64,000 bases of DNA from Dysidea avara (taxonomy: Eukaryota; Porifera; Demospongiae; Dictyoceratida; Dysideidae). Under the pieces are notes generated by a model. That model saw only the letters and a program-made list of their open reading frames with translations, was not told where the DNA came from and searched no databases. The position numbers and the translations under genes were made by a program. The stretch spans positions 5,419,277 to 5,483,276 of the forward strand of contig NC_089281.1 in assembly GCF_963678975.1 (NCBI RefSeq), read 5' to 3'. Shown one piece after another: positions 1 through 64,000 of the stretch (position 1 is its first letter; the number at the start of each line of letters is the position of its first letter).

Positions 1-984
1 CAAAGTGAGTTCTTCTAGCTGAACTATGTAGTTGAACTCCCTACAAGGTAGCTTCTTCTAGATGATCTCTCTACAGGGTGAATTGTTTGTAGCTTATCTC
101 CATACAGGTTACTAGTTTCTAGCTGATCTGTTGAATTCTTTTCAGGGTGACTGCTCTATTAGGGTGACTGCTCTATTAGAGTATCTCAATCTCGCACTTG
201 CTACACCAAGTTTGATTTCGTGTTATAACTCCATGGCTTCAAGTCTGATTCTTCTACACCATTGCAGATCCTTTCTAAGATGATTACTCCATCTGTACAG
301 CGAATTTCAAAGCATTACCCCAAGTGGTTTTTCTGGTGGGCATGGAAAGTAGTCGTTTTTTTTATTAGTTAATCTCGATTGTATAATTGTTACACACTGT
401 TGGTTTTTTCATTCTATCTCCTGGTTTTTAGCTCAATTTCATTCAAACCACACAAGGTTTGAGGTTCAATAGTTAACTTATTCACCCACCGATTATCAGC
501 TTATTCCCATATGCGATTTACCCTATAGGCTTGACAACATATTGGTGTTATTTTTCTTGAATAATCGCTAATAACCCTTTGCCTGTTTATCGTATTCCAG
601 CCAAAGTTGGTACAGAGATGCGCCTTTATACTCCCCTTCTGTGTGCCAAATTTCAAGGCAATCGGATATTGCATTCGCGTTTTATAATGGTTTTTGTAAG
701 TGTGCAAAAAGAGGAAGAAAAATGAGAAGAAAAAAAACCCCAAGAAACTAAGTCAATTTTTGAAGTCGCATATCTCAGGAACGCTTGAAGCGATTTCACT
801 CAAATTTGGAATGTGGAGTACTGAAGTTGGAGCAAGTGTTCACCGCAAAAATCGTCTTGTTTCATCAAGGCAGCACAGAGCTACGGAGGTGCAAAAATTG
901 CATTTTCTTTCTACCTGTCAATATACTCACGGGTGTTGTGCGCCGGCTTTATGGGCCGCACGACACACTACCGTGTGTCTTGAT
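1..984 (+). repeat. Composite repeat copy A (minisatellite end plus conserved tail)
   Basis: Positions 1-190 hold degenerate units of the 'TAGCTGAACTCTCTACA' minisatellite and the CTATTAGAGTATC motif. The rest is the roughly 800-bp tail shared with copies at 20.0-21.5, 28.4-29.3 and 39.5-40.4 kb. It ends in a 6-bp hairpin, ACACACTACCGTGTGT at 963-978, followed by CTTGAT. Reading frames inside it recur in the other copies only because the repeat is shared, so I do not call them genes. The left part of the element lies outside the window. Confidence 0.8.
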
Positions 985-2270
985 CACCAAGCCCTAGGTA
1001 CGAGTTGGATTCGCCCACTTGACATCACAATAAGCCATAAGCTACATATGTATGACAACACAAAATGTGATCACAAACAATAATTCAATCTCCAGTAACC
1101 AGATGCCAAACAGGAAGACTGCAATCAAAGTTTTAAGCTTTCAGTTACATTATTAGATTGTGGCCTTGAAACTGGTTGCTTACAAGAGCACTGGGGATTG
1201 CATATACCAACAACAACAAAATGTTGGACACAGGATGTGATCTGTGATGGGATGGATTAACAGATGCGATCTGTGATGGGAATAACACATTCTACATTGT
1301 TCACACTGTATGATCTCTTAGTGACATTTGAAGGATTCGCACTTTGAAAATCAAATGATTTTGTAGACTGCACTCATATCACTAAAGCAAGCCTTCCTTA
1401 ATGGCTTTCTGTCCCTACCTGTGTGTTTGCTGGCTGTTTTTCACTAATTATCTTGGGATAAAATCTTATTGCATTTCCAAGCAATTGACATGCAGTAATG
1501 CTTCAAAGCCCACCAAAAATCATGCTATCTTATAACTCTTACGTAAATAACACTACCATTAAACTAAGCTATGCATGCACTGCAACAGACCTATAAGTAA
1601 AGCAGTGTGTTTATTGGCAAAGTTGAATTATCACAAAATGTGCAACATTTAAACATTTTTGATTGACCAGTTGACCGTAACCTTAAATGAGGTACTCAGT
1701 GCAAGCCATAATAATGGTGGCTCATGCAGCTTTGCAAATGTCATTACAGGTATGTATCTGTAATAGGAGAAATACAAATCCAGGAAAGACAAACGATACA
1801 AAATGTATGCACCTTCAAATTCAAAGGTACAAATATATAAATATCTTTACTCAATTAACACTCCCCATGTCAATTCTAAAATGCTCCACAAAGTATCAAC
1901 TAACACAGCAAAGAGTTATTGAACCAAACTACGGTATGATGTCAATACAGAAGTATACATACATGAACATCAATAGGACATGACAAGTAAACATTCTTGT
2001 GAAGTGAAGTTTCTTTACTTATTGGCACTACATGAACAACATAGCTTTAACAGAATATAGATAGCGTAAAATGCTTTAAATCCAACATGTGATTTTAGCT
2101 GTTATAGATGTTCACATTTATACCTCAATTACTTAAATGTTGAATGATTGCTCAATTAAAATATTATGTTGTTGAGGGCATGTTCAAGCAGTGATAAAAC
2201 AAAGTTTTGCATGCAGCTTTATTCATCCATGTATGTAGCTATGTAGCTAATTTATGTATTTTTTCTCCCA

Positions 2271-2453
2271 CAGGTCGCCACACTGCAGCAGCTAATTGCT
2301 ATCTTCAGAAACAGAAACACATACGAATCTATTAAATCTATGTTTTTGTCTCTTGAACAGGTTGCCACACTGCAGCCACTGATCTGCTATCTTCAGAAAT
2401 GCATTATACATAGCAATTTGCTATGCAAATTCAGTTTTTTTATTATACTTTAA
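2271..2453 (+). other. Possible exon with an internal duplication
   Basis: A pyrimidine-rich tract ending in CAG leads into a 60-codon open frame. The frame contains the peptide block VATLQQLIAIF and, 84 bp later, a diverged second copy VATLQPLICYL. The duplication is visible in the DNA as two 'GCCACACTGCAGC' blocks. No neighbouring exon is apparent and the product is not recognised. It may be a chance frame over a short duplication. Confidence 0.2.
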
Positions 2454-3059
2454 TTCTTTCATTTTAATCGTATTATGATAATTAACGCTATTACAAGTGA
2501 TAGCTACTGCATGATGCATAATAATCCTTAAAATCTAGGGAATTCCCTCAGATTTTCCTTGGTTATACACAATCATTTATTGAAACCAGCATACTGCATG
2601 CTAGCAGGCTATATACGTATGTAAAATTATATACGTATGTAGCTATTATATGCACATATACATAGCTAGCTGCAGTCTACCAGTCAGTATCTAAAAGGAT
2701 ACGTCAGTTTAGGAGAACAATTGTAAAATGTAAATACAGAGATTTGTACGTAGGTATTTCACAATGATACAATGTAATTACAAAACATTACTTTTATTTT
2801 GATGCATACATAATTACAAACAGTGTGACACATTCCCGATATTAAAATAGGCATAGTGCATGAAAGAAACTAGCCTGCCGCAAGACTACACCATGTTTCA
2901 TACAATAACAAATGGCGTAGTTCCACATAAGCCTGCTGGCAGCTACAGGCATGCATACCTAACCACCGACAAATGGGCATGACTGCAGACAATCATCCTA
3001 ATAAATGGGCATGGCCCACAAAAGAAGCTGGGTTGCATCAGGACTTGACTATGACGCAT

Positions 3060-3206
3060 TTATACACTTCCATATCATCCAACTAATTAATTTGCTTAAC
3101 ACGTGATCCAGATAATCTGTAAAGTAGGTCAGACCAGGATGACCCAGACAAAATGTGACCCAGTTCACCTGGATGGCCCAGGTGACCCAACCCGATTTCA
3201 ACGCTG
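3060..3206. repeat. Truncated hAT-type MITE, same family as 33042-33737
   Basis: The sequence resembles the right end of the MITE at 33042-33737: repeated GACCCA/GACCCGG blocks, then CCCGATTTCAACGCTG. The right terminus ends at 3206. I could not place a matching left terminus with confidence, so the copy appears truncated or strongly diverged. Confidence 0.55.
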
Positions 3207-3589
3207 ATGCACAACTCATCTCTGTACATATGCATGTATGTACAACTTAGTCTCATTTTGACTGACCATTTCTTTCCTTTGTGCATTTGTAAGGAAAAAT
3301 GTCCATACACAAAGAATAAAATAGCAGTCTGGCAAAACTAGATAGTATGCAACTTTGTATACACTACGCACGTGTTGCTTCAATCACTCTTAAACTGCTT
3401 ACTTATTGATTATATATATCGCAATTATCACCAGCACTGTACTTAGTCACGTACACCAAATAAGTAATTGGTAAAGTATACAACAGAAACAAATGTAAAG
3501 GAAATAGAAAAAAAGAGTCACTGAAATTAATATTGTGGGAACTTGCAATCTCACTTATGAAAAACTTTCATACATGAATCTACTGAATA

Positions 3590-4060
3590 CCATAGAGTCT
3601 GGTTGTTAGGCGCATACACCATACACTTAATAAAACTCCTATTTTTTTTATTATTAACATGCATTTGTTAAGCACGCCTGTACCTAATAAGAAAACCTCA
3701 CCTGGATTAACTATCTTGAAGCGGCGAGAGATTCACAGTCATCATGTGTACCAATATTTTGAGTCCAGTTCCTGTGAAAATCCTTTGTGTGGAGCATGAT
3801 TTCCATGCTGCAGAAGACCATTTCGCTTAGTAAATCCACGTTATTATTGGTCATGTATCATGTGAATTTTCAAGCCTAGCACAGTTGACAAACCTCTAGC
3901 ACTTCTTCTCTGTATAGTTGTGCCTCGTGTTGGAGCTTCATGTTTGCCTACATGCACTTATCAACAATGACTAAGTACAAGAAACAAGTACAGTATGTGC
4001 TTAATATAATTAATAATATGTGCTTCATATATACATGCGCTTAACAACCAGACTCTATGG
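3590..4060. mobile_element. Non-autonomous Tc1/mariner-like MITE with TA duplication
   Basis: The termini CCATAGAGTCTGGTTGTTA (left) and its near-perfect inverse TAACAACCAGACTCTATGG (right) enclose 471 bp without a long reading frame. Both ends are flanked by TA (3588-3589 and 4061-4062), the target duplication of Tc1/mariner elements. No transposase is encoded. The superfamily is inferred from TA plus TIRs only. Confidence 0.75.
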
Positions 4061-4738
4061 TATGCACATAATGCACAGCTCCTTACCTTAGTAAAAAAGT
4101 ACACTCGTATGTACGTATATGGCTGTCTACTCATTTGTTATTGTCCCGTTACGCTATCATACTCTTGTTGTGTGTTATACAATAGTTCCACGTATGGCGA
4201 TACTACAGTACACAACTATGTATATAAATACAGCTGTAGCTACAGACATTTTACCGATAAATTGCACATACACACAAACTCCCACATCACAAACAATTTA
4301 CATTTTTTTAAATGCAGCAATACAGTACTTACCTTACCTGATTTATATTTAGGTAAGCGCCATCGAATGCGCATGTATATGTCACCAGTATTCCACATAG
4401 AAGATATCTATTCACTGGTTATTTGGAAAAGCGCAGATACAATGCAAAACCTATGTATATCGTTCATTAAAATAAGTATGTTGCAATGAAAAAATGTGAA
4501 AAAATGTAGTTACCACACATGTACAGCAGTTCAGACATTAAATTAAGCCAGCTACAAGTTACGCAGATCCGAAAATAAAAATGGTATCATAATAAATTGA
4601 GGAAAAAATCCATTAAATATATGTAAATTTGAGAAATAGCACTAACTTTCTTTGCCACCCCTCTTCATTCCAGCTATTGCACATATAACCATATACGCTC
4701 TCTCACACATACACACACACATATACGTGCACACACAT

Positions 4739-4739
<1 letters not shown>

Positions 4740-4824
<85 letters not shown>
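4740..4824. repeat. (CA)n microsatellite
   Basis: An uninterrupted CA dinucleotide run of about 85 bp, with shorter CA runs on both sides (about 4707-4850). Poly-His/Thr/Val/Cys frames over it are artefacts. Confidence 0.97.
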
Positions 4825-4827
<3 letters not shown>

Positions 4828-4847
4828 TAACACACACACACACATCG

Positions 4848-5036
4848 TAGGTTCGTACTTTCTCGTAATGTATCAACATTTTTCCTCAGAAATACAAAGT
4901 CCATCAGCATCTTAATGATATCACAAAACTCCTGATAGTCTCGATCCTTTTCAAACTTAACAAGTAGAAAGTTGAACAGTCGCTGACTACAAGCCCTCTT
5001 GCAACTGCCAGCCAGAATATGATCTTCCATGTAGCT
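4848..5036 (-). other. Candidate exon with a weak CARD/death-fold-like segment
   Basis: Read on the minus strand, a TGTGCTGTAG acceptor is followed by about 60 codons rich in amphipathic helix pattern: RLFNFLLVKFEKDRDYQEFC and then DIIKMLMDFVFLRK. A Leu-rich helix followed by 'Y-x-x-F-C-x-x-x-x' resembles the last helices of CARD domains. That is pattern similarity only, with no invariant residues. The open frame runs into the CA microsatellite, where a splice donor would be needed. No partner exon was found, so this could be a gene relic. Confidence 0.3.
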
Positions 5037-5359
5037 ACAGCACACATGTTAGATGTTAAAATACTATAAAAAGTGGGGTTCAGGTAATACAAAACTCAAT
5101 TCAATTGCAAAATAATTGACACACAAAAAATCTGAAATTCAAACAACGTAGTGATTTTTTCATTAGAAAATTTTGAAGTGGTGGGTTTTATATTAGAGTA
5201 GTTATAAAATCTTTGCATACAGTATGTATATCATGACACAAAACAATAGGGTGTCCACTTGTCCCAATGAAAACTGGACTATCCACACATGATTTTAAGT
5301 GTTCAATATGTACAGAATCTATTTAAATTAGATGTGATTTGCTGTTTATTCTTGCACAG

Positions 5360-5613
5360 TGTGATAGCCAAGTGGTACAGCACGAGCAACGTCAAGTTCT
5401 ACTTTCACTGAGGGCTAATTCGAAGGCACATAATACAATATTGACAGCCTATTTATACAAAAACTGAAGAACGTTCTAGAGCTTGCCAGCTCAGCATATA
5501 CAGTGCCACAAAAATCAAAATTACAATCAACAATGTTCAGTTATTAAACGGCTTCCTGGGCTTGATCATTCAGGTTCCTGCTAGCTTCACACTTCAGCTG
5601 GTTTCCTATCACA
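5360..5613 (-). repeat. 3' LTR of the Gmr1-like element
   Basis: 254 bp, TG...CA bounded (TGTGATAG...CTATCACA on the plus strand). It differs from the 10117-10370 LTR at three sites. The pol reading frame runs about 70 bp into it and stops at 5544. Confidence 0.95.
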
Positions 5614-8600
5614 CTCCTCCCCCCTTCTTGAACTTCAAATTGTCCGGTTGGATCATCCTCCCAAGATGGCATCCAGGACAGCACGTCAGCATTGGCGTTG
5701 TCAGTGCCCCTCCTATGTTGGACCTGAAAGAGGTAAGGTTGTAATGCCAGACTCCATCTCATTAGTCTAGTATTGTGATCCTTAAATTTTGTAAGCCACT
5801 GCAGTGCTCTATGATCAGTTTGGATCACAAACTCTCTACCCAGTAAGTATACCTGAAAAGCTTCAATACTTAACTTAATGGCTAAACACTCTTTCTCTAC
5901 TGTGGAGAACCTTCGCTCTCTAGGTAAAACTTTTCTGCTAAAAAAGGCTACTGGGTGATCGTATCCTTCGGCATCCTGCTGGCTCAGGACTGCTCCTACT
6001 CCTACATCGGAGGCATCTGTCTGTAAGATAAAAGATCTAGTAAAGTCAGGATTTCTTAGAACAGCAGGTGACAACAATATTTCCTTCAACTTACTAAAGG
6101 ACTGAATACATTCTATACTCAAACTCACATGCTCTGGAACTGACTTCCAGGTGAGATCGGTGAGGGGCGCAGCAATAGTGGCATAGTTAGGGATGAAACG
6201 CCTATAATAGCCAGACAGTCCAAGATATGAGCGGATGTGCTTCTTGGTTGTCGGAAGCGGAAACTGAGCTATTGCCTGAAGCTTGTCCCTCTCCGGCTTC
6301 ACCACACCATTTCCTACTACGTGCCCCAAATATGCACATTCTGTCATACCCAACTGACACTTTGAAGGCTTAGCTGTTAAGCCCAATTCCTGAAGGCGAT
6401 TCAACACTGCTTGAAGGTGTACCAGGTGATCTTCCCAAGTCATACTGAACACAATACGGTTGTCTAAGTAAGCACAGGCAAACTTGCTCATTCCTCTAAT
6501 AACATGATCTATCATGCATTGAAAAGTTGCCGGTGCTCCACAGAGACCGAATGGCATCACACAAAATTGATATAACCCCTGTGGTGTTATAAACGCTGTT
6601 TTTGGGCGATCCTCTTCCGCAACTGGCACCTGCCAATATCCCTTGGCTAGATCAAGAGTGGACAGATACTTGGCCTGCCCCACCTGGTCCAGGATGTCAT
6701 CGACCCGTGGCATTGGGTAAGCATCAATCTGAGTCTCTGCATTCAGTCTTCTGTAGTCCATACACAGCCTTATGGTGTTGTCTTTCTTCTTGACAACTAC
6801 AATTGGGGAAGCCCACTCACTACTACAGGGTTCAATAATGCCTTCAGCAAGCATCATCTCGATTTCCCTTTCCACAGCATCTCTATATGTGTGGGGCAAC
6901 CGATAAGGCTGCTGACGAATGGGAGTATCCTCCTTCACTCGGATGTGATGCTGACAGACAGTAGTCCATCCACACTTACCACTCATCATTGTCCTGAACT
7001 TTGCCAACAAGTCAGATAGCTGCCCCTTCTGCTGCTCTGACAGTTGGTCACTTATGGTTGGAGCATCACTACCCTGATACTGCCATGTGGGTACAAACTC
7101 TTCCTCATCCACCTCCATGTCTTCTGATGACCAGAAGCTTGTAGCTACTGGTGGATACCACTTCTTCAGCATGTTTATGTGGAATACCTTCCTCCTCTTC
7201 CTCTTATCTGGCATCAGCACCTCATAATTCACTTTGCCAACCCTGCGTAGTATGTGATACGGCCCTTGCCACTGGGCTAACAACTTATTACTACTAGTGG
7301 GTAGCAACACAAGTACCTCCTCATCCGGTTGTAGCTCTCTGTCTCTAGCTGTCCGATTGTACCACTTCTTCTGGTGTGACTGTGCTGCGCTAACATTCTC
7401 TTCTACAAGCTCGGTCATCTCCTCCATCCGTTCACGAATTAAAAGAATGTGAGATACCACACTCTCATCACTCCTCTAGTCGGCCTCCCACTCCTCTTTA
7501 AGTACATCAAGTGGGCCTCTAACCTCTCTTCCATACAGGAGTTCAAATGGGGAGAATCCCGTTGTATTGTGAGGAACCTCACGATAAGCAAATAAAACAT
7601 AAGGCAACAGCCTGTCCCAGTCACGACCTTCATTATCAACAAGCTTCCTCAAAAGTGACTTGAGGGTTCAGTTGAACCTCTCTACCATTCCGTCGGTCTG
7701 AGGATGGTAGGGTGATGTACGGATCCGGTGTATGTGCAAGAGATTGTACAACTCCTTAAGAAGTTGCGACATAAAGTTGGTACCTTGATCTGAAAGGATT
7801 TCTCTGGGAATACCCACTCTGGCAAACAACTGAATCAACTGTTCTGCCACTGTCCCTGCATCAATGGAGCGAAGAGGCATGGCCTCTGGATACCTGGTGG
7901 CATAATCGCAGATAATCAATATATACTGATTACCTTTTCTACTGCGAGGCAGAGGACCAACAATGTCCATAGCAATACATTCAAAAGGTTCTCTCATCAT
8001 TGGTAAAGGTATCAGAGGCACTCTTCGCTGGCTTCCCTTTGCAGTACATTGACATTCAGGGCATCGGCGACAATAGTCTGCCACATCACGGAACAGAGTT
8101 GGCCAAAAGAAGCGTTTAGAGATTTTCTTGGCTGTCTTGTCCCTGCCAAGGTGACCTGCAAGTGGGATGGTATGAGCCAACTTACACACTATCGCGTGAA
8201 ACTGTTCTGGCAAAACCAGTTGTTCAACAGTCTCCCCTAGCTGTGGCTTCGAAGTCCACAGATGATACAGTAGACCACCTAGCTCAACAAACTGTTTTGG
8301 CCTCCTCCTTATCATATCCTGAATGCCCATAACCTCATCTTGAAGTGTACGTAGCTCCTGCTTAGTCATCTCCACATTAGGAATATCACCTTGCAGCCTC
8401 ATAAGACATGCCCACCTATACCAATCCTTCCTCTTATCAGATCTCGACTTTCTTGGTGTTAGAGCCCTGTCATCTAAAAACATGTCATCATCAAAATTGA
8501 ACTCACCTGACAATACAGACTGCTCGCTACTGTCAGGACCCGGAGAAACACTCTTTTCCTCCACTTGCTGCTCACGTGTCATGGCTACCTCAGGTTTCTG

Positions 8601-9053
8601 TGCAAGCCTTAACCTACCGGAAGAATCACTTGATTTTCCTTGCTCTGCATGAGCTGCCCGTTGTAGCCTCTGAGCCTGACTTCTGGTAACCACCATAAGG
8701 GCTTTTCGCCATTCTCTGACCCTCAACAAACTTAGCTTCAGAACGTCCGTTCCCAGTAACACCGACTGCGGTAGTGTCTCTGATACTGCAGCCTCTACTG
8801 TCACAGCTTCCCCCTCTACTTCCAATTCCACATTGGCGAGAGGAGAGGCTACAGCATCCCCATGAGCACACTGGATTGTAACAGACTCACCCTTCATCAG
8901 CTTCTCCTCACTGACAAGGTCCCTATGGACTAAGGTTCTAGTACAACCAGTATCTAACACAATATCAGATACAAACTTACCATCTACCACCCCTTCACAC
9001 TTAATTACCAATGGCTTACTCTGAGAGACTTGAAGGGACTCTTTGGTCCACAA
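5544..9053 (-). pseudogene. Pol polyprotein of the Gmr1-like retrotransposon (PR-IN-RT-RH), inactivated
   Basis: One reading frame on the minus strand, broken by stops at 7668-7670 (just after the integrase motif VERFN) and 7476-7478. Domains in order: aspartic protease (VLDTGCTRTLV); integrase with an HHCC zinc module (around HLGRDKTAKKISKRFF and CRRCPEC) and DDE core residues in AMDIVGPL, SDQGTNF and GMVERFN; an integrase C-terminal GPY/F-like segment (WQGPYHILRRVG); then RT (EWASPIVVVKKKDNTIRLC, LDLAKGYWQ, MPFGLCGAPATFQ) and RNase H (LQTDASDVGVGAVLSQ, TDHRALQWL). The RT catalytic box, YxDD in active enzymes, reads YLDN here. The protein would have acted in cytoplasmic particles and then the nucleus. 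Confidence 0.9.
5614..5628 (-). promoter_or_regulatory. Polypurine tract of the Gmr1-like element
   Basis: On the minus strand the bases just before the 3' LTR read GAAGGGGGGAGGAG, a purine run in the position used to prime plus-strand DNA synthesis. Confidence 0.8.
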
Positions 9054-10066
9054 TAAAGAGCCTCACTAGGACATCGTCTCGATGTATGTCCTCTACCACC
9101 ACAATTGTAGCAAACTAAGGGCTTATCTTCTCGCTTCTTCTCTCCCTTAGTAGAATTGTCCCCTTTAACAGCATCCTCCCCTTTCACAGGTATCGTCTTT
9201 TTGGGACAGTCCTTTGCTAGATGGCCAGGTTGTTTACAGCTGAAACATACCTTTGGACTGCTCCTCTTTGGCTCTATACCTGGAGTCCACAGATCCCTCT
9301 TCCTGGCTTGTCTGTAATTCTCAGCCAGTCGACCAGCTTCCTCACTGGTTCGGGGTTTCCTCTCATTGACCCACACCCTGACTTCTTCAGGTAAAACATC
9401 AACAAATTGTTCCTTAACAAGCTCATCAACCACTGCCGCACGATCTACACACCCTTTTAGCCATTTCTCTGCCAGATCCCAGACACGAATAACCAGCTCT
9501 ACAGGAGTTTCATTTTCCTTTGGCTTCACTTCACGGAATCGTCGCCAGTATGTTTCTTCATTAATGTCATAACGACGAAAAATGGCCGCCTTGACCCTAT
9601 CATGGTGTCTAGCATCCCGGTCGCTCATAGCAGCATAAGCAAGTCTAGCCTTCCCTGTCAGCTGAGGAGCCAAAATCGCTGCCCATTTGTCTCCATCTAC
9701 ACCATAGGCTTCTACTGCTCTTTCGAAGGTGGTGAGAAAAGCTTCGATGTCGTCGTTCTCCCCCAGCTTGGTATGTTTCAGTGACTCAGGTCCTACCTCT
9801 ACGCGCCGTGGCCTTCGCTCCATTAGCCCTCGAACTAATTCTTCATACTGCCTCCTGTCTGCTTCCCGTTCAGCCCGTCTCTCTTCTTCATAGTGGCGCC
9901 GTTCTTCAAGCCATGCTTTCTCAAAGAGTTCTCGCTCTTCTTGGCGTCTCTCCTCTTGCCTACGGGATTCCTCCATCCAGGCTTTAAGCAAGTCTGTGAC
10001 TTCTGACATCTCGGACCCCTCGCTTGTTTCTGGATGGTATCTTTTCCCAGAACGTAGCATACACAA
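9005..10066 (-). CDS. gag: Gag nucleocapsid protein of the Gmr1-like element
   Basis: A 353-codon intact frame starting MCMLRSGKRYHPE. Residues about 25-90 are an Arg/Glu-rich, probably helical stretch (repeated EERRQEERE-type pattern). The centre has a retrotransposon gag-like segment (FRRYDINEETYWRRFREVKP). The C-terminal third carries two CCHC zinc knuckles, CFSCKQPGHLAKDC and CYNCGGRGHTSRRC, which bind RNA in this family. It overlaps pol by 49 bp in a different frame (pol lies -1 relative to gag). Gag should assemble the intracellular particle that houses reverse transcription. It is the only part of this element without an obvious break. Confidence 0.88.
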   Translation of the reverse strand: MCMLRSGKRYHPETSEGSEMSEVTDLLKAWMEESRRQEERRQEERELFEKAWLEERRHYEEERRAEREADRRQYEELVRGLMERRPRRVEVGPESLKHTKLGENDDIEAFLTTFERAVEAYGVDGDKWAAILAPQLTGKARLAYAAMSDRDARHHDRVKAAIFRRYDINEETYWRRFREVKPKENETPVELVIRVWDLAEKWLKGCVDRAAVVDELVKEQFVDVLPEEVRVWVNERKPRTSEEAGRLAENYRQARKRDLWTPGIEPKRSSPKVCFSCKQPGHLAKDCPKKTIPVKGEDAVKGDNSTKGEKKREDKPLVCYNCGGRGHTSRRCPSEALYCGPKSPFKSLRVSHW

Positions 10067-10098
10067 GCCAGTAAGTCTGTCACTGCCGGGACGAAGTA

Positions 10099-10115
10099 AG
10101 CACTCCTGTCACCAA
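10099..10115 (-). promoter_or_regulatory. Primer-binding site, tRNA-Leu-like
   Basis: On the minus strand, one or two bases after the 5' LTR, the sequence reads TGGTGACAGGAGTG. Its complement CACTCCTGTCACCA differs by one base from the usual animal tRNA-Leu 3' end. The match to tRNA-Leu is from memory of tRNA ends, so the tRNA identity is likely but not proven. Confidence 0.65.
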
Positions 10116-10116
10116 G

Positions 10117-10370
10117 TGTGATAGCCAAGCGGTACAGCACGAGCAACGTCAAGTTCTACTTTCATTGAGGGCTAATTCGAAGGCACATAATACAATATTG
10201 ACAGCCTATTTATACAAAAACTGAAGAACATTCTAGAGCTTGCCAGCTCAGCATATACAGTGCCACAAAAATCAAAATTACAATCAACAATGTTCAGTTA
10301 TTAAACGGCTTCCTGGGCTTGATCATTCAGGTTCCTGCTAGCTTCACACTTCAGCTGGTTTCCTATCACA
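10117..10370 (-). repeat. 5' LTR of the Gmr1-like element
   Basis: 254 bp, directly followed by the CACAG target duplication at 10371-10375. On the minus strand this LTR should hold the promoter of the element. Confidence 0.95.
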
Positions 10371-10375
10371 CACAG

Positions 10376-10714
10376 CCAGATCACTGTTTCAGTCCAGGGG
10401 CTTATCGATTAGAGATAATGAGTGCCCACACTGAAAAGGGTCGGGTATACTTTCAATGGATCAGTTGTGACAACATCTCTATCAGTGTCTTAGGTGTAGA
10501 TAATGTACTCATAAAAGTATAAATAGTTTTGCAGAACAAAGAAACCAAAACACAATTTATGCATGCTTGTTAACATCTTTCGGATGGCATTATCAACACT
10601 TCACATTCCACTCAGGTGCTGTCACAACTGGCTTGTACGAGACCATTTTCAGCATGGAAACTTATATAATCTCTAATCGATAAACTAAGCCCCTGTACTG
10701 AAATAGTGGTCTAG
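10376..10714. mobile_element. MITE with about 45-bp inverted ends, retrotransposon landed at its edge
   Basis: The left end (AGATCACTGTTTCAGTCCAG, then GGGGCTTATCGATTAGAGAT) is matched in inverse at 10663-10712 (ATCTCTAATCGATAAAC and CTGTACTGAAATAGTGGTCT). The interior has no long frame. The Gmr1-like element inserted immediately beside the left terminus, so the MITE's own target duplication is obscured. Confidence 0.7.
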
Positions 10715-11754
10715 CTAAGCGAGACAAGTATATGTGGCCATCTCAGTAAAAACCCGACTTGTTCACACACAAGTGTGCATATTAAGAAAATCGAAATTTT
10801 AAAAAAAATTTATAAAATTACACATGCTACAAAGAAAAATACATAGGTTTTTATCGGGCCATTACTTGGAGAAGGAAAGCTCAAATTGATTAAAACTATA
10901 CACCATCTTATTAGCCTGCACATGGAGATTGTGGAAATCTTTGTTTCATTTCTGTAGCCCCAACGGTACGCGTGCCACATGCGTATTTTTACAATGTAGT
11001 AAACATAAGCAATATCGTTGTCATTTCTTCAACTAAACTGCCTTCATATCATATGTGTAAGTGACTACAAGGCTAACACAATACCTTGGCTGATACGCTA
11101 ATCTATGGTGAACATGTTAAGCCAAATTACAACATTGTGGACTAATGCAAACGGAAGTTATGGCTGCAAATGTAAGTGCCTGTAGTTAATTTTCAATATA
11201 GTCACTGTACAAATTGATTATGTTGCTCTTCCTACTGTCTAGCAATAATTCCAAAACTGCCCACCACTAAAGGCTGAAACTTTGGTGATCTATTCCTTCG
11301 ACACTGCAGATAATGCTGAGAAAACAAAAAGAAACTCGGAAGGTGTGCAAACCAGTCAGGGTTTTTCTGAGGTGATCACATATATGTATATGTCAGTCTA
11401 CATAAAGACATGCATGCTTTATTACAAAATTATTTACACATACTGTAGATATTGATGTTTGGTGTGCCTGGATTACAAGCTTATTACCAGTGTATTCATT
11501 GACAAGGACTTTTTCTTACTCAACTACATTATGTCTATATTGCACAGACAATTTGTTATTCCTTTAGCAGGCAACTTGCAATATTTCAGCTACCAACAAC
11601 AGCAAACAAGCATGTCACAAATCAACATACACATGTATGATTCATTGATACTGAAACACATACAGAGTCAGCACAAGAAAATCCTCCTGGGGCAGGACTA
11701 GTAACCCACAGGAGGCTGTATCATGTCTGTGAGACATGGACAGTAGGCAGTTCA

Positions 11755-11815
11755 TGCACACACACACACGCGTGCACACACACACGCACGCACGCACACG
11801 TACACACATGTACGT
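11755..11815. repeat. Imperfect CA/CACG microsatellite
   Basis: A run of CACACACACGCGTGCACACA type with interspersed ACGC and TGTA steps. Low complexity on both strands. Confidence 0.9.
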
Positions 11816-12969
11816 GCATACAATACCTACAAGCACATACATACAAGTAATACATACAACATACAATACATATATACAAGTACTGCATATCACACAGAAA
11901 CTAACACTGACCAGCAAATTGGTTCAACATCAGATTAACTGCAGGAGAGCCATAGTCCATAGGAGAACATGACACAAGTGATGAAGTAAACTTCACTGAA
12001 GACTGCATCTTTCTGAACATGTTACACCATTACATTCAGCAATGACCTAAATGACAGATATCTATTTGGTGAGAAGTTTTACAACTGGGACTTGAGAAAT
12101 ATCACTGACATACATGGCAGGCTGAGCAAAACCTGCCATGTTTTGCAATGTTTTATTTGGTAATAAAATGTATTACTACTGATGCTCTTCTTCATACAAA
12201 TATTCTGATAGAGCATGACTGTTCTATTAGAGCATGTTGTAAAAACAACCGCATTTATTCATATACATGCCCACATCGCCCAGACATTTATGTCAATTGT
12301 AAACAATCTTCTTACTCCTTGTAACAGCTGCTGTTGATATTACTCTGCCAAGTTGTTGTAGTTAGCGTTGCCTCCTGGCCTTTATTTAGAACCAGGTGTT
12401 TATTTGAGCCTAGCTTTAATATGGATAAATACAGTGCAATGCATTTACACCTACATCTAAAGTAAAATAAAAGTTTACCCTGTTGGTATTAAAAAAGGTC
12501 GATCGTCATCAGTTCATCAATCTTTGGACTAAAGTTGTTAACTACATTCACCATCTGATCCTCCTTTTAAGTGTGTCAAACTGTCAAAAATGTTCAGAAG
12601 CACTTTTTGTAGAAAGATGAACTAGTCTCTGAATTTTGGTTGTGCATATCTTGGGAATAGTTAGGACAATTTGTTCAAACTAAGTAAAATGTACCACCCA
12701 ACTGGTGTTCAAACTAAGTACCACCCAACTTGGTGAGGTGATGCACAGTAAAAAATGTTTCACTTCAAAAAGGGACCACAAGATTGCAAATGCAAACTTG
12801 CTTTATTTTTCTTCCTGTAAATGAAAGTGTGCAGCTTGAGCTGAATAACATATTATGGAAAGTAATATTGTCAAATGGTGTGGAAAGAACCCATGGAGCA
12901 TGTACAAATGGAATTCAACTTGTTGTATATAGTGTAATAAAAAATATTAATTTAAAAATGAAGTACATA

Positions 12970-13068
12970 GGGTTCCAGCGATAAAGGAGTAATGTCAAAG
13001 TACATTCAAGTAGCTAGGAATTTTCCCTACCATCATCTCTTGTTTCACTACTTTTATCGCTGGAACCC
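12970..13068. mobile_element. 99-bp MITE with TA duplication
   Basis: The termini GGGTTCCAGCGATAAAGGAG and the inverse TTTTATCGCTGGAACCC enclose only about 55 bp of interior. Both ends abut TA (12968-12969 and 13069-13070), which fits a Tc1/mariner-type origin. Confidence 0.75.
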
Positions 13069-13543
13069 TAATTCATTTAACAATTTTGTTAGATCTAGAG
13101 CATAGCTATGATACACACATGTGGCTGTGACTGCTGTATTAGAGTATCTTGATCTTACCACTCAGTTATGCAGCAGATCAAGCTAGTGGGTGTGGCACAA
13201 TGCTTTGTTTTCCTATGGAGCTAGATCATTGTTGTGGCACATTCTGATTGGTTAAGGACGTGACAATTATTTTTAAAATGCAGCTTGGTGCTACTGGATA
13301 TTACAGTCCATTTAGTGCCTCAAATAGTTTCATGGAGTCTAAATACGCTCCTTCAAGGAAAGTGTCAATACGGAAAATTAATGCCTTGGTATAGCCTCCT
13401 GAAGAAGACAACCATTCAATTGAAAATGAAAAGAATGGCAAAGCACAGAAAGCAAACATTCATCGGAACTACAATAAGGCACATCCCACCGGTGAATTTT
13501 GCTGTGGTGTAAAATGGTGGCTTCTAGCCTTGCGACTGCAGTC

Positions 13544-13604
13544 AGGCAGGAAGGAAGGCAGGCAGGCAGGCAGGCAGACAGGCAGGCAGGCGGCAGGCAG
13601 GCAG
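13544..13604. repeat. (GGCA)n tetranucleotide array
   Basis: About 14 imperfect GGCA units with scattered GGAA and GACA variants. Confidence 0.95.
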
Positions 13605-13885
13605 GTGAAATTTTGAGTTATGATAATCTTTTAAAAATTCAATATCCAGATGCCTCTAGGTGTTTTCTTGTTTTTAACGTTGTAATTGATGCTAAATGGA
13701 GTAAGACTATTCTGTAAAGGTGATTTTTGCTGCATATGATATTTCCATGATGGCTTTTAGATGCAGCTTTCTTAGCAGTGAGTGTCATATTAGGGGTGAA
13801 CCCTACTAAACAATACAGCTGTACTGTTTGATTATTGGTAATCAATTACGTATCATTGCTGCGTATAAACTTGTGCATGCATATA

Positions 13886-14124
13886 CAGGAGATTTATTAC
13901 TTCTTGCAACATTGGAGAGTGAAAAGGATAGAGCGTGGTATGGCTTCTTACACGTTAACTAGCCACAAACATCTATAAGTTCACTCCCATTGTGGTGGTT
14001 GTTTACTGCTATCATTCCCAATATGGACTATAGAACAATATTCTTTGGTCAATTAAAGAAGCCATATGACGCTTTGTTTTTTTGAATTTTGCTTTCTGTG
14101 TTGCAAGAAGTAATAAATCCCCTG
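13886..14124. mobile_element. 239-bp MITE with TA duplication
   Basis: The left end CAGGAGATTTATTACTTCTT and the right end AAGAAGTAATAAATCCCCTG are inverse copies extending over at least 27 bp (GCAAC/GTTGC included). TA flanks both ends (13884-13885 and 14125-14126). No coding capacity. Confidence 0.78.
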
Positions 14125-15417
14125 TAAACCAAGCATTATTTCATCACTCGTGAATCAGTCAAAAACTCTGGCAGCTACCACTGACAACTCATGTAGAATG
14201 ATGATATTTTTCATGGAAGGTTACACAGAAGGCAAAGTCTGCATTTTACCTGTAGGATACCCAAGGAAGAATCATTGAGATAAGTATCCACCTAGAAAGG
14301 CTGAAGAAAATTAAATCTGAATGCAGACCACCCAGATACCAGCCTGCACATGCCATACTACCAGAGAGGTCACCTAAGAAGGGAATATATACACTAGTAT
14401 TCCTCCTAATGAAACTCATAAATTGATCAAGGTCTCTATTTATTTGGATGAGTCAAAATTCTGGGAAGGTAATAAATGTCCAGTTATTAGTCCCACATCA
14501 ACTTTACATAATCAGTTGTTGCACCTTTCATAGACTGAAATTTAAATAAATTCTCGTAAAAAAATAATCACTAAAAGTTCTGAGACACAAGTCATATCTT
14601 TATTCTCACCAACAAATATCTTCTCAAAACGTACTATGAGTGCAACCAAGTCATGCAGTTTCATCAATACCATGTTCCTTCACTTGCATTATGTTATTGG
14701 TGCATTCCTGTTGTCCTGATTTCTGTTTTTATTTATATGCCGACCAACCGACCATATACTCTTGATATTGTTGTCAGAGAAACAACAGCTCAAGTTGACA
14801 TGGCCTAAAGGCTGTCATTTTGTGGTATACTGAAAATTCACCCATCTCGATTGCCAAACCAAAACAAATTATAGGCACCCTTTGAAACTTTTTGGAGCAG
14901 TCACTGGTACCATCAATAGCGAGTGTGGGGCAAAAAGTAAAGTACACGGTACATGTTCCTGATAATATTTAAATACAAGCACCCACCTGTACATCCACTT
15001 GGCCCCAAGCTTTGATAGATTAGGGCCAAGTACACTTAAAATTACTTGTCAGCGTGAATATGTACCTGTGTACTTAGCAATGTCTGACACATACAAAATA
15101 CTGTGAACTAACTGTGATAATGCTCATGCATGAGTACTTAATATCTGATTTGTCAAGTCCTCGCCGGCTAAATACGAACCAGCAAACAGCCTTATGACAT
15201 TCAACCCTTATATAACTAATACGTACCATTTACTATCTGTCTGTCAATACACAAAATATTTTCTCTTTCAATCATTAACCATTTTTCACTGTTCTGTAAA
15301 ACCAGACATCTTGAATTAAACGGGAAAGCCCCTTAATTCTAATTGCACGTGCGCGTTTAAATAAACGTGTACGAAAATATAGAATACAGCGGTTTGGTTT
15401 CTCTTTGTTTGATAGTG

Positions 15418-16839
15418 ATGGCATTCAGGTTATTCTGTATTATAGCCGTAATGTTTTTGGCTGTGGTACTGGGTCAAGAAGACCATCAAGAAGATGAACA
15501 CTTTGCTAATTTTCTACACAGCAATGACCACATCCATAACAAAGAGTAAGAGTCGACTAACTGCATTCAGTCGGTAGTCGTAAGTTTTGATGTTTACATG
15601 TGGCTAAGGTTAATACGGTGTACGCATTACTGGTGTGCCTGCAACCTGACATTTGCTTCTTCCGTAGTAGTCTTTACTAGTGGTGATGAGAGTCGAAATA
15701 CGATTGGCTGCTCGGAATTCTTCAAGGGATAGTCACTACTTTAGATGAGATGAGTACTTTGGTCACTACCAAGAAGCTGTAATACTAAAATCCCTAAGAT
15801 TCCAGGTCACACTGAGCATGTATCAGCATACTGTTCACAATTTCAAGTACCCTAAATAAATACACCTGTATATAACACTAATATTTGATGATGGAAAAAA
15901 TACTGAAATCAGATGATCAAGCATTTTGACTAGTAAAATTTTGGTGAACTGCTCCAATATTGTTTAATAAGCTAAATGTAAAACATGGTTTTGATGAATT
16001 GCAATAATGTAAATTCTCAAAATTTTTCCTTGTTAAAACTAGCATTTTGTGGTAACCGTTTAATGTATTATTCTGATAATTGTGGCATCTCTTTGTGTAG
16101 ACATTTACAAGAACACTTGAAGGACTTTACTGGTGATGACATGTCCCTTGACTCCAAGAATGAAGAAGAGATAGAGTTCCATTACTTCAAGTTACATGAC
16201 TATGACAATAACAATAAATTGGGTGTGTTTAATGTGTAGTGTAGTATGTGTGTGTAGTGTGCATGTGTGCAGTAATTGTGTGTATATGTGCACACATTAA
16301 TATTCAACTGGAGCTTTGTATATGTGCAATGTAATCATGTGTATATGTGCAATGTCATCATGTGTATATGTGTGCCTTGAAATCTGGTAGATATTTGCTT
16401 GTAAAGTAAGCCTTGCATTAAAAACAACATGTCCAGTGTGGTATTAAGTTTGGATACTAGAGAAGTGTTACTCTTTTCTCATGTGATGAGATTATTGAAA
16501 CATTAAAACATTTGTCAATTTTTTCATCTTTAGTATTTTTGGGTGAGAATGCATCAAAATTTTCATTTATTTCTGTAAAAAATTTTACTTTCAAATGCTC
16601 ACACACGTACATGTGAATTCTTTTCAGATGGTTTGGAGTTGGCTGCTGCAATGACCCACTTCCATAATGAGGACGGTTCTAAGAGTAAAGCCCCCACCTT
16701 GTCCGATGAACAGTTGGCACAGATTGTTGACCAAGTACTCAACGATGATGACATCAATAATGACGGATATGTACATTACTATGAATTTGCACGAGCGCAG
16801 AAGATGGACCAAGAACTAGCAAAGAGTCAAGGAGCTTAA
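15418..16839 (+). CDS. MCFD2: MCFD2 homologue, EF-hand partner of the LMAN1 cargo receptor (3 exons)
   Basis: Exons 15418-15545, 16101-16222 and 16628-16839 join in phase to give 153 codons (human MCFD2 is 146 aa). Exon 1 encodes a signal peptide (MAFRLFCIIAVMFLAVVLG) and an acidic, His-rich linker. Exon 2 ends in the first EF-hand (KLHDYDNNNKL) and exon 3 continues with DGLELAAAMTH. The second EF-hand is NDDDINNDGYVHYYEF. Donors are GTAAGA and GTGTGT, and acceptors are TAG and CAG. MCFD2 binds LMAN1/ERGIC-53 in a Ca2+-dependent complex that exports selected glycoproteins from the ER. The start was chosen at the ATG that opens the signal peptide; the frame extends upstream only through non-ATG codons. 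ATE1 is convergent, 96 bp downstream. No defects seen. Confidence 0.9.
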
Positions 16840-16935
16840 AACTGAAATCAGAAACACAACTATTTTGCAGTACAAATTTAAAATGAATTCAAATACATAA
16901 ATACTTTAGTCTACATCTCTACAATATATATATTA

Positions 16936-18320
16936 TTAAACACTCGTTTCAACTATTTCCCGAAACACCTTTAAAGTGATGTAAAACTGTTTAGCTAATG
17001 GTTGGCCTAATGCAACAACTAGCTCCCTATATCTGTTCCTCATCATTTCTAACTGATGTTCCTTTATGTGGTACAGGCTGGCTGCTTCTCCGAGTGGCAT
17101 AAACGCATGTGTATCACCGTCTTTAAATTGTGTTAGGTCTAGACAAACTGGAATTGTATCAACATTAATTGTACCATGTTCTGCCTCATATGAAGTAACA
17201 GCTACATCATAGGCATTGACTTTAAAGGTAGCTGTAGATGGCTGTACTGAATCTACAGGGTGTATTTGAGACAAAAGGTCACCAGTTGTAGACAAAGTGG
17301 TGGAAGAATTGTCAATCTGTTTTTCTTTACTTGCGATGCACTGGTCAACCCCATCAACTGTAGCAATCCATTGTGTGTTGATACAAGGGCAGAAAAATTT
17401 GACTGGTGTGTAATCAGCCTTGTATGCCAGCTTTTTGTTATTTGGGTTCCACCCCTGTAGATAGTAATACTTCATAGCAGGATTCTGTTTGGCCAGTGTA
17501 CACACATACTCGATCTCTTTAATAGCACTGTACACCCCAAATGAGTACCTATTCACTTCCTTGCTATTCTCATACCATATGTAAACACTAACAACGCCAC
17601 ATGGTACCACATCTATTACACCTACTGCAGCTAGCTTGTCACCAAGGTAGGATTCTTGGTGAAATGTACCATACGTTACACCATTTTCTCCTTCTTGATG
17701 TCTGTAGGGACTATGGACTATGTGTTCTGAATATGAGAACTCGGACTTGATAGCCTTGTCGTGCTTACTGACATGGTAGCTGTTGTAGAGGTCAAAAGCT
17801 TCCTGGTTGAAATAAGCAGGAGAAGTTTTGATGCGAATGTTATCTGGCATCCTGCACATCACCTTGCGATAACTTTTACTCTTTGTGTGTTCAAATTCTA
17901 GAGCACTGACCCTGGTTTCCCAGTCGCAGTAGCTCATTGTGTGGTTCTCTCTTAATCGGAACATCTTCACACCACCTCTCCTATACCAGCCATAATTGAT
18001 CAGATTCTGATACTGCTGTGGCGTCAATTCATGAACACGCATCACCAACTCAGATAAGCTTTCGTCTTTGTCACAATTACTGCACATTCCATAAGTTGCA
18101 CTGAAAAGTCTTCCCACACAGAATGAATTTTCTGGTGTACAATTCTTTGCCCTGAGGTCAAGCATGGGTGCCCTGTGTTGTAAATTGTCACTACCATGTG
18201 AAGGGAAATCCCCACCCTCTTCAACCACACGAGTGATCGCCTGTATGTTATTAATGGATGGATCTTTTGTTTGGTCTGTACTTCCTGCCAGCTCTGGTAA
18301 AGTTATAGTGTAGAGGCTTA
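16936..18320 (-). CDS. ATE1: Arginyl-tRNA--protein transferase (ATE1 homologue)
   Basis: The frame is open from about 18320; from a GTG at 18228 it gives 430 residues, and the real start or first exon is unresolved. ATE1 moves arginine from Arg-tRNA onto N-terminal Asp/Glu (and oxidised Cys) of proteins, marking them for the N-degron pathway. Numbering from 18228, the N-terminal domain has a C49-x-x-C52 pair and QYQNLINYGWYRRGG, matching the family's 'D-L-x-x-x-G-W-R-R-S-G'. The C-terminal acyltransferase fold has TYGTFHQESYLGDKLAAVGV, FGVYSAIKEI and MKYYYLQGW. The tail AFMPLGEAASLYHI fits the family ending. The linker is shorter than in human ATE1 (518 aa). The second conserved cysteine pair (CC) appears as a single Cys in MSYCDW. 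No stop or frameshift is present. An ARM-like remnant lies immediately upstream. Confidence 0.85.
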
Positions 18321-18322
18321 AC

Positions 18323-19402
18323 TACTCCTGTACAATGGATCCCCAGCGTTGTAAATCAGAATTAGAGCTTGCAGCAATAATGTTCACTAGATCTTCTAAA
18401 ACACCGCTGTTCCGTACCATCGATATTCCATCCTCTCGTTCACAAATACACAGTAAATTAAGGAGGCATATGCCTTGGCTTTGTCAGTTGAAGTGCCCCT
18501 AATAATACCACAGATGGGTCTGACTATGTCGTGACGGATGAAAGAATAACAATTGCAGAGTGCTGTGAAGCCTAGAGAGCTCATGGTACCAAGTGGATGC
18601 CAACAAATTTCAGAATCATCTTTCCGTAATCTAACAAGTCTCAACAGTACCTCAATACAGCCAATTTCAATGAATAACCTCTTGGCTTTTCACCTGCAGC
18701 TAAAATATGTAATACTCGACAGGCAGCTGATAGTACACCAACATTACCATCAACCGTGTGCTCTCTGATATAAGTGATTATGCATTGGTGTAAATCATCA
18801 TCATCTATAAGCTTAATCTTCACATCTGCCCCACAAATGGCTAAATTCCCTTGAGCATGTAAAGAATATCTAAAAATTGGAGCACAGTAAGTGTCAGAGA
18901 TTAGTGGATCTATATCATCAGTATATTTGAGTGAAATTAGTTTCTTTGAGAACTCTTTGTCAGCAGTAATTGTTAAAATACACCTGCCATACTCATCGGC
19001 AAATTTCTGGCATTGGAAACAACCAAACTTTTATGCTACTTCAACAACAGACTTGTGTAGTGAAACATCAAGCAAAGCTTCAGCTTTACCTATGGAATTG
19101 TACAATATAAAAATGCACATAAACAACCTAATTAATTCTTCATTGATTGCAGTTGTTGATACTTTGGCAAAAGTCTTGGATAATGCAATATGTGTGTTGC
19201 ATTCATATACAACATCAGCACCAGTTTTACAACTCCTCAACAAGTAAAACAGAAGATGTAGCAGTGATGCTATGGAGTACATGACTATGGGGACCTTGCA
19301 TGTTTGAAACAAGGATAGCAGGGTTTCCACAAAAGGTTTTGTGCAAATAGTTTCTCCAAACAATTCTTGAGGAACAATACGAACAAACCGGTTTAGCGAC
19401 AT
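18323..19402 (-). pseudogene. ARM/HEAT-like repeat protein gene remnant
   Basis: On the minus strand, helical repeat protein sequence is spread over several frames: 19402-19031 (KPFVETLLSLFQTCKVPIVM), about 19020-18700 (GVLSAACRVLHILAAGE), then 18680-18396 and 18395-18323 in shifted frames (ENxAKRL-type continuation, SSLGFTALCNCYSFIR, NIIAASSNSDLQRWGSIVQE). The spacing and hydrophobic pattern resemble armadillo-type repeats. Frame changes near 18683 and 18398 have no splice signals I can see, so I call a pseudogene or truncated gene. The upstream side is cut by repeat copy B at about 19412. It could be a 3' relic of a larger gene. The family member is not identified. Confidence 0.55.
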
Positions 19403-19411
19403 GGTTTGTTC

Positions 19412-21477
19412 GCAACTAAACTCTCTCTACATGGTGGTTTCTTTGTAGCTGAACTCTCTATCTACATTATGGTTTCTTTGTAGCTGAACTCTCTACAAGG
19501 TGACTTCTTCTAGCTGAACTCTCTACAGCGTGATCTTTTTGTAGCTGAACTCTCTACAGGGTGATTTGTTTGCAGCTGAACTCTCTACGTGATGGTTTCT
19601 TTGTAGCTGAACTCTCTACAAGGTGACCTCTTCTAGCTGATCTCTCTACAGGGTGATTTGTTTCTAGCTGCATGAACTCTCTACAGGTGATATGTTTGCA
19701 GCTGAACTGTCTACATGATGGTTTCTTTGTAGCTGAACTCTCTACAAGGTAACTTCTTCTAGCTGATCCCTCTACAGGGCGATTTGTTTGTAGCTGAATT
19801 CTCTACAGGGTGATTTGTTTGCAGCTGGACTCTCTACATGGTGGTTTCTTTGTAGCTGAACTCTCTACAAGGTGATCTTTTCATAGCTGAACTCTCTACA
19901 GGGTGATTTGTTTGTAGCTGAACTCTCCACAGGATGGTTTCTTTGTAGCTGAACTCTCTGCAAGGTGACTTGATTGTAGCTGAACTGTCTAAAATATTAA
20001 CTGGTTGCTGCTGAACTCCCTACAGCATAACTTGCAATGTAATAGAAATCTATAATGGAGTAAGTCATGAATTAGGTGAATGCTCTATTAGGGTGACTGT
20101 TCTATTAGAGTATCTCGATCTCGCATTTTTTTTTTTTTTTTTTAAATTTATTTAAACAGGGAAGGTAGCATCAGCAAAGCTGTTTTTCAGCTACGCCCTG
20201 TATACAGCATACATGTATAAAACTACATACATTTACAAATTAATATTTACTACAATTATATTGTTCTAAATAGCTACTCCTAAATTGAAATAAAGTTGAT
20301 ACGTGATACAAAGCAGCTGGCAGAGCGTTCCACAATATAGTACCTCTGTAATATAGGCTTCTTTTCCCATAATTAGTCCGTAGCTGTGGAACAAACAAGC
20401 GATGAGCATTTCTGCTGATACGTCCCGTAACATTAACAGCATATTCAAATATGCCATGGAGATAATCTGGAGCCAACTTGTGCAATACTTTGTAAGTTTG
20501 TAGAATGGTATGAAACTTGCGTCGTTCAGTAAGGGACTGTCCTGAGATAGATGAGTCATTACAAAGAGAAATATACTTAGAGTGAAATCTTTCTAAACGT
20601 CTAGTTTGGCTTGCATTTGTTGGTTGCCACACCACATCACAATATTCTAGAATGGGCAGAAGATACACTTGGTATCTTCTACACGGAGTTGGCTTTGGAA
20701 TCATAAGTCAGTGGTTTGTAAACCTATTGTTCTGTACTACTGCAAGGACTTTCTGCAATGACTATTCCAGCTACATACCAATTTTCAGCTCACTGCTCTA
20801 AGCGGTTTGCCTGGTAGGCGTGAAAATTATTGGTATTTTTATTCACGAATCTCGATCGCGCAATTGTTACACACCTTCGGTTTCATGTCATATCTCCATG
20901 ATCTTAATTTCGATTGTTTTCAAACCACCAAAAGGCACTCCTACAATGGTTGATCTATCGACAAACCGATTTTCAACTCATTCTATGAAGCGGTTTACCC
21001 TGTAGGCGTGACAACAAATCGATCTTGTTTTACGCGAATAATCGATCTTGTTTTACGCGAATAATCGATCATAACTCCTGAACCATTCACCGAATTTGCA
21101 CCAAGTTTGATACTAGGATTCATCGTTGAACTCCCTTTATGTGTGCCAAATTTCAAGGCGATCGGAATACGCGTTTGTGGTTTATAGCAATTTTTCAAAG
21201 TGTGCGAAAAGACGAAGAATAAGAAGAAAAAAATGAAGAAATAAAAACGAACGTTTGGGCACTCATATGATTTCGGAATTGGATACGGAAATTTTCTTCA
21301 AATTTGGTATGTGGGGTGGCCTACCTGACGGGCACCTCTGCAGCAAAACTGGTTCCAATTTGATGAAGGATCACGGAGCTACAAAGGTGTGAAAATCGCT
21401 TTTTCTTCCTGTCAATATACTCACGGTGTGGCGCACCGGCTTCTTGGGCCGCACGACACACTATCGTGTGTCTTGAT
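19412..21477 (+). repeat. Composite repeat copy B (minisatellite plus tail, LINE inserted)
   Basis: About 20 units of a 29-32 bp minisatellite (core TAGCTGAACTCTCTACA) run from 19412 to about 20030. The CTATTAGAGTATC motif follows, and then the conserved tail ending at 21477 in ACACACTATCGTGTGT-CTTGAT. A 5'-truncated LINE splits the tail at 20126-20672. The copy lacks the fold-back palindrome seen in copies C and D. Confidence 0.85.
20126..20672 (-). mobile_element. 5'-truncated non-LTR retrotransposon (LINE) 3' end
   Basis: The minus strand encodes the C-terminal end of a LINE reverse transcriptase: YLLPILEYCDVVWQPTN, RRLERFHSKY, LRTNYGKRSLYYRGTILWNA, stop at 20240. An 18-bp T run at 20126-20143 is the poly(A) tail of the minus-strand copy. 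Both sides are repeat-B tail sequence, so it inserted after that repeat. Severe 5' truncation is typical of target-primed reverse transcription. Confidence 0.82.
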
Positions 21478-24118
21478 GTGGTAATTTGTCTGTGTGAGTT
21501 TTGCGACTTATATTTGATTGCATGAACATGTGGGTTGAGTTTATCTCATATGTTTCTAAAGTGTGAGTCATACGTATAGATATAGGTATGGTAGATTGGG
21601 ATCACAGTGATTTTTGCCACCTATCTATGGTTCTAGTGTGGCATAGCATTCGCATGGAGCAAGTTATCTGTCTACCAATCAACATATTCACAAGAGCTAC
21701 TCTTGTTCCCAGTGCTTTAACTGCCAAGTAATTATTTCATGGAATTGGAATTTCCCCTTCCCTCCTTCACGTGCCCATCCTACGTATGTTCCATGAACTA
21801 ACTGGTTGTGATACTGTGTCAATATTTGTTGGACACAGCACAAAACTGCATTGCGATATGAAATTCATGTACACAGTATGTATACACTGATAGAGCTGGC
21901 ATAAGAGATTTCATAACAAAGTATATGGATGTCATTAACATACTTATCTATGACCATACAAGCACATGCACTGATGTAACCAAGCCAGGAAGAAGCTCTT
22001 TGCAAAGACATTCTCTATATGCAGAGAATCCCATCAACACATGCTCCTCTGGAGCAGCACGTCAAGAGAGCTGCATTCCAAAGTAGTCATGTGTGAGGTC
22101 AAGTACTTGCCCCAGACCCAGTGCTTCTCTCTCCAAATAGTCAGATGGTGACCTATGCGAACCACAATGGACTACATTCAAGAAGCATCCAAGACCTGCT
22201 ATGATGTGATCTGTTGAGGCTGCAAGGAGTGTCGTACCAACTGCAAGTGCAAAAAAAGGCTGGTCTCTATATTCTCCTTATCCTCAGAGTTTCTGGTGCT
22301 TAGGGTAATTTCCAGAAAAGTCAAAATCTATCCAGAGTAAAGGGCCTCTATTCTGTGATGTTACTTTTCTGCTATAGCAACTTATTGGTACACTATACCA
22401 GGTATAGTTAGTGTGTTTAGCAGATACATGCACATGACCTAATTTCTTTTCAACTGACAGAAGCCAGGAGAGTCACAATAAATTTTCAGCATCAGTAAAG
22501 GATGTAATGCAGAATCCATACATGTGGTGAGTTGTCTAGGTTACATATTTGGAGATGTTTACATCCCATGGAAACATTAGGATTATTACAAAGAAAAGAG
22601 TCTACAGAAGACAAACATACATAAATGTACCTATTTGTACAGGTAGTCCTGCACTGATAGGGCATTACATATCAACAGTGGCATTTATTAAAACCCCCTC
22701 ACCACCACATTTGTAGAGGCTTCTAGTCTACTGCTTCAAAATTATTATTCGTTCTATGTACCACTTTCACACCTCAGATCAAAGGAATTCCAGAGGATAC
22801 ATTTGCCATGTATATAATACCTCTTCACAGGGATGCAACTAAATGTACACCAATGTACAATGAGATGTATCTGGGAAAAGTGGTTGCACTTCAAAAGAGC
22901 AAGCCACTTTCATCAAAGCAAGCATAGCCTTGATGTGGATGAGGTAAAGTGGTACCTATTATTAACTTTAAAAAGCAAAAACCAGCCTAGAAAAAACCAC
23001 ACAAAATTTCACAACTTATTAGTCTAGTACTGTTTACGATAACACAATAAACATCGCTAACCTGTTTACAGTTGAAGCAATTATCTTCAAGTTTGGTTTT
23101 CAGACATTTCAGCAAGTGTGCATGCACATGATTGCACAAGGCCACCGATTCAAGGCATAAAAAAGTAGCAATACACCACTCTAACCTATATAACCCATCT
23201 CCTTACTGTTTCTCTTCATTAGTAGTGCAAATATCACTTCAAAGAATCATCTACAATGGTTATTACTGACTACCAAAAAGTGTACAATGATGTTATCTTC
23301 CCCGTAATTATGAATGAGGGACCAGTTATCCTTGTTGCTGTTCACTTAGTAAAGAAAATGACCATTAAAGGATAAGCACAGGGATTACTAAAACGTTTGA
23401 CAGAAGCTAAGTAAGGATGTTTATAATCAATTCTGCCATGTGGTGGTTGTGGTGTTGATTGGTGCATGGACACATAATCAGGTTGTTGAGAGTTCCGTCA
23501 TCGATGTTTGAAATATTAGTACATACAAGGAACCTTGTGTAGTTTCAGTATCACATATCACATGCAGACAGCACGGAATACTGTGTAGGTACATGGGTAG
23601 CTGCCACTTAATGATCACACTGTCTTCCTACAAATGTGCATGGAACTTAAGTTCCTGCATTGGGAAGCCATTGCATACAGGAATCCTTACTAACAGTATG
23701 TACCAGACAGATGCTAACAACATTGTAGGGGAAGTCTGAGTAGCTATAGTGATAATTCATTAGTATACTCATGTACAGTGTTGTATATTTCAGTGTTTTT
23801 ATTATTTCAACAGACATAAAAGAATTCTAGAATTGATAATGATATTTATCAAGATTATCAGATCATCTTCAGCAAATGCTTGTAGCACGCTCACCATGAC
23901 AGTGTTGATGTCACTTCAATTATCAGTGACAGATTGTCTATCTAATTTATCATGTGATGTTTGATAGGACCAGTTGCTCGTTCTGGACACTGTCGAACAT
24001 ACAGACCAAATATGGAATATTTATTGTACACTTGCTAGTGTGGAGCTTGCTCAGGCTCACCCCAATTACAAGTGTAAGGACCAATTATTGGCACTATAGA
24101 AATAAAAAAGCTATGAAG

Positions 24119-24262
24119 TAAGGGTGGTTATCTACACCTACAGCTATACTAGTGCACATTTAATTCCTACTTCAGTCATATACAGCCTGTCAATAGTATA
24201 GCCATGACTAAAGTAGGGATTAAATATCCACCAGTATAGCTGAAGGCGTAGATGCCCTCCTT
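24119..24262. repeat. Near-perfect 144-nt hairpin (palindromic MITE)
   Basis: Two arms of about 65 nt pair across a short centre near 24190. The left arm has CAGCTATACTAGTG and TTTAATTCCTACTTCAGTCAT; the right arm carries their inverses ATGACTAAAGTAGGGATTAAA and CACCAGTATAGCTG. No coding capacity. It could be a fold-back MITE or a source of a structured transcript. Confidence 0.65.
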
Positions 24263-25211
24263 GGTGTTTCATTGCTTCTTTTATTTCTATGATTCCTACC
24301 CAAATGTAAAATTGATAACACTTGTTTGTTTACTTTTTTGTAACAATTAGTCACTGGTGAACCATTGTATACTGAATCAAAGAAAAGAATTGTATCAGGA
24401 ACATTGTAAAATATAAAACTAATTCCATGGCTGAACACATGCCCCAATAATCAAATACTGACAAGTGAATCCATCATTCTGCTTCAATTTCAGCTACATC
24501 CCACCTGTTGTACAGTGCCAATAAAGAATGGCACCCACAATCAACCCACTCGCTACAGAAAATGCACAACAATTCTCATGACATGATGCATTACTGCAAG
24601 TCAACAGTAGTGGAGAAAGAAGTGGATATAAAGAAGGACAGAATAAGTCCATGATGCATGCACTGTAGCTGCTGCAGTTGGCAAAAAGGCAAAGAGATGT
24701 CAAACAGTGAAGAAACCTAACCATAGTTATGCTTGGCTGAAGGAATCAGTCAGTCAGGTAGTCAGTAGAAAATTAAGTTAAATAAAAATCAAAACTTTTA
24801 TTATAGAAACTAATTGGAATTGGTCTGAAGGCATTTTGGATTTCAAAATGCCTCCAATACTGCCAAGCTGGCATAAAGGAAAGGTGAGGCTGGCTTCAGG
24901 TGATATCTTGGGAAGAAAAACCAAACTGTATGATTTTTTTCCTTTAATTCAAATTTCTGTCCCATTAGATTAGTATAGCAATAATTAAGTTTAGGTGAGA
25001 AAATATTTGCCTTTTGATGTTGACACTTCAATCATTTCTACAATTCTATTCACTATAACAAGTCTTACCATTGAAGGTAAACAAGACCTTCTTTGAATCG
25101 TTCCCTACAACCTTGCATGTTGCATCCTTATGTGTTTATACATGATCGTGTAGCTATCCATTGCAAACACCTCTCTGTATATATTTTACATGATATATTG
25201 TGAGGTACGTA

Positions 25212-25467
25212 AAGTACCGCCCAGAGGTAACGTTACACTCATGAGCAGTTGACACTTGTGTAGCCAATTTTTGACCCGCGATTTATTTGGCATGTGTGTG
25301 CTAACTAACTCACCACGTGTAGCCATGACATGCAAGCTCCCTCGGGTGGCTGCTCCAGTAACTGCGTGCCTTCGCAAGTGATGTATTCCATTCATGCGTT
25401 GTGTCAAGTTGTGGCCTGGATTTGAGTACTCGTGAGGGATTGTAACATTACCTCTGGGGGGAACTGT
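25212..25467. mobile_element. MITE-like inverted repeat
   Basis: The left AGTACCGCCCAGAGGTAACG and the right inverse (GTAACATTACCTCTGGGGGGAACT region) face each other across about 210 bp. No clear target duplication. Class unknown. Confidence 0.5.
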
Positions 25468-25719
25468 ATATACATGGCACGTACACCCATTGTTGTACTC
25501 CTATACAGGAAGATTTCATAATGATGACCTATTAATAGAAACAGGGTCACACCACAGATGAGCAGACATGCTACAGTACAAATGACTGGTGTGAATTATA
25601 GAGATTCCCATAACGAACAAAATTACACTTGTTTTCTACAATATAGGATGAACAGATCATAGGAGGATATAGCATCAGCAAAGTGTGGATCGAGTATATC
25701 AGCAAGCATATCCTTCGGT

Positions 25720-28700
25720 GTGCGGCCCTGAGAAAGGCTATGGTGAAAAAAGATGTGAAATCCAAGGTGGCGGCTAAGAAATGGCTGTGATGGTAGGTTA
25801 ATGGTAAACATTTTAATAACAACAATTCAGGTGAATTTTCTGCCAAGACCAAGCGGCACCAAATTCACCTGAATTGTTGTTATTAAAATTTTTACCATTA
25901 ACCTACTATCACAGCCATTTTTTGGCCGCTACCTTGGATTTCACATCTTTTTTCACCATAGCCTTTCTCAGGGCCGCACTCTTTTTTTACAGCTTGGCTG
26001 TTTTGGATTAGATTTCACTTCTTTTTGTATTTGTATACCCCAAAGCCGGCCTATGGCCAGCTTTAGGGCTTTTTAACCTGTCATTTCTTCTTTACTACAG
26101 GAAGAAGAAAAGATGAAGCAGGGTGATTCCTTTGAAGCTGACCTCTCTGCAAGGTGATCCTTCTAGCTGATCTCTCTACCGGATGACTTGTTTGTAGCTG
26201 AACTCTCTACAGGGTGATTTGTTTGTAGCTGAACTCTCTACAAGGTAACTTCTTCTAGCTGATCTTTCTACAGGGTGATTTGTTTGTAGCTGAATTCTCT
26301 ACAGGGCAATTTGTTTGCAGCTAAACTGCTGAAATCTCTACAATGTAACTTCTTCTAGCTGAACTCTCTACGGGTGGCTTGTTTCTAGCTGATCTCTCTA
26401 CAGGGTGACTTGTTTCTAGCTGAACTCTCTACAGGGTGATTTGTTTGTAGCTGAACTCTCTACAAGGTAACTTCTTCTAGATGATCTTTCTACAGGGTGA
26501 TTTGTTTGTAGCTGAATTCTCTGCAGGGCAATTTATTGCAGCTGAACTCTCTACATGGTAGTTTCTCTGTAGCTGAACTCTCTACAATGTGACTTCTTCT
26601 AGCTGAACTCTCTACAGGGTGACTTGTTTCTAGCTGATCTCTCTACAGTGTAACTTGTTTCTAGCTGAACTCTCTACAGGGTGATTTATTTGTAGCTGAA
26701 TTCTCTACAAGGTAACTTCTTCTAGCTGATCTTTCTACAGGGTGATTTGTTTGTAGCTGAATTCTCTACAGGGCGATTTGTTTGCAGCTGAACTCTCTAC
26801 ATGGTAGTTTCTTTGTAGCTGAACTCTCTACAATGTACGTACCTTCTTCTAGCTGAACTCTCTACAGGGTGACTTGTTTGTAGTTGAATCCTCTACAGGG
26901 TGATTTATTTGTAGCTGAACTCTCTACAAGGTAACTTCTTCTAGCTGATCTTTCTACAGGGTGATTTGTTTGTAGCTGAATTCTCTGCAGGGCAATTTGT
27001 TTGCAGCTGAACTCTCTACATGGTAGTTTCTTTGTAGCTGAACTCTCTACAATGTAACTTCTGAACTCTCTACAGGGTGACTTGTTTGTAGCTGAACTCT
27101 CTACAAGGTAACTTCTTCTACCTGAACTCTCTACAGGGTGACTTGTTTGTAGCTGAACTCTCTACAAGGTAACTTCTTCTAGCTGATCTTTCTACAGGGT
27201 GATTTGTTTGTAGCTGAATTCTCTACAGGGCGATTTGTTTGCTGCTGAACTCTCTACATGGTAGTTTCTTTGTAGCTGAACTCTCTACAATGTGACTTCT
27301 TCTAGCTGAACTCTCTACGGGTGACTTGTTTCTAGCTGATCTCTCTACAGGGTGACTTGTTTCTAGCTGAACTCTCTACAGGGTGATTTGTTTGTAGCTG
27401 AACTCTCTACAAGGTAACTTCTTCTAGCTGATCTTTCTACAGGGTGATTTGTTTGTAGCTGAATTCTCTACAGGGCGATTTGTTTGCAGCTGAACTCTCT
27501 ACATGGTGGTTTCTTTGTAGCTGAACTCTCTACAATGTAGCTTCTTCTAGCTGAATTCTCTACAGGATGACTTGTTTCTAGCTGATCTCTGTACAGGGTG
27601 ACTTGTTCCTAGCTGAACTCTCTACAGGTGATTTGTTTGCAGCTGAACTCACTTACATGGTGGTTTCTTTGTAGCTGAACTCTCTACAAAGTGACTTCTT
27701 TTAGCTGATCTATCTACAGGATGACTTGTTTCTAACTGAACTCTCTACAGTATGATCTGTTCATAGCGGAACTTTCTACTGGGTGATTTGTTTGCAGCTA
27801 AACTCTTTGCATGATTGTTTCTTTGTAACTGAACTCTCTACAATGTGACTTCTTCTAGCTGATCTCTCTACAGGATGACTTGTTTCTAACTGAACTCTCT
27901 ATAGTGTGATCTGTTCATAGCGGAACTTTCTACTGGGTGATTTGTTTGCAGCTAAACTCTTTGAGAGAATAAACGTCTTAATGATTAAGACAAAATATAC
28001 ATTACGGGGCCTAGACACAGGGGTACCATGTGCTGATGGATCAGTACAGGAGCCCTGGCAAGACTTACATTAACTAAAAGTAACAATACACCAAAAAAAA
28101 AATCTATATCTACATATATGTAATACTTAAAGTTTATAAAAGGTGGTCTAAAAGATCCCAGCCCGGGGAGGCTCTAGAATTAAAAATTCTGTAAGAACAG
28201 GACACAGCAATGCGCATGATTGTTTCTCTGTAACTAAACTCTCTACAAGGTAACTTCTTCTAGCTGATCTCTCTACAGGGCAATTTGTTTGTAGCTGAGT
28301 TCTCTACAGGGTGATTTATTTGAGCTGAACTCTCTACATGATGGCTTCTTTGTAGCTGAACTCTCTATTAGGTACCTTCTTCTAGCTGATCTGACTACAG
28401 GGTGACTTGTTTGTAGCTGAATTCCCTACAGAATAACTTGCAATGTAATATAACTGAGTAAATTATACATGCAGCTGAATGCTTTATTAGGGTGACTGTT
28501 CTATTAGAGTATCTCGATCTCACATTTGCTGCACGTAGTTGCCTTTCGAATCATAACTCAGTGCTTTGTAATCCGATTCTTCTGTACTACTGCAAGAACT
28601 TTCCATGATGATTATTCCAGCTACATACTGATTTTCAGCTCGTTGCTCTAAGCGGTTTGCCTGGTAGACACGAAAACTAATAGTTTTTTTATTCATAAAA

Positions 28701-29304
28701 TCGATCGCGTAATTTTGACACAGGTTGGGTTTTGTGTCTTATCTCCATGGTCTTTATCCCGATTCCTTTCAAACCACAAAAAGGCACTCCTACGATGGTT
28801 GCTCCATCTACATATCAATTTTCAACTGATTCCTCCAAGGGGTTTACCCTGTAGGCGTGACGGACCTTCGACCTTATTTTACACAAATAATCGGTCATAA
28901 CTCCGTGAATGTTCATCGGATTCCTACCAAAGTTGGTACGGAGATCCGCCTTAATGAGCCCTTTAAGTGTGCCAAATTTCAGCCCAATCCGAGCACGCAT
29001 TCGTGTTTTATGGCGAATTTTGCGAAGTGTGCGAAAGGAAGATGAAGGAGAAAAAAAAACGAAGAAATTAAAACGAAATTTTGTTCGCTCGTATCTCGAA
29101 AATGGCTGGAGCGATTTTCTTCAAATTTGGTATGTAGACTCCCCTAACTGGGCGGCACGTCTCTAGCAAATTTACTTCCAATCGGATAAGGGATCACAGA
29201 GGTACATAGGTGTGAAAATTGCGTTTTCTTTCTTCCTGTTAATATACTCACGGTGTGGCGCGCCGGCTTCTTGGGCCGCACGACACACTATCGTGTGTCT
29301 TGAT
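25720..29304 (+). repeat. Composite repeat copy C (fold-back, minisatellite, tail)
   Basis: Order: a fold-back palindrome (25720-26012, left arm truncated relative to copy D); a linker with the hairpin GCCGGCCTATGGCC; a minisatellite of 29-32 bp units (26118-28440) interrupted by a foreign segment; then the conserved tail with ACACACTATCGTGTGT-CTTGAT ending at 29304. It is in inverse orientation to copy D (39500-44415) and very similar to it across the tail. No protein-coding gene is supported inside. Confidence 0.85.
27966..28214. other. Insertion of about 250 bp within the minisatellite of copy C
   Basis: A minisatellite unit is interrupted after AACTCTTTG and resumes at GCATGATTGTTTCT. 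The inserted DNA has an A-rich run (CACCAAAAAAAAAA) and a short hairpin GTCTTAATGATTAAGAC. It might be the 3' end of a LINE or SINE on the minus strand. Not identified. Confidence 0.5.
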
Positions 29305-32300
29305 GTAGTGAAGGTTAACATTGGCTGTCAAGACATTGAAATAGATCAGAGCGTTCCTTTCCAAATATCCGACATTCAATTTGCCATAGAAAAAGTAAGT
29401 GATTTTCGATCTTAAAATGACAAGCTTAAATTTCCTCTGATTTCCTTCTGCTATAGCTCATCTTAATCGCTATTCACTGCTCTTTCCAAATCTGGTTCGA
29501 ATCTGAGGTATCTATCACGTGTCATGGGTTATTATGCCTTTTATTGCATGACTCCAAAACACTCAATACAAAATGTATGGGGAAATCTGGTCAGTTTAGG
29601 CCATTTTGACAAGCCAAAATTTCCGTGAATTGGACTCCGTTTGGCATCATTGTACTTGCAGAGAGTTGCTCTAGATGTATCAAATTCAGAAAGTTACTAA
29701 ACAGACTCGAGATAGGCGGTACACGATAATTAATTAAATTTTTAATAATTTTTCAATTGAAATGTATTGGACATGCCTGTTCCAGATGGAATTTTTGCCA
29801 TGAACAAAAGTATAGCAAATGTCCGCAAACTTCTTGATATGCCTGTCTATTCGGGTCTCTGTGTAACAATGTCAACTGTTTAAACAAATAAAATCCCCAA
29901 ATGTTTATTTTGTGTAAAAAGTGACAAATTTAAGTGTATTGCATTTAAGGCTCACCTATCTGTTTTTACAGGCAATCTAGTCATTGTGATTTACCCACCA
30001 ACAGTGGATGTGGTTGTGATACTTAACTCTGAACCAGGTAGGACCCTTATTAGTATTGTGAATTTTGGATCAGTTTACATACAGAATTCAAGGAATTATA
30101 TGGTGTTTTCTATTGTAGTGCTCAATGTTGTGAGGTCAAAAGGTGTCATGAATTTCTACATGATTAGTTGATATTGTACTATCTCATATGATGGTAACAA
30201 ACTAATACCCAGGTCAGTTTACGTGTTGTGCGTATAGTATTAATGTTTTCCTAGTACACAGATTCTTTGATATATTGTATGTATTAATGACACTGTTGGT
30301 TTTGCAGGCGCCATCTGGTCATAGCAGTTCACGTACTAGCAGTCGGATGTAGTCATGGTAAGTCATGTTTGACCAGGTAAAAAAGGCTTGCTTGTTGTTT
30401 TACAGGACTGGTATCTTGTGTTGTCAGAATATGTGTTTTGTGGTGACCACAAGCCCAGCCCTAGTGATAATTGGCCAGTTGTCTGATTAGCAGCTTTGAC
30501 TTAAGGTATGTGCACAAGCTCACAGCAATTGTTTCGTAAGTTGTACTTTTATGCACTATAGTGTAACTTAATGTTACTTAAGATCAGGTATTGGTTGTAA
30601 AATGGATTAAACAATATATCAGGCATTTGCTTAGCTTAAAAGTGGGAATTGCGACAATTGCAATCCTGAATTTCCTGTTGTATAGCTAAGAAATATATTT
30701 AACATGTACATGTTGTACATTCTGTTTGGTGGCCACTTGTTGTTTGACAGGTCTCCTCATGTTCATGTTTACATACTTAGGCACCAAACACATTTACGTT
30801 ACCTCTGGTACACCAGATTCACTTATAGCCTTGAATATAATTTTTAATGTTTAATTCAGTGCCTGCATGCTTGTTCTTTTACAGGGCTCACTTAATCTTG
30901 TGTCATCATGAAGACATCTAAGAAATGATCACTTGGTGTTAAACTGATGTTTATTAAATTTTTGTTATGTGTTATAATAGCACTGTTACATATTTACTCT
31001 ACTGCAAGAAATTTTCATGAATTCTGCAGCCATCTTACCCACAATTAGAATTGCCTTATTAGTAGCTGTCACGGCAGTTCACACTTCCACAGCAGTTTCA
31101 CACTTCCACAAAGCACCATCAGTGTAAGGCAGAGCTTGTGTTGTGGCTTTCATTATGTATGTAATGTAGGGCAACAAATTTTGTCTGAAATGTGGTTTGT
31201 GACCGTGTACATGAGTTTTTGTCATTCCACACAACTTGCAAAATATTTCTTGCATCATAAGTGGTGCATGGCACTAAATGGAGTATTGACTAACGACCTT
31301 ACCTAGTGTTTGTACGTTCTTTTATCACGCTTTCACACCTTATTTATAAGACATCTGCCGATTATAAACGCTCGCATGGGGCGTGGCACTAAATGGACTC
31401 TAAAAGATTTCTGCTTAAAACGCCTTCCCTAGGGAACTTACGGGTCTGCACGCTTTCACAACTTGTTTGTCAGACATTAGGGCTTGTGTCCACATCATGT
31501 CTTCAAAAGTTATTGTAGGGATTAGAGGTTTGAATGGAGAAAATACGAGTAGGGCCAACCAGAATTAGATAATGTCAGGCCTAGATGGCTGGTACAAACA
31601 CGGGTAAGATGGCTGGTATAACATGACGATACGTGTAATACAAGGTAGAGAAATAAAGTGAAATATGTCTAAATACGGCTATATTTTTTATTTTAGCAAG
31701 GTCGCAAGAAAACGACGACTAAAGATTTTTTTATTATGTAACCCAATACAAATCCATTGAGAGATGTTGCATAATCCAGGGCTAATATTGTGAAACCGAC
31801 CCTACACGTAAATAACTCACAGTAGTGGCCGCGTCTTTTAATAGGGCGTGCGCTTCGTAGTTTCTTGGCCGCGCGCCTCACTACCGTGAGTCTTGATCAC
31901 TTTTTTTACTACTGATCTGATACCAAATATATTATAGGTGGAAATGGCAGATACTGATCTGTTACCAATACTTTGCCACAATGACATTACTCACAAGAAA
32001 CAGTTACAGCACCAACTTAACCAATTAATCTTATTTCGTGACTTTAATTACTGCTTTTTCCACCATACTATAATACCTATCTTCTAGAATTCATGCCTAG
32101 CTATCTATTAGCTCTCTATTTCACATGCTATATATGCCGCCATCTTGAAAACCAATATAATTACATCATATGAAGCATTGGGTGGTATCAGGCATTTATA
32201 GCTTTACCTACTGCATACACAGGAAGTCTGGTACTGCCAAAGTAGGGCCGAAAGCAATACTAGTATCTGTGTCAATGCATCACTAATGTTGTGTACATAT

Positions 32301-32712
32301 ATTTTTAATGCTGTACGACTGTGACTACAATTGCAAGTGATTATACTGCCCAGTAATCATGATTATGCAATTAATTGCATTCTGTGTTGTATTCTGAGTT
32401 GTGTGCCTTCATTTAGAAAGGTTTACAGTCACTCGTCTCTATTTTGTGACCTGAGGCTCCCTTACTAGCATTGCTTATGATACAGGTAGATTCTAGGGTG
32501 ACAGAAATTGGTTTGGAGTTTATTAGCTAATATGGCTCTTGACAGTACGGAGAATATAATTATATATAAATATATCATTTTCAATTAATCAATTATTTCA
32601 GTTTTTTGTGATTATTGCTTATCATGATTAGTGCTGCAATTGATTAATTGCATAATTGATATAATCACACAGCCATAGCTTTAGTTTTGCATTTATAGAA
32701 GGTTTGTCTTTA
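29305..32712. other. 3.4 kb without a firm gene
   Basis: Contains one exon-like segment directly after repeat C (29314-29394, ending AAAAA|GTAAGT). It also has two diverged copies of a roughly 75-bp block (near 29972 and 30308), a 115-bp tandem duplication sharing TGGCACTAAATGGA (31269 and 31384), and the end of a distant relative of the composite repeat (31800-31897). No protein family is recognised. Confidence 0.45.
31800..31897 (+). repeat. Terminal module E, distant relative of the composite repeat tail
   Basis: It ends TTTCTTGGCCGCGCGCC, then TCACTACCGTGAGT and CTTGAT. The layout matches copies A-D, but the stem is changed on both sides: inner CACAC/GTGTG becomes CTCAC/GTGAG. Upstream sequence is not alignable by eye to the other tails, so this looks like a separate family sharing the same 3' terminus. 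Confidence 0.6.
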
Positions 32713-33041
32713 TAGGTTACCTTCACATACCATTCCAGTAGAATCTAAAAGATATGAAAAGCAGCAGGTTATTAATGACTTGAAAGAAATGCTGGCAAGC
32801 AAAGCAGTGGAGGGATTGCCCACTTATTTTGTTACTCTTCCTATGGAGTTAATACATAACCACAAACTGATAGGGGCAACAAGGCGAATGAATTCTGACA
32901 TCAGAAATAAAATCCGAGAGTTCGTATCTGACAATATCACTAATGCCAAACTTATAAAAGTCTTTTGAGAAAGTACGTGCAATGCCAGTATTCATCAGAT
33001 GCTGTAAAGTCACATGTCAACAGACCGTTCCTATTATCCAC

Positions 33042-33737
33042 CAGTGTTGAAGCCGGGTCACTACTGCTGACCCAGATGACCCACTGACCCGGATAACAAT
33101 CCGGGTCAGACCCAGATTTGACCCAGATTAATTAAAGCCGAGACGTGCGATAACAGCTATGTTTCGTTTATAGTCTCAAGCAAGCAAGACTACGTTTTGA
33201 GCGTTCAATTCATGTTGAGTAAACTAGTAGTTATGTGATAACTAAGCCGGTAAGTTTATAAATCTAAATCAGTCCGTGGGTTTTGGTTCCATGTAGCTAC
33301 TGTGAGTTTACAGACAGCAATTGGGTGTGGCTTCATGCATACCTTGTATTACAATTTCCTGATATATTGAAGTGGGTGTGGCTCACAAAAGAACATATAT
33401 CCTACTGCAAGATTTGACAATATACAACTCTTACAATAATCAATTAGTGGGCTTGGCTCCACGTAAGCTTGCAGACAGCCAACGGACAGACTTTTGTGCT
33501 ACAGACTGCACTTACTAATAAAAAATAAATAAATGGGAGTGGCTGAGCGTATGTTTGTAATGCAATAAGTGGGAGTGGCTCACAAAAGAGCTACGCGACT
33601 AGCGATAAGTTTCCACGTCGTCAAATGAACAATTTTGTTTCTCACGTGATCCAATCCGAGTCAGACCTGGATAATTTGTAAACCCGGATGACCTGGAGAA
33701 TATGTGACCCGGATTACCCAACCCGGTTTCAACGCTG
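33042..33737. mobile_element. hAT-type MITE with perfect 8-bp target duplication
   Basis: 696 bp bounded by CAGTGTTGAAGCCGGGT and the inverse AACCCGGTTTCAACGCTG. The 8-bp duplication TTATCCAC lies on both sides (33034-33041 and 33738-33745). Length and termini fit the hAT superfamily. It disrupts the transposase pseudogene. A second, truncated copy is at 3060-3206. Confidence 0.88.
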
Positions 33738-36726
33738 TTATCCACATGAGCGGGACATTACCAACTGTGTACACAGTATCATGTCAGCTGGTAAATATTC
33801 CCATTTAGATCAATTAATTTGGAGAAGGTAGTCACAGACTGGATAGTTAGTGATGCAACTAAATCAATTGAAGAGAGGACTAAAGTATACTACAGGAAGT
33901 CCAGCACAGAATTTGGAGGTGATGCTTTGTTGTCTGTTGAAGCTGTTATAGGAACTATAGCAGAAATAGCAGATGTTTCGAAACAAGGGTTTAGTGGTGA
34001 TATTGATCATGACACAGAAAGTGAAGATGCGGAAAATGAGACTGATCTTTCTCAAGCTTCTAAGTACTTTTCTTGTCGTATATCAAGAACCATAGCAGCA
34101 GAAATTACTTCTGAAGTATGGAAATATACTAACTCTGATGGACGCAACGTACAAAACCACTAAGTATGCTGTACCACTCTTTCTTTTATGTGTGAGAAGC
34201 AGCTGTGGTTACATACCCGTGGCACGTTTTATTATCGAACAAGAAAGTGCCTTCCATATAGCTGAAGCTCTAAAGATCATATCACATTGGAATAGTGGTT
34301 GGGTTCCACCATACTTTATGATTGATTACAGTGATTCTAAGTTGAACGACATCACCACTGTGTTTCCACAAGCTGAAGTGTATCTTTGTGAATTCCACCA
34401 TGAACAGGCTTGGAGTCGATGGATAAGAAGTGGTAATAATATTGAATGTGCATGAATTGCATTGTTACTCTGCCTATGTATAGGAAAGAACTGCCTTCTG
34501 GATGATGAAAGAGAGCAACTTTTACATTTGCTATGAGAAGTAGCTTTTTCTGGAACACAAAGGCAGTATCAGGCAACTTTGGATGCACTATTGGCCAGTA
34601 GTGTATACAAAAATCATCCCCGTGTTCAATGCTATTTAACAACCAAGTGGCTTGGTTGTACAATGGTTAGCGAAATTATATAGGTATTTCTATATATACA
34701 TACACACATACAATATTTTTGTGTACCATTAGCTGGTAATTTGTGAAGGTTTACATTTTTATTTTTGGATATTTCGAAGAGGCCCTTTTCTTTGACAGTA
34801 AATTCCCATGTCTGGGTATTCACCAAAAATAAATTCCCACCTTGAAGTGCTTTTATGTGATCCACGTTTTGGTGTATTCCTTGAGTTTTAGCTATATACT
34901 GTATATAATATGGTCTGGTGCTTGTTGCCAGATAATCATTAGTGCAATTTGTACATTGTTATACCATATCAAAATGTAACTCAGTATTAAATGACGATAT
35001 TGGTTATCATTACTGTGCTGATACAGGTTGTTTGGGTTTTCCATCATACCTGACATTTCCTGTGTGTATGTCTGTGTGTATGGTGTGTATGTATGTATAT
35101 ACGAGCTTCATGTTGTATGAATTATGTTATAAATGATCCTTTTACCCAGTTGAAAGTGGCAAAGGCTTGCATGCATATGTGTAATACAAACTTGGAAAAC
35201 AATAAGAAATGTATGTACCATAGTGAGAATGTCCTAAAAACTTTCTATAATTGGTGGCCTATTAAGGACAACAAGTGAGTGTCATTTCAAGATTAATTAA
35301 TTAATTCGTAAATAAATAATTCATCAATTAGCTGTTTCCATTTTGTTTTAAGACAATGTAATATGGTTTTAGTAATGGCAAGGTGAAATTTTCATCCTAC
35401 TTTATTTCACAAAATCATTAGCCATTTTTAGCAATTTACTATTTGTTTAAACTAATTCATCAGGCTCTTCAACTAAATTGAGACGAGATGTGTATGTTAT
35501 ATCAACATTTTATTTACAGAGATGGTGTGATGCTTTTCGCAGACCAGGATACCACTCCAGTGTGAAGACCAACAATGGGGTTGAATCGTTAAATAAGTTG
35601 TTTAAGCACTGTACTATTACAACAATTTGCACACAGACAAAACAGTTACTGGTCTTTGCCAAATCATGTGGGATAGTTTTCTTCCTGATACCATTCACAG
35701 ATATACCATTGACAATGTGAAATTTTCTTCAGATTTCAAGCTTTATGATGAAAGTATTCCTCCATATTTAAACAATCGACCACAGTGGTTTGTAAAGCAC
35801 TGTATGTGGCGGCTACATGCTGCTACAAGATTCGCTGGTGAAGATATTCAGATACTAACTGCATCTACATTCATTATCAGGGGTCAGAGTTTCAAACAGC
35901 AGCAAGATTCAAATGAAAGAAATTCTTATAAGGTGTTCCTAGGGTCTGATGATGAGTACCCAACCTGTGAATGTGTAGATTTCAAGCAACACTGCTTACC
36001 TTGTAAGCACATGTTTGCTATCTTAACAGTAGTTCCTGGCTATTCATGGGAGTCCTTACCTGTTTGTTTTAGTACTAGTCCACTTTATAATATTGATGAA
36101 TCGGTGTTTTCTGTAGACCAGAAACAAGATCTGGTGTACAATCTTTCTACCCCAGTCAATCAAAAAAATTCTGTTGGATTGAGTGATCAGTTGAATGATC
36201 AGACTGGTGCTGCTGGTGAAGATCACACAATGGATATCATGTGTACAGAAGACACAATAGATCTAGACATATCATCACCTCACACACCTCAGATTGCACT
36301 GCCACAAGATGAAGGGAATTCTAAGGCTATAAATTCACTGACAGTATCGCTTAGGTCTAACCTTCAATGTCTTCAAGATTTTTCTTATTTATGCAAAGAA
36401 AACACGTCTCTTACAACTGTTAATAACTGCATTGAATCTGCTTTACACACTGCAAACTCTTTTCTAAAAAGAGAAGGTGGGCTTACTCTACAACCCACAC
36501 CTGAAAAACGAAGGAAAGTGAGCAAAGAAGGCAAACAAGCTACGATGTCTTCCTTCCCATAAATGCAAGAGAAGACTAAGTTTGTTTGATCGATACAAAA
36601 ATCGTGTTGGTAAACTTGCTGATACTGTGAAAGCTAGTTCGCATATTTCTATACCTGAAGCTAAAGCGAAACATATCAAGTAGGTTAAAAGAAAAACAAT
36701 AATTATTGTGAAAAAGTATCACAATT

Positions 36727-37151
36727 AGGCCTGAGCCAATTATGCTTTGAAAATTGCCTATTATGCTTTTGAGCAGTGCTCAAAAATCCAGCCTATTATG
36801 ATCAAAATTATTCTCTCAAAATCAAGATTATGCTCGAGAGCTGACCGTTTTATTAGAGTATATCTAGACTGCTGTATTAGAGTAAGTGACTGCTCTATTA
36901 GAGTATCTCGATCTTATTTCCATAAAGTGTGAATAATCAGTCAAGAAATTGTAAAAATAATAACAATGCAAGGTTTTTGATATGAAATGCAGTAATAATG
37001 TGTAGTGTGTTCATGTTGTGCAGTATTTTGGCGCGCGTATTGCACGTTTTAATTAAAACTCTTGAAAATTGTCCTATTATGCTGGCATAATGCTTGATGC
37101 TTTTGCTAGCCTATTATGCTCAAAATTATGCCAGCATAATTGGCGCAAGCC
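36727..37151. mobile_element. MITE of the AGGCYTGNGCC family, copy 1
   Basis: Ends AGGCCTGAGCCAATTATGC and GCATAATTGGCGCAAGCCT are inverted repeats. The interior holds repeated 'CCTATTATGCT' blocks and three tandem relatives of CTATTAGAGTATC (36846-36912). It lies between the SWIM and Ulp1 segments of the MULE locus, perhaps in an intron. No clear target duplication. Confidence 0.65.
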
Positions 37152-37265
37152 TAATCAGAATATGCAGAAAGAAAAGCCAGAGAATAAAAAGGATTCAGTG
37201 AAGGATGCAGCAGTGAAAAAAAGGAGAAAAAGGTTACAGAAGATATTCAAATTGTTGGCATTTAC

Positions 37266-38030
37266 ATGCAGTGTACTGTTGATCCTTATAAGAGGCGACT
37301 AATGACTAATCTTGATTTTGAGATAATACTAAACTCAAATTGGCTGAATGATACTATTATCAATACTGCTCAGAACTGCTTGCACACCCAGTTTGAATTA
37401 CCTGGGTTGTATGACACATCTCTAGGCCCTCATTTATCCTACCCAAAAGCTGAGGTTTTCCACCAGATTTTACATGACTCTAATCACTGGGTCCTTGTGT
37501 CCACTTTTGGTTCTCCTCACCCAGCTGTCAAGTTGTTCGATAGTAACTATCATGATAAAATATCATCAAGTGTTCAGAAACAAACAGTGTCAATTCTTCG
37601 TACATCAGTTGATAAAATTATATTCTTTGTGCAGTCTGTCCAACAACAGATGAATACCAGTGACTATGGTGTATTTGCAATTGTGTTCCTTGTCGAATTT
37701 CTCTTTGATGGCAATCCCACTACTGTCATGTTTGATGTTGGGAAAATGAGATCATACCTACATTGTTGTCTTAGGAGCAGAAAGTTTGATCACCCTTTCC
37801 CAAAGGTAGAAGGCGAACATGAGCATAACCTACCATGCAAGCTACTGATAGAAATTCCTGTATATTGTGTGTGTAGAATGCCATACTTTGAAGGTGATGA
37901 TGAAGTCAGGGAACTTCAGATGGCAGAATGTGATCGGTGTCATCAGTGGTATCACAGAAGTTGCATTTCAGTGCCAGACTATGTTTTCAAACAAAAAAAA
38001 AACAGATTTTGGTTTTGTTCAAAGTGTTAA
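37266..38030 (+). pseudogene. Ulp1-like (C48) protease domain with C-terminal PHD finger, catalytic Cys replaced
   Basis: A 254-codon frame. Ulp1 signature: NWLNDTIINTAQNCL, His74 in DSNHWVLVST, Asp92 in VKLFDSNYH, and a Gln-rich oxyanion segment before SDYGVF. In active C48 proteases that last motif is DCG; here residue 134 is Tyr (TAT at 37665-37667), so the nucleophile is missing. A C4HC3 PHD finger follows: C201-x-C203, C222-x2-C225, H230-x2-C233, C251-x2-C254, ending at the stop. The coding frame extends upstream of the ATG to about 37188, so an acceptor there is likely and the ATG is internal. Active relatives cleave SUMO or ubiquitin-like proteins. This copy could only bind, if expressed. 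Confidence 0.75.
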
Positions 38031-39009
38031 CTGTTCATAATATGGTAATGATTTTTCAAGCTTCATGCATTGCTTTTGCAGCATTTAATTCTTAGTGTGT
38101 TTTGTGTTTAATTTGTGTGCATGTACATGTTTGGGGAGGGAACTAAGGGGGCATATATGCCATTAGTCGGGCCAGGTGGGGAGGGAACTGAGGGGACATA
38201 TACACCTTAGTCAGACAAGGAGAAAGATAGTTTTGCAGGTCTAGCTCATGGGGGGAATGTAGAGTATCAATGACTGGATGAAAGGGGTTAACTTTTTGTA
38301 TGGAGAGCTAGAGTCGGATTGCGTTTCACTTTAAAAGGAAACAACTCAGATAGCCAGCATCATTAATATTAGTGATGAACAAATCCTATATAGGGCAGCC
38401 ATAGAGCTAAACGGCGCCAACATTATTCCAGTCCTCACAGAGGGGGCGCCGACATTTATGGATACTGCAGTTTAGAAACCTCTATGATGTCATGACATCA
38501 GATCTCTGATGATTAGTGAATCCCCATTTGCGTGACCAGGGGAGTTACACTTCTCGACTGGCACGTTTGCGTGACCAGCGAGGTACTCCTTCCCGGTTGA
38601 CACATTTGCGTGACTACCGGGGAATTCAGTCCCGATTGGCACATTTGCGTACCAAAAGCAGGGAAACAAGGTAGTGACTGCGATGTAGTCCTTGGCGGGT
38701 GGTCGACACGGCTCACGTGCTGAGAGGAAAACTACCGTTTTCATTCGCTCCAAACATCAGACGACCCAGAAGAGCTTGTCATAAGGAGCTGTCAGTGGAT
38801 ACTGCCTCCAAGATGTTGTCCAACGTAGATCTACAGGCCATGGCTTTATCACACTTTCAGACCGTACATGTGCTGCTGCGAGCAAGTAAAAGGGCTGGTA
38901 CCAGAAGTGATGTCATGCTATTTATGGAGTTTGTGCTTTTAAGTGCTGTAGTGCAAGTGTTATAAGGGGCAATACCATATGTTAATCAGTGCTGTTAATA
39001 TACCTTGTG
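38031..39009. other. Spacer between MULE locus and second LTR element
   Basis: No gene recognised. It contains two near copies of 'GGGAGGGAACT(A/G)AGGGG' (about 38137 and 38179) and a 39-bp tandem repeat (38527-38665). An open frame at 38699-38965 has no supporting motif. Confidence 0.5.
38527..38665. repeat. 39-bp tandem repeat, about 3.5 copies
   Basis: TTTGCGTGACC/TTTGCGTGACT/TTTGCGTACC starts recur at 38527, 38566, 38605 and 38644, exactly 39 bp apart. Units are diverged in the middle. The period is 13 codons and both strands stay open, but no flanking gene supports coding. Confidence 0.8.
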
Positions 39010-39216
39010 TGATAAACCTTGTTAGGGTTCAGCACAGGAGAGATACAACAACTCCAATGCTCTCAAACAACCAAGTGATACATGAGGCATGGTGTGTGTG
39101 ATTTACAACATGAGGTGTTGATCAAGAATGTCTTATTACAGGAATAACTAGAGTACCGTTACCTAATATAAAAGTTACAAATAAAACAAATATAATAATA
39201 TCCATGGTCTGTTACA
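39010..39216 (-). repeat. 3' LTR of the second gypsy element
   Basis: 207 bp. Minus-strand start TGTAACAGACCATGG. Preceded on that strand by the polypurine tract at 39217-39232. Confidence 0.9.
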
Positions 39217-39259
39217 CTATCCCCCTCCTTTTAAAGGATGTCCCATCCATTTACTGTAG

Positions 39260-39495
39260 CTAATGTTGAACATAGTCATTAAGACGTGTAGGAGGTCTTC
39301 GCTATCTTACTGGATATCTGCGGATTGCATTTGTGTCCGTTGTTGGTAGTAATATTGGTATAACAGCATCTTCCATGTCATCATCGTCAATCAGTTCTAA
39401 GTTGGTGCCATACGGTTCTGATGTAGAGGGTGTATCTGTCTCTGCTTGTTGAGATGGTGCAGGCATGTTAGCAAGTGAAGTCTCATCCATTACAT
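39260..39495 (-). pseudogene. C-terminal end of gypsy-2 pol, separated by repeat copy D
   Basis: The minus strand reads NVMDETSLANMPAP, an acidic stretch (LIDDDDMEDAVIPI), then RRYPVR, an in-frame stop and a basic Arg/Pro tail ending at 39260-39262. Such short basic tails close many gypsy polyproteins. Its upstream half ends at 44420 beyond copy D, in the compatible frame. Confidence 0.7.
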
Positions 39496-40375
39496 TTACA
39501 TCAAGACACACGATAGTGTGTCGTACAGCCCAAGAAGCCGGCGCGCCACACCGTGAGTATATTAACAGGAAGAAAGAAAACGCAATTTTCACACCTATGT
39601 AGCTCTGTGATCCCTTATCCGATTGGAACCAAATTTACTAGAGACGTGCCGCCCAGTTAGGGGAGTCTACATACCAAATTTGAAGAAAATCGCTCCAGCC
39701 ATTTCCGAGATACGAGCGAACAAAATTTCGGTTTAATTTCTTCGTTTTTTTCTTCTTCTACTTCTTCATTTCGCACACTTCGCAAAATCCGCCATAAAAC
39801 ACGAATGCGTGCTCGGATCGGGCTGAAATTTGGCACACTTAAAGGGCTCATTAAGGCGGATCTCTGTACCACCTTTGGTAGGAATCCGATGAACATTCAC
39901 GGAATTATGACCGATTATTTGCGTAAAATAAGGTCGAAGGTCTGTCACGCCTACAGGGTAAACCCCTTGGAGGAATCAGTTGAAAATTGATATGTAGATG
40001 GAGCAACCATCATAGGAGTGCCTTTTTGTGGTTTGAAAGGAATCGGAATAAAGACCATGGAGATATGACACAAAACCCAACCTGTGTCAAAATTACGCGA
40101 TCGATTTTTATGAATAAAAAAACTATTAGTTTTCGTGTCTACCAGGCAAACCGCTTAGAGCAACGAGCTGAAAATCAGTATGTAGCTGGAATAATCATCA
40201 TGGAAAGTTCTTGCAGTAGTACAGAAGAATCGGATTACAAATCACTGAGTTATGATTCGAAAGGCAACTACGTGCAGCAAATGCGAGATCGAGATACTCT
40301 AATAGAACAGTCACCCTAATAAAGCATTCAGCTGCATGTATAATTTACTCAGTTATATTACATTGCAAGTTATTC

Positions 40376-43300
40376 TGTAGGGAATTCAGCTACAAACAAG
40401 TCACCCTGTAGTCAGATCAGCTAGAAGAAGGTACCTAATAGAGAGCTCAGCTACAAAGAAGCCATCATGTAGAGAGTTCAGCTCAAATAAATCACCCTGT
40501 AGAGAACTCAGCTACAAACAAATTGCCCTGTAGAGAGATCAGCTAGAAGAAGTTACCTTGTAGAGAGTTCAGTTACAAAGAAACAATCATGCAAAGAGTT
40601 TAGATGCAAACAAATCACCCAGTAAAAAGTTCCGCTATGAACAGATCACACTGTAGAGAGTTCAGTTAGAAACAAGTCATCTTGTAGAGAGATCAGCTAG
40701 AAGAAGTTACCTCGTAGAGAGTTCAGTTACAAAGAAACAATCACGCAAAGAGTTTAGCTGCAAACAAATCATCCAGTAAAAAGTTCCGCTATGAACAGGT
40801 CATACTGTAGAGAGTTCAGTTAGAAACAAGTCATCCTGTAGATAGATCAGCTAGAAGAAGTCACTTTGTAGAGAGTTCAGCTACAAAGAAACCACCATGT
40901 AAGAGAGTTCAGCTGCAAACAAATCACCTGTAGAGAGTTCAGCTAGGAACAAGTCACCCTGTACAGAGATCAGCTAGAAACAAGTCATCCTGTAGAGAGT
41001 TCAGCTAGAAGAAGTTACATTGTAGAGAGTTCAGCTACAAACAAATCACCCTGTAGATAGTTCAGCTAGAAACAAGTCACCCTGTAGAGAGATCAGCTAG
41101 AATCAAGTCACCCGTAGAGAGTTCAGCTAGAAGAAGTTACATTGTAGAGAGTTCAGCTACAAAGAAACTACCATGTAGAGAGTTCAGCAGCAAACAAATC
41201 GCCCTGTAGAGAATTCAGCTACAAACAAATCACCCTGTAGAAAGATCAGCTAGAAGAAGTTACCTTGTAGAGAGTTCAGCTACAAACAAATCACCCTGTA
41301 GAGGGTTCAGCTACAAACAAGTCACCCTGTAGAGAGTTCAGCTAGAAGAAGTTACATTGTAGAGAGTTCAGCTACAAAGAAACTACCATGTACAGAGTTC
41401 AGCTGCAAACAAATTGCCCTGTAGAGAATTCAGCTACAAACAAACCACCCTGTAGAAAGATCAGCTAGAAGAAGTTACCTTGTAGAGAGTTCAGCTACAA
41501 ACAAATCACCCTGTAGAGAGTTCAGTTAGAAACAAGTCACCCTGTAGAGAGTTCAGCTAGAAGAAATTACGTTGTAGAGAGTTCAGCTACAAAGAAACTA
41601 CCATGTAGAGAGTTCAGCTGCAAACAAATTGCCCTGTAGAGACAAACAAATCATCCTGTAGAAAGATCAGCTAGAAGAAGTTACCTTGTAGAGAGTTCAG
41701 CTACAAACAAATCACCCTGTAGAGGGTTCAACTACAAACAAATCACCCTGTAGAGGGTTCAGCTACAAACAAGTCACCCTGTAGAGAGTTCAGCTAGAAG
41801 AAGTTACATTGTAGAGAGTTCAGCTACAAAGAAACTACCATGTAGAGAGTTCAGCTGCAAACAAATTGCCCTGTAGAGAATTCAGCTACAAACAAATCAC
41901 CCTGTAGAGAGTTCAGCTAGAAACAAGTTACACTGTAGAGAGATCAGCTAGAAACAAGTCACCCTGTAGAGAGTTCAGCTAGAAGAAGTCACATTGTAGA
42001 GAGTTCAGCTACAAAGAAACTACCATGTAGAGAGTTCAGCAGCAAACAAATCGCCCTGTAGAGAATTCAGCTACAAACAAATCACCCTGTAGAAAGATCA
42101 GCTAGAAGAAGTTACCTTGTAGAGAGTTCAGCTACAAACAAATCACCCTGTAAAGGGTTCAGCTACAAACAAGTCACCCTGTAGAGAGTTCAGCTAGAAG
42201 AAGTTACATTGTAGAGAGTTCAGCTACAAAGAAACTACCATGTAGAGAGTTCAGCTGCAAACAAATTGCCCTGTAGAGACAAACAAATCATCCTGTAGAA
42301 AGATCAGCTAGAAGAAGTTACCTTGTAGAGAGTTCAGCTACAAACAAATCACCCTGTAGAGGGTTCAACTACAAACAAATCACCCTGTAGAGGGTTCAGC
42401 TATAAACAAGTCACCCTGTAGAGAGTTCAGCTAGAAGAAGTTACATTGTAGAGAGTTCAGCTACAAAGAAACTACCATGTAGAGAGTTCAGCTGCAAACA
42501 AATTGCCCTGTAGAGAATTCAGCTACAAACAAATCACCCTGTAGAGAGTTCAGCTAGAAACAAGTTACACTGTAGAGAGATCAGCTAGAAACAAGTCACC
42601 CTGTAGAGAGTTCAGCTAGAAGAAGTCACATTGTAGAGAGTTCAGCTACAAAGAAACTACCATGTAGAGAGTTCAGCAGCAAACAAATCGCCCTGTAGAG
42701 AATTCAGCTACAAACAAATCACCCTGTAGAAAGATCAGCTAGAAGAAGTTACCTTGTAGAGAGTTCAGCTACAAACAAATCACCCTGTAAAGGGTTCAGC
42801 TACAAACAAGTCACCCTGTAGAGAGTTCAGCTAGAAGAAGTTACATTGTAGAGAGTTCAGCTACAAAGAAACTACCATGTACAGAGTTCAGCTACAAACA
42901 AATTGCCCTGTAGAGACTTCAGCTACAAACAAACCACCCTGTAGAAAGATCAGCTAGAAGAAGTTACCTTGTAGAGAGTTCAGCTACAAACAAGTCACCC
43001 TGTAGAGAGTTCAGCTAGAAGAAATTACGTTGTAGAGAGTTCAGCTACAAAGAAACTACCATGTAGAGAGTTCAGCTGCAAACAAATTGCCCTGTAGAGA
43101 CAAACAAATCATCCTGTAGAAAGATCAGCTAGAAGAAGTTACCTTGTAGAGAGTTCAGCTACAAACAAATCACCCTGTAGAGGGTTCAACTACAAACAAA
43201 TCACCCTGTAGAGGGTTCAGCTACAAACAAGTCACCCTGTAGAGAGTTCAGCTAGAAGAAGTTACATTGTAGAGAGTTCAGCTACAAAGAAACTACCATG

Positions 43301-43985
43301 TAGAGAGTTCAGCTGCAAACAAATTGCCCTGTAGAGAATTCAGCTACAAACAAATCACCCTGTAGAAAGATCAGCTAGAAGAAGTTACCTTGTAGAGAAT
43401 TCAGCTACAAACAAATCACCCTGTAGAGAGTTCAGCTAGAAACAAGTTACACTGTAGAGAGATCAGCTAGAAACAAGTCACCCTGTAGAGAGTTCAGCTA
43501 GAAGAAGTCACATTGTAGAGAGTTCAGCTACAAAGAAACTACCATGTAGAGAGTTCAGCTGCAAACAAATTGCCTTGTAGAGAATTCAGCTACAAATAAA
43601 TCACCCTGTAGAAAGATCAGCTAGAAGAAGTTACCTTGTAGAGAGTTCAGCTACAAACAAATCATCCTGTAGAGAGTTCAGCTAGAAACAAGTCACCCTG
43701 TAGAGAGATCAGCTAGAAACAAGCCACCCGTAGAGAGTTCAGCTAGAAGAAGTTACATTGTAGAGAGTTCAGCAGTTTAGCTGCAAACAAATCGCCCAGT
43801 AGAGAATTCAGCTACAAACAAATCACCCTGTAGAAAGATCAGCTAGAAGAAGTTACCTTGTAGAGAGTTCAGCTACAAACAAACCACCCTGTAGAGAGTT
43901 CAGCTACAAACAAGTCATCCGGTAGAGAGATCAGCTAGAAGGGTCACCTTGCAGAGAGGTCAGCTACAAAGAAATCACCCTGCTT
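40376..43985 (-). repeat. Minisatellite array with higher-order structure
   Basis: About 3.6 kb of 29-32 bp units. Four unit types alternate (CAAACAAATCACCC, AGAAGAAGTTACCTT, AAAGAAACTACCAT, AGAAACAAGTCACCC) around a common GTAGAGAGTTCAGCT core. A rare deletion variant, CTGTAGAGACAAACAAATCA, recurs at about 41641, 42278 and 43099, with the same neighbours. This shows that blocks of several hundred bp were duplicated as units. Confidence 0.88.
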
Positions 43986-44089
43986 CATCTTTTCTTATTC
44001 CTGTAGTAAAGAAAAAAATGACAGGTTAAAAAGCCCTAAAGCCGGCCATAGGCCGGCTTTGGGGTATACAAATACAAAAAGAAGTGAAA

Positions 44090-44415
44090 TCTAATCCAAA
44101 ACAGCCAAGCTGTAAAAAAAGAGTGCGGCCCTGAGAAAGGCTATGGTGAAAAAAGATGTGAAATCCAAGGTGGCTGCCAAAAAATGGCTGTGATGGTAGG
44201 TTAATGGTAAAAATTTTAATAACAACAATTCAGGTGAATTTGGTGCCGCTTGGTCTTGGCACAAAATTCACCTGAATTGTCGTTATTAAAATGTTTACCA
44301 TTAACCTACCATCACAGCCATTTCTTGGCCGCCACCTTGGATTTCACATCTTTTTTCACCATAGCCTTTCTCAGGGCCGCACTCTTTTTTTACAGCTTGG
44401 CTGTTTTGGATTAGA
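44090..44415. repeat. Fold-back palindrome at the outer end of copy D
   Basis: 326 bp of two inverse arms of about 150 bp (TCTAATCCAAAACAGCCAAG ... inverse at 44396-44415) around a centre near 44250. The palindrome is shared with copy C at 25720-26012, where one arm is shortened. Confidence 0.85.
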
Positions 44416-44419
44416 TTAC

Positions 44420-45871
44420 CTCTACAAGGTTTCGGGCGATCAAAATGCACCACCTTCCTTGTCCTTAGTCCTTGTACCTGTTGTACTCTGTATGTAACTT
44501 CAGACAGTTTCTTTACTACTTTAAAAGGGCCTGTCCAAGGGTGATAAAGTTTGTGTGATGATCCTCTTGGTGGTACTGGAGAGTGCAGCCAGACTAGATC
44601 ACCTAGCTAGTATGAACTTTCTTGTCATACAATGTCTTTTGTCGCTGATGCTGTGTGGAAATATGGTCTCTAACCAAGTCATAAGCAGTTAGTAAGCGGT
44701 TCTGAAGTTGCATTGCATATGCACCCATTGAATGGACAGCTGTAGGTTGGTTAGTCCCATACATAATATCCAGTGGCAGTCGAGCTTCACGGCCAAACAT
44801 CAAGTAAAAGGGGGTATACCCCATTGACATTTGTACACTACTGTTGTATGCCATACATACTTTACGAAGATGGTGTTCCCAGTCGAATGGATGATCACCT
44901 ACACAGGTTGACAACACATTTAGTAGTGTTCTATTGAACCGCTCCATGAGTCCATCACATTGTGGATGGTAGGGCATTATTACGGTCTTGTGGATGCCTA
45001 ACAGCTTACACACTTCGCTAAGTAATCTTGACTCAAACTGTCGGCCCTGGTCAGAATGTAATTGTTCTGGGATGGCAAACCTGAGAAAGACTTCATTCAC
45101 CAGCTTGTTAGCTACAGTGATGGCATCTTGATTTGGCATAGGGAAGGCTTCCATCCATTTAGTAAAATAGTCACCCACTACTAGAATGTAACTGTTACCA
45201 CCATCACTCTCAAGTAATGGACCTACGATATCTGTTGCCACTATTTGCATGGGATATCCTGCAGTAATAGTACCCAGTGGAGCTCTTTGTGAAGGGGCAA
45301 GTGTTTTCCTGGTAGTGCAGCTGTTACAAGATCTACACCAATTGCGAACATCATTGAAGTGGCCTGGCCAATAGAATCGTTGCTGTACACGATGCAGAGT
45401 CTTATCCTGACCCAAGTGGCCTCCAACTGTACCCTCATGTGCCTCCTTTATGACTGCTGACTGGAGACTGCTAGGTACTATGAGTTGTAGCCAACCCTGT
45501 GCCTCATTAGGGGGCTCATAATGTCTCCATAGTATTCCATTTTGGACAACCAGCTGATCCCATCGTTGGTATAGCCTACGATAATTTAAGCTCTGTGCTT
45601 TGACATGGTCAGGTGGTGGCTTTTGACGGGATTCTACTGCTTTTAGCAGACCTCCCAACACATTTATCATGTAGCTGCAAGGAGCGTAGTTCCTCTGAAG
45701 TGTGACCTCCACACATATCTGCTGATGTAATGGTAGCAATGGTAGTTTCAGTAACTTTCCCGCACTACCTACAAGGTAATCGTGACAGTGCATCAGCATT
45801 GCTGTGCTTCTTCCCTGGCCGGTGTACAATAGTAAAGTTAAACTCTTGGAGATTCTCCAGCCATTGGGCAA
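44420..45871 (-). pseudogene. Integrase region of gypsy-2
   Basis: The minus frame 45871-44603 has an HHCC zinc module (HEGTVGGHLGQDKTLHRVQQ, CRSCNSC) and DDE core residues in ATDIVGPL, SDQGRQF and GLMERFNRTL. It then reads GYTPFYLMFGREARLPLDIM, up to an in-frame stop after KKVHTS. Beyond the stop the same frame continues through LGDLVWLHSPVPP to 44420, where copy D interrupts it. It is one frame off from the RNase H segment, implying an indel around 45770-45870. Integrase joins cDNA ends to host DNA; this copy cannot make a full protein. Confidence 0.85.
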
Positions 45872-46811
45872 GTCGACCCTCAGGTGACTTGAAACTCTGC
45901 AGCCATGTTAATGCTCCATGGTCAGTGAGGATAATAAACTTTGCTCCTATTAAATACTGACAGACATGATGAAGGAAGGTCACAACTGCCAATAGCTCCT
46001 TCCTTGTTACACAGTAATTTCGCTCTGCTTTGGTGAGCAAGCAGCTGGCATAACTAATCACGTGTTCCTCTCCATCTGCATGCACTTGTGATAGAATTGC
46101 CCCAATTCCAGTGTCACTGGCATCTGTGTCCACATTAAATGGCCTTGACCAATCAGGTAAAGCCAGTAGTGGCGCTGATGTTAAATGTTGTTTCAACTGT
46201 AAAAATGCTTCTTGGCATTGGTCAGTCCATTTGAAAAGGTTTTTCCTCTCTCTTAGTTGGTGTAACGGCTTGGCAATGGTAGCAAAGTCCTTGACAAATC
46301 GTCTATAGTAATTAGCCAACCCTAAAAATCGCTGTGTTTCCTGTGTTGAGTTAGGAGGTGGCCAATCTTTGACTTTCGCTGTTTTTGATGGATCAGGAGA
46401 GACTCCCTCCGCTGACACAATGCGTCCCAAGAAGTGCACTTCATGCTGCAGGAATTGGCATTTAGAAGGGTGTAGCTTCAAACCGGCATGCTTCAAGTGG
46501 TCAAACACTTGCTGCAAATTATGTAAATGATCTTCAAAAGACTTGCCCATAATGATTATATCATCTATGTACACCAGACAGCTTGTCCACCGCAATCCCG
46601 CCAAAACACAATCCATCAAACGCTGAAAAGTGGCAGGGGCATTGCATAATCTGAATGGCATAACATTAAATTGAAAGAGACCCTCCTGGGTACAGAAAAC
46701 TGTTTTCTCCTGGTCATCTGGGGCAACTTCCACCTGCCAGTATCCACTTTGCAAATCAATAGTTGAAAACCAGGTTGAGCCTGTTAACGTATCAAGTGTC
46801 GTCCACTCTAG
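45765..46811 (-). pseudogene. RT (C-terminal part) and RNase H of gypsy-2
   Basis: RT motifs STIDLQSGYWQVEV, VMPFRLCNAPATFQRL and the intact catalytic box LVYIDDIIIMG are followed by the connection domain. RNase H motifs are VDTDASDTGIGAILSQ, VTRKELLAVVTF and LTDHGALTW, ending HRPGKKHSNADALSRLP. The N-terminal RT half lies at 49977-50616, across the Harbinger element. The reading frame next to the insertion is shifted. Confidence 0.87.
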
Positions 46812-47013
46812 AGGCATTTTCACACTTACCATTAATGTGCATTGAATCTAGATTGAAACTGAATTCACGCTTTCACACTTGAAGCACTTCGTAATCGAAT
46901 TACCATCCAATGCGCATTCCTGCCAAACCACTTGTGGAAGTGGTTTGTGAGGACACGATGAGCATTAGTTGACGCACGCCGTGAATACACGTGACACTTC
47001 CCGCACAGGAAGC

Positions 47014-48172
47014 ATGGCAGGGCCAGGATGGAGTGCTAGCGCTACTCGTGCATTGATAGCTGTATGGAGGGAAGTCGATGTACAACAGAAGCTTGACTCA
47101 GTTAAGAGAAACAAGATCATTTATGAAGAAATAGCTGAAAAAATGCGAGAAGGATTTAAGTTCACGTGGGAACAATGTAGAACCAAAGCAAAAAACCTAA
47201 CACAAAGGTACCGAAAAGTAAGGGGCTACAAAAACATATGTACACTGCTAGATTGTAAGTATGATGCAGACCAAAGATAAAAATCGGCAAACGGGCAATA
47301 AACGTCAGGTATGCCCATATTATGAAGAACTAGATGCTGTTTTAGTCAAGAGAGCCTCCTCCCAGCCTGTGGTTATTCTTGAGGCATGTGGGACAACATT
47401 AGCAGGTTGTTCTATGTTTTAATTGTATTATGTTTAATTAATAACATTAGATCCTAACAGTGAGTCTGAAGATGCTGATAAGGAGCTAGACGATACACTC
47501 ACACTTGAATCACTGCATCACTAGAACAAAATGCAAATATCCCAGTCAGTGAAATCCAGAAATCAGACTTGAATTCAAGTAAATCTGTGTATTTATTTGG
47601 TGTTTTAGTAACAGAGTGGAACCTGTCTCATTTGGTCACCTATACGAGCCAAACTTTCTTGGCCTTAAATAAGCAGTTGGTTACCACCAATTGGTGGAAA
47701 TATTTGCCCTTCGGAATATATAGTTGTCCTTTGTAGAGAGTATAGCAATCACCATTGAGACATGCTCCACTGTATTTCCTTAGGCTTTTCTAGTACACCA
47801 GCCGATACTACTGGAACATCTGCTGAGAAAGATGTGAAGCCCTCTACTAGTAAAGCTACAGACACAAAATTACCATTATCAAAAAGTACATTGTCAGCGA
47901 GTAGAGTGTACCATGATGTTTTGTATACAGAAGGTAAACGAAAAGCCAAAAATAATTCGGATTTAATTGAAAAATTGATAAAGCTAGATGAGGAAGCAGC
48001 AAAGAGATCAGAGGAACAGACGAGGAAGTGGCTTGAAATGGAAGAGGAAAGAGAAATGAGACGATTGAAGATGGAGCAGCAACATGAGGAGAGAATGATG
48101 ACTATGTTTGGCACTTTGATTGCTATCAAGAGGCACGAATCCTGCAGCTCCTTACGTGGGGTACCAATGTAA
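47014..48172 (+). CDS. Harbinger accessory protein, Myb/SANT-like with C-terminal coiled coil (spliced)
   Basis: Exon 1 (47014-47217) encodes a Myb/SANT-like domain: GWSASATRALIAVWREVD, KIIYEEIAEKMREGFKFTWE, CRTKAKNLTQRYRK. A 52-bp intron (GTAAGG...GCAG) leads in phase to exon 2 from 47270 (TKDKNRQTGNKRQVCPYYEE, LDAVL) ending near 47400. A short exon around 47460-47520 (SEDADKELDDTL) is possible. The last exon, from 47784, has a Ser/Thr-rich linker and a charged coiled coil (SEEQTRKWLEMEEEREMRRL) to the stop at 48172. In this superfamily the Myb-like partner brings the transposase to the nucleus and the element ends. The joins after exon 2 are uncertain, so an intact product is not proven. 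Confidence 0.7.
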
Positions 48173-48412
48173 TACGTTTCCTTATGAACCGTTTACAGAG
48201 TATCCACCTTTTGATCATTCTATTAGTCATTGTTCATCCCCTTCAAGTCATGATAGTACTGACAGTGTACATTCAAAATGAACAATATAACAGTGGTTAG
48301 CAAGGATTGTAATTTTTACTAAGGGCATGAAAAGGTTGTAATGTATGTGTAAAGGTTTTTACCGATGTGAGTATAGGTAGTCTTTCAGTGTTTCCCTGAC
48401 ATTGTTAGCAGC

Positions 48413-49436
48413 TCAAGTGCATCGTCTTGAAACATCTGCTGGAGGTGCCCTGTCCTCTTGACTGGATTCATCAGAGTTAATCCACTCTGGGTTACATTCA
48501 TCACCATTTAGCTCACATATATTGTGAATAACAACACACGTTGCTATAACATCAGTAGTGTATTGTATATCAAGGTAGTCCATCCTTTTTAGTAGACACC
48601 TCCACCATTCCTTAAGTCTACCGAAGGCATTTTCTACCACCATTCTTGCTCTGCTTTGGCGATAGTTGTAGTGCTGTTGTTGCCTTGTCAAGTTGCCAGT
48701 GTCTGGGTAAGGCTTCATCAACCATGGTAGTAGAGGATAAGCAGGATCTCCCAGAATCCGCAATGGAATGTCAATATTTAGTCCAGTCAGGAAAGCACAT
48801 TCCTGTTACATTTACTGTAAAATGATGAATTTGCAAGTACACGAGCATCATGTACTTTACCTGGCCACCCTATATTTACATCAATGAACAGACCCTGTGA
48901 GTCCACCACAGCTTGTAACAGAACTGAGTAAATCCTTTTCGATTATAGTAATCAGATGGACACTCAATAGGCTTCAAGATGGGTATGTGAGATCCACCAA
49001 TGGCTCCAACTACTTGGGGGAATCCCCACAAATTCTCAAAGTCATCAATGATATCCTTTAAGCGTTCTTCTGGAGGTATCCTCACATACTTCGGTAGCAA
49101 ATATTGGGTTACAACTCTACATGTTTTGTGAATTATTTCACATACTGTAGAGATTCCTATGCCAAACAATGCGGCAATTGTTCGATATTCCACATTGGTT
49201 GCCAACCTCCAAATTGTTACTGCTAACTGCTCATCAACTGGTATGGGTAAACAAAATCTAGTTGCAGTTTTTTCCAAGTAAGGATGAAGTTCTGTGCATA
49301 ACTTTACGAAGGTTCTCCTGGTCATTCTTAAGTTTGCTACCCACCATTCTTCTCCAAATAAGCCTGCTTTAACACTATTCCAGTAAGCCTGTGATCTTGG
49401 TTTTACCCACACACTACGTTTTCCCCTAGTGAACAA
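48413..49436 (-). pseudogene. PIF/Harbinger DDE transposase, inactivated
   Basis: The N-terminal part (49436-48876) has a helix-turn-helix-like region (YRTIAALFGIGISTVCEIIH) and the start of the nuclease core, FPQVVGAIGGSHIPI. The family has Asp at the position that is the first Gly of GGS here, so the first catalytic residue is lost. A frame change near 48930 precedes VDSQGLFIDVNIGWPGKVHD. The second catalytic Asp is in LGDPAYPLLPW (about 48755), and the Glu is in RMVVENAFGRLKEWW. The protein would cut and reinsert the element with the Myb-like partner. With a missing Asp and a frameshift this copy cannot. Confidence 0.85.
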
Positions 49437-49976
49437 ACTTAGCCAACAAATCCTACACCCGGCAAAACATTAACTCAGTAAACAAAATTTTCATTAAACA
49501 ATGCAAGTAAACACATTGTACATAACAAATACAACCACATGTACAAAACGTCTAGTTTATCTAGCTATAATCATACAGTTTCATGGATACACAATTTGAG
49601 GATCGATGAACTTGCCTTCGCATCCATCTTCTTCGTTCCACCTCCCCGTTCCACTGTGCCAATCTTTTCAACAGTAGCTCACGCCTCCTTTGCCAAACGT
49701 ACACATGTCTTTTACGAAGGGCTACATATTTCCAAAGCAGGAACAATGCTAAACAAACTGCCGCGTAATCCATCACCATTTAACACTTATCACGTGTTAA
49801 TGATGCTGTTATTATGTGATAATGATGCAATGGTTATCACGTGATCTACTGAATGTCATCATCCAATGCGGTTTAGCTTTGCAAGTGTGAAACACCTTTA
49901 AACCGCATCAATTCGGTTACAAATGTAACTAGAGCTAATCCGCATTTAATTCTCATCAAGTGTGAAAACACCTTAG

Positions 49977-51164
49977 GAAGTGGGTATGCGTCCCTCCGAG
50001 TTACTACATTAAGCTTCCTGTAGTCGACACAAAAACGAGTGGACCCATCTTTCTTTGCTACTAGGACGATAGATGATGCCCATGGGCTCTTCGAAGGTGA
50101 TATAATACCTTTTGTCAACATTTCATTTAAAAGAGTGTGCACCGTTTCACGACGTGGGAGGGATACCCGTCTTGCATGTTGCCTAATTGGTTTTGCATCC
50201 CCAGTATCAATGTGATGCTGCATCATAGTCGTATGGACTAAATCCTCTGGACTGGTGGCTATGGCCTCAGCATAGTAAGAGAAAATAGCCAATAATTGTT
50301 CTTTTTGTGTAGGTGTGATATCATCAGGAAGCGACAGTGGTATTTCCATCGTTGAACAGTCCAACTTTGAGGAAATCTCACCATGTCTATTTGTGTTACA
50401 GATGGCTGAGTCATTAATCATTTCTGCTTTGGCTATTTTGCTATGTTTGTATAAAGTGACAGGGGATACATCTGTGTTTACTATTCGTATCACCATAGAT
50501 TGCTCACGAGGTCTTGTAAGTGCTCGTGCAACCATGACCTCGGTAGTAGCTGATGGAGCTCCTTCTATAAGCCATGTACCATCTTCTTTAGTATCTATCT
50601 GGGCTATAACCTCCATCTCACCACATGGTGGGACAACACAGTTCTCTAGTAGTGTGACGCAGCTGGAAGAAGTATCTGAACCACAAGAGTTTGCAACCAG
50701 TATGACACCCTAGTCAGCAATAAACATTTTTCCCTTTGCCAAATCCAGCACACATTTGTTGTTCTCTAAAAAGTCCAATCCCAAAATAGCATCAGTTGTT
50801 AAGCCTTCTGCAACAATGAATTTGTGATTGAACTGTTTGATATTGTTATTGGTGCTATAAGTGACCCTTGCACCTTGAGTGGAATGCCATCAACCTCTAC
50901 CAGCCTATGATTAGTGACCAGATTCAAATCCCCTGCTTTCAGCTGAATCCTATCCCAAACCTCTTTGTTAAGCAGTGAGACTCCAGCTCCAGTGTCAATA
51001 AGAAATGATACAGGGGTCCCATGTACCTCACAAGATAAAATATAACTCGATACATTATTTATAGACATAAAATGGGTTTGTGTGTCCAATTGAGTGTATC
51101 TGTCTGGATCTTCTTGATCATTTACTTCTTGCTGATCAAATCTGTTTGATTGTTGGTTTACCAC
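49977..51164 (-). pseudogene. Protease and N-terminal RT of gypsy-2
   Basis: The minus frame 51164-50799 carries the aspartic protease motif VSFLIDTGAGVSLL. After a frame change come the flap-side motif AILGLDFL, an in-frame stop near 50710, and from 50616 the RT entry motifs DIDTGDAKPIRQ-type linker, SPWASSIVLVAKKDGSTRFC and VDYRKLNVVTRRDAYPLPK. The frame ends at the Harbinger insertion (49974). Confidence 0.83.
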
Positions 51165-52530
51165 TTACAGTCTGCAATGCACACCCTCTTGCATAGTGCC
51201 CAATTCCTCCACAACAATAGCAAGTTATTTCTCTGGATTCCTTCTTATATCTTCGTAGTATGTAGTCACGGTCAGGTAAAGAAATTGGTTTAGAAGCTTG
51301 CTCTAGCTCTTGTACACGCTCTGCAAGTTTCTCTAGTACTGCCAATAGGTCACTGTGGGTTGGGTAAACAGCTGTGGTGCTTGACATCTCATGACCTACG
51401 TTGTGCCGGCAATCTTCCATAAGCGGTATGCCAGATCTAGAGTCGAGGCCAGAGCTTATCGAAAAGAGGTAGGATTCTAGTTCTAATGTAGCATTAACTG
51501 CTTCACGTACCATCTTTGGACGCCTCTGCTTAACCTCGAAGGAGACCCTAGGGTCTTTTACTTCATTGAGATACTTATTCAAAGCTATCTGATCATGAGA
51601 CTCATCTCGTAATTCTGGAAATGCCTTATGCGCTAACACAATCAAATCGTCCCCAATGTCAGACCAACCAGGGGCGGATCCAGGAGCCAGCAAGGGGAGG
51701 GGCACAAACAGGCTAAGTTGTAGGTGGTTGGGGAGATCCAGATTCTCTTGCTAGTTGTTGCATTTTTGAAGCAGCAAATAATCACCTCTTAGTAGAGTCT
51801 CCCTGATGATTGTTGCCATTTTGGCCCTTGAAGATGGTTGTGAAGTCTTAAAAGCTGTTATAAAAGGCTCCAAACATCTTAAACAACAACACGATAATTA
51901 ATTTTAGAGGCGCTTAGTACGTACGAAGGTGCTGGGCAGAGTGCTAGGTAGCAATTTAACAACTAGTTTGACATTGGTTTGCTTCGGTTTCAGGTGAAAT
52001 TGTAGTAAAATGTACATATTTTCACGAGTTGTATAGCTAAATTGATCTTGGCCTGACATAACGTTTCAAGTATTTTAATCACAAGTATGGCTGGCCGGCT
52101 CTTCCGAGAGGGGTGAGGGGGGGGGGCATTTGCCCCAAATGCCCCATCCTGGATCCACCATTGCCAACTGTCTCCTGCCTTCTTCTGATACCTTTCCAAC
52201 TCTAGCTTGTACAACTCAGATTTGCAGGGTGGCTCGAATCGCTCCCGTATAGCTTCTTTAACAGTAATGTAGGCTGCACGGGTCTCGTGAGCAAAACAAT
52301 CATACGCCACGTGAGCTCTTCCCCTTAAACTGACGCGAACCCACAATAACTTTTCTTCTTCCGTCCAACCGTTAATTTCAGATACACATTCAAAATGGCT
52401 CACCCATGTGTCGAAGCTGTTGTTACCATTGTAGTAATCTGGGAGCATAATGGGCCGATCTGTTCTGCCACGACGATCGGTTCGGCGTTCCCTTTCAGCC
52501 TCAGCCTGTTAGGTCATCATCACCGCGATC
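51136..52530 (-). pseudogene. Gag of gypsy-2, split by a TIR element
   Basis: The minus strand from about 52530: a basic start (RERRTDRRGRTDRP, with an upstream stop), then MLPDYYNGNNSFDTWVSHFE and WTEEEKLLWVRVSLRGRA. The frame is interrupted at 52164 by the 51669-52163 insertion. It resumes with SDIGDDLIVLAHKAFPELRD and ends with one CCHC zinc knuckle (CYCCGGIGHYARGC). It overlaps the protease frame by 29 bp. Confidence 0.82.
51669..52163. mobile_element. Non-autonomous TIR element (495 bp) with CCAAC duplication
   Basis: The ends CAGGGGCGGATCCAGGAG and the inverse TCCTGGATCCACCATTG enclose AT-rich DNA and a GGGGGGGGG tract. CCAAC flanks both sides (51664-51668 and 52164-52168), and removing the element rejoins the gag frame. 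The CAGGGGCGGATCC terminus is hAT-like, but the duplication is 5 bp, so the superfamily is left open. Confidence 0.8.
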
Positions 52531-52706
52531 GCTGGAAGTCAAGGGACAACAACAACGGGACGTACTAAATTCAATCTTCACCTTGCTGGGTACCGTTAAA
52601 GAGAATCCACAACCACAGTACCACAGTTTTTGCGTTTAGAATGGTTAACGATCCGTCACGGTAGCTATCTCCTCCAGTAGACCTGACACCAGTGGACCAG
52701 ATGTCT

Positions 52707-52724
52707 ATCCTGCCAACTACGCCA
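52707..52724 (-). promoter_or_regulatory. Primer-binding site of gypsy-2, tRNA-Ser-like
   Basis: On the minus strand, three bases after the 5' LTR: TGGCGTAGTTGGCAGGAT. Its complement, ATCCTGCCAACTACGCCA, is close to the 3' end of animal tRNA-Ser, with one difference by recall. Confidence 0.65.
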
Positions 52725-52727
52725 GTC

Positions 52728-52934
52728 TGATAAACCTTGTTAGGGCTCAGCACAGGAGAAATACAACAACTCCAATGCTCTCAAACTACCAAGTGACACA
52801 TGAGGCATGGTGTGTGTGATTTACAACATGAGGTGTTGATCAAGAATGTCTTATTACAGGAATAACTACAGTACTGTTACCTAATATAAAAGTTACAAAT
52901 AACACAAATATAATAATATCCATGGTCTGTTACA
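52728..52934 (-). repeat. 5' LTR of the second gypsy element
   Basis: 207 bp, seven differences from the 39010-39216 copy. A palindromic MITE sits directly against its outer end. Confidence 0.9.
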
Positions 52935-53204
52935 AGGGGGTGTCACTCCAATAGGCACTGTACTATGATCTGCGACCGCGGTCAAAGCTAAAGGTCAATG
53001 AACAATGCCGATTTTTCACAAAGAAGCACGGTCAAAGCTTTGCTAGTTAGAAGTGCACAAAAATATAGCGAAAATAAACGGAACCAGATCTATGGTCAAG
53101 ACAAATTTTCGACGAAAGTCAACGGTCAAAATCGAATTGATCTTGACCGACTTTGACCGCGGTCGCAGATCGTAGTACAGTGTCTATTGGAGTGACACCC
53201 CCTT
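52935..53204. mobile_element. Palindromic MITE at the outer edge of the gypsy-2 LTR
   Basis: Arms of about 54 bp (AAGGGGGTGTCACTCCAATA ... inverse TATTGGAGTGACACCCCCTT) contain GACCGCGGTC palindromes. TGTTAC occurs on both sides, consistent with a 6-8 bp target duplication made inside the last bases of the LTR. Confidence 0.8.
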
Positions 53205-53704
53205 GTGTTACACTTGTATCCGGAGCCTCCGAAATACAATTTCGGGCATGGCGTAAGTCGTCATATATCGGCCGGGGTTTACGCCAACCAACGTGACTCT
53301 TGTTTAGAACAACCCAAACACAAATTTTATACCCACTGATAGACTATTTAATATTCTAGGTATATACAACGTACCAGGTTCCCAGGCAGTGGCATTCATC
53401 AGCAACAACCGGCTAAAGGTAAGGGTGTAAGAGATCAATTTTCGGTCGTCGACGTCTTTTATCGTCCACTCGATAACTTGCGTGCATCATTATTATCGTC
53501 TGCTTTAACGTATTTTGTCTGGCATTCTCAAACAAATTAAAACTAAATCTTGCCAATAGTACACAATGATCTACTAGTACTAATTGTAATTACACCAAAA
53601 TTTCAAGAAATTCTTATGCGCAATTTTCGAAATACGCTCAAATCAATTTCTAATAAAACAAACACCACATTACTTTATGCTTTAAATACATTTCAAAATA
53701 CATT

Positions 53705-54460
53705 TTAAAGGACCATTGTTTCATCAAGGATGTTACAAAGGTCAGCATAGTAATCCTGGAGAAACTGATAGCATTTATAGCTAATTTTGTTTCCTTTTTT
53801 CCAGCCGTGAATGAGACCATTGGCAACATCGTAAAAGAGCTGTTTATCAAAATCCAATAACTTCCACTGTGATTAGTCTCTTATCCACAACTCTTGAGCA
53901 ATGTAACATAATAATATTAAACACTTGACAGCATCTTACTAGCCTCCAAACTTCTGAAAACACTGTACGTTGGTTGATGGGAGCCTGTAAGTTAGTGTAT
54001 CTTAGTTATATATACATTCTTCCAGCTACAAACTGCTTCAATTGTCAATTCTCCTGTTGCTCCAATAAGAATTTCTTTTGGTTAACCTTGCCTTGTGAGC
54101 CATTTTGTTTTAGGTAGCTCCATTTACAACAATTATACATGTCTCTCTTGTCCATAAAAATAATTCATAATGCCTGTCATTATGCAGCCATCAGTTTAAA
54201 CTATCTCAAACAGTCTGGACCGGCGGTATGAATTGTAAAGTCTAATCCAATTGAGATAGTGGTGAGGACTTTCTTGTAAGGCAAACGTGCACGATTGTAA
54301 GTTGGCAGTAGTCCGCTGGGAAGGATGATTCTTCCGGTACAACAAATTACGTGTCTCTTCTAAATAACTGTAGCGTGTTTCTTGTTAGTTCTAAAATCGT
54401 ATGTAAAGGTTCTGTGTGCTCTGGAAAGTGTGAAAGACAATACGGATAAAGTTCAATACG
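53705..54460 (-). pseudogene. Unrecognised gene fragment, two phase-compatible exons
   Basis: Minus strand. The upstream segment 54367-54202 encodes NLLYRKNHPSQRTTANLQSC and HHYLNWIRLYNSYRRSRLFEI. The downstream segment 53866-53705 encodes KLLDFDKQLFYDVANGLIHG and KISYKCYQFLQDYYADLCNI, with stop at 53705-53707. A CACAG acceptor precedes the second, and both phases are 0, although the donor (GTTTAA) is weak. A further open stretch in another frame (54460-54370, LHTILELTRNTLQLF) suggests either one more exon or a frameshift. The 2.4-kb element at 54470 cuts off what lies upstream. The composition looks truly coding, but I do not recognise the family. Confidence 0.4.
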
Positions 54461-54469
54461 CTACACATA

Positions 54470-56849
54470 GTAGTTAGGGTGCTAAGACTTTTTTTTGTGC
54501 ACTTTTGCATAAAAGCATGAAACTTCTTACATAGTTTGTGTGTATCATAAGGATAATTTTTTGATAGGGAGCCACCTCAGATTTGACCTTTGGTGACCTT
54601 TACACCCAATTTAATACTGGTCAGTTTTTCATCTGTCTCACCTATAAATGGTTCAAAATTCACAAACTTGGTGTCAAATAAATGCTCTTGCTCTGAAGAG
54701 TACACTAACATTTAAAGATAGTCCATGGCCTTTAATATTCCAAAGTTATAGCCATTTATAAGAGCAAAAAGTAGCCCTATTGTCTCCCGCCCATGCACAT
54801 CATGCAATATGGCACTTATACATAGTGCAGGTTGTATTTCCATAATTATGCTGAGTTAGATATGTGATATCATTTACAATTGTAAGGTGGAACCTGTCTT
54901 ATAGTGGCCACCTGTGTTAAGAGACCACATCTCTATAAAAGTTAATGAACTTCAAGACATAGAATGTACATTGTACAGTAAAACACACAACATACTTGTC
55001 TACATAAGATAGAACACTTGGCTAAAATGGTGCTAATGCCTATGGAATATAAAATAGTCAATAGCTACACTTAACCATGCAGTATTATTTTAGTTGTCAG
55101 CCTGTAACAATGCCCCATTCTATGTGTATCCTTAATTGCTATATACACAGTATGTCAAGCATTACGTTGGTGTGTTGTGATTGGTAGTACAAAGAACTAG
55201 CATTAAGCAGTGCTTACTAACCTGGTGATCAATATGTACAGATATTATAACACTGTTTGGCTAGTGGTATTTATACTGCTATTGTAAATAAACTGCCAAT
55301 TCCGCAACCCTATTGACATTACACAGTAAACTATACAAAAAATACAAATAAGAATTAAGAGAACTACTAAGTTACTACATTCCAGACAATGATTTTAAAG
55401 TATAGCTACAACATAATAAGTCACACTACTTTAATTTTGGACAACTGTTTTGATTTTAAAACCTGTACCATGACCAGTACCTTTAGCTACCTGGTATGCA
55501 TGAGCAATAAATCTAGCTAGTTTAGTTGCCTGTGTAGAATTTTCCTATTATATACTGGGTTATAACTTAGTTATCACCCATTATGTTGCTCAAAAATCTG
55601 TGTGTGCAATATCAAACAGACAAAGCCTTATTTCATTAGTACAGCAAACGGTGTCAGATTGCAGAGATATTCTGGATTAGATACAGGAGTTGAATTAGAG
55701 AGGTTTCACAGTAATAGCATTGATAATAAGAACGATGATTATATAGCATGATCAAGAGTTAATAATAGAGAGGGTTAACTCTTGGTATGATATGCACTAA
55801 TATACTGAGTTGCTTATTGTATAGGATGGTTTCAAATATTCTTCAGTGATAGATTCTAAATATTAGTGATGCTATATATTTGAGTTCATATAAAATCTAA
55901 ATGGTCTACTTTGAGATAATAAGTCACTCTCTAGAGTTCCTATAGATACATATACATACACATGAAATTGACAAGAAGAAAACATCCTGACCGCCTGGCA
56001 AACCTCTGTAAGTGTTCGAGTGTTAATCAGATGGCTGCAGGTTCCAGGCTGCCTATAGGTCATGCCTAGGCTTGAGCCTATTATGCTCAAAATATTACCT
56101 ATTATTCTTTCCAGAATTTCCCAAAATTTTCACCTATTATTCTTTTTTTATTCTTGTGTCTAGCCTATTATTCTAAACTAATTCTCATTAAATTTTAGTT
56201 TCTGTAGCTAGTTATGATCTGACTGCTCTATTAGAGTATTTGAGCGTTCTATTAGAGTATTCTCATGAAATTGGTGACCTATTATTCTCATAATTATGCT
56301 GGCATAATAGGCGCAAGCCTATATAGTCATGCCAGTCATGGATTTTTTGATTTTTTCTTGTCACCTTTTCAAACACACTTTATATAACAACTTTCAACAG
56401 GCTGTATGACCAGGTGGTCTACAGACCTTAAGCACTTGTGCTGTAAAGCCTTAATTAATAAAAAGTGTTGAAAAAATAAACCTTCTTTCTGCACATATTA
56501 TTTCAAAATTGTGTGTGGGTGGGAGACAGTAGTGGCATATTTTACCACAGTAACTTTAGAACAGAATAAGCTAAAGACTTTCTGTAAAAACCAACGTATT
56601 CTTTAGGGCAAAAGCTTCAATTTGACACCAAGGTTGTGGATTTTGGATCATACAAACTTGAAATAATAGAGACAAAACTGACAGTTTTTGAACAGTAAAT
56701 TGCCTGTAAAGGTCACCAAAGTTTAAATCTGAGGTGGCTCCCTATCAAAAAATAATCTTTGTCATACACGCAAACATTTTGCCAAGTTTCATGCTTTTAT
56801 CCAAAAGTGCACAAAAAGGCCTTTTTAAAAGACTTACAACCCTGACTAC
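54470..56849. mobile_element. 2.4-kb element with about 370-bp terminal inverted repeats, no gene
   Basis: The left arm 54470-54845 (GTAGTTAGGGTGCTAAGACT; TGATAGGGAGCCACCTCAGA) is matched in inverse at 56485-56849 (TCTGAGGTGGCTCCCTATCA; inverse end CCCTGACTAC). The arms are diverged by roughly a quarter. The 1.6-kb interior has no credible frame and holds a nested MITE at 56067-56321. No clear target duplication. Superfamily unknown. Confidence 0.75.
56067..56321. mobile_element. MITE of the AGGCYTGNGCC family, copy 2, with a long flanking repeat
   Basis: Ends TAGGCTTGAGCCTATTATGC and GCATAATAGGCGCAAGCCTA. Flanks are TATAGGTCATGCC (left) and TATAGTCATGCC (right), directly adjacent, which looks like a 12-13 bp duplication with one indel. 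CTATTAGAGTAT occurs twice inside (56226-56262). Confidence 0.7.
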
Positions 56850-57064
56850 AGTCTTTTGTGTGTCAAGAATAACAAACTAGCATACACAAACTAAGTTATA
56901 CCCAAACCTCTTGTCAGTCACCTTGACTCACCAACAGTCCAGCGTTGTCACAGTTGATTGAAGGTGATAGAACAATGAAAGAAGCTGAAGCACGAGGTTG
57001 CATATAAATTAGTATTGCAAAGTTTCGTGTTTGAATCCGGATTCTATGAGACGATAATTGATTA

Positions 57065-57300
57065 CACTGCTTGAAGGTTCTTAGTTTACTAATTTGTTAA
57101 GATGCCTTACTGTAGTTATACTGATAGTAAAGTGTCAGTAAACTTAAGTATATGGAACATAATTATTTTACTAAGTTTTAAACTCTCAGTAAAACATCAG
57201 TAATGCGGGTTTACTGAAAAACTACTAAAATAACAAACAATTAACTGTTCCATATACTGGGGATATACCACTGTAGTAAACTAAGATACTTCAAGCAGTG
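57065..57300. mobile_element. 236-bp MITE with TTA duplication (Harbinger-like)
   Basis: CACTGCTTGAAGGTTCTTAG and its inverse (CTAAGATACTTCAAGCAGTG) bound the element. TTA flanks both sides (57062-57064 and 57301-57303), the preferred PIF/Harbinger target. The interior is full of repeated GTAAA/TTTAC blocks, with no frame. Confidence 0.75.
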
Positions 57301-57544
57301 TTACGAGTTGGCAGATATATGATGACTTTTAACAGTTGGAAAATCTGCAGATTGCACAATTCAGTTTAAAAGATCGAGATACTGATTTGATTTATATTTT
57401 AATAGTCTCTAATAGAGCAATCAGAAACTCTAATAGAACAGTCACTGAAAGTCACGTTGAAATTAAAAAGCAACTAGCTAAAGAATTCAAGACTATTTGA
57501 AACTTAAACATCAACGAATATTGTGTGATAGCACTAAACTGGGA

Positions 57545-57672
57545 TTATTAGCCATTTATGATGCCATAATTTTGGGAATAATGGGCAATTCTAAAAAGCA
57601 TAATAGGTGATTTTTTGAGCACTGCTCAAAAGCATAATGCTCAATTTTTGGAGTATAATAGCCTCATGCCTA
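57545..57672 (-). repeat. Partial MITE of the AGGCYTGNGCC family, copy 3
   Basis: The minus strand resembles the left third of copy 1: AGGCATGAGGCTATTATAC, then GCTTTTGAGCAGTGCTCAAA and CCTATTATGC. The other terminus is missing. Confidence 0.55.
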
Positions 57673-58169
57673 GTCCTACAGCCTGTTTAAAGTTGTAACA
57701 GAAAGTATATGTGACCGGATTAGCGATGTGTGTAGAAGACCCCTTTTCGCAAATCCAGTCACATTATATGTTTGAAAAGGTGGAGAAAGGAGAAAAAATC
57801 CATGACTGGACCCAAACCCACAGCCATCCGATTATATGTGTTATTTATCTAATAGAACAGTCAAATGTGAGATAATGAACCTATTATATCATAAAGTAGA
57901 TCCTTTGCACAACCAGGACCAATAATTTCTTCTTCCCTGGGTGTAGGTTCCTACTTACATGGCATGAGCACGCCATTATTGATTGAATGAAAACTGAATC
58001 TGTAAGATGATTACCAAGTAAAGGATACACAAACAGTAATCTGTCTATAATATAGTTACAGTAGATACGTATTATGGTATTGCATGGCATACAAAAACTC
58101 AGCAAATGTCTAATAAAAGTGATAGAAGATACACATGAAAAACATAGCTAGTAGCTAAATAATTAAAAG

Positions 58170-61100
58170 TTAGCTAGATAAAGGTGTTAATTTTTGATAT
58201 ACATGCTTGGTTGATATATCTAGAGTCTTAATTTTACATGTGCTCTCCACAGCTTTAAGTTCCTCACTAAGTTGAGTTTCAACGTATTCTTTAAGTTTGC
58301 GCCACTTGGTTGAATCAACTGTTAAAGACCTGACAATCTCTTGTCGTAACTTGATGTATATTTTCAGTTGTGGCAAGATCAAGCAACTATTTTCGTGATA
58401 CTGAGACAAGAGTAGTTGAAGCTGTTCTTTGGCATCATTTATCCAATGCAATACCATATTGTGACAAAAATCAGCCACATTTTTGAATAATGCAACACAT
58501 TTAGCAGCTGTCTTAGTGACTGGATTATCTGTACACAACTTTTCAAAGAGGGTGATAAGGCCGTCATGATCATTTTCAAACAGTAGCTTTTCAAATTCTC
58601 GGTGAAAATCTCTCAGTTTGTTTGGAGCATCTTGCAAGATCTTTTTACATTCATCTGTAATTAGCTGCACCTGTGTGTCAGGGACTAAGTCTGGTCTGTT
58701 TCTAACACGTAAATTCAAGCAGGTAAGTTGATAGATAATCAAGTGAGGATCATAAAATGCACCCCTTATAAGGTATGCAACATTTTCTGCTAGGTGTTGA
58801 TGGTCAATCTGTACACAAGTGTCTCTCAAGAAGTCATCAAGGTGTTGTGAACTGCCAACACCCTTTGGCAGACACAGTTGCAATTGACGTCGAATCAAAG
58901 GAAGCATAAGGGACTTCATAGGCCAGACTTGCAAAGCTCTCAGTGAATCAGTGTTATCAATGAGGTACTTTTCCATTACTGGATGAACTTGTACACATGC
59001 TAACTTAATATTCATTGGAGCCATGTACATTTCACATGACAAAAACAGGCTACACTCCTCTAGTTTGGCATATAAATTTTTGTAGTCTCTTTTACCAATT
59101 TCCCACATTTCTTCTACTATAGACTGAGGTATGGGATTTCCAGTACCTGCATAAAATACCACGGACAACAGCCTGCTCTTCTCAGTTTCATCAAGCATTT
59201 GCACTGTACAGTCAATACATGCCTTTTCAGCGCGTTTTTGTTTATTTGTCATGTCACTGTGACCAATAGCAGCCAAACCACAGTTGTGCAATTTTCGCAC
59301 AACAATCTCGAGTGCATCATTGAAAGACAAATTTTGAAATGTTGAATGATGCAATAGTTGTCCTCGTACTAAATACAAAAGTAAGGGACACAGTTGTAAG
59401 TCAACAACCAGTTTCTCCAAACAGTCAGCACTTTGTTTAGGTATTGGCACAGAAATATCTGAAATTCCATTTGTAAGCATCATTACTGCTTCTGATGTTT
59501 CCATTGGAGGCATCTCAATGTAGTGGGAACTGGATATTTCATCAGCTATGCTCTGGTCTTGCATCGTAGCTATCACTCTGCAATTACTGAAAGCTGTCGT
59601 GTACCATTCCAGGTCGATAGAATCCCAAACATCTTCGATGATAACTAACAAGTGAGAGAAATAGTTTGCTGTAATATGACGCAATTCTGAAATGATAACA
59701 TCCAGATGGCCATTATCTTCTTTTGTTTTAATCTCCTTCTTTGTCAACAGGTAATACAGCTGGCTCAGTGTAGTGCTAGGGTCAGGATGTGTTGCTAGAT
59801 GCACAAACAAAAAGCCATCCTTGAAAAAGTTTTTAATTTCAGTTTGGTGACACAGTGCTGTCACGAGTGTACTCTTCCCAGAACCTGCACCTCCAATGAT
59901 GCTGGCACAGATAGTTATGGTGCTGGAGTCAAATTCAGGGACGAGAACTGCATCAAAAAGACGCTTTATCAGACCTTGTCTGGCTATATGACATGAAGGG
60001 AATAGAGGAGGAGGAGGTAGATATCCATAACCTGACAAAAGATTGGAATGAGAAAAAGAATGATTTAGTGTACAGTAAATAATGTACAACAAAATATGTG
60101 GCACGAAAACAAGAAAGCCACGTAACATGAGTCTGCTATAAATATAATAATGTGTACTAAGAATTATTTTTTGGCCCAGTTTTATGTATATGCTCACCGT
60201 TTTTAACGACTGTAGACATAACAGCATAGAGGAATATTTATTGAGCAAAACCAAATTGCAAATTTTTTAAGTCATAGGATGCATGCATATTTGACAAACT
60301 CCCATGTGGGGGAACGATCAAGTCTAGACAGCATAGACTCATGTTAGTAGGTAGTACTGTCTTGTAATTGTTAACTGTTTTTATATATTTACCTTTGTCA
60401 TATCTTTGATATGAATATTTCATGTTTTTCTCGAGTTCTTTCAATGAACCTATGATAAAATATGATAAGAACCTCATTGTACACATATATTACTTAATGA
60501 AAAACAGCAGATGATGTGCATAGAAATATATAGCAGGTTAATCATAACATGCTAACTAGCTGAAAAGGATACTTAAAGCCTATGAATACAGGAAGTCAAA
60601 ACATCATGTCAAAATTCTAGAAAAAAATTTTCATGCCCGGTGGTGACTTGAACCCCCAGCAACATGTAGCCTAGGCATGCACTTAGGGAGGCACACAACA
60701 GCTAGGATCTAAATTTCCTTGCACTCTACCTAAACAATCTTGACTTCTTGCCAGCAGGGGTTGATCATTATTCCTATTCCACTATAGCAACCCTGTGAGA
60801 AGCCAAATCATCAGGTCATAATACTAATGCTATAGCAACTATGTGCATTTGATAAAATTAATTGTATAGGTAGATAAATGCCAACAGAACACTGTAAATG
60901 AAAGCAATATTATGCACACATGTAATTGTTCAGAACTCTTGTCAAAAATTTTTGTGTCTAGATTATACAAAACAGTTATTACCTAAAGGCTTTTTTGAAG
61001 CAATTTCAGAAGTGCCAAAGGCTTGATTGTAGTCAGCTACAATGAGGAAGGTAATATAACATATAAATAACACTAATATGGTTGCAATAATACCAAGAGT

Positions 61101-61181
61101 ATATAATGGGGAAGGGAGAGTGTCAAACTGTGCTATAGGCTGTGAAAAAATTAGCCTGTAAAGTAACCTGCATACCGCCAT
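58170..61181 (-). CDS. Membrane-anchored STAND NTPase with NB-ARC-type domain (3 exons)
   Basis: Exons 61181-60983, 60449-60393 and 60031-58170 join in phase 1 at both junctions (GTAATA, GTAAAT donors; ATAG, TCAG acceptors) to give 705 codons. Residues about 27-49 form one hydrophobic segment (LGIIATILVLFICYITFLIV), a likely membrane anchor. A short charged linker (exon 2) and a Pro run (YLPPPPLFP) follow, then the ATPase: P-loop IIGGAGSGKSTLVTA at 130-144, Walker B HLLVIIEDVWD, sensor-like CRVIATMQDQ, and a GLPL-like LQLCPLLLYLVRG. The C-terminal 300 residues are helical with no repeats I recognise. STAND ATPases act as nucleotide-switched scaffolds in immunity and cell death. The ligand and partners are unknown. 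All motifs are intact. The start codon is the first ATG before the hydrophobic segment. Confidence 0.78.
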
Positions 61182-62088
61182 TTTCTCTCGTAAACCTTGA
61201 TTGACCAGATTTATCAGGTTATTAATTTGGCGGGTGGCAGTGGAGATGTCACGTATGAAGTTGATATGCTAAGCACTGTTATTCTTCTTTTGCTCTCCAG
61301 GTTAGCTGACTGTATCTTTCTCTTTGTGCTGGGTTCCTCTGCACCATGTGTCATACTTTCTCAGCGAATGAACTGTTCTTTCAATCAGTAGTGTCGTGTC
61401 AACCGTGTTTATAATTATTCACTAATCAACACAAATCACCAAGTCATTTGAGCAATGCCATAGAACTTTAAGGGCTCATTTTCAAAGGATATAGCACAGT
61501 TCGGCAATTTCCCTCCCCTGTTACAATAATATTATCATACTCTTGATAACACCAATATTATAAAACAGTATGGTAGTAGTAGGGTTCTCCCCTAAAATGA
61601 ATAGCACCCACCAAAATGCTCTATTACAAACCATCATACAAATATCACACATCACAAGTGTCTACCATCTGTGCTTTGCCTTCCCTTTCATCTTCGATTA
61701 CATGGTCATCTTCTTCCTCATGTGATGAAACCATACTGAGTTGTTAATGTTTCACAATGACCACAATGACACTTAGACGAGTGCATTTAGACACCATAAA
61801 ACTATTTGAAGTGCTAAAGTTATACTCATGATATAAGAAAGTAGATACACACACTTATAAAATGATCACAAGGTCCAACCACAACCCTAAACGATCAGAG
61901 CATGTGTCCCTTAATTATCTAGCTGCAATCAATTTTGCTATAGAAGACAACATATGGCAAACCATTCCCCTTAACCTATTGTGCAGTGCACTCAAGACAA
62001 GCATGGAGATCGAGATAATCACAGTAAATATTGTATCAGAGGTAAAATGTAGTATTGGTGCAGCAAGAGGAAATCTTCCATTATTTAC

Positions 62089-62637
62089 TAGTGTTGCACC
62101 GATATCCAAATTAGCCGATTATTCCGATAACCGATATTAAGCAACAGAATTAGCCGATACCAATAACCGATCCGATATACACTAATAACACTAACACTCA
62201 TCCTCATCATTATTAAATGGCTCATATTAGTGACATAACCATTGATATACAGCTCATTCTAGGCTAAAATGTAAAGTTAGATGCATACCACAAGTAAAAG
62301 TTACTCATGGTAAACAGGTTTTAAGTACATTTTACTACTGCTATACAGTTGAGACAGGTGGCTGGCACTACATAGAAACCTAAAAACCTCAGTTTATTGT
62401 TGGGCATGGCCTAAACCCTGACAGTTTATTATGGGCATGGCTTGTAGTCACCGCTAAACCATTAACACATAACTTAATTAAAATGCCAAATAACTTATGT
62501 CTAGCCTCCCCCACATCATTATACTACACAGCGCAGTGGAAATTAACATCGGCCTTGATTTAATCAAAACCGATTAATCGGCTAGTAGCCAATATCGGCC
62601 GATACCGATTATTGAACCGATTATCGGTGCAACACTA
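62089..62637. mobile_element. hAT MITE with perfect 8-bp target duplication
   Basis: 549 bp. Termini TAGTGTTGCACCGATA and the inverse ATCGGTGCAACACTA. TTATTTAC is duplicated on both sides (62081-62088 and 62638-62645). Subterminal CCGATA/TATCGG repeats occur at both ends. No coding frame. Confidence 0.9.
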
Positions 62638-62645
62638 TTATTTAC

Positions 62646-64000
62646 TCTTGTTATTACTAATCAACATTGCCACTGGTATATGTAGTGCATGAAAATGTAC
62701 AACATGGACCTAATGTTCACTACAGGAATGTTACAAACAATAACTATTACACACCTGTCAGGTATGTAACTGATTTTTAATCACATATGCCTGATGACCG
62801 GAGACATGAGGGTGTTCTATGAACTGTTTTATGGCATTAAGCATGCATGGATCAAAAGAATATGAAGGAGAAAGAAGGCTAAGGTTAAAACTCACTCACC
62901 ACCATAACTGTTATATGGCGGAGTCAATTATAAACACCTGTAGCACCACTTTGTAAGCACTCTCTGTAACTTCTGTCATATGGTTCAGTAACCCCATGTG
63001 CTTATCCTGTAGTGGTCATGCCCTTAAGTGAATGGGAACAGAAATGACCAGCCCCTCACTCACTATTGTGGGTAATCACAAACATTTTGCTGGTTGATAA
63101 TAAGTAAGCATTTTAGGCAATTCTTCGAAGTGATAATTACACTATTAACAAAGAGATACAAAAAGAAAGAGAATGTATATATAGGTGTGTTGCTATTTTG
63201 TACATCTGGAATCAGTGGCCTTGTGCATATACATAGACGCCAGAACCGGGCGGGCCAGGGCCCCCACACTATTTTCAAAAGCATGTTTTGGCCCCCCCAC
63301 TTTTTGGGGCAAGTACTAGTAGCCAATCAGCCAAAGTTATACATACACACAGAAATACATACCTCCATACGAGAAGCCATACAACCACCATGCAAAAGCA
63401 CTCTGGGGTGTGGCATCACCAGTCCACCGCAACTGTCAAGCCATTCATTGTATGATTAAACAACACAAAAGCGCCTGTAATTTTATTTCTGTTATGCTTG
63501 CACGTGATATCTGTTGTTCAAATATTTCCTGGATCCCATGCAGTGAGAAGTTTAAACAGTAGAAAGAGCGTCATATCCGTGGCATTATATGATGCGGGCA
63601 AGTTTAACTCGAATGAGGGTGGTAACAGATCTAAGTCTAAGAGGGCAGTCACACTGTAGTACACGAGTGTATGGGAGTTGCTGACTACCGACGATTAAAC
63701 CAGAAAGTATTTAGACTTTGTGGTGAAGTTGATTTATCAAGAGAAACAAACAAGGATGTTGAAACTCAAAGTGGCCAACTGTGAACGCAGTGTGGTATTC
63801 ACGTGATCTTCACTCAGTTTGGGAACACCTGCTAGAGCAGACATCCCAGCTTGTAGTTCCTTAAAGGTAAAGATGTTTCACTTTGCGGATAACCACTATT
63901 AATGCTGTAATCCTTGCAGTGTGAAGTACGTAAAGCTCGCATAAAGAAAAGACCTTCACATGACAATGATTTCTCACGTGATATATACATGCATCAAGCA
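62646..64000. other. Terminal stretch without a firm gene
   Basis: A G/C-rich block at 63238-63312 (GGGCCAGGGCCCCC, GGCCCCCCCACTTTTTGGGG) looks like one end of a TIR element. A 37-codon frame at 63671-63784 (MGVADYRRLNQKVFRLCGEV) has coding-like composition and could be a first exon of a gene to the right, but no donor or partner is certain. Confidence 0.35.

Follow-up and report, generated by a model that had tools for sequence, protein, structure and literature searches.

A degenerate integrase-first Ty3/gypsy retrotransposon, very probably of the Gmr1 kind, and its relatives in the same genome

Introduction

The closest described systems to the element reported here are the Gmr1-like retrotransposons (Gmr1 of Atlantic cod and the Gmr1 clade). 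Their Pol domains run in the order protease, integrase, reverse transcriptase (RT), RNase H (PR-INT-RT-RH), as set out in passages of two earlier papers (PMC2582038, PMC8220671), and they combine this order with a SCAN-type Gag and with an RT and integrase of gypsy type. In the portions of the literature consulted here, Gmr1-like elements are placed in fishes, a tunicate, frogs, crustaceans and an annelid, and the Gmr1 clade is counted as one of five present in several phyla. Passages of two papers (PMC4592553, PMC3424704) trace the origin of the SCAN domain to Gmr1-like Gag, and a passage of a third (PMC4131045) states that in frogs only Gmr elements carry SCAN, and that more than half of them do. 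SCAN in Gag is a feature that such papers associate with Gmr1-like elements, not a formal definition of them.

We analysed an LTR retrotransposon, E1, in a 64-kb stretch of DNA (the window; positions without a contig name are counted within it), which corresponds to G000:C10:5419277-5483276 of the host genome G000 (551 Mb, 108 contigs). E1 resembles the Gmr1-like elements in all three properties named above. Its order of Pol domains is also that of Ty1/copia elements, but its RT and integrase sequences are instead Ty3/gypsy-like. With normal-order Ty3/gypsy elements of the same genome (a second element of the window, E2, and the loci L060 and L061), E1 shares the types of its RT, RNase H and integrase domains, whereas these elements have RT ahead of integrase, Gag pieces without a SCAN match and a place on the opposite side of the trees. 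E1 is also smaller, at about 5.0 kb with LTRs of 254 bp, than four pufferfish-order Gmr elements, whose consensus sequences measure 6.1-6.5 kb, with LTRs of 337-518 bp, in part of PMC11117352, and its host is probably non-bilaterian, unlike that of Gmr1 of Atlantic cod. E1, a degenerate copy of a Ty3/gypsy retrotransposon with integrase first, very probably belongs to the Gmr1 kind.

Structure of the element

E1 occupies positions 5355-10375, target-site duplication included, and all of its features other than the duplication are given on the minus strand. Its two LTRs (5′ LTR, 10117-10370; 3′ LTR, 5360-5613) are 254 bp each, start with TGTGATAG, end with CTATCACA and differ at 3 sites (98.8% identity). 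They are flanked by the 5-bp duplication CACAG (5355-5359 and 10371-10375), so the clean LTRs of the preliminary description are borne out. A TGG-initial stretch, TGGTGACAGGAGTG, lies 2 nt past the 5′ LTR (10101-10114) and is, as read from the sequence, a putative primer-binding site; a polypurine tract, AAGGGGGGAGGAG, abuts the 3′ LTR (5614-5626). Two LTRs, a target-site duplication and a polypurine tract are general features of LTR retrotransposons. A blastn search of the 64-kb window found no second copy of E1 parts.

A Pfam search of the ORFs of the window gave the order Gag, protease, integrase, RT, RNase H. The gag ORF (9005-10066; 353 aa), which with its SCAN domain had escaped the preliminary description, encodes a SCAN-type capsid C-terminal domain at aa 171-257 (9296-9556; Pfam 2.6e-18). 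Chains of SCAN domains in the PDB match it at 6e-8 to 2e-5, the solved domains of ZNF24 and PEG3 at 6e-8 and 7e-8, respectively. Two CCHC zinc knuckles follow, at 9200-9250 (Pfam) and at 9068-9115 (position taken from a zf-CCHC_4 match).

In pol, the aspartic protease (8736-8990, with DTG at 8954; Pfam gag-asp_proteas 4.8e-8) precedes an integrase composed of an HHCC zinc domain (8043-8210; Integrase_H2C2 1.7e-17), a DD35E core (7701-7991; rve 1.2e-10) and a C-terminal SH3/GPY-like domain (7158-7301; SH3_Tf2-1 2.4e-10, Integrase_p58_C 3.1e-10). The catalytic residues are D363, D422 and E458, with 35 residues between the latter two, and the glutamate lies just beyond the rve match, at 7679-7684. 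RT (6318-6794; RVT_1 9.8e-34), with its motif YLDN at 6459-6470, and RNase H (5733-6047; RT_RNaseH 1.1e-37) come after the integrase. Judged by these matches, the domain series is not due to chance. The placement of protease and integrase (HHCC, DDE, GPY/F-like) ahead of RT and RNase H, as first described from motifs, thus agrees with the Pfam order and the catalytic residues. The originally described span, 5544-9053, does cover pol, but pol only, and the 'one frame' attributed to it applies to pol except that two in-frame stops (7668-7670 and 7476-7478) break it.

State of the E1 copy

The gag and pol of E1 lie in different frames. A programmed frameshift between them was considered and rejected, the XXXYYYZ heptamer being absent from the stretch scanned around the overlap. 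In L011, a 91% relative of E1, the sequence from the knuckles into the protease is a single open frame, and in L014 and L022 one open frame holds SCAN, knuckles and protease. Because these relatives lack the break, we read it as damage private to the E1 copy. With this frame break, the two stops in pol and the RT motif YLDN, the copy is, on the evidence of its reading frames, dead, and E1 would no longer be able to move by its own means. The likeness of the LTRs, a relative measure with no rate for dating, suggests that the insertion is probably fairly recent.

Integrase-first relatives in the host genome

The host genome holds at least 102 matches to the protease-integrase piece of E1 and at least 95 to its RT piece. 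Matches on the same strand and within 5 kb were paired, using 92 of the 102 integrase rows and 94 of the 95 RT rows (those dropped were short second pieces). Integrase lies upstream of RT in 49/49 paired matches (48 distinct RT matches; E1 included), and identity at the integrase piece ranges across these from 100% down to 32%. The pairing left 43 of the 92 integrase rows and 46 of the 94 RT rows single; two single RT rows were examined (L060 and L061), and both are RT-first. Both match lists are ordered by likeness to E1 and so favour the integrase-first kind.

A domain search gave the same picture, in sets that overlap with each other and with the paired matches, E1 being in each. Integrase comes first in 20/20 integrase-anchored loci and, without qualification, in 28 of the 30 RT-anchored loci (E1 included in both counts). 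The two remaining loci are L048, which has no integrase match, and L044, in which integrase and RT are followed by a second integrase match. This second match of L044 (3226-4086 of the locus, about G000:C6:26267820-26268680) is downstream of RT in the same reading phase, and perhaps belongs to a neighbouring element. Two divergent loci, L062 and L063 (32% and 40% at the integrase piece), are also integrase-first. The search of the host genome, which the preliminary description had proposed, has returned many diverse relatives with the same order, some of them in long open frames (for example, of 1524-1553 aa).

Scans for relatives with peptide patterns matched 8 loci in genome contigs and 3 plasmid records, one of these an insect-associated gypsy-like element catalogued as a Wolbachia plasmid; the same kind of scan found none among viral contigs (four scans) and no match among phages.

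Normal-order elements

The host genome also holds RT-first elements, namely E2, L060 and L061. In E2 (44603-52448, minus strand), the ORF 46832-45765 encodes RT and RNase H, and the ORF 45871-44603 encodes integrase. This is the usual order, as had been claimed for a second gypsy element of the window. The RT of E2 is split, with its N-terminal part at about 50238-49948 and the remainder from 46832; a DDE-transposase-like ORF (HTH_Tnp_4, 48876-49436) sits between the two parts.

RT comes first in 10/10 elements of a set consisting of E2 and L001-L009, in which L008 is a composite fragment. L001-L008 are contigs of bacterial metagenome-assembled genomes (MAGs); as their RT and integrase are of gypsy type, they are probably eukaryotic contamination. 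L009 (NZ_CP087956.1), deposited as a Wolbachia plasmid of 5.3 kb, carries a gypsy-type protease, RT-RNase H and integrase, and is likely insect host DNA.

Trees of RT and integrase

Trees were built with rows from E1, E2, L001-L009 and L030-L063, leaving out L010-L029 and applying length floors. Removal of near copies (at least 88% identity) reduced the RT rows from 42 to 20 and the integrase rows from 40 to 19. A branch separates the integrase-first rows, all of which come from one genome, from the RT-first rows in the RT tree (8 vs 12, support 99/98) and in the integrase tree (8 vs 11, support 100/99). One contaminated MAG supplies six of the RT-first rows in the RT tree and five in the integrase tree. 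As the trees are unrooted and lack a Gmr1 reference, this one-sidedness is not equivalent to proof of a clade. L002 and L003 form long branches in the integrase tree. Earlier trees of 10 rows each, for RT and for integrase, likewise set E1 apart from E2.

Since the order of E1 is common to other copies and one-sided in both trees, it is, on this comparison, inherited and no local accident.

The host and other features of the window

COX1 has 21 matches in G000, and no mitochondrial contig is among the matches listed. These matches are nuclear inserts of mitochondrial DNA, since they lie on large contigs and several have stops. The best of them, L064, has AGA/AGG at arginine residues 71, 155 and 188 of the aligned COX1 chain and TGA at tryptophan residue 101, a codon use that fits mitochondrial code 4. 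In bilaterian mitochondria, AGR as a rule does not encode arginine. AGR read as arginine in L064 thus suggests that the host is probably non-bilaterian.

Two further gene families were searched. Wnt has 27 matches in G000, several with stops, with local clusters at C13:5319186-5499499, C4:39070841-39475844 and C15:7774667-7815182; these genes mark the host as an animal. The innexin family has two weak matches, scoring 30 and 27 bits against a family cut-off of 25, at G000:C9:10648999-10649316 and C8:23417155-23417490; the open frames that contain them are 391 and 386 aa long. Innexins are reported to be lacking in sponges, so the two matches would lean against a sponge host if they are true innexins and not members of a related channel family. 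The host may be a sponge, a cnidarian or some other non-bilaterian.

Elsewhere in the window, a region of about 18.7 kb (25720-44382) has inverted ends made of repeats at 31-bp spacing, with arms up to 99% complementary. It encloses ORFs, one with a PHD finger, as well as SWIM-like and Ulp1-like stretches recognized by eye, and may represent a giant DNA transposon similar to Zisupton/KDZ elements. On the minus strand, there are also a 694-aa ORF with an NB-ARC domain (58170-60254) and a 430-aa ORF of the arginine-tRNA-protein transferase (ATE) type (16936-18228).

Identity of the element and competing explanations

The preliminary description had called E1 Gmr1-like, and this reading is supported: integrase is upstream of RT, both are of Ty3/gypsy type, Gag is SCAN-type, and the order is heritable, being common to other copies and one-sided in the trees. 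Gmr1 ancestry would rest on the order and on SCAN, as the trees were drawn without a Gmr1 type sequence.

That same composition of the trees leaves some room for an independent gypsy lineage that reached a copia-like order separately and is not the sister of Gmr1. A further point in its favour is that the host seems distant from the deuterostomes that yielded the first described Gmr1 elements. The capsid argues otherwise. SCAN is present in the Gag of 8/8 integrase-first elements tested (E1 counted among them) vs 0/5 RT-first ones. Besides E1, it was detected in pieces L014, L022, L063, L068, L069, L070 and L071 (E-values 1.3e-13 to 1.5e-20), while an overlapping further frame piece of L063 is without a SCAN match. 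The order of these elements was taken from domain scans (L014, L022, L063), via L062 (L069) or via match pairing (L068, L070, L071). The RT-first sample consists of five elements: no SCAN was found in Gag of L060 and L061 with E-values up to 0.01 (L061 has no gag-family match of any kind), nor in Gag of E2, L003 and L004 with E-values up to 1, the Gag pieces of E2 being fragmentary. Since passages of the papers on SCAN (PMC4592553, PMC3424704, PMC4131045) tie it to Gmr1-like Gag, a SCAN-type Gag favours the Gmr1 reading of E1, and we consider a separate origin improbable.

We give hardly any credence to a local rearrangement, in which an ordinary gypsy element would have had its integrase shifted upstream in the E1 copy only, and we found nothing in its favour. 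With E1 excluded, the order is still common to 48/48 paired matches and 19/19 integrase-anchored loci. Within E1, a single open stretch encodes both RT and the C-terminal domain of the integrase, and the gap from RNase H to the 3′ LTR is about 120 bp, which is too short for a second or lost integrase downstream. Moreover, the RT of E1 is only 40% identical to that of E2. A move private to this copy had been raised at the outset as the finding that would overturn the description; the shared order elsewhere in the genome and trees that split both kinds exclude it.

That E1 is a true Ty1/copia element, as its Pol order alone might suggest, is scarcely believable, given that its RT has its best PDB matches to Ty3 (5.6e-82), that its integrase matches those of spumavirus (8.6e-24) and Ty3 (4.3e-19), and that its RT_RNaseH and integrase C-terminal domains are of gypsy/retrovirus type.

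Discussion

The anatomy, domain order, LTR identity and duplication of E1 are observed, as are the order and SCAN shared by its relatives and the separation in two trees. As to its replication, we infer that the Gmr1-like element most likely used an ordinary LTR cycle. This would start with transcription from the 5′ LTR; the Gag-Pol precursor would be cleaved by the element's own protease, reverse transcription would be primed by a tRNA and the plus strand at the polypurine tract, and the integrase would insert the resulting DNA, giving the 5-bp duplication. E1 would depart from this cycle only in its Pol order, with the integrase C-terminal domain directly before RT.

The integrase-first kind of element is already known. 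Among the open-access papers listed, no title or abstract reports Gmr1-like elements from sponges (Porifera, Amphimedon) or from cnidaria; two retroelement papers mention Porifera, but, in the parts consulted, in other contexts. As far as these sources extend, E1 and its relatives are therefore new for the host group. Two things take the finding past routine annotation: how deep the integrase-first radiation runs in this probably non-bilaterian genome, and that the order and SCAN occur together.

A tentative proposal, to which we lend less than even weight, is that integrase-first order and SCAN-type capsid share a single common origin, and that both were established before the bilaterian line parted from sponges or other early animal lineages. 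If this is true, the order would have persisted while these elements diversified deeply in the host genome (with paired relatives down to 32% at the integrase piece), and the vertebrate SCAN domain would descend from a very old animal capsid. With several divergent integrase-first families, all SCAN-type in Gag where tested, beside normal-order gypsy elements in one probably non-bilaterian genome, it becomes possible to test whether the swapped Pol order has a single origin, and to ask the age of the capsid that gave rise to the vertebrate SCAN transcription factors.
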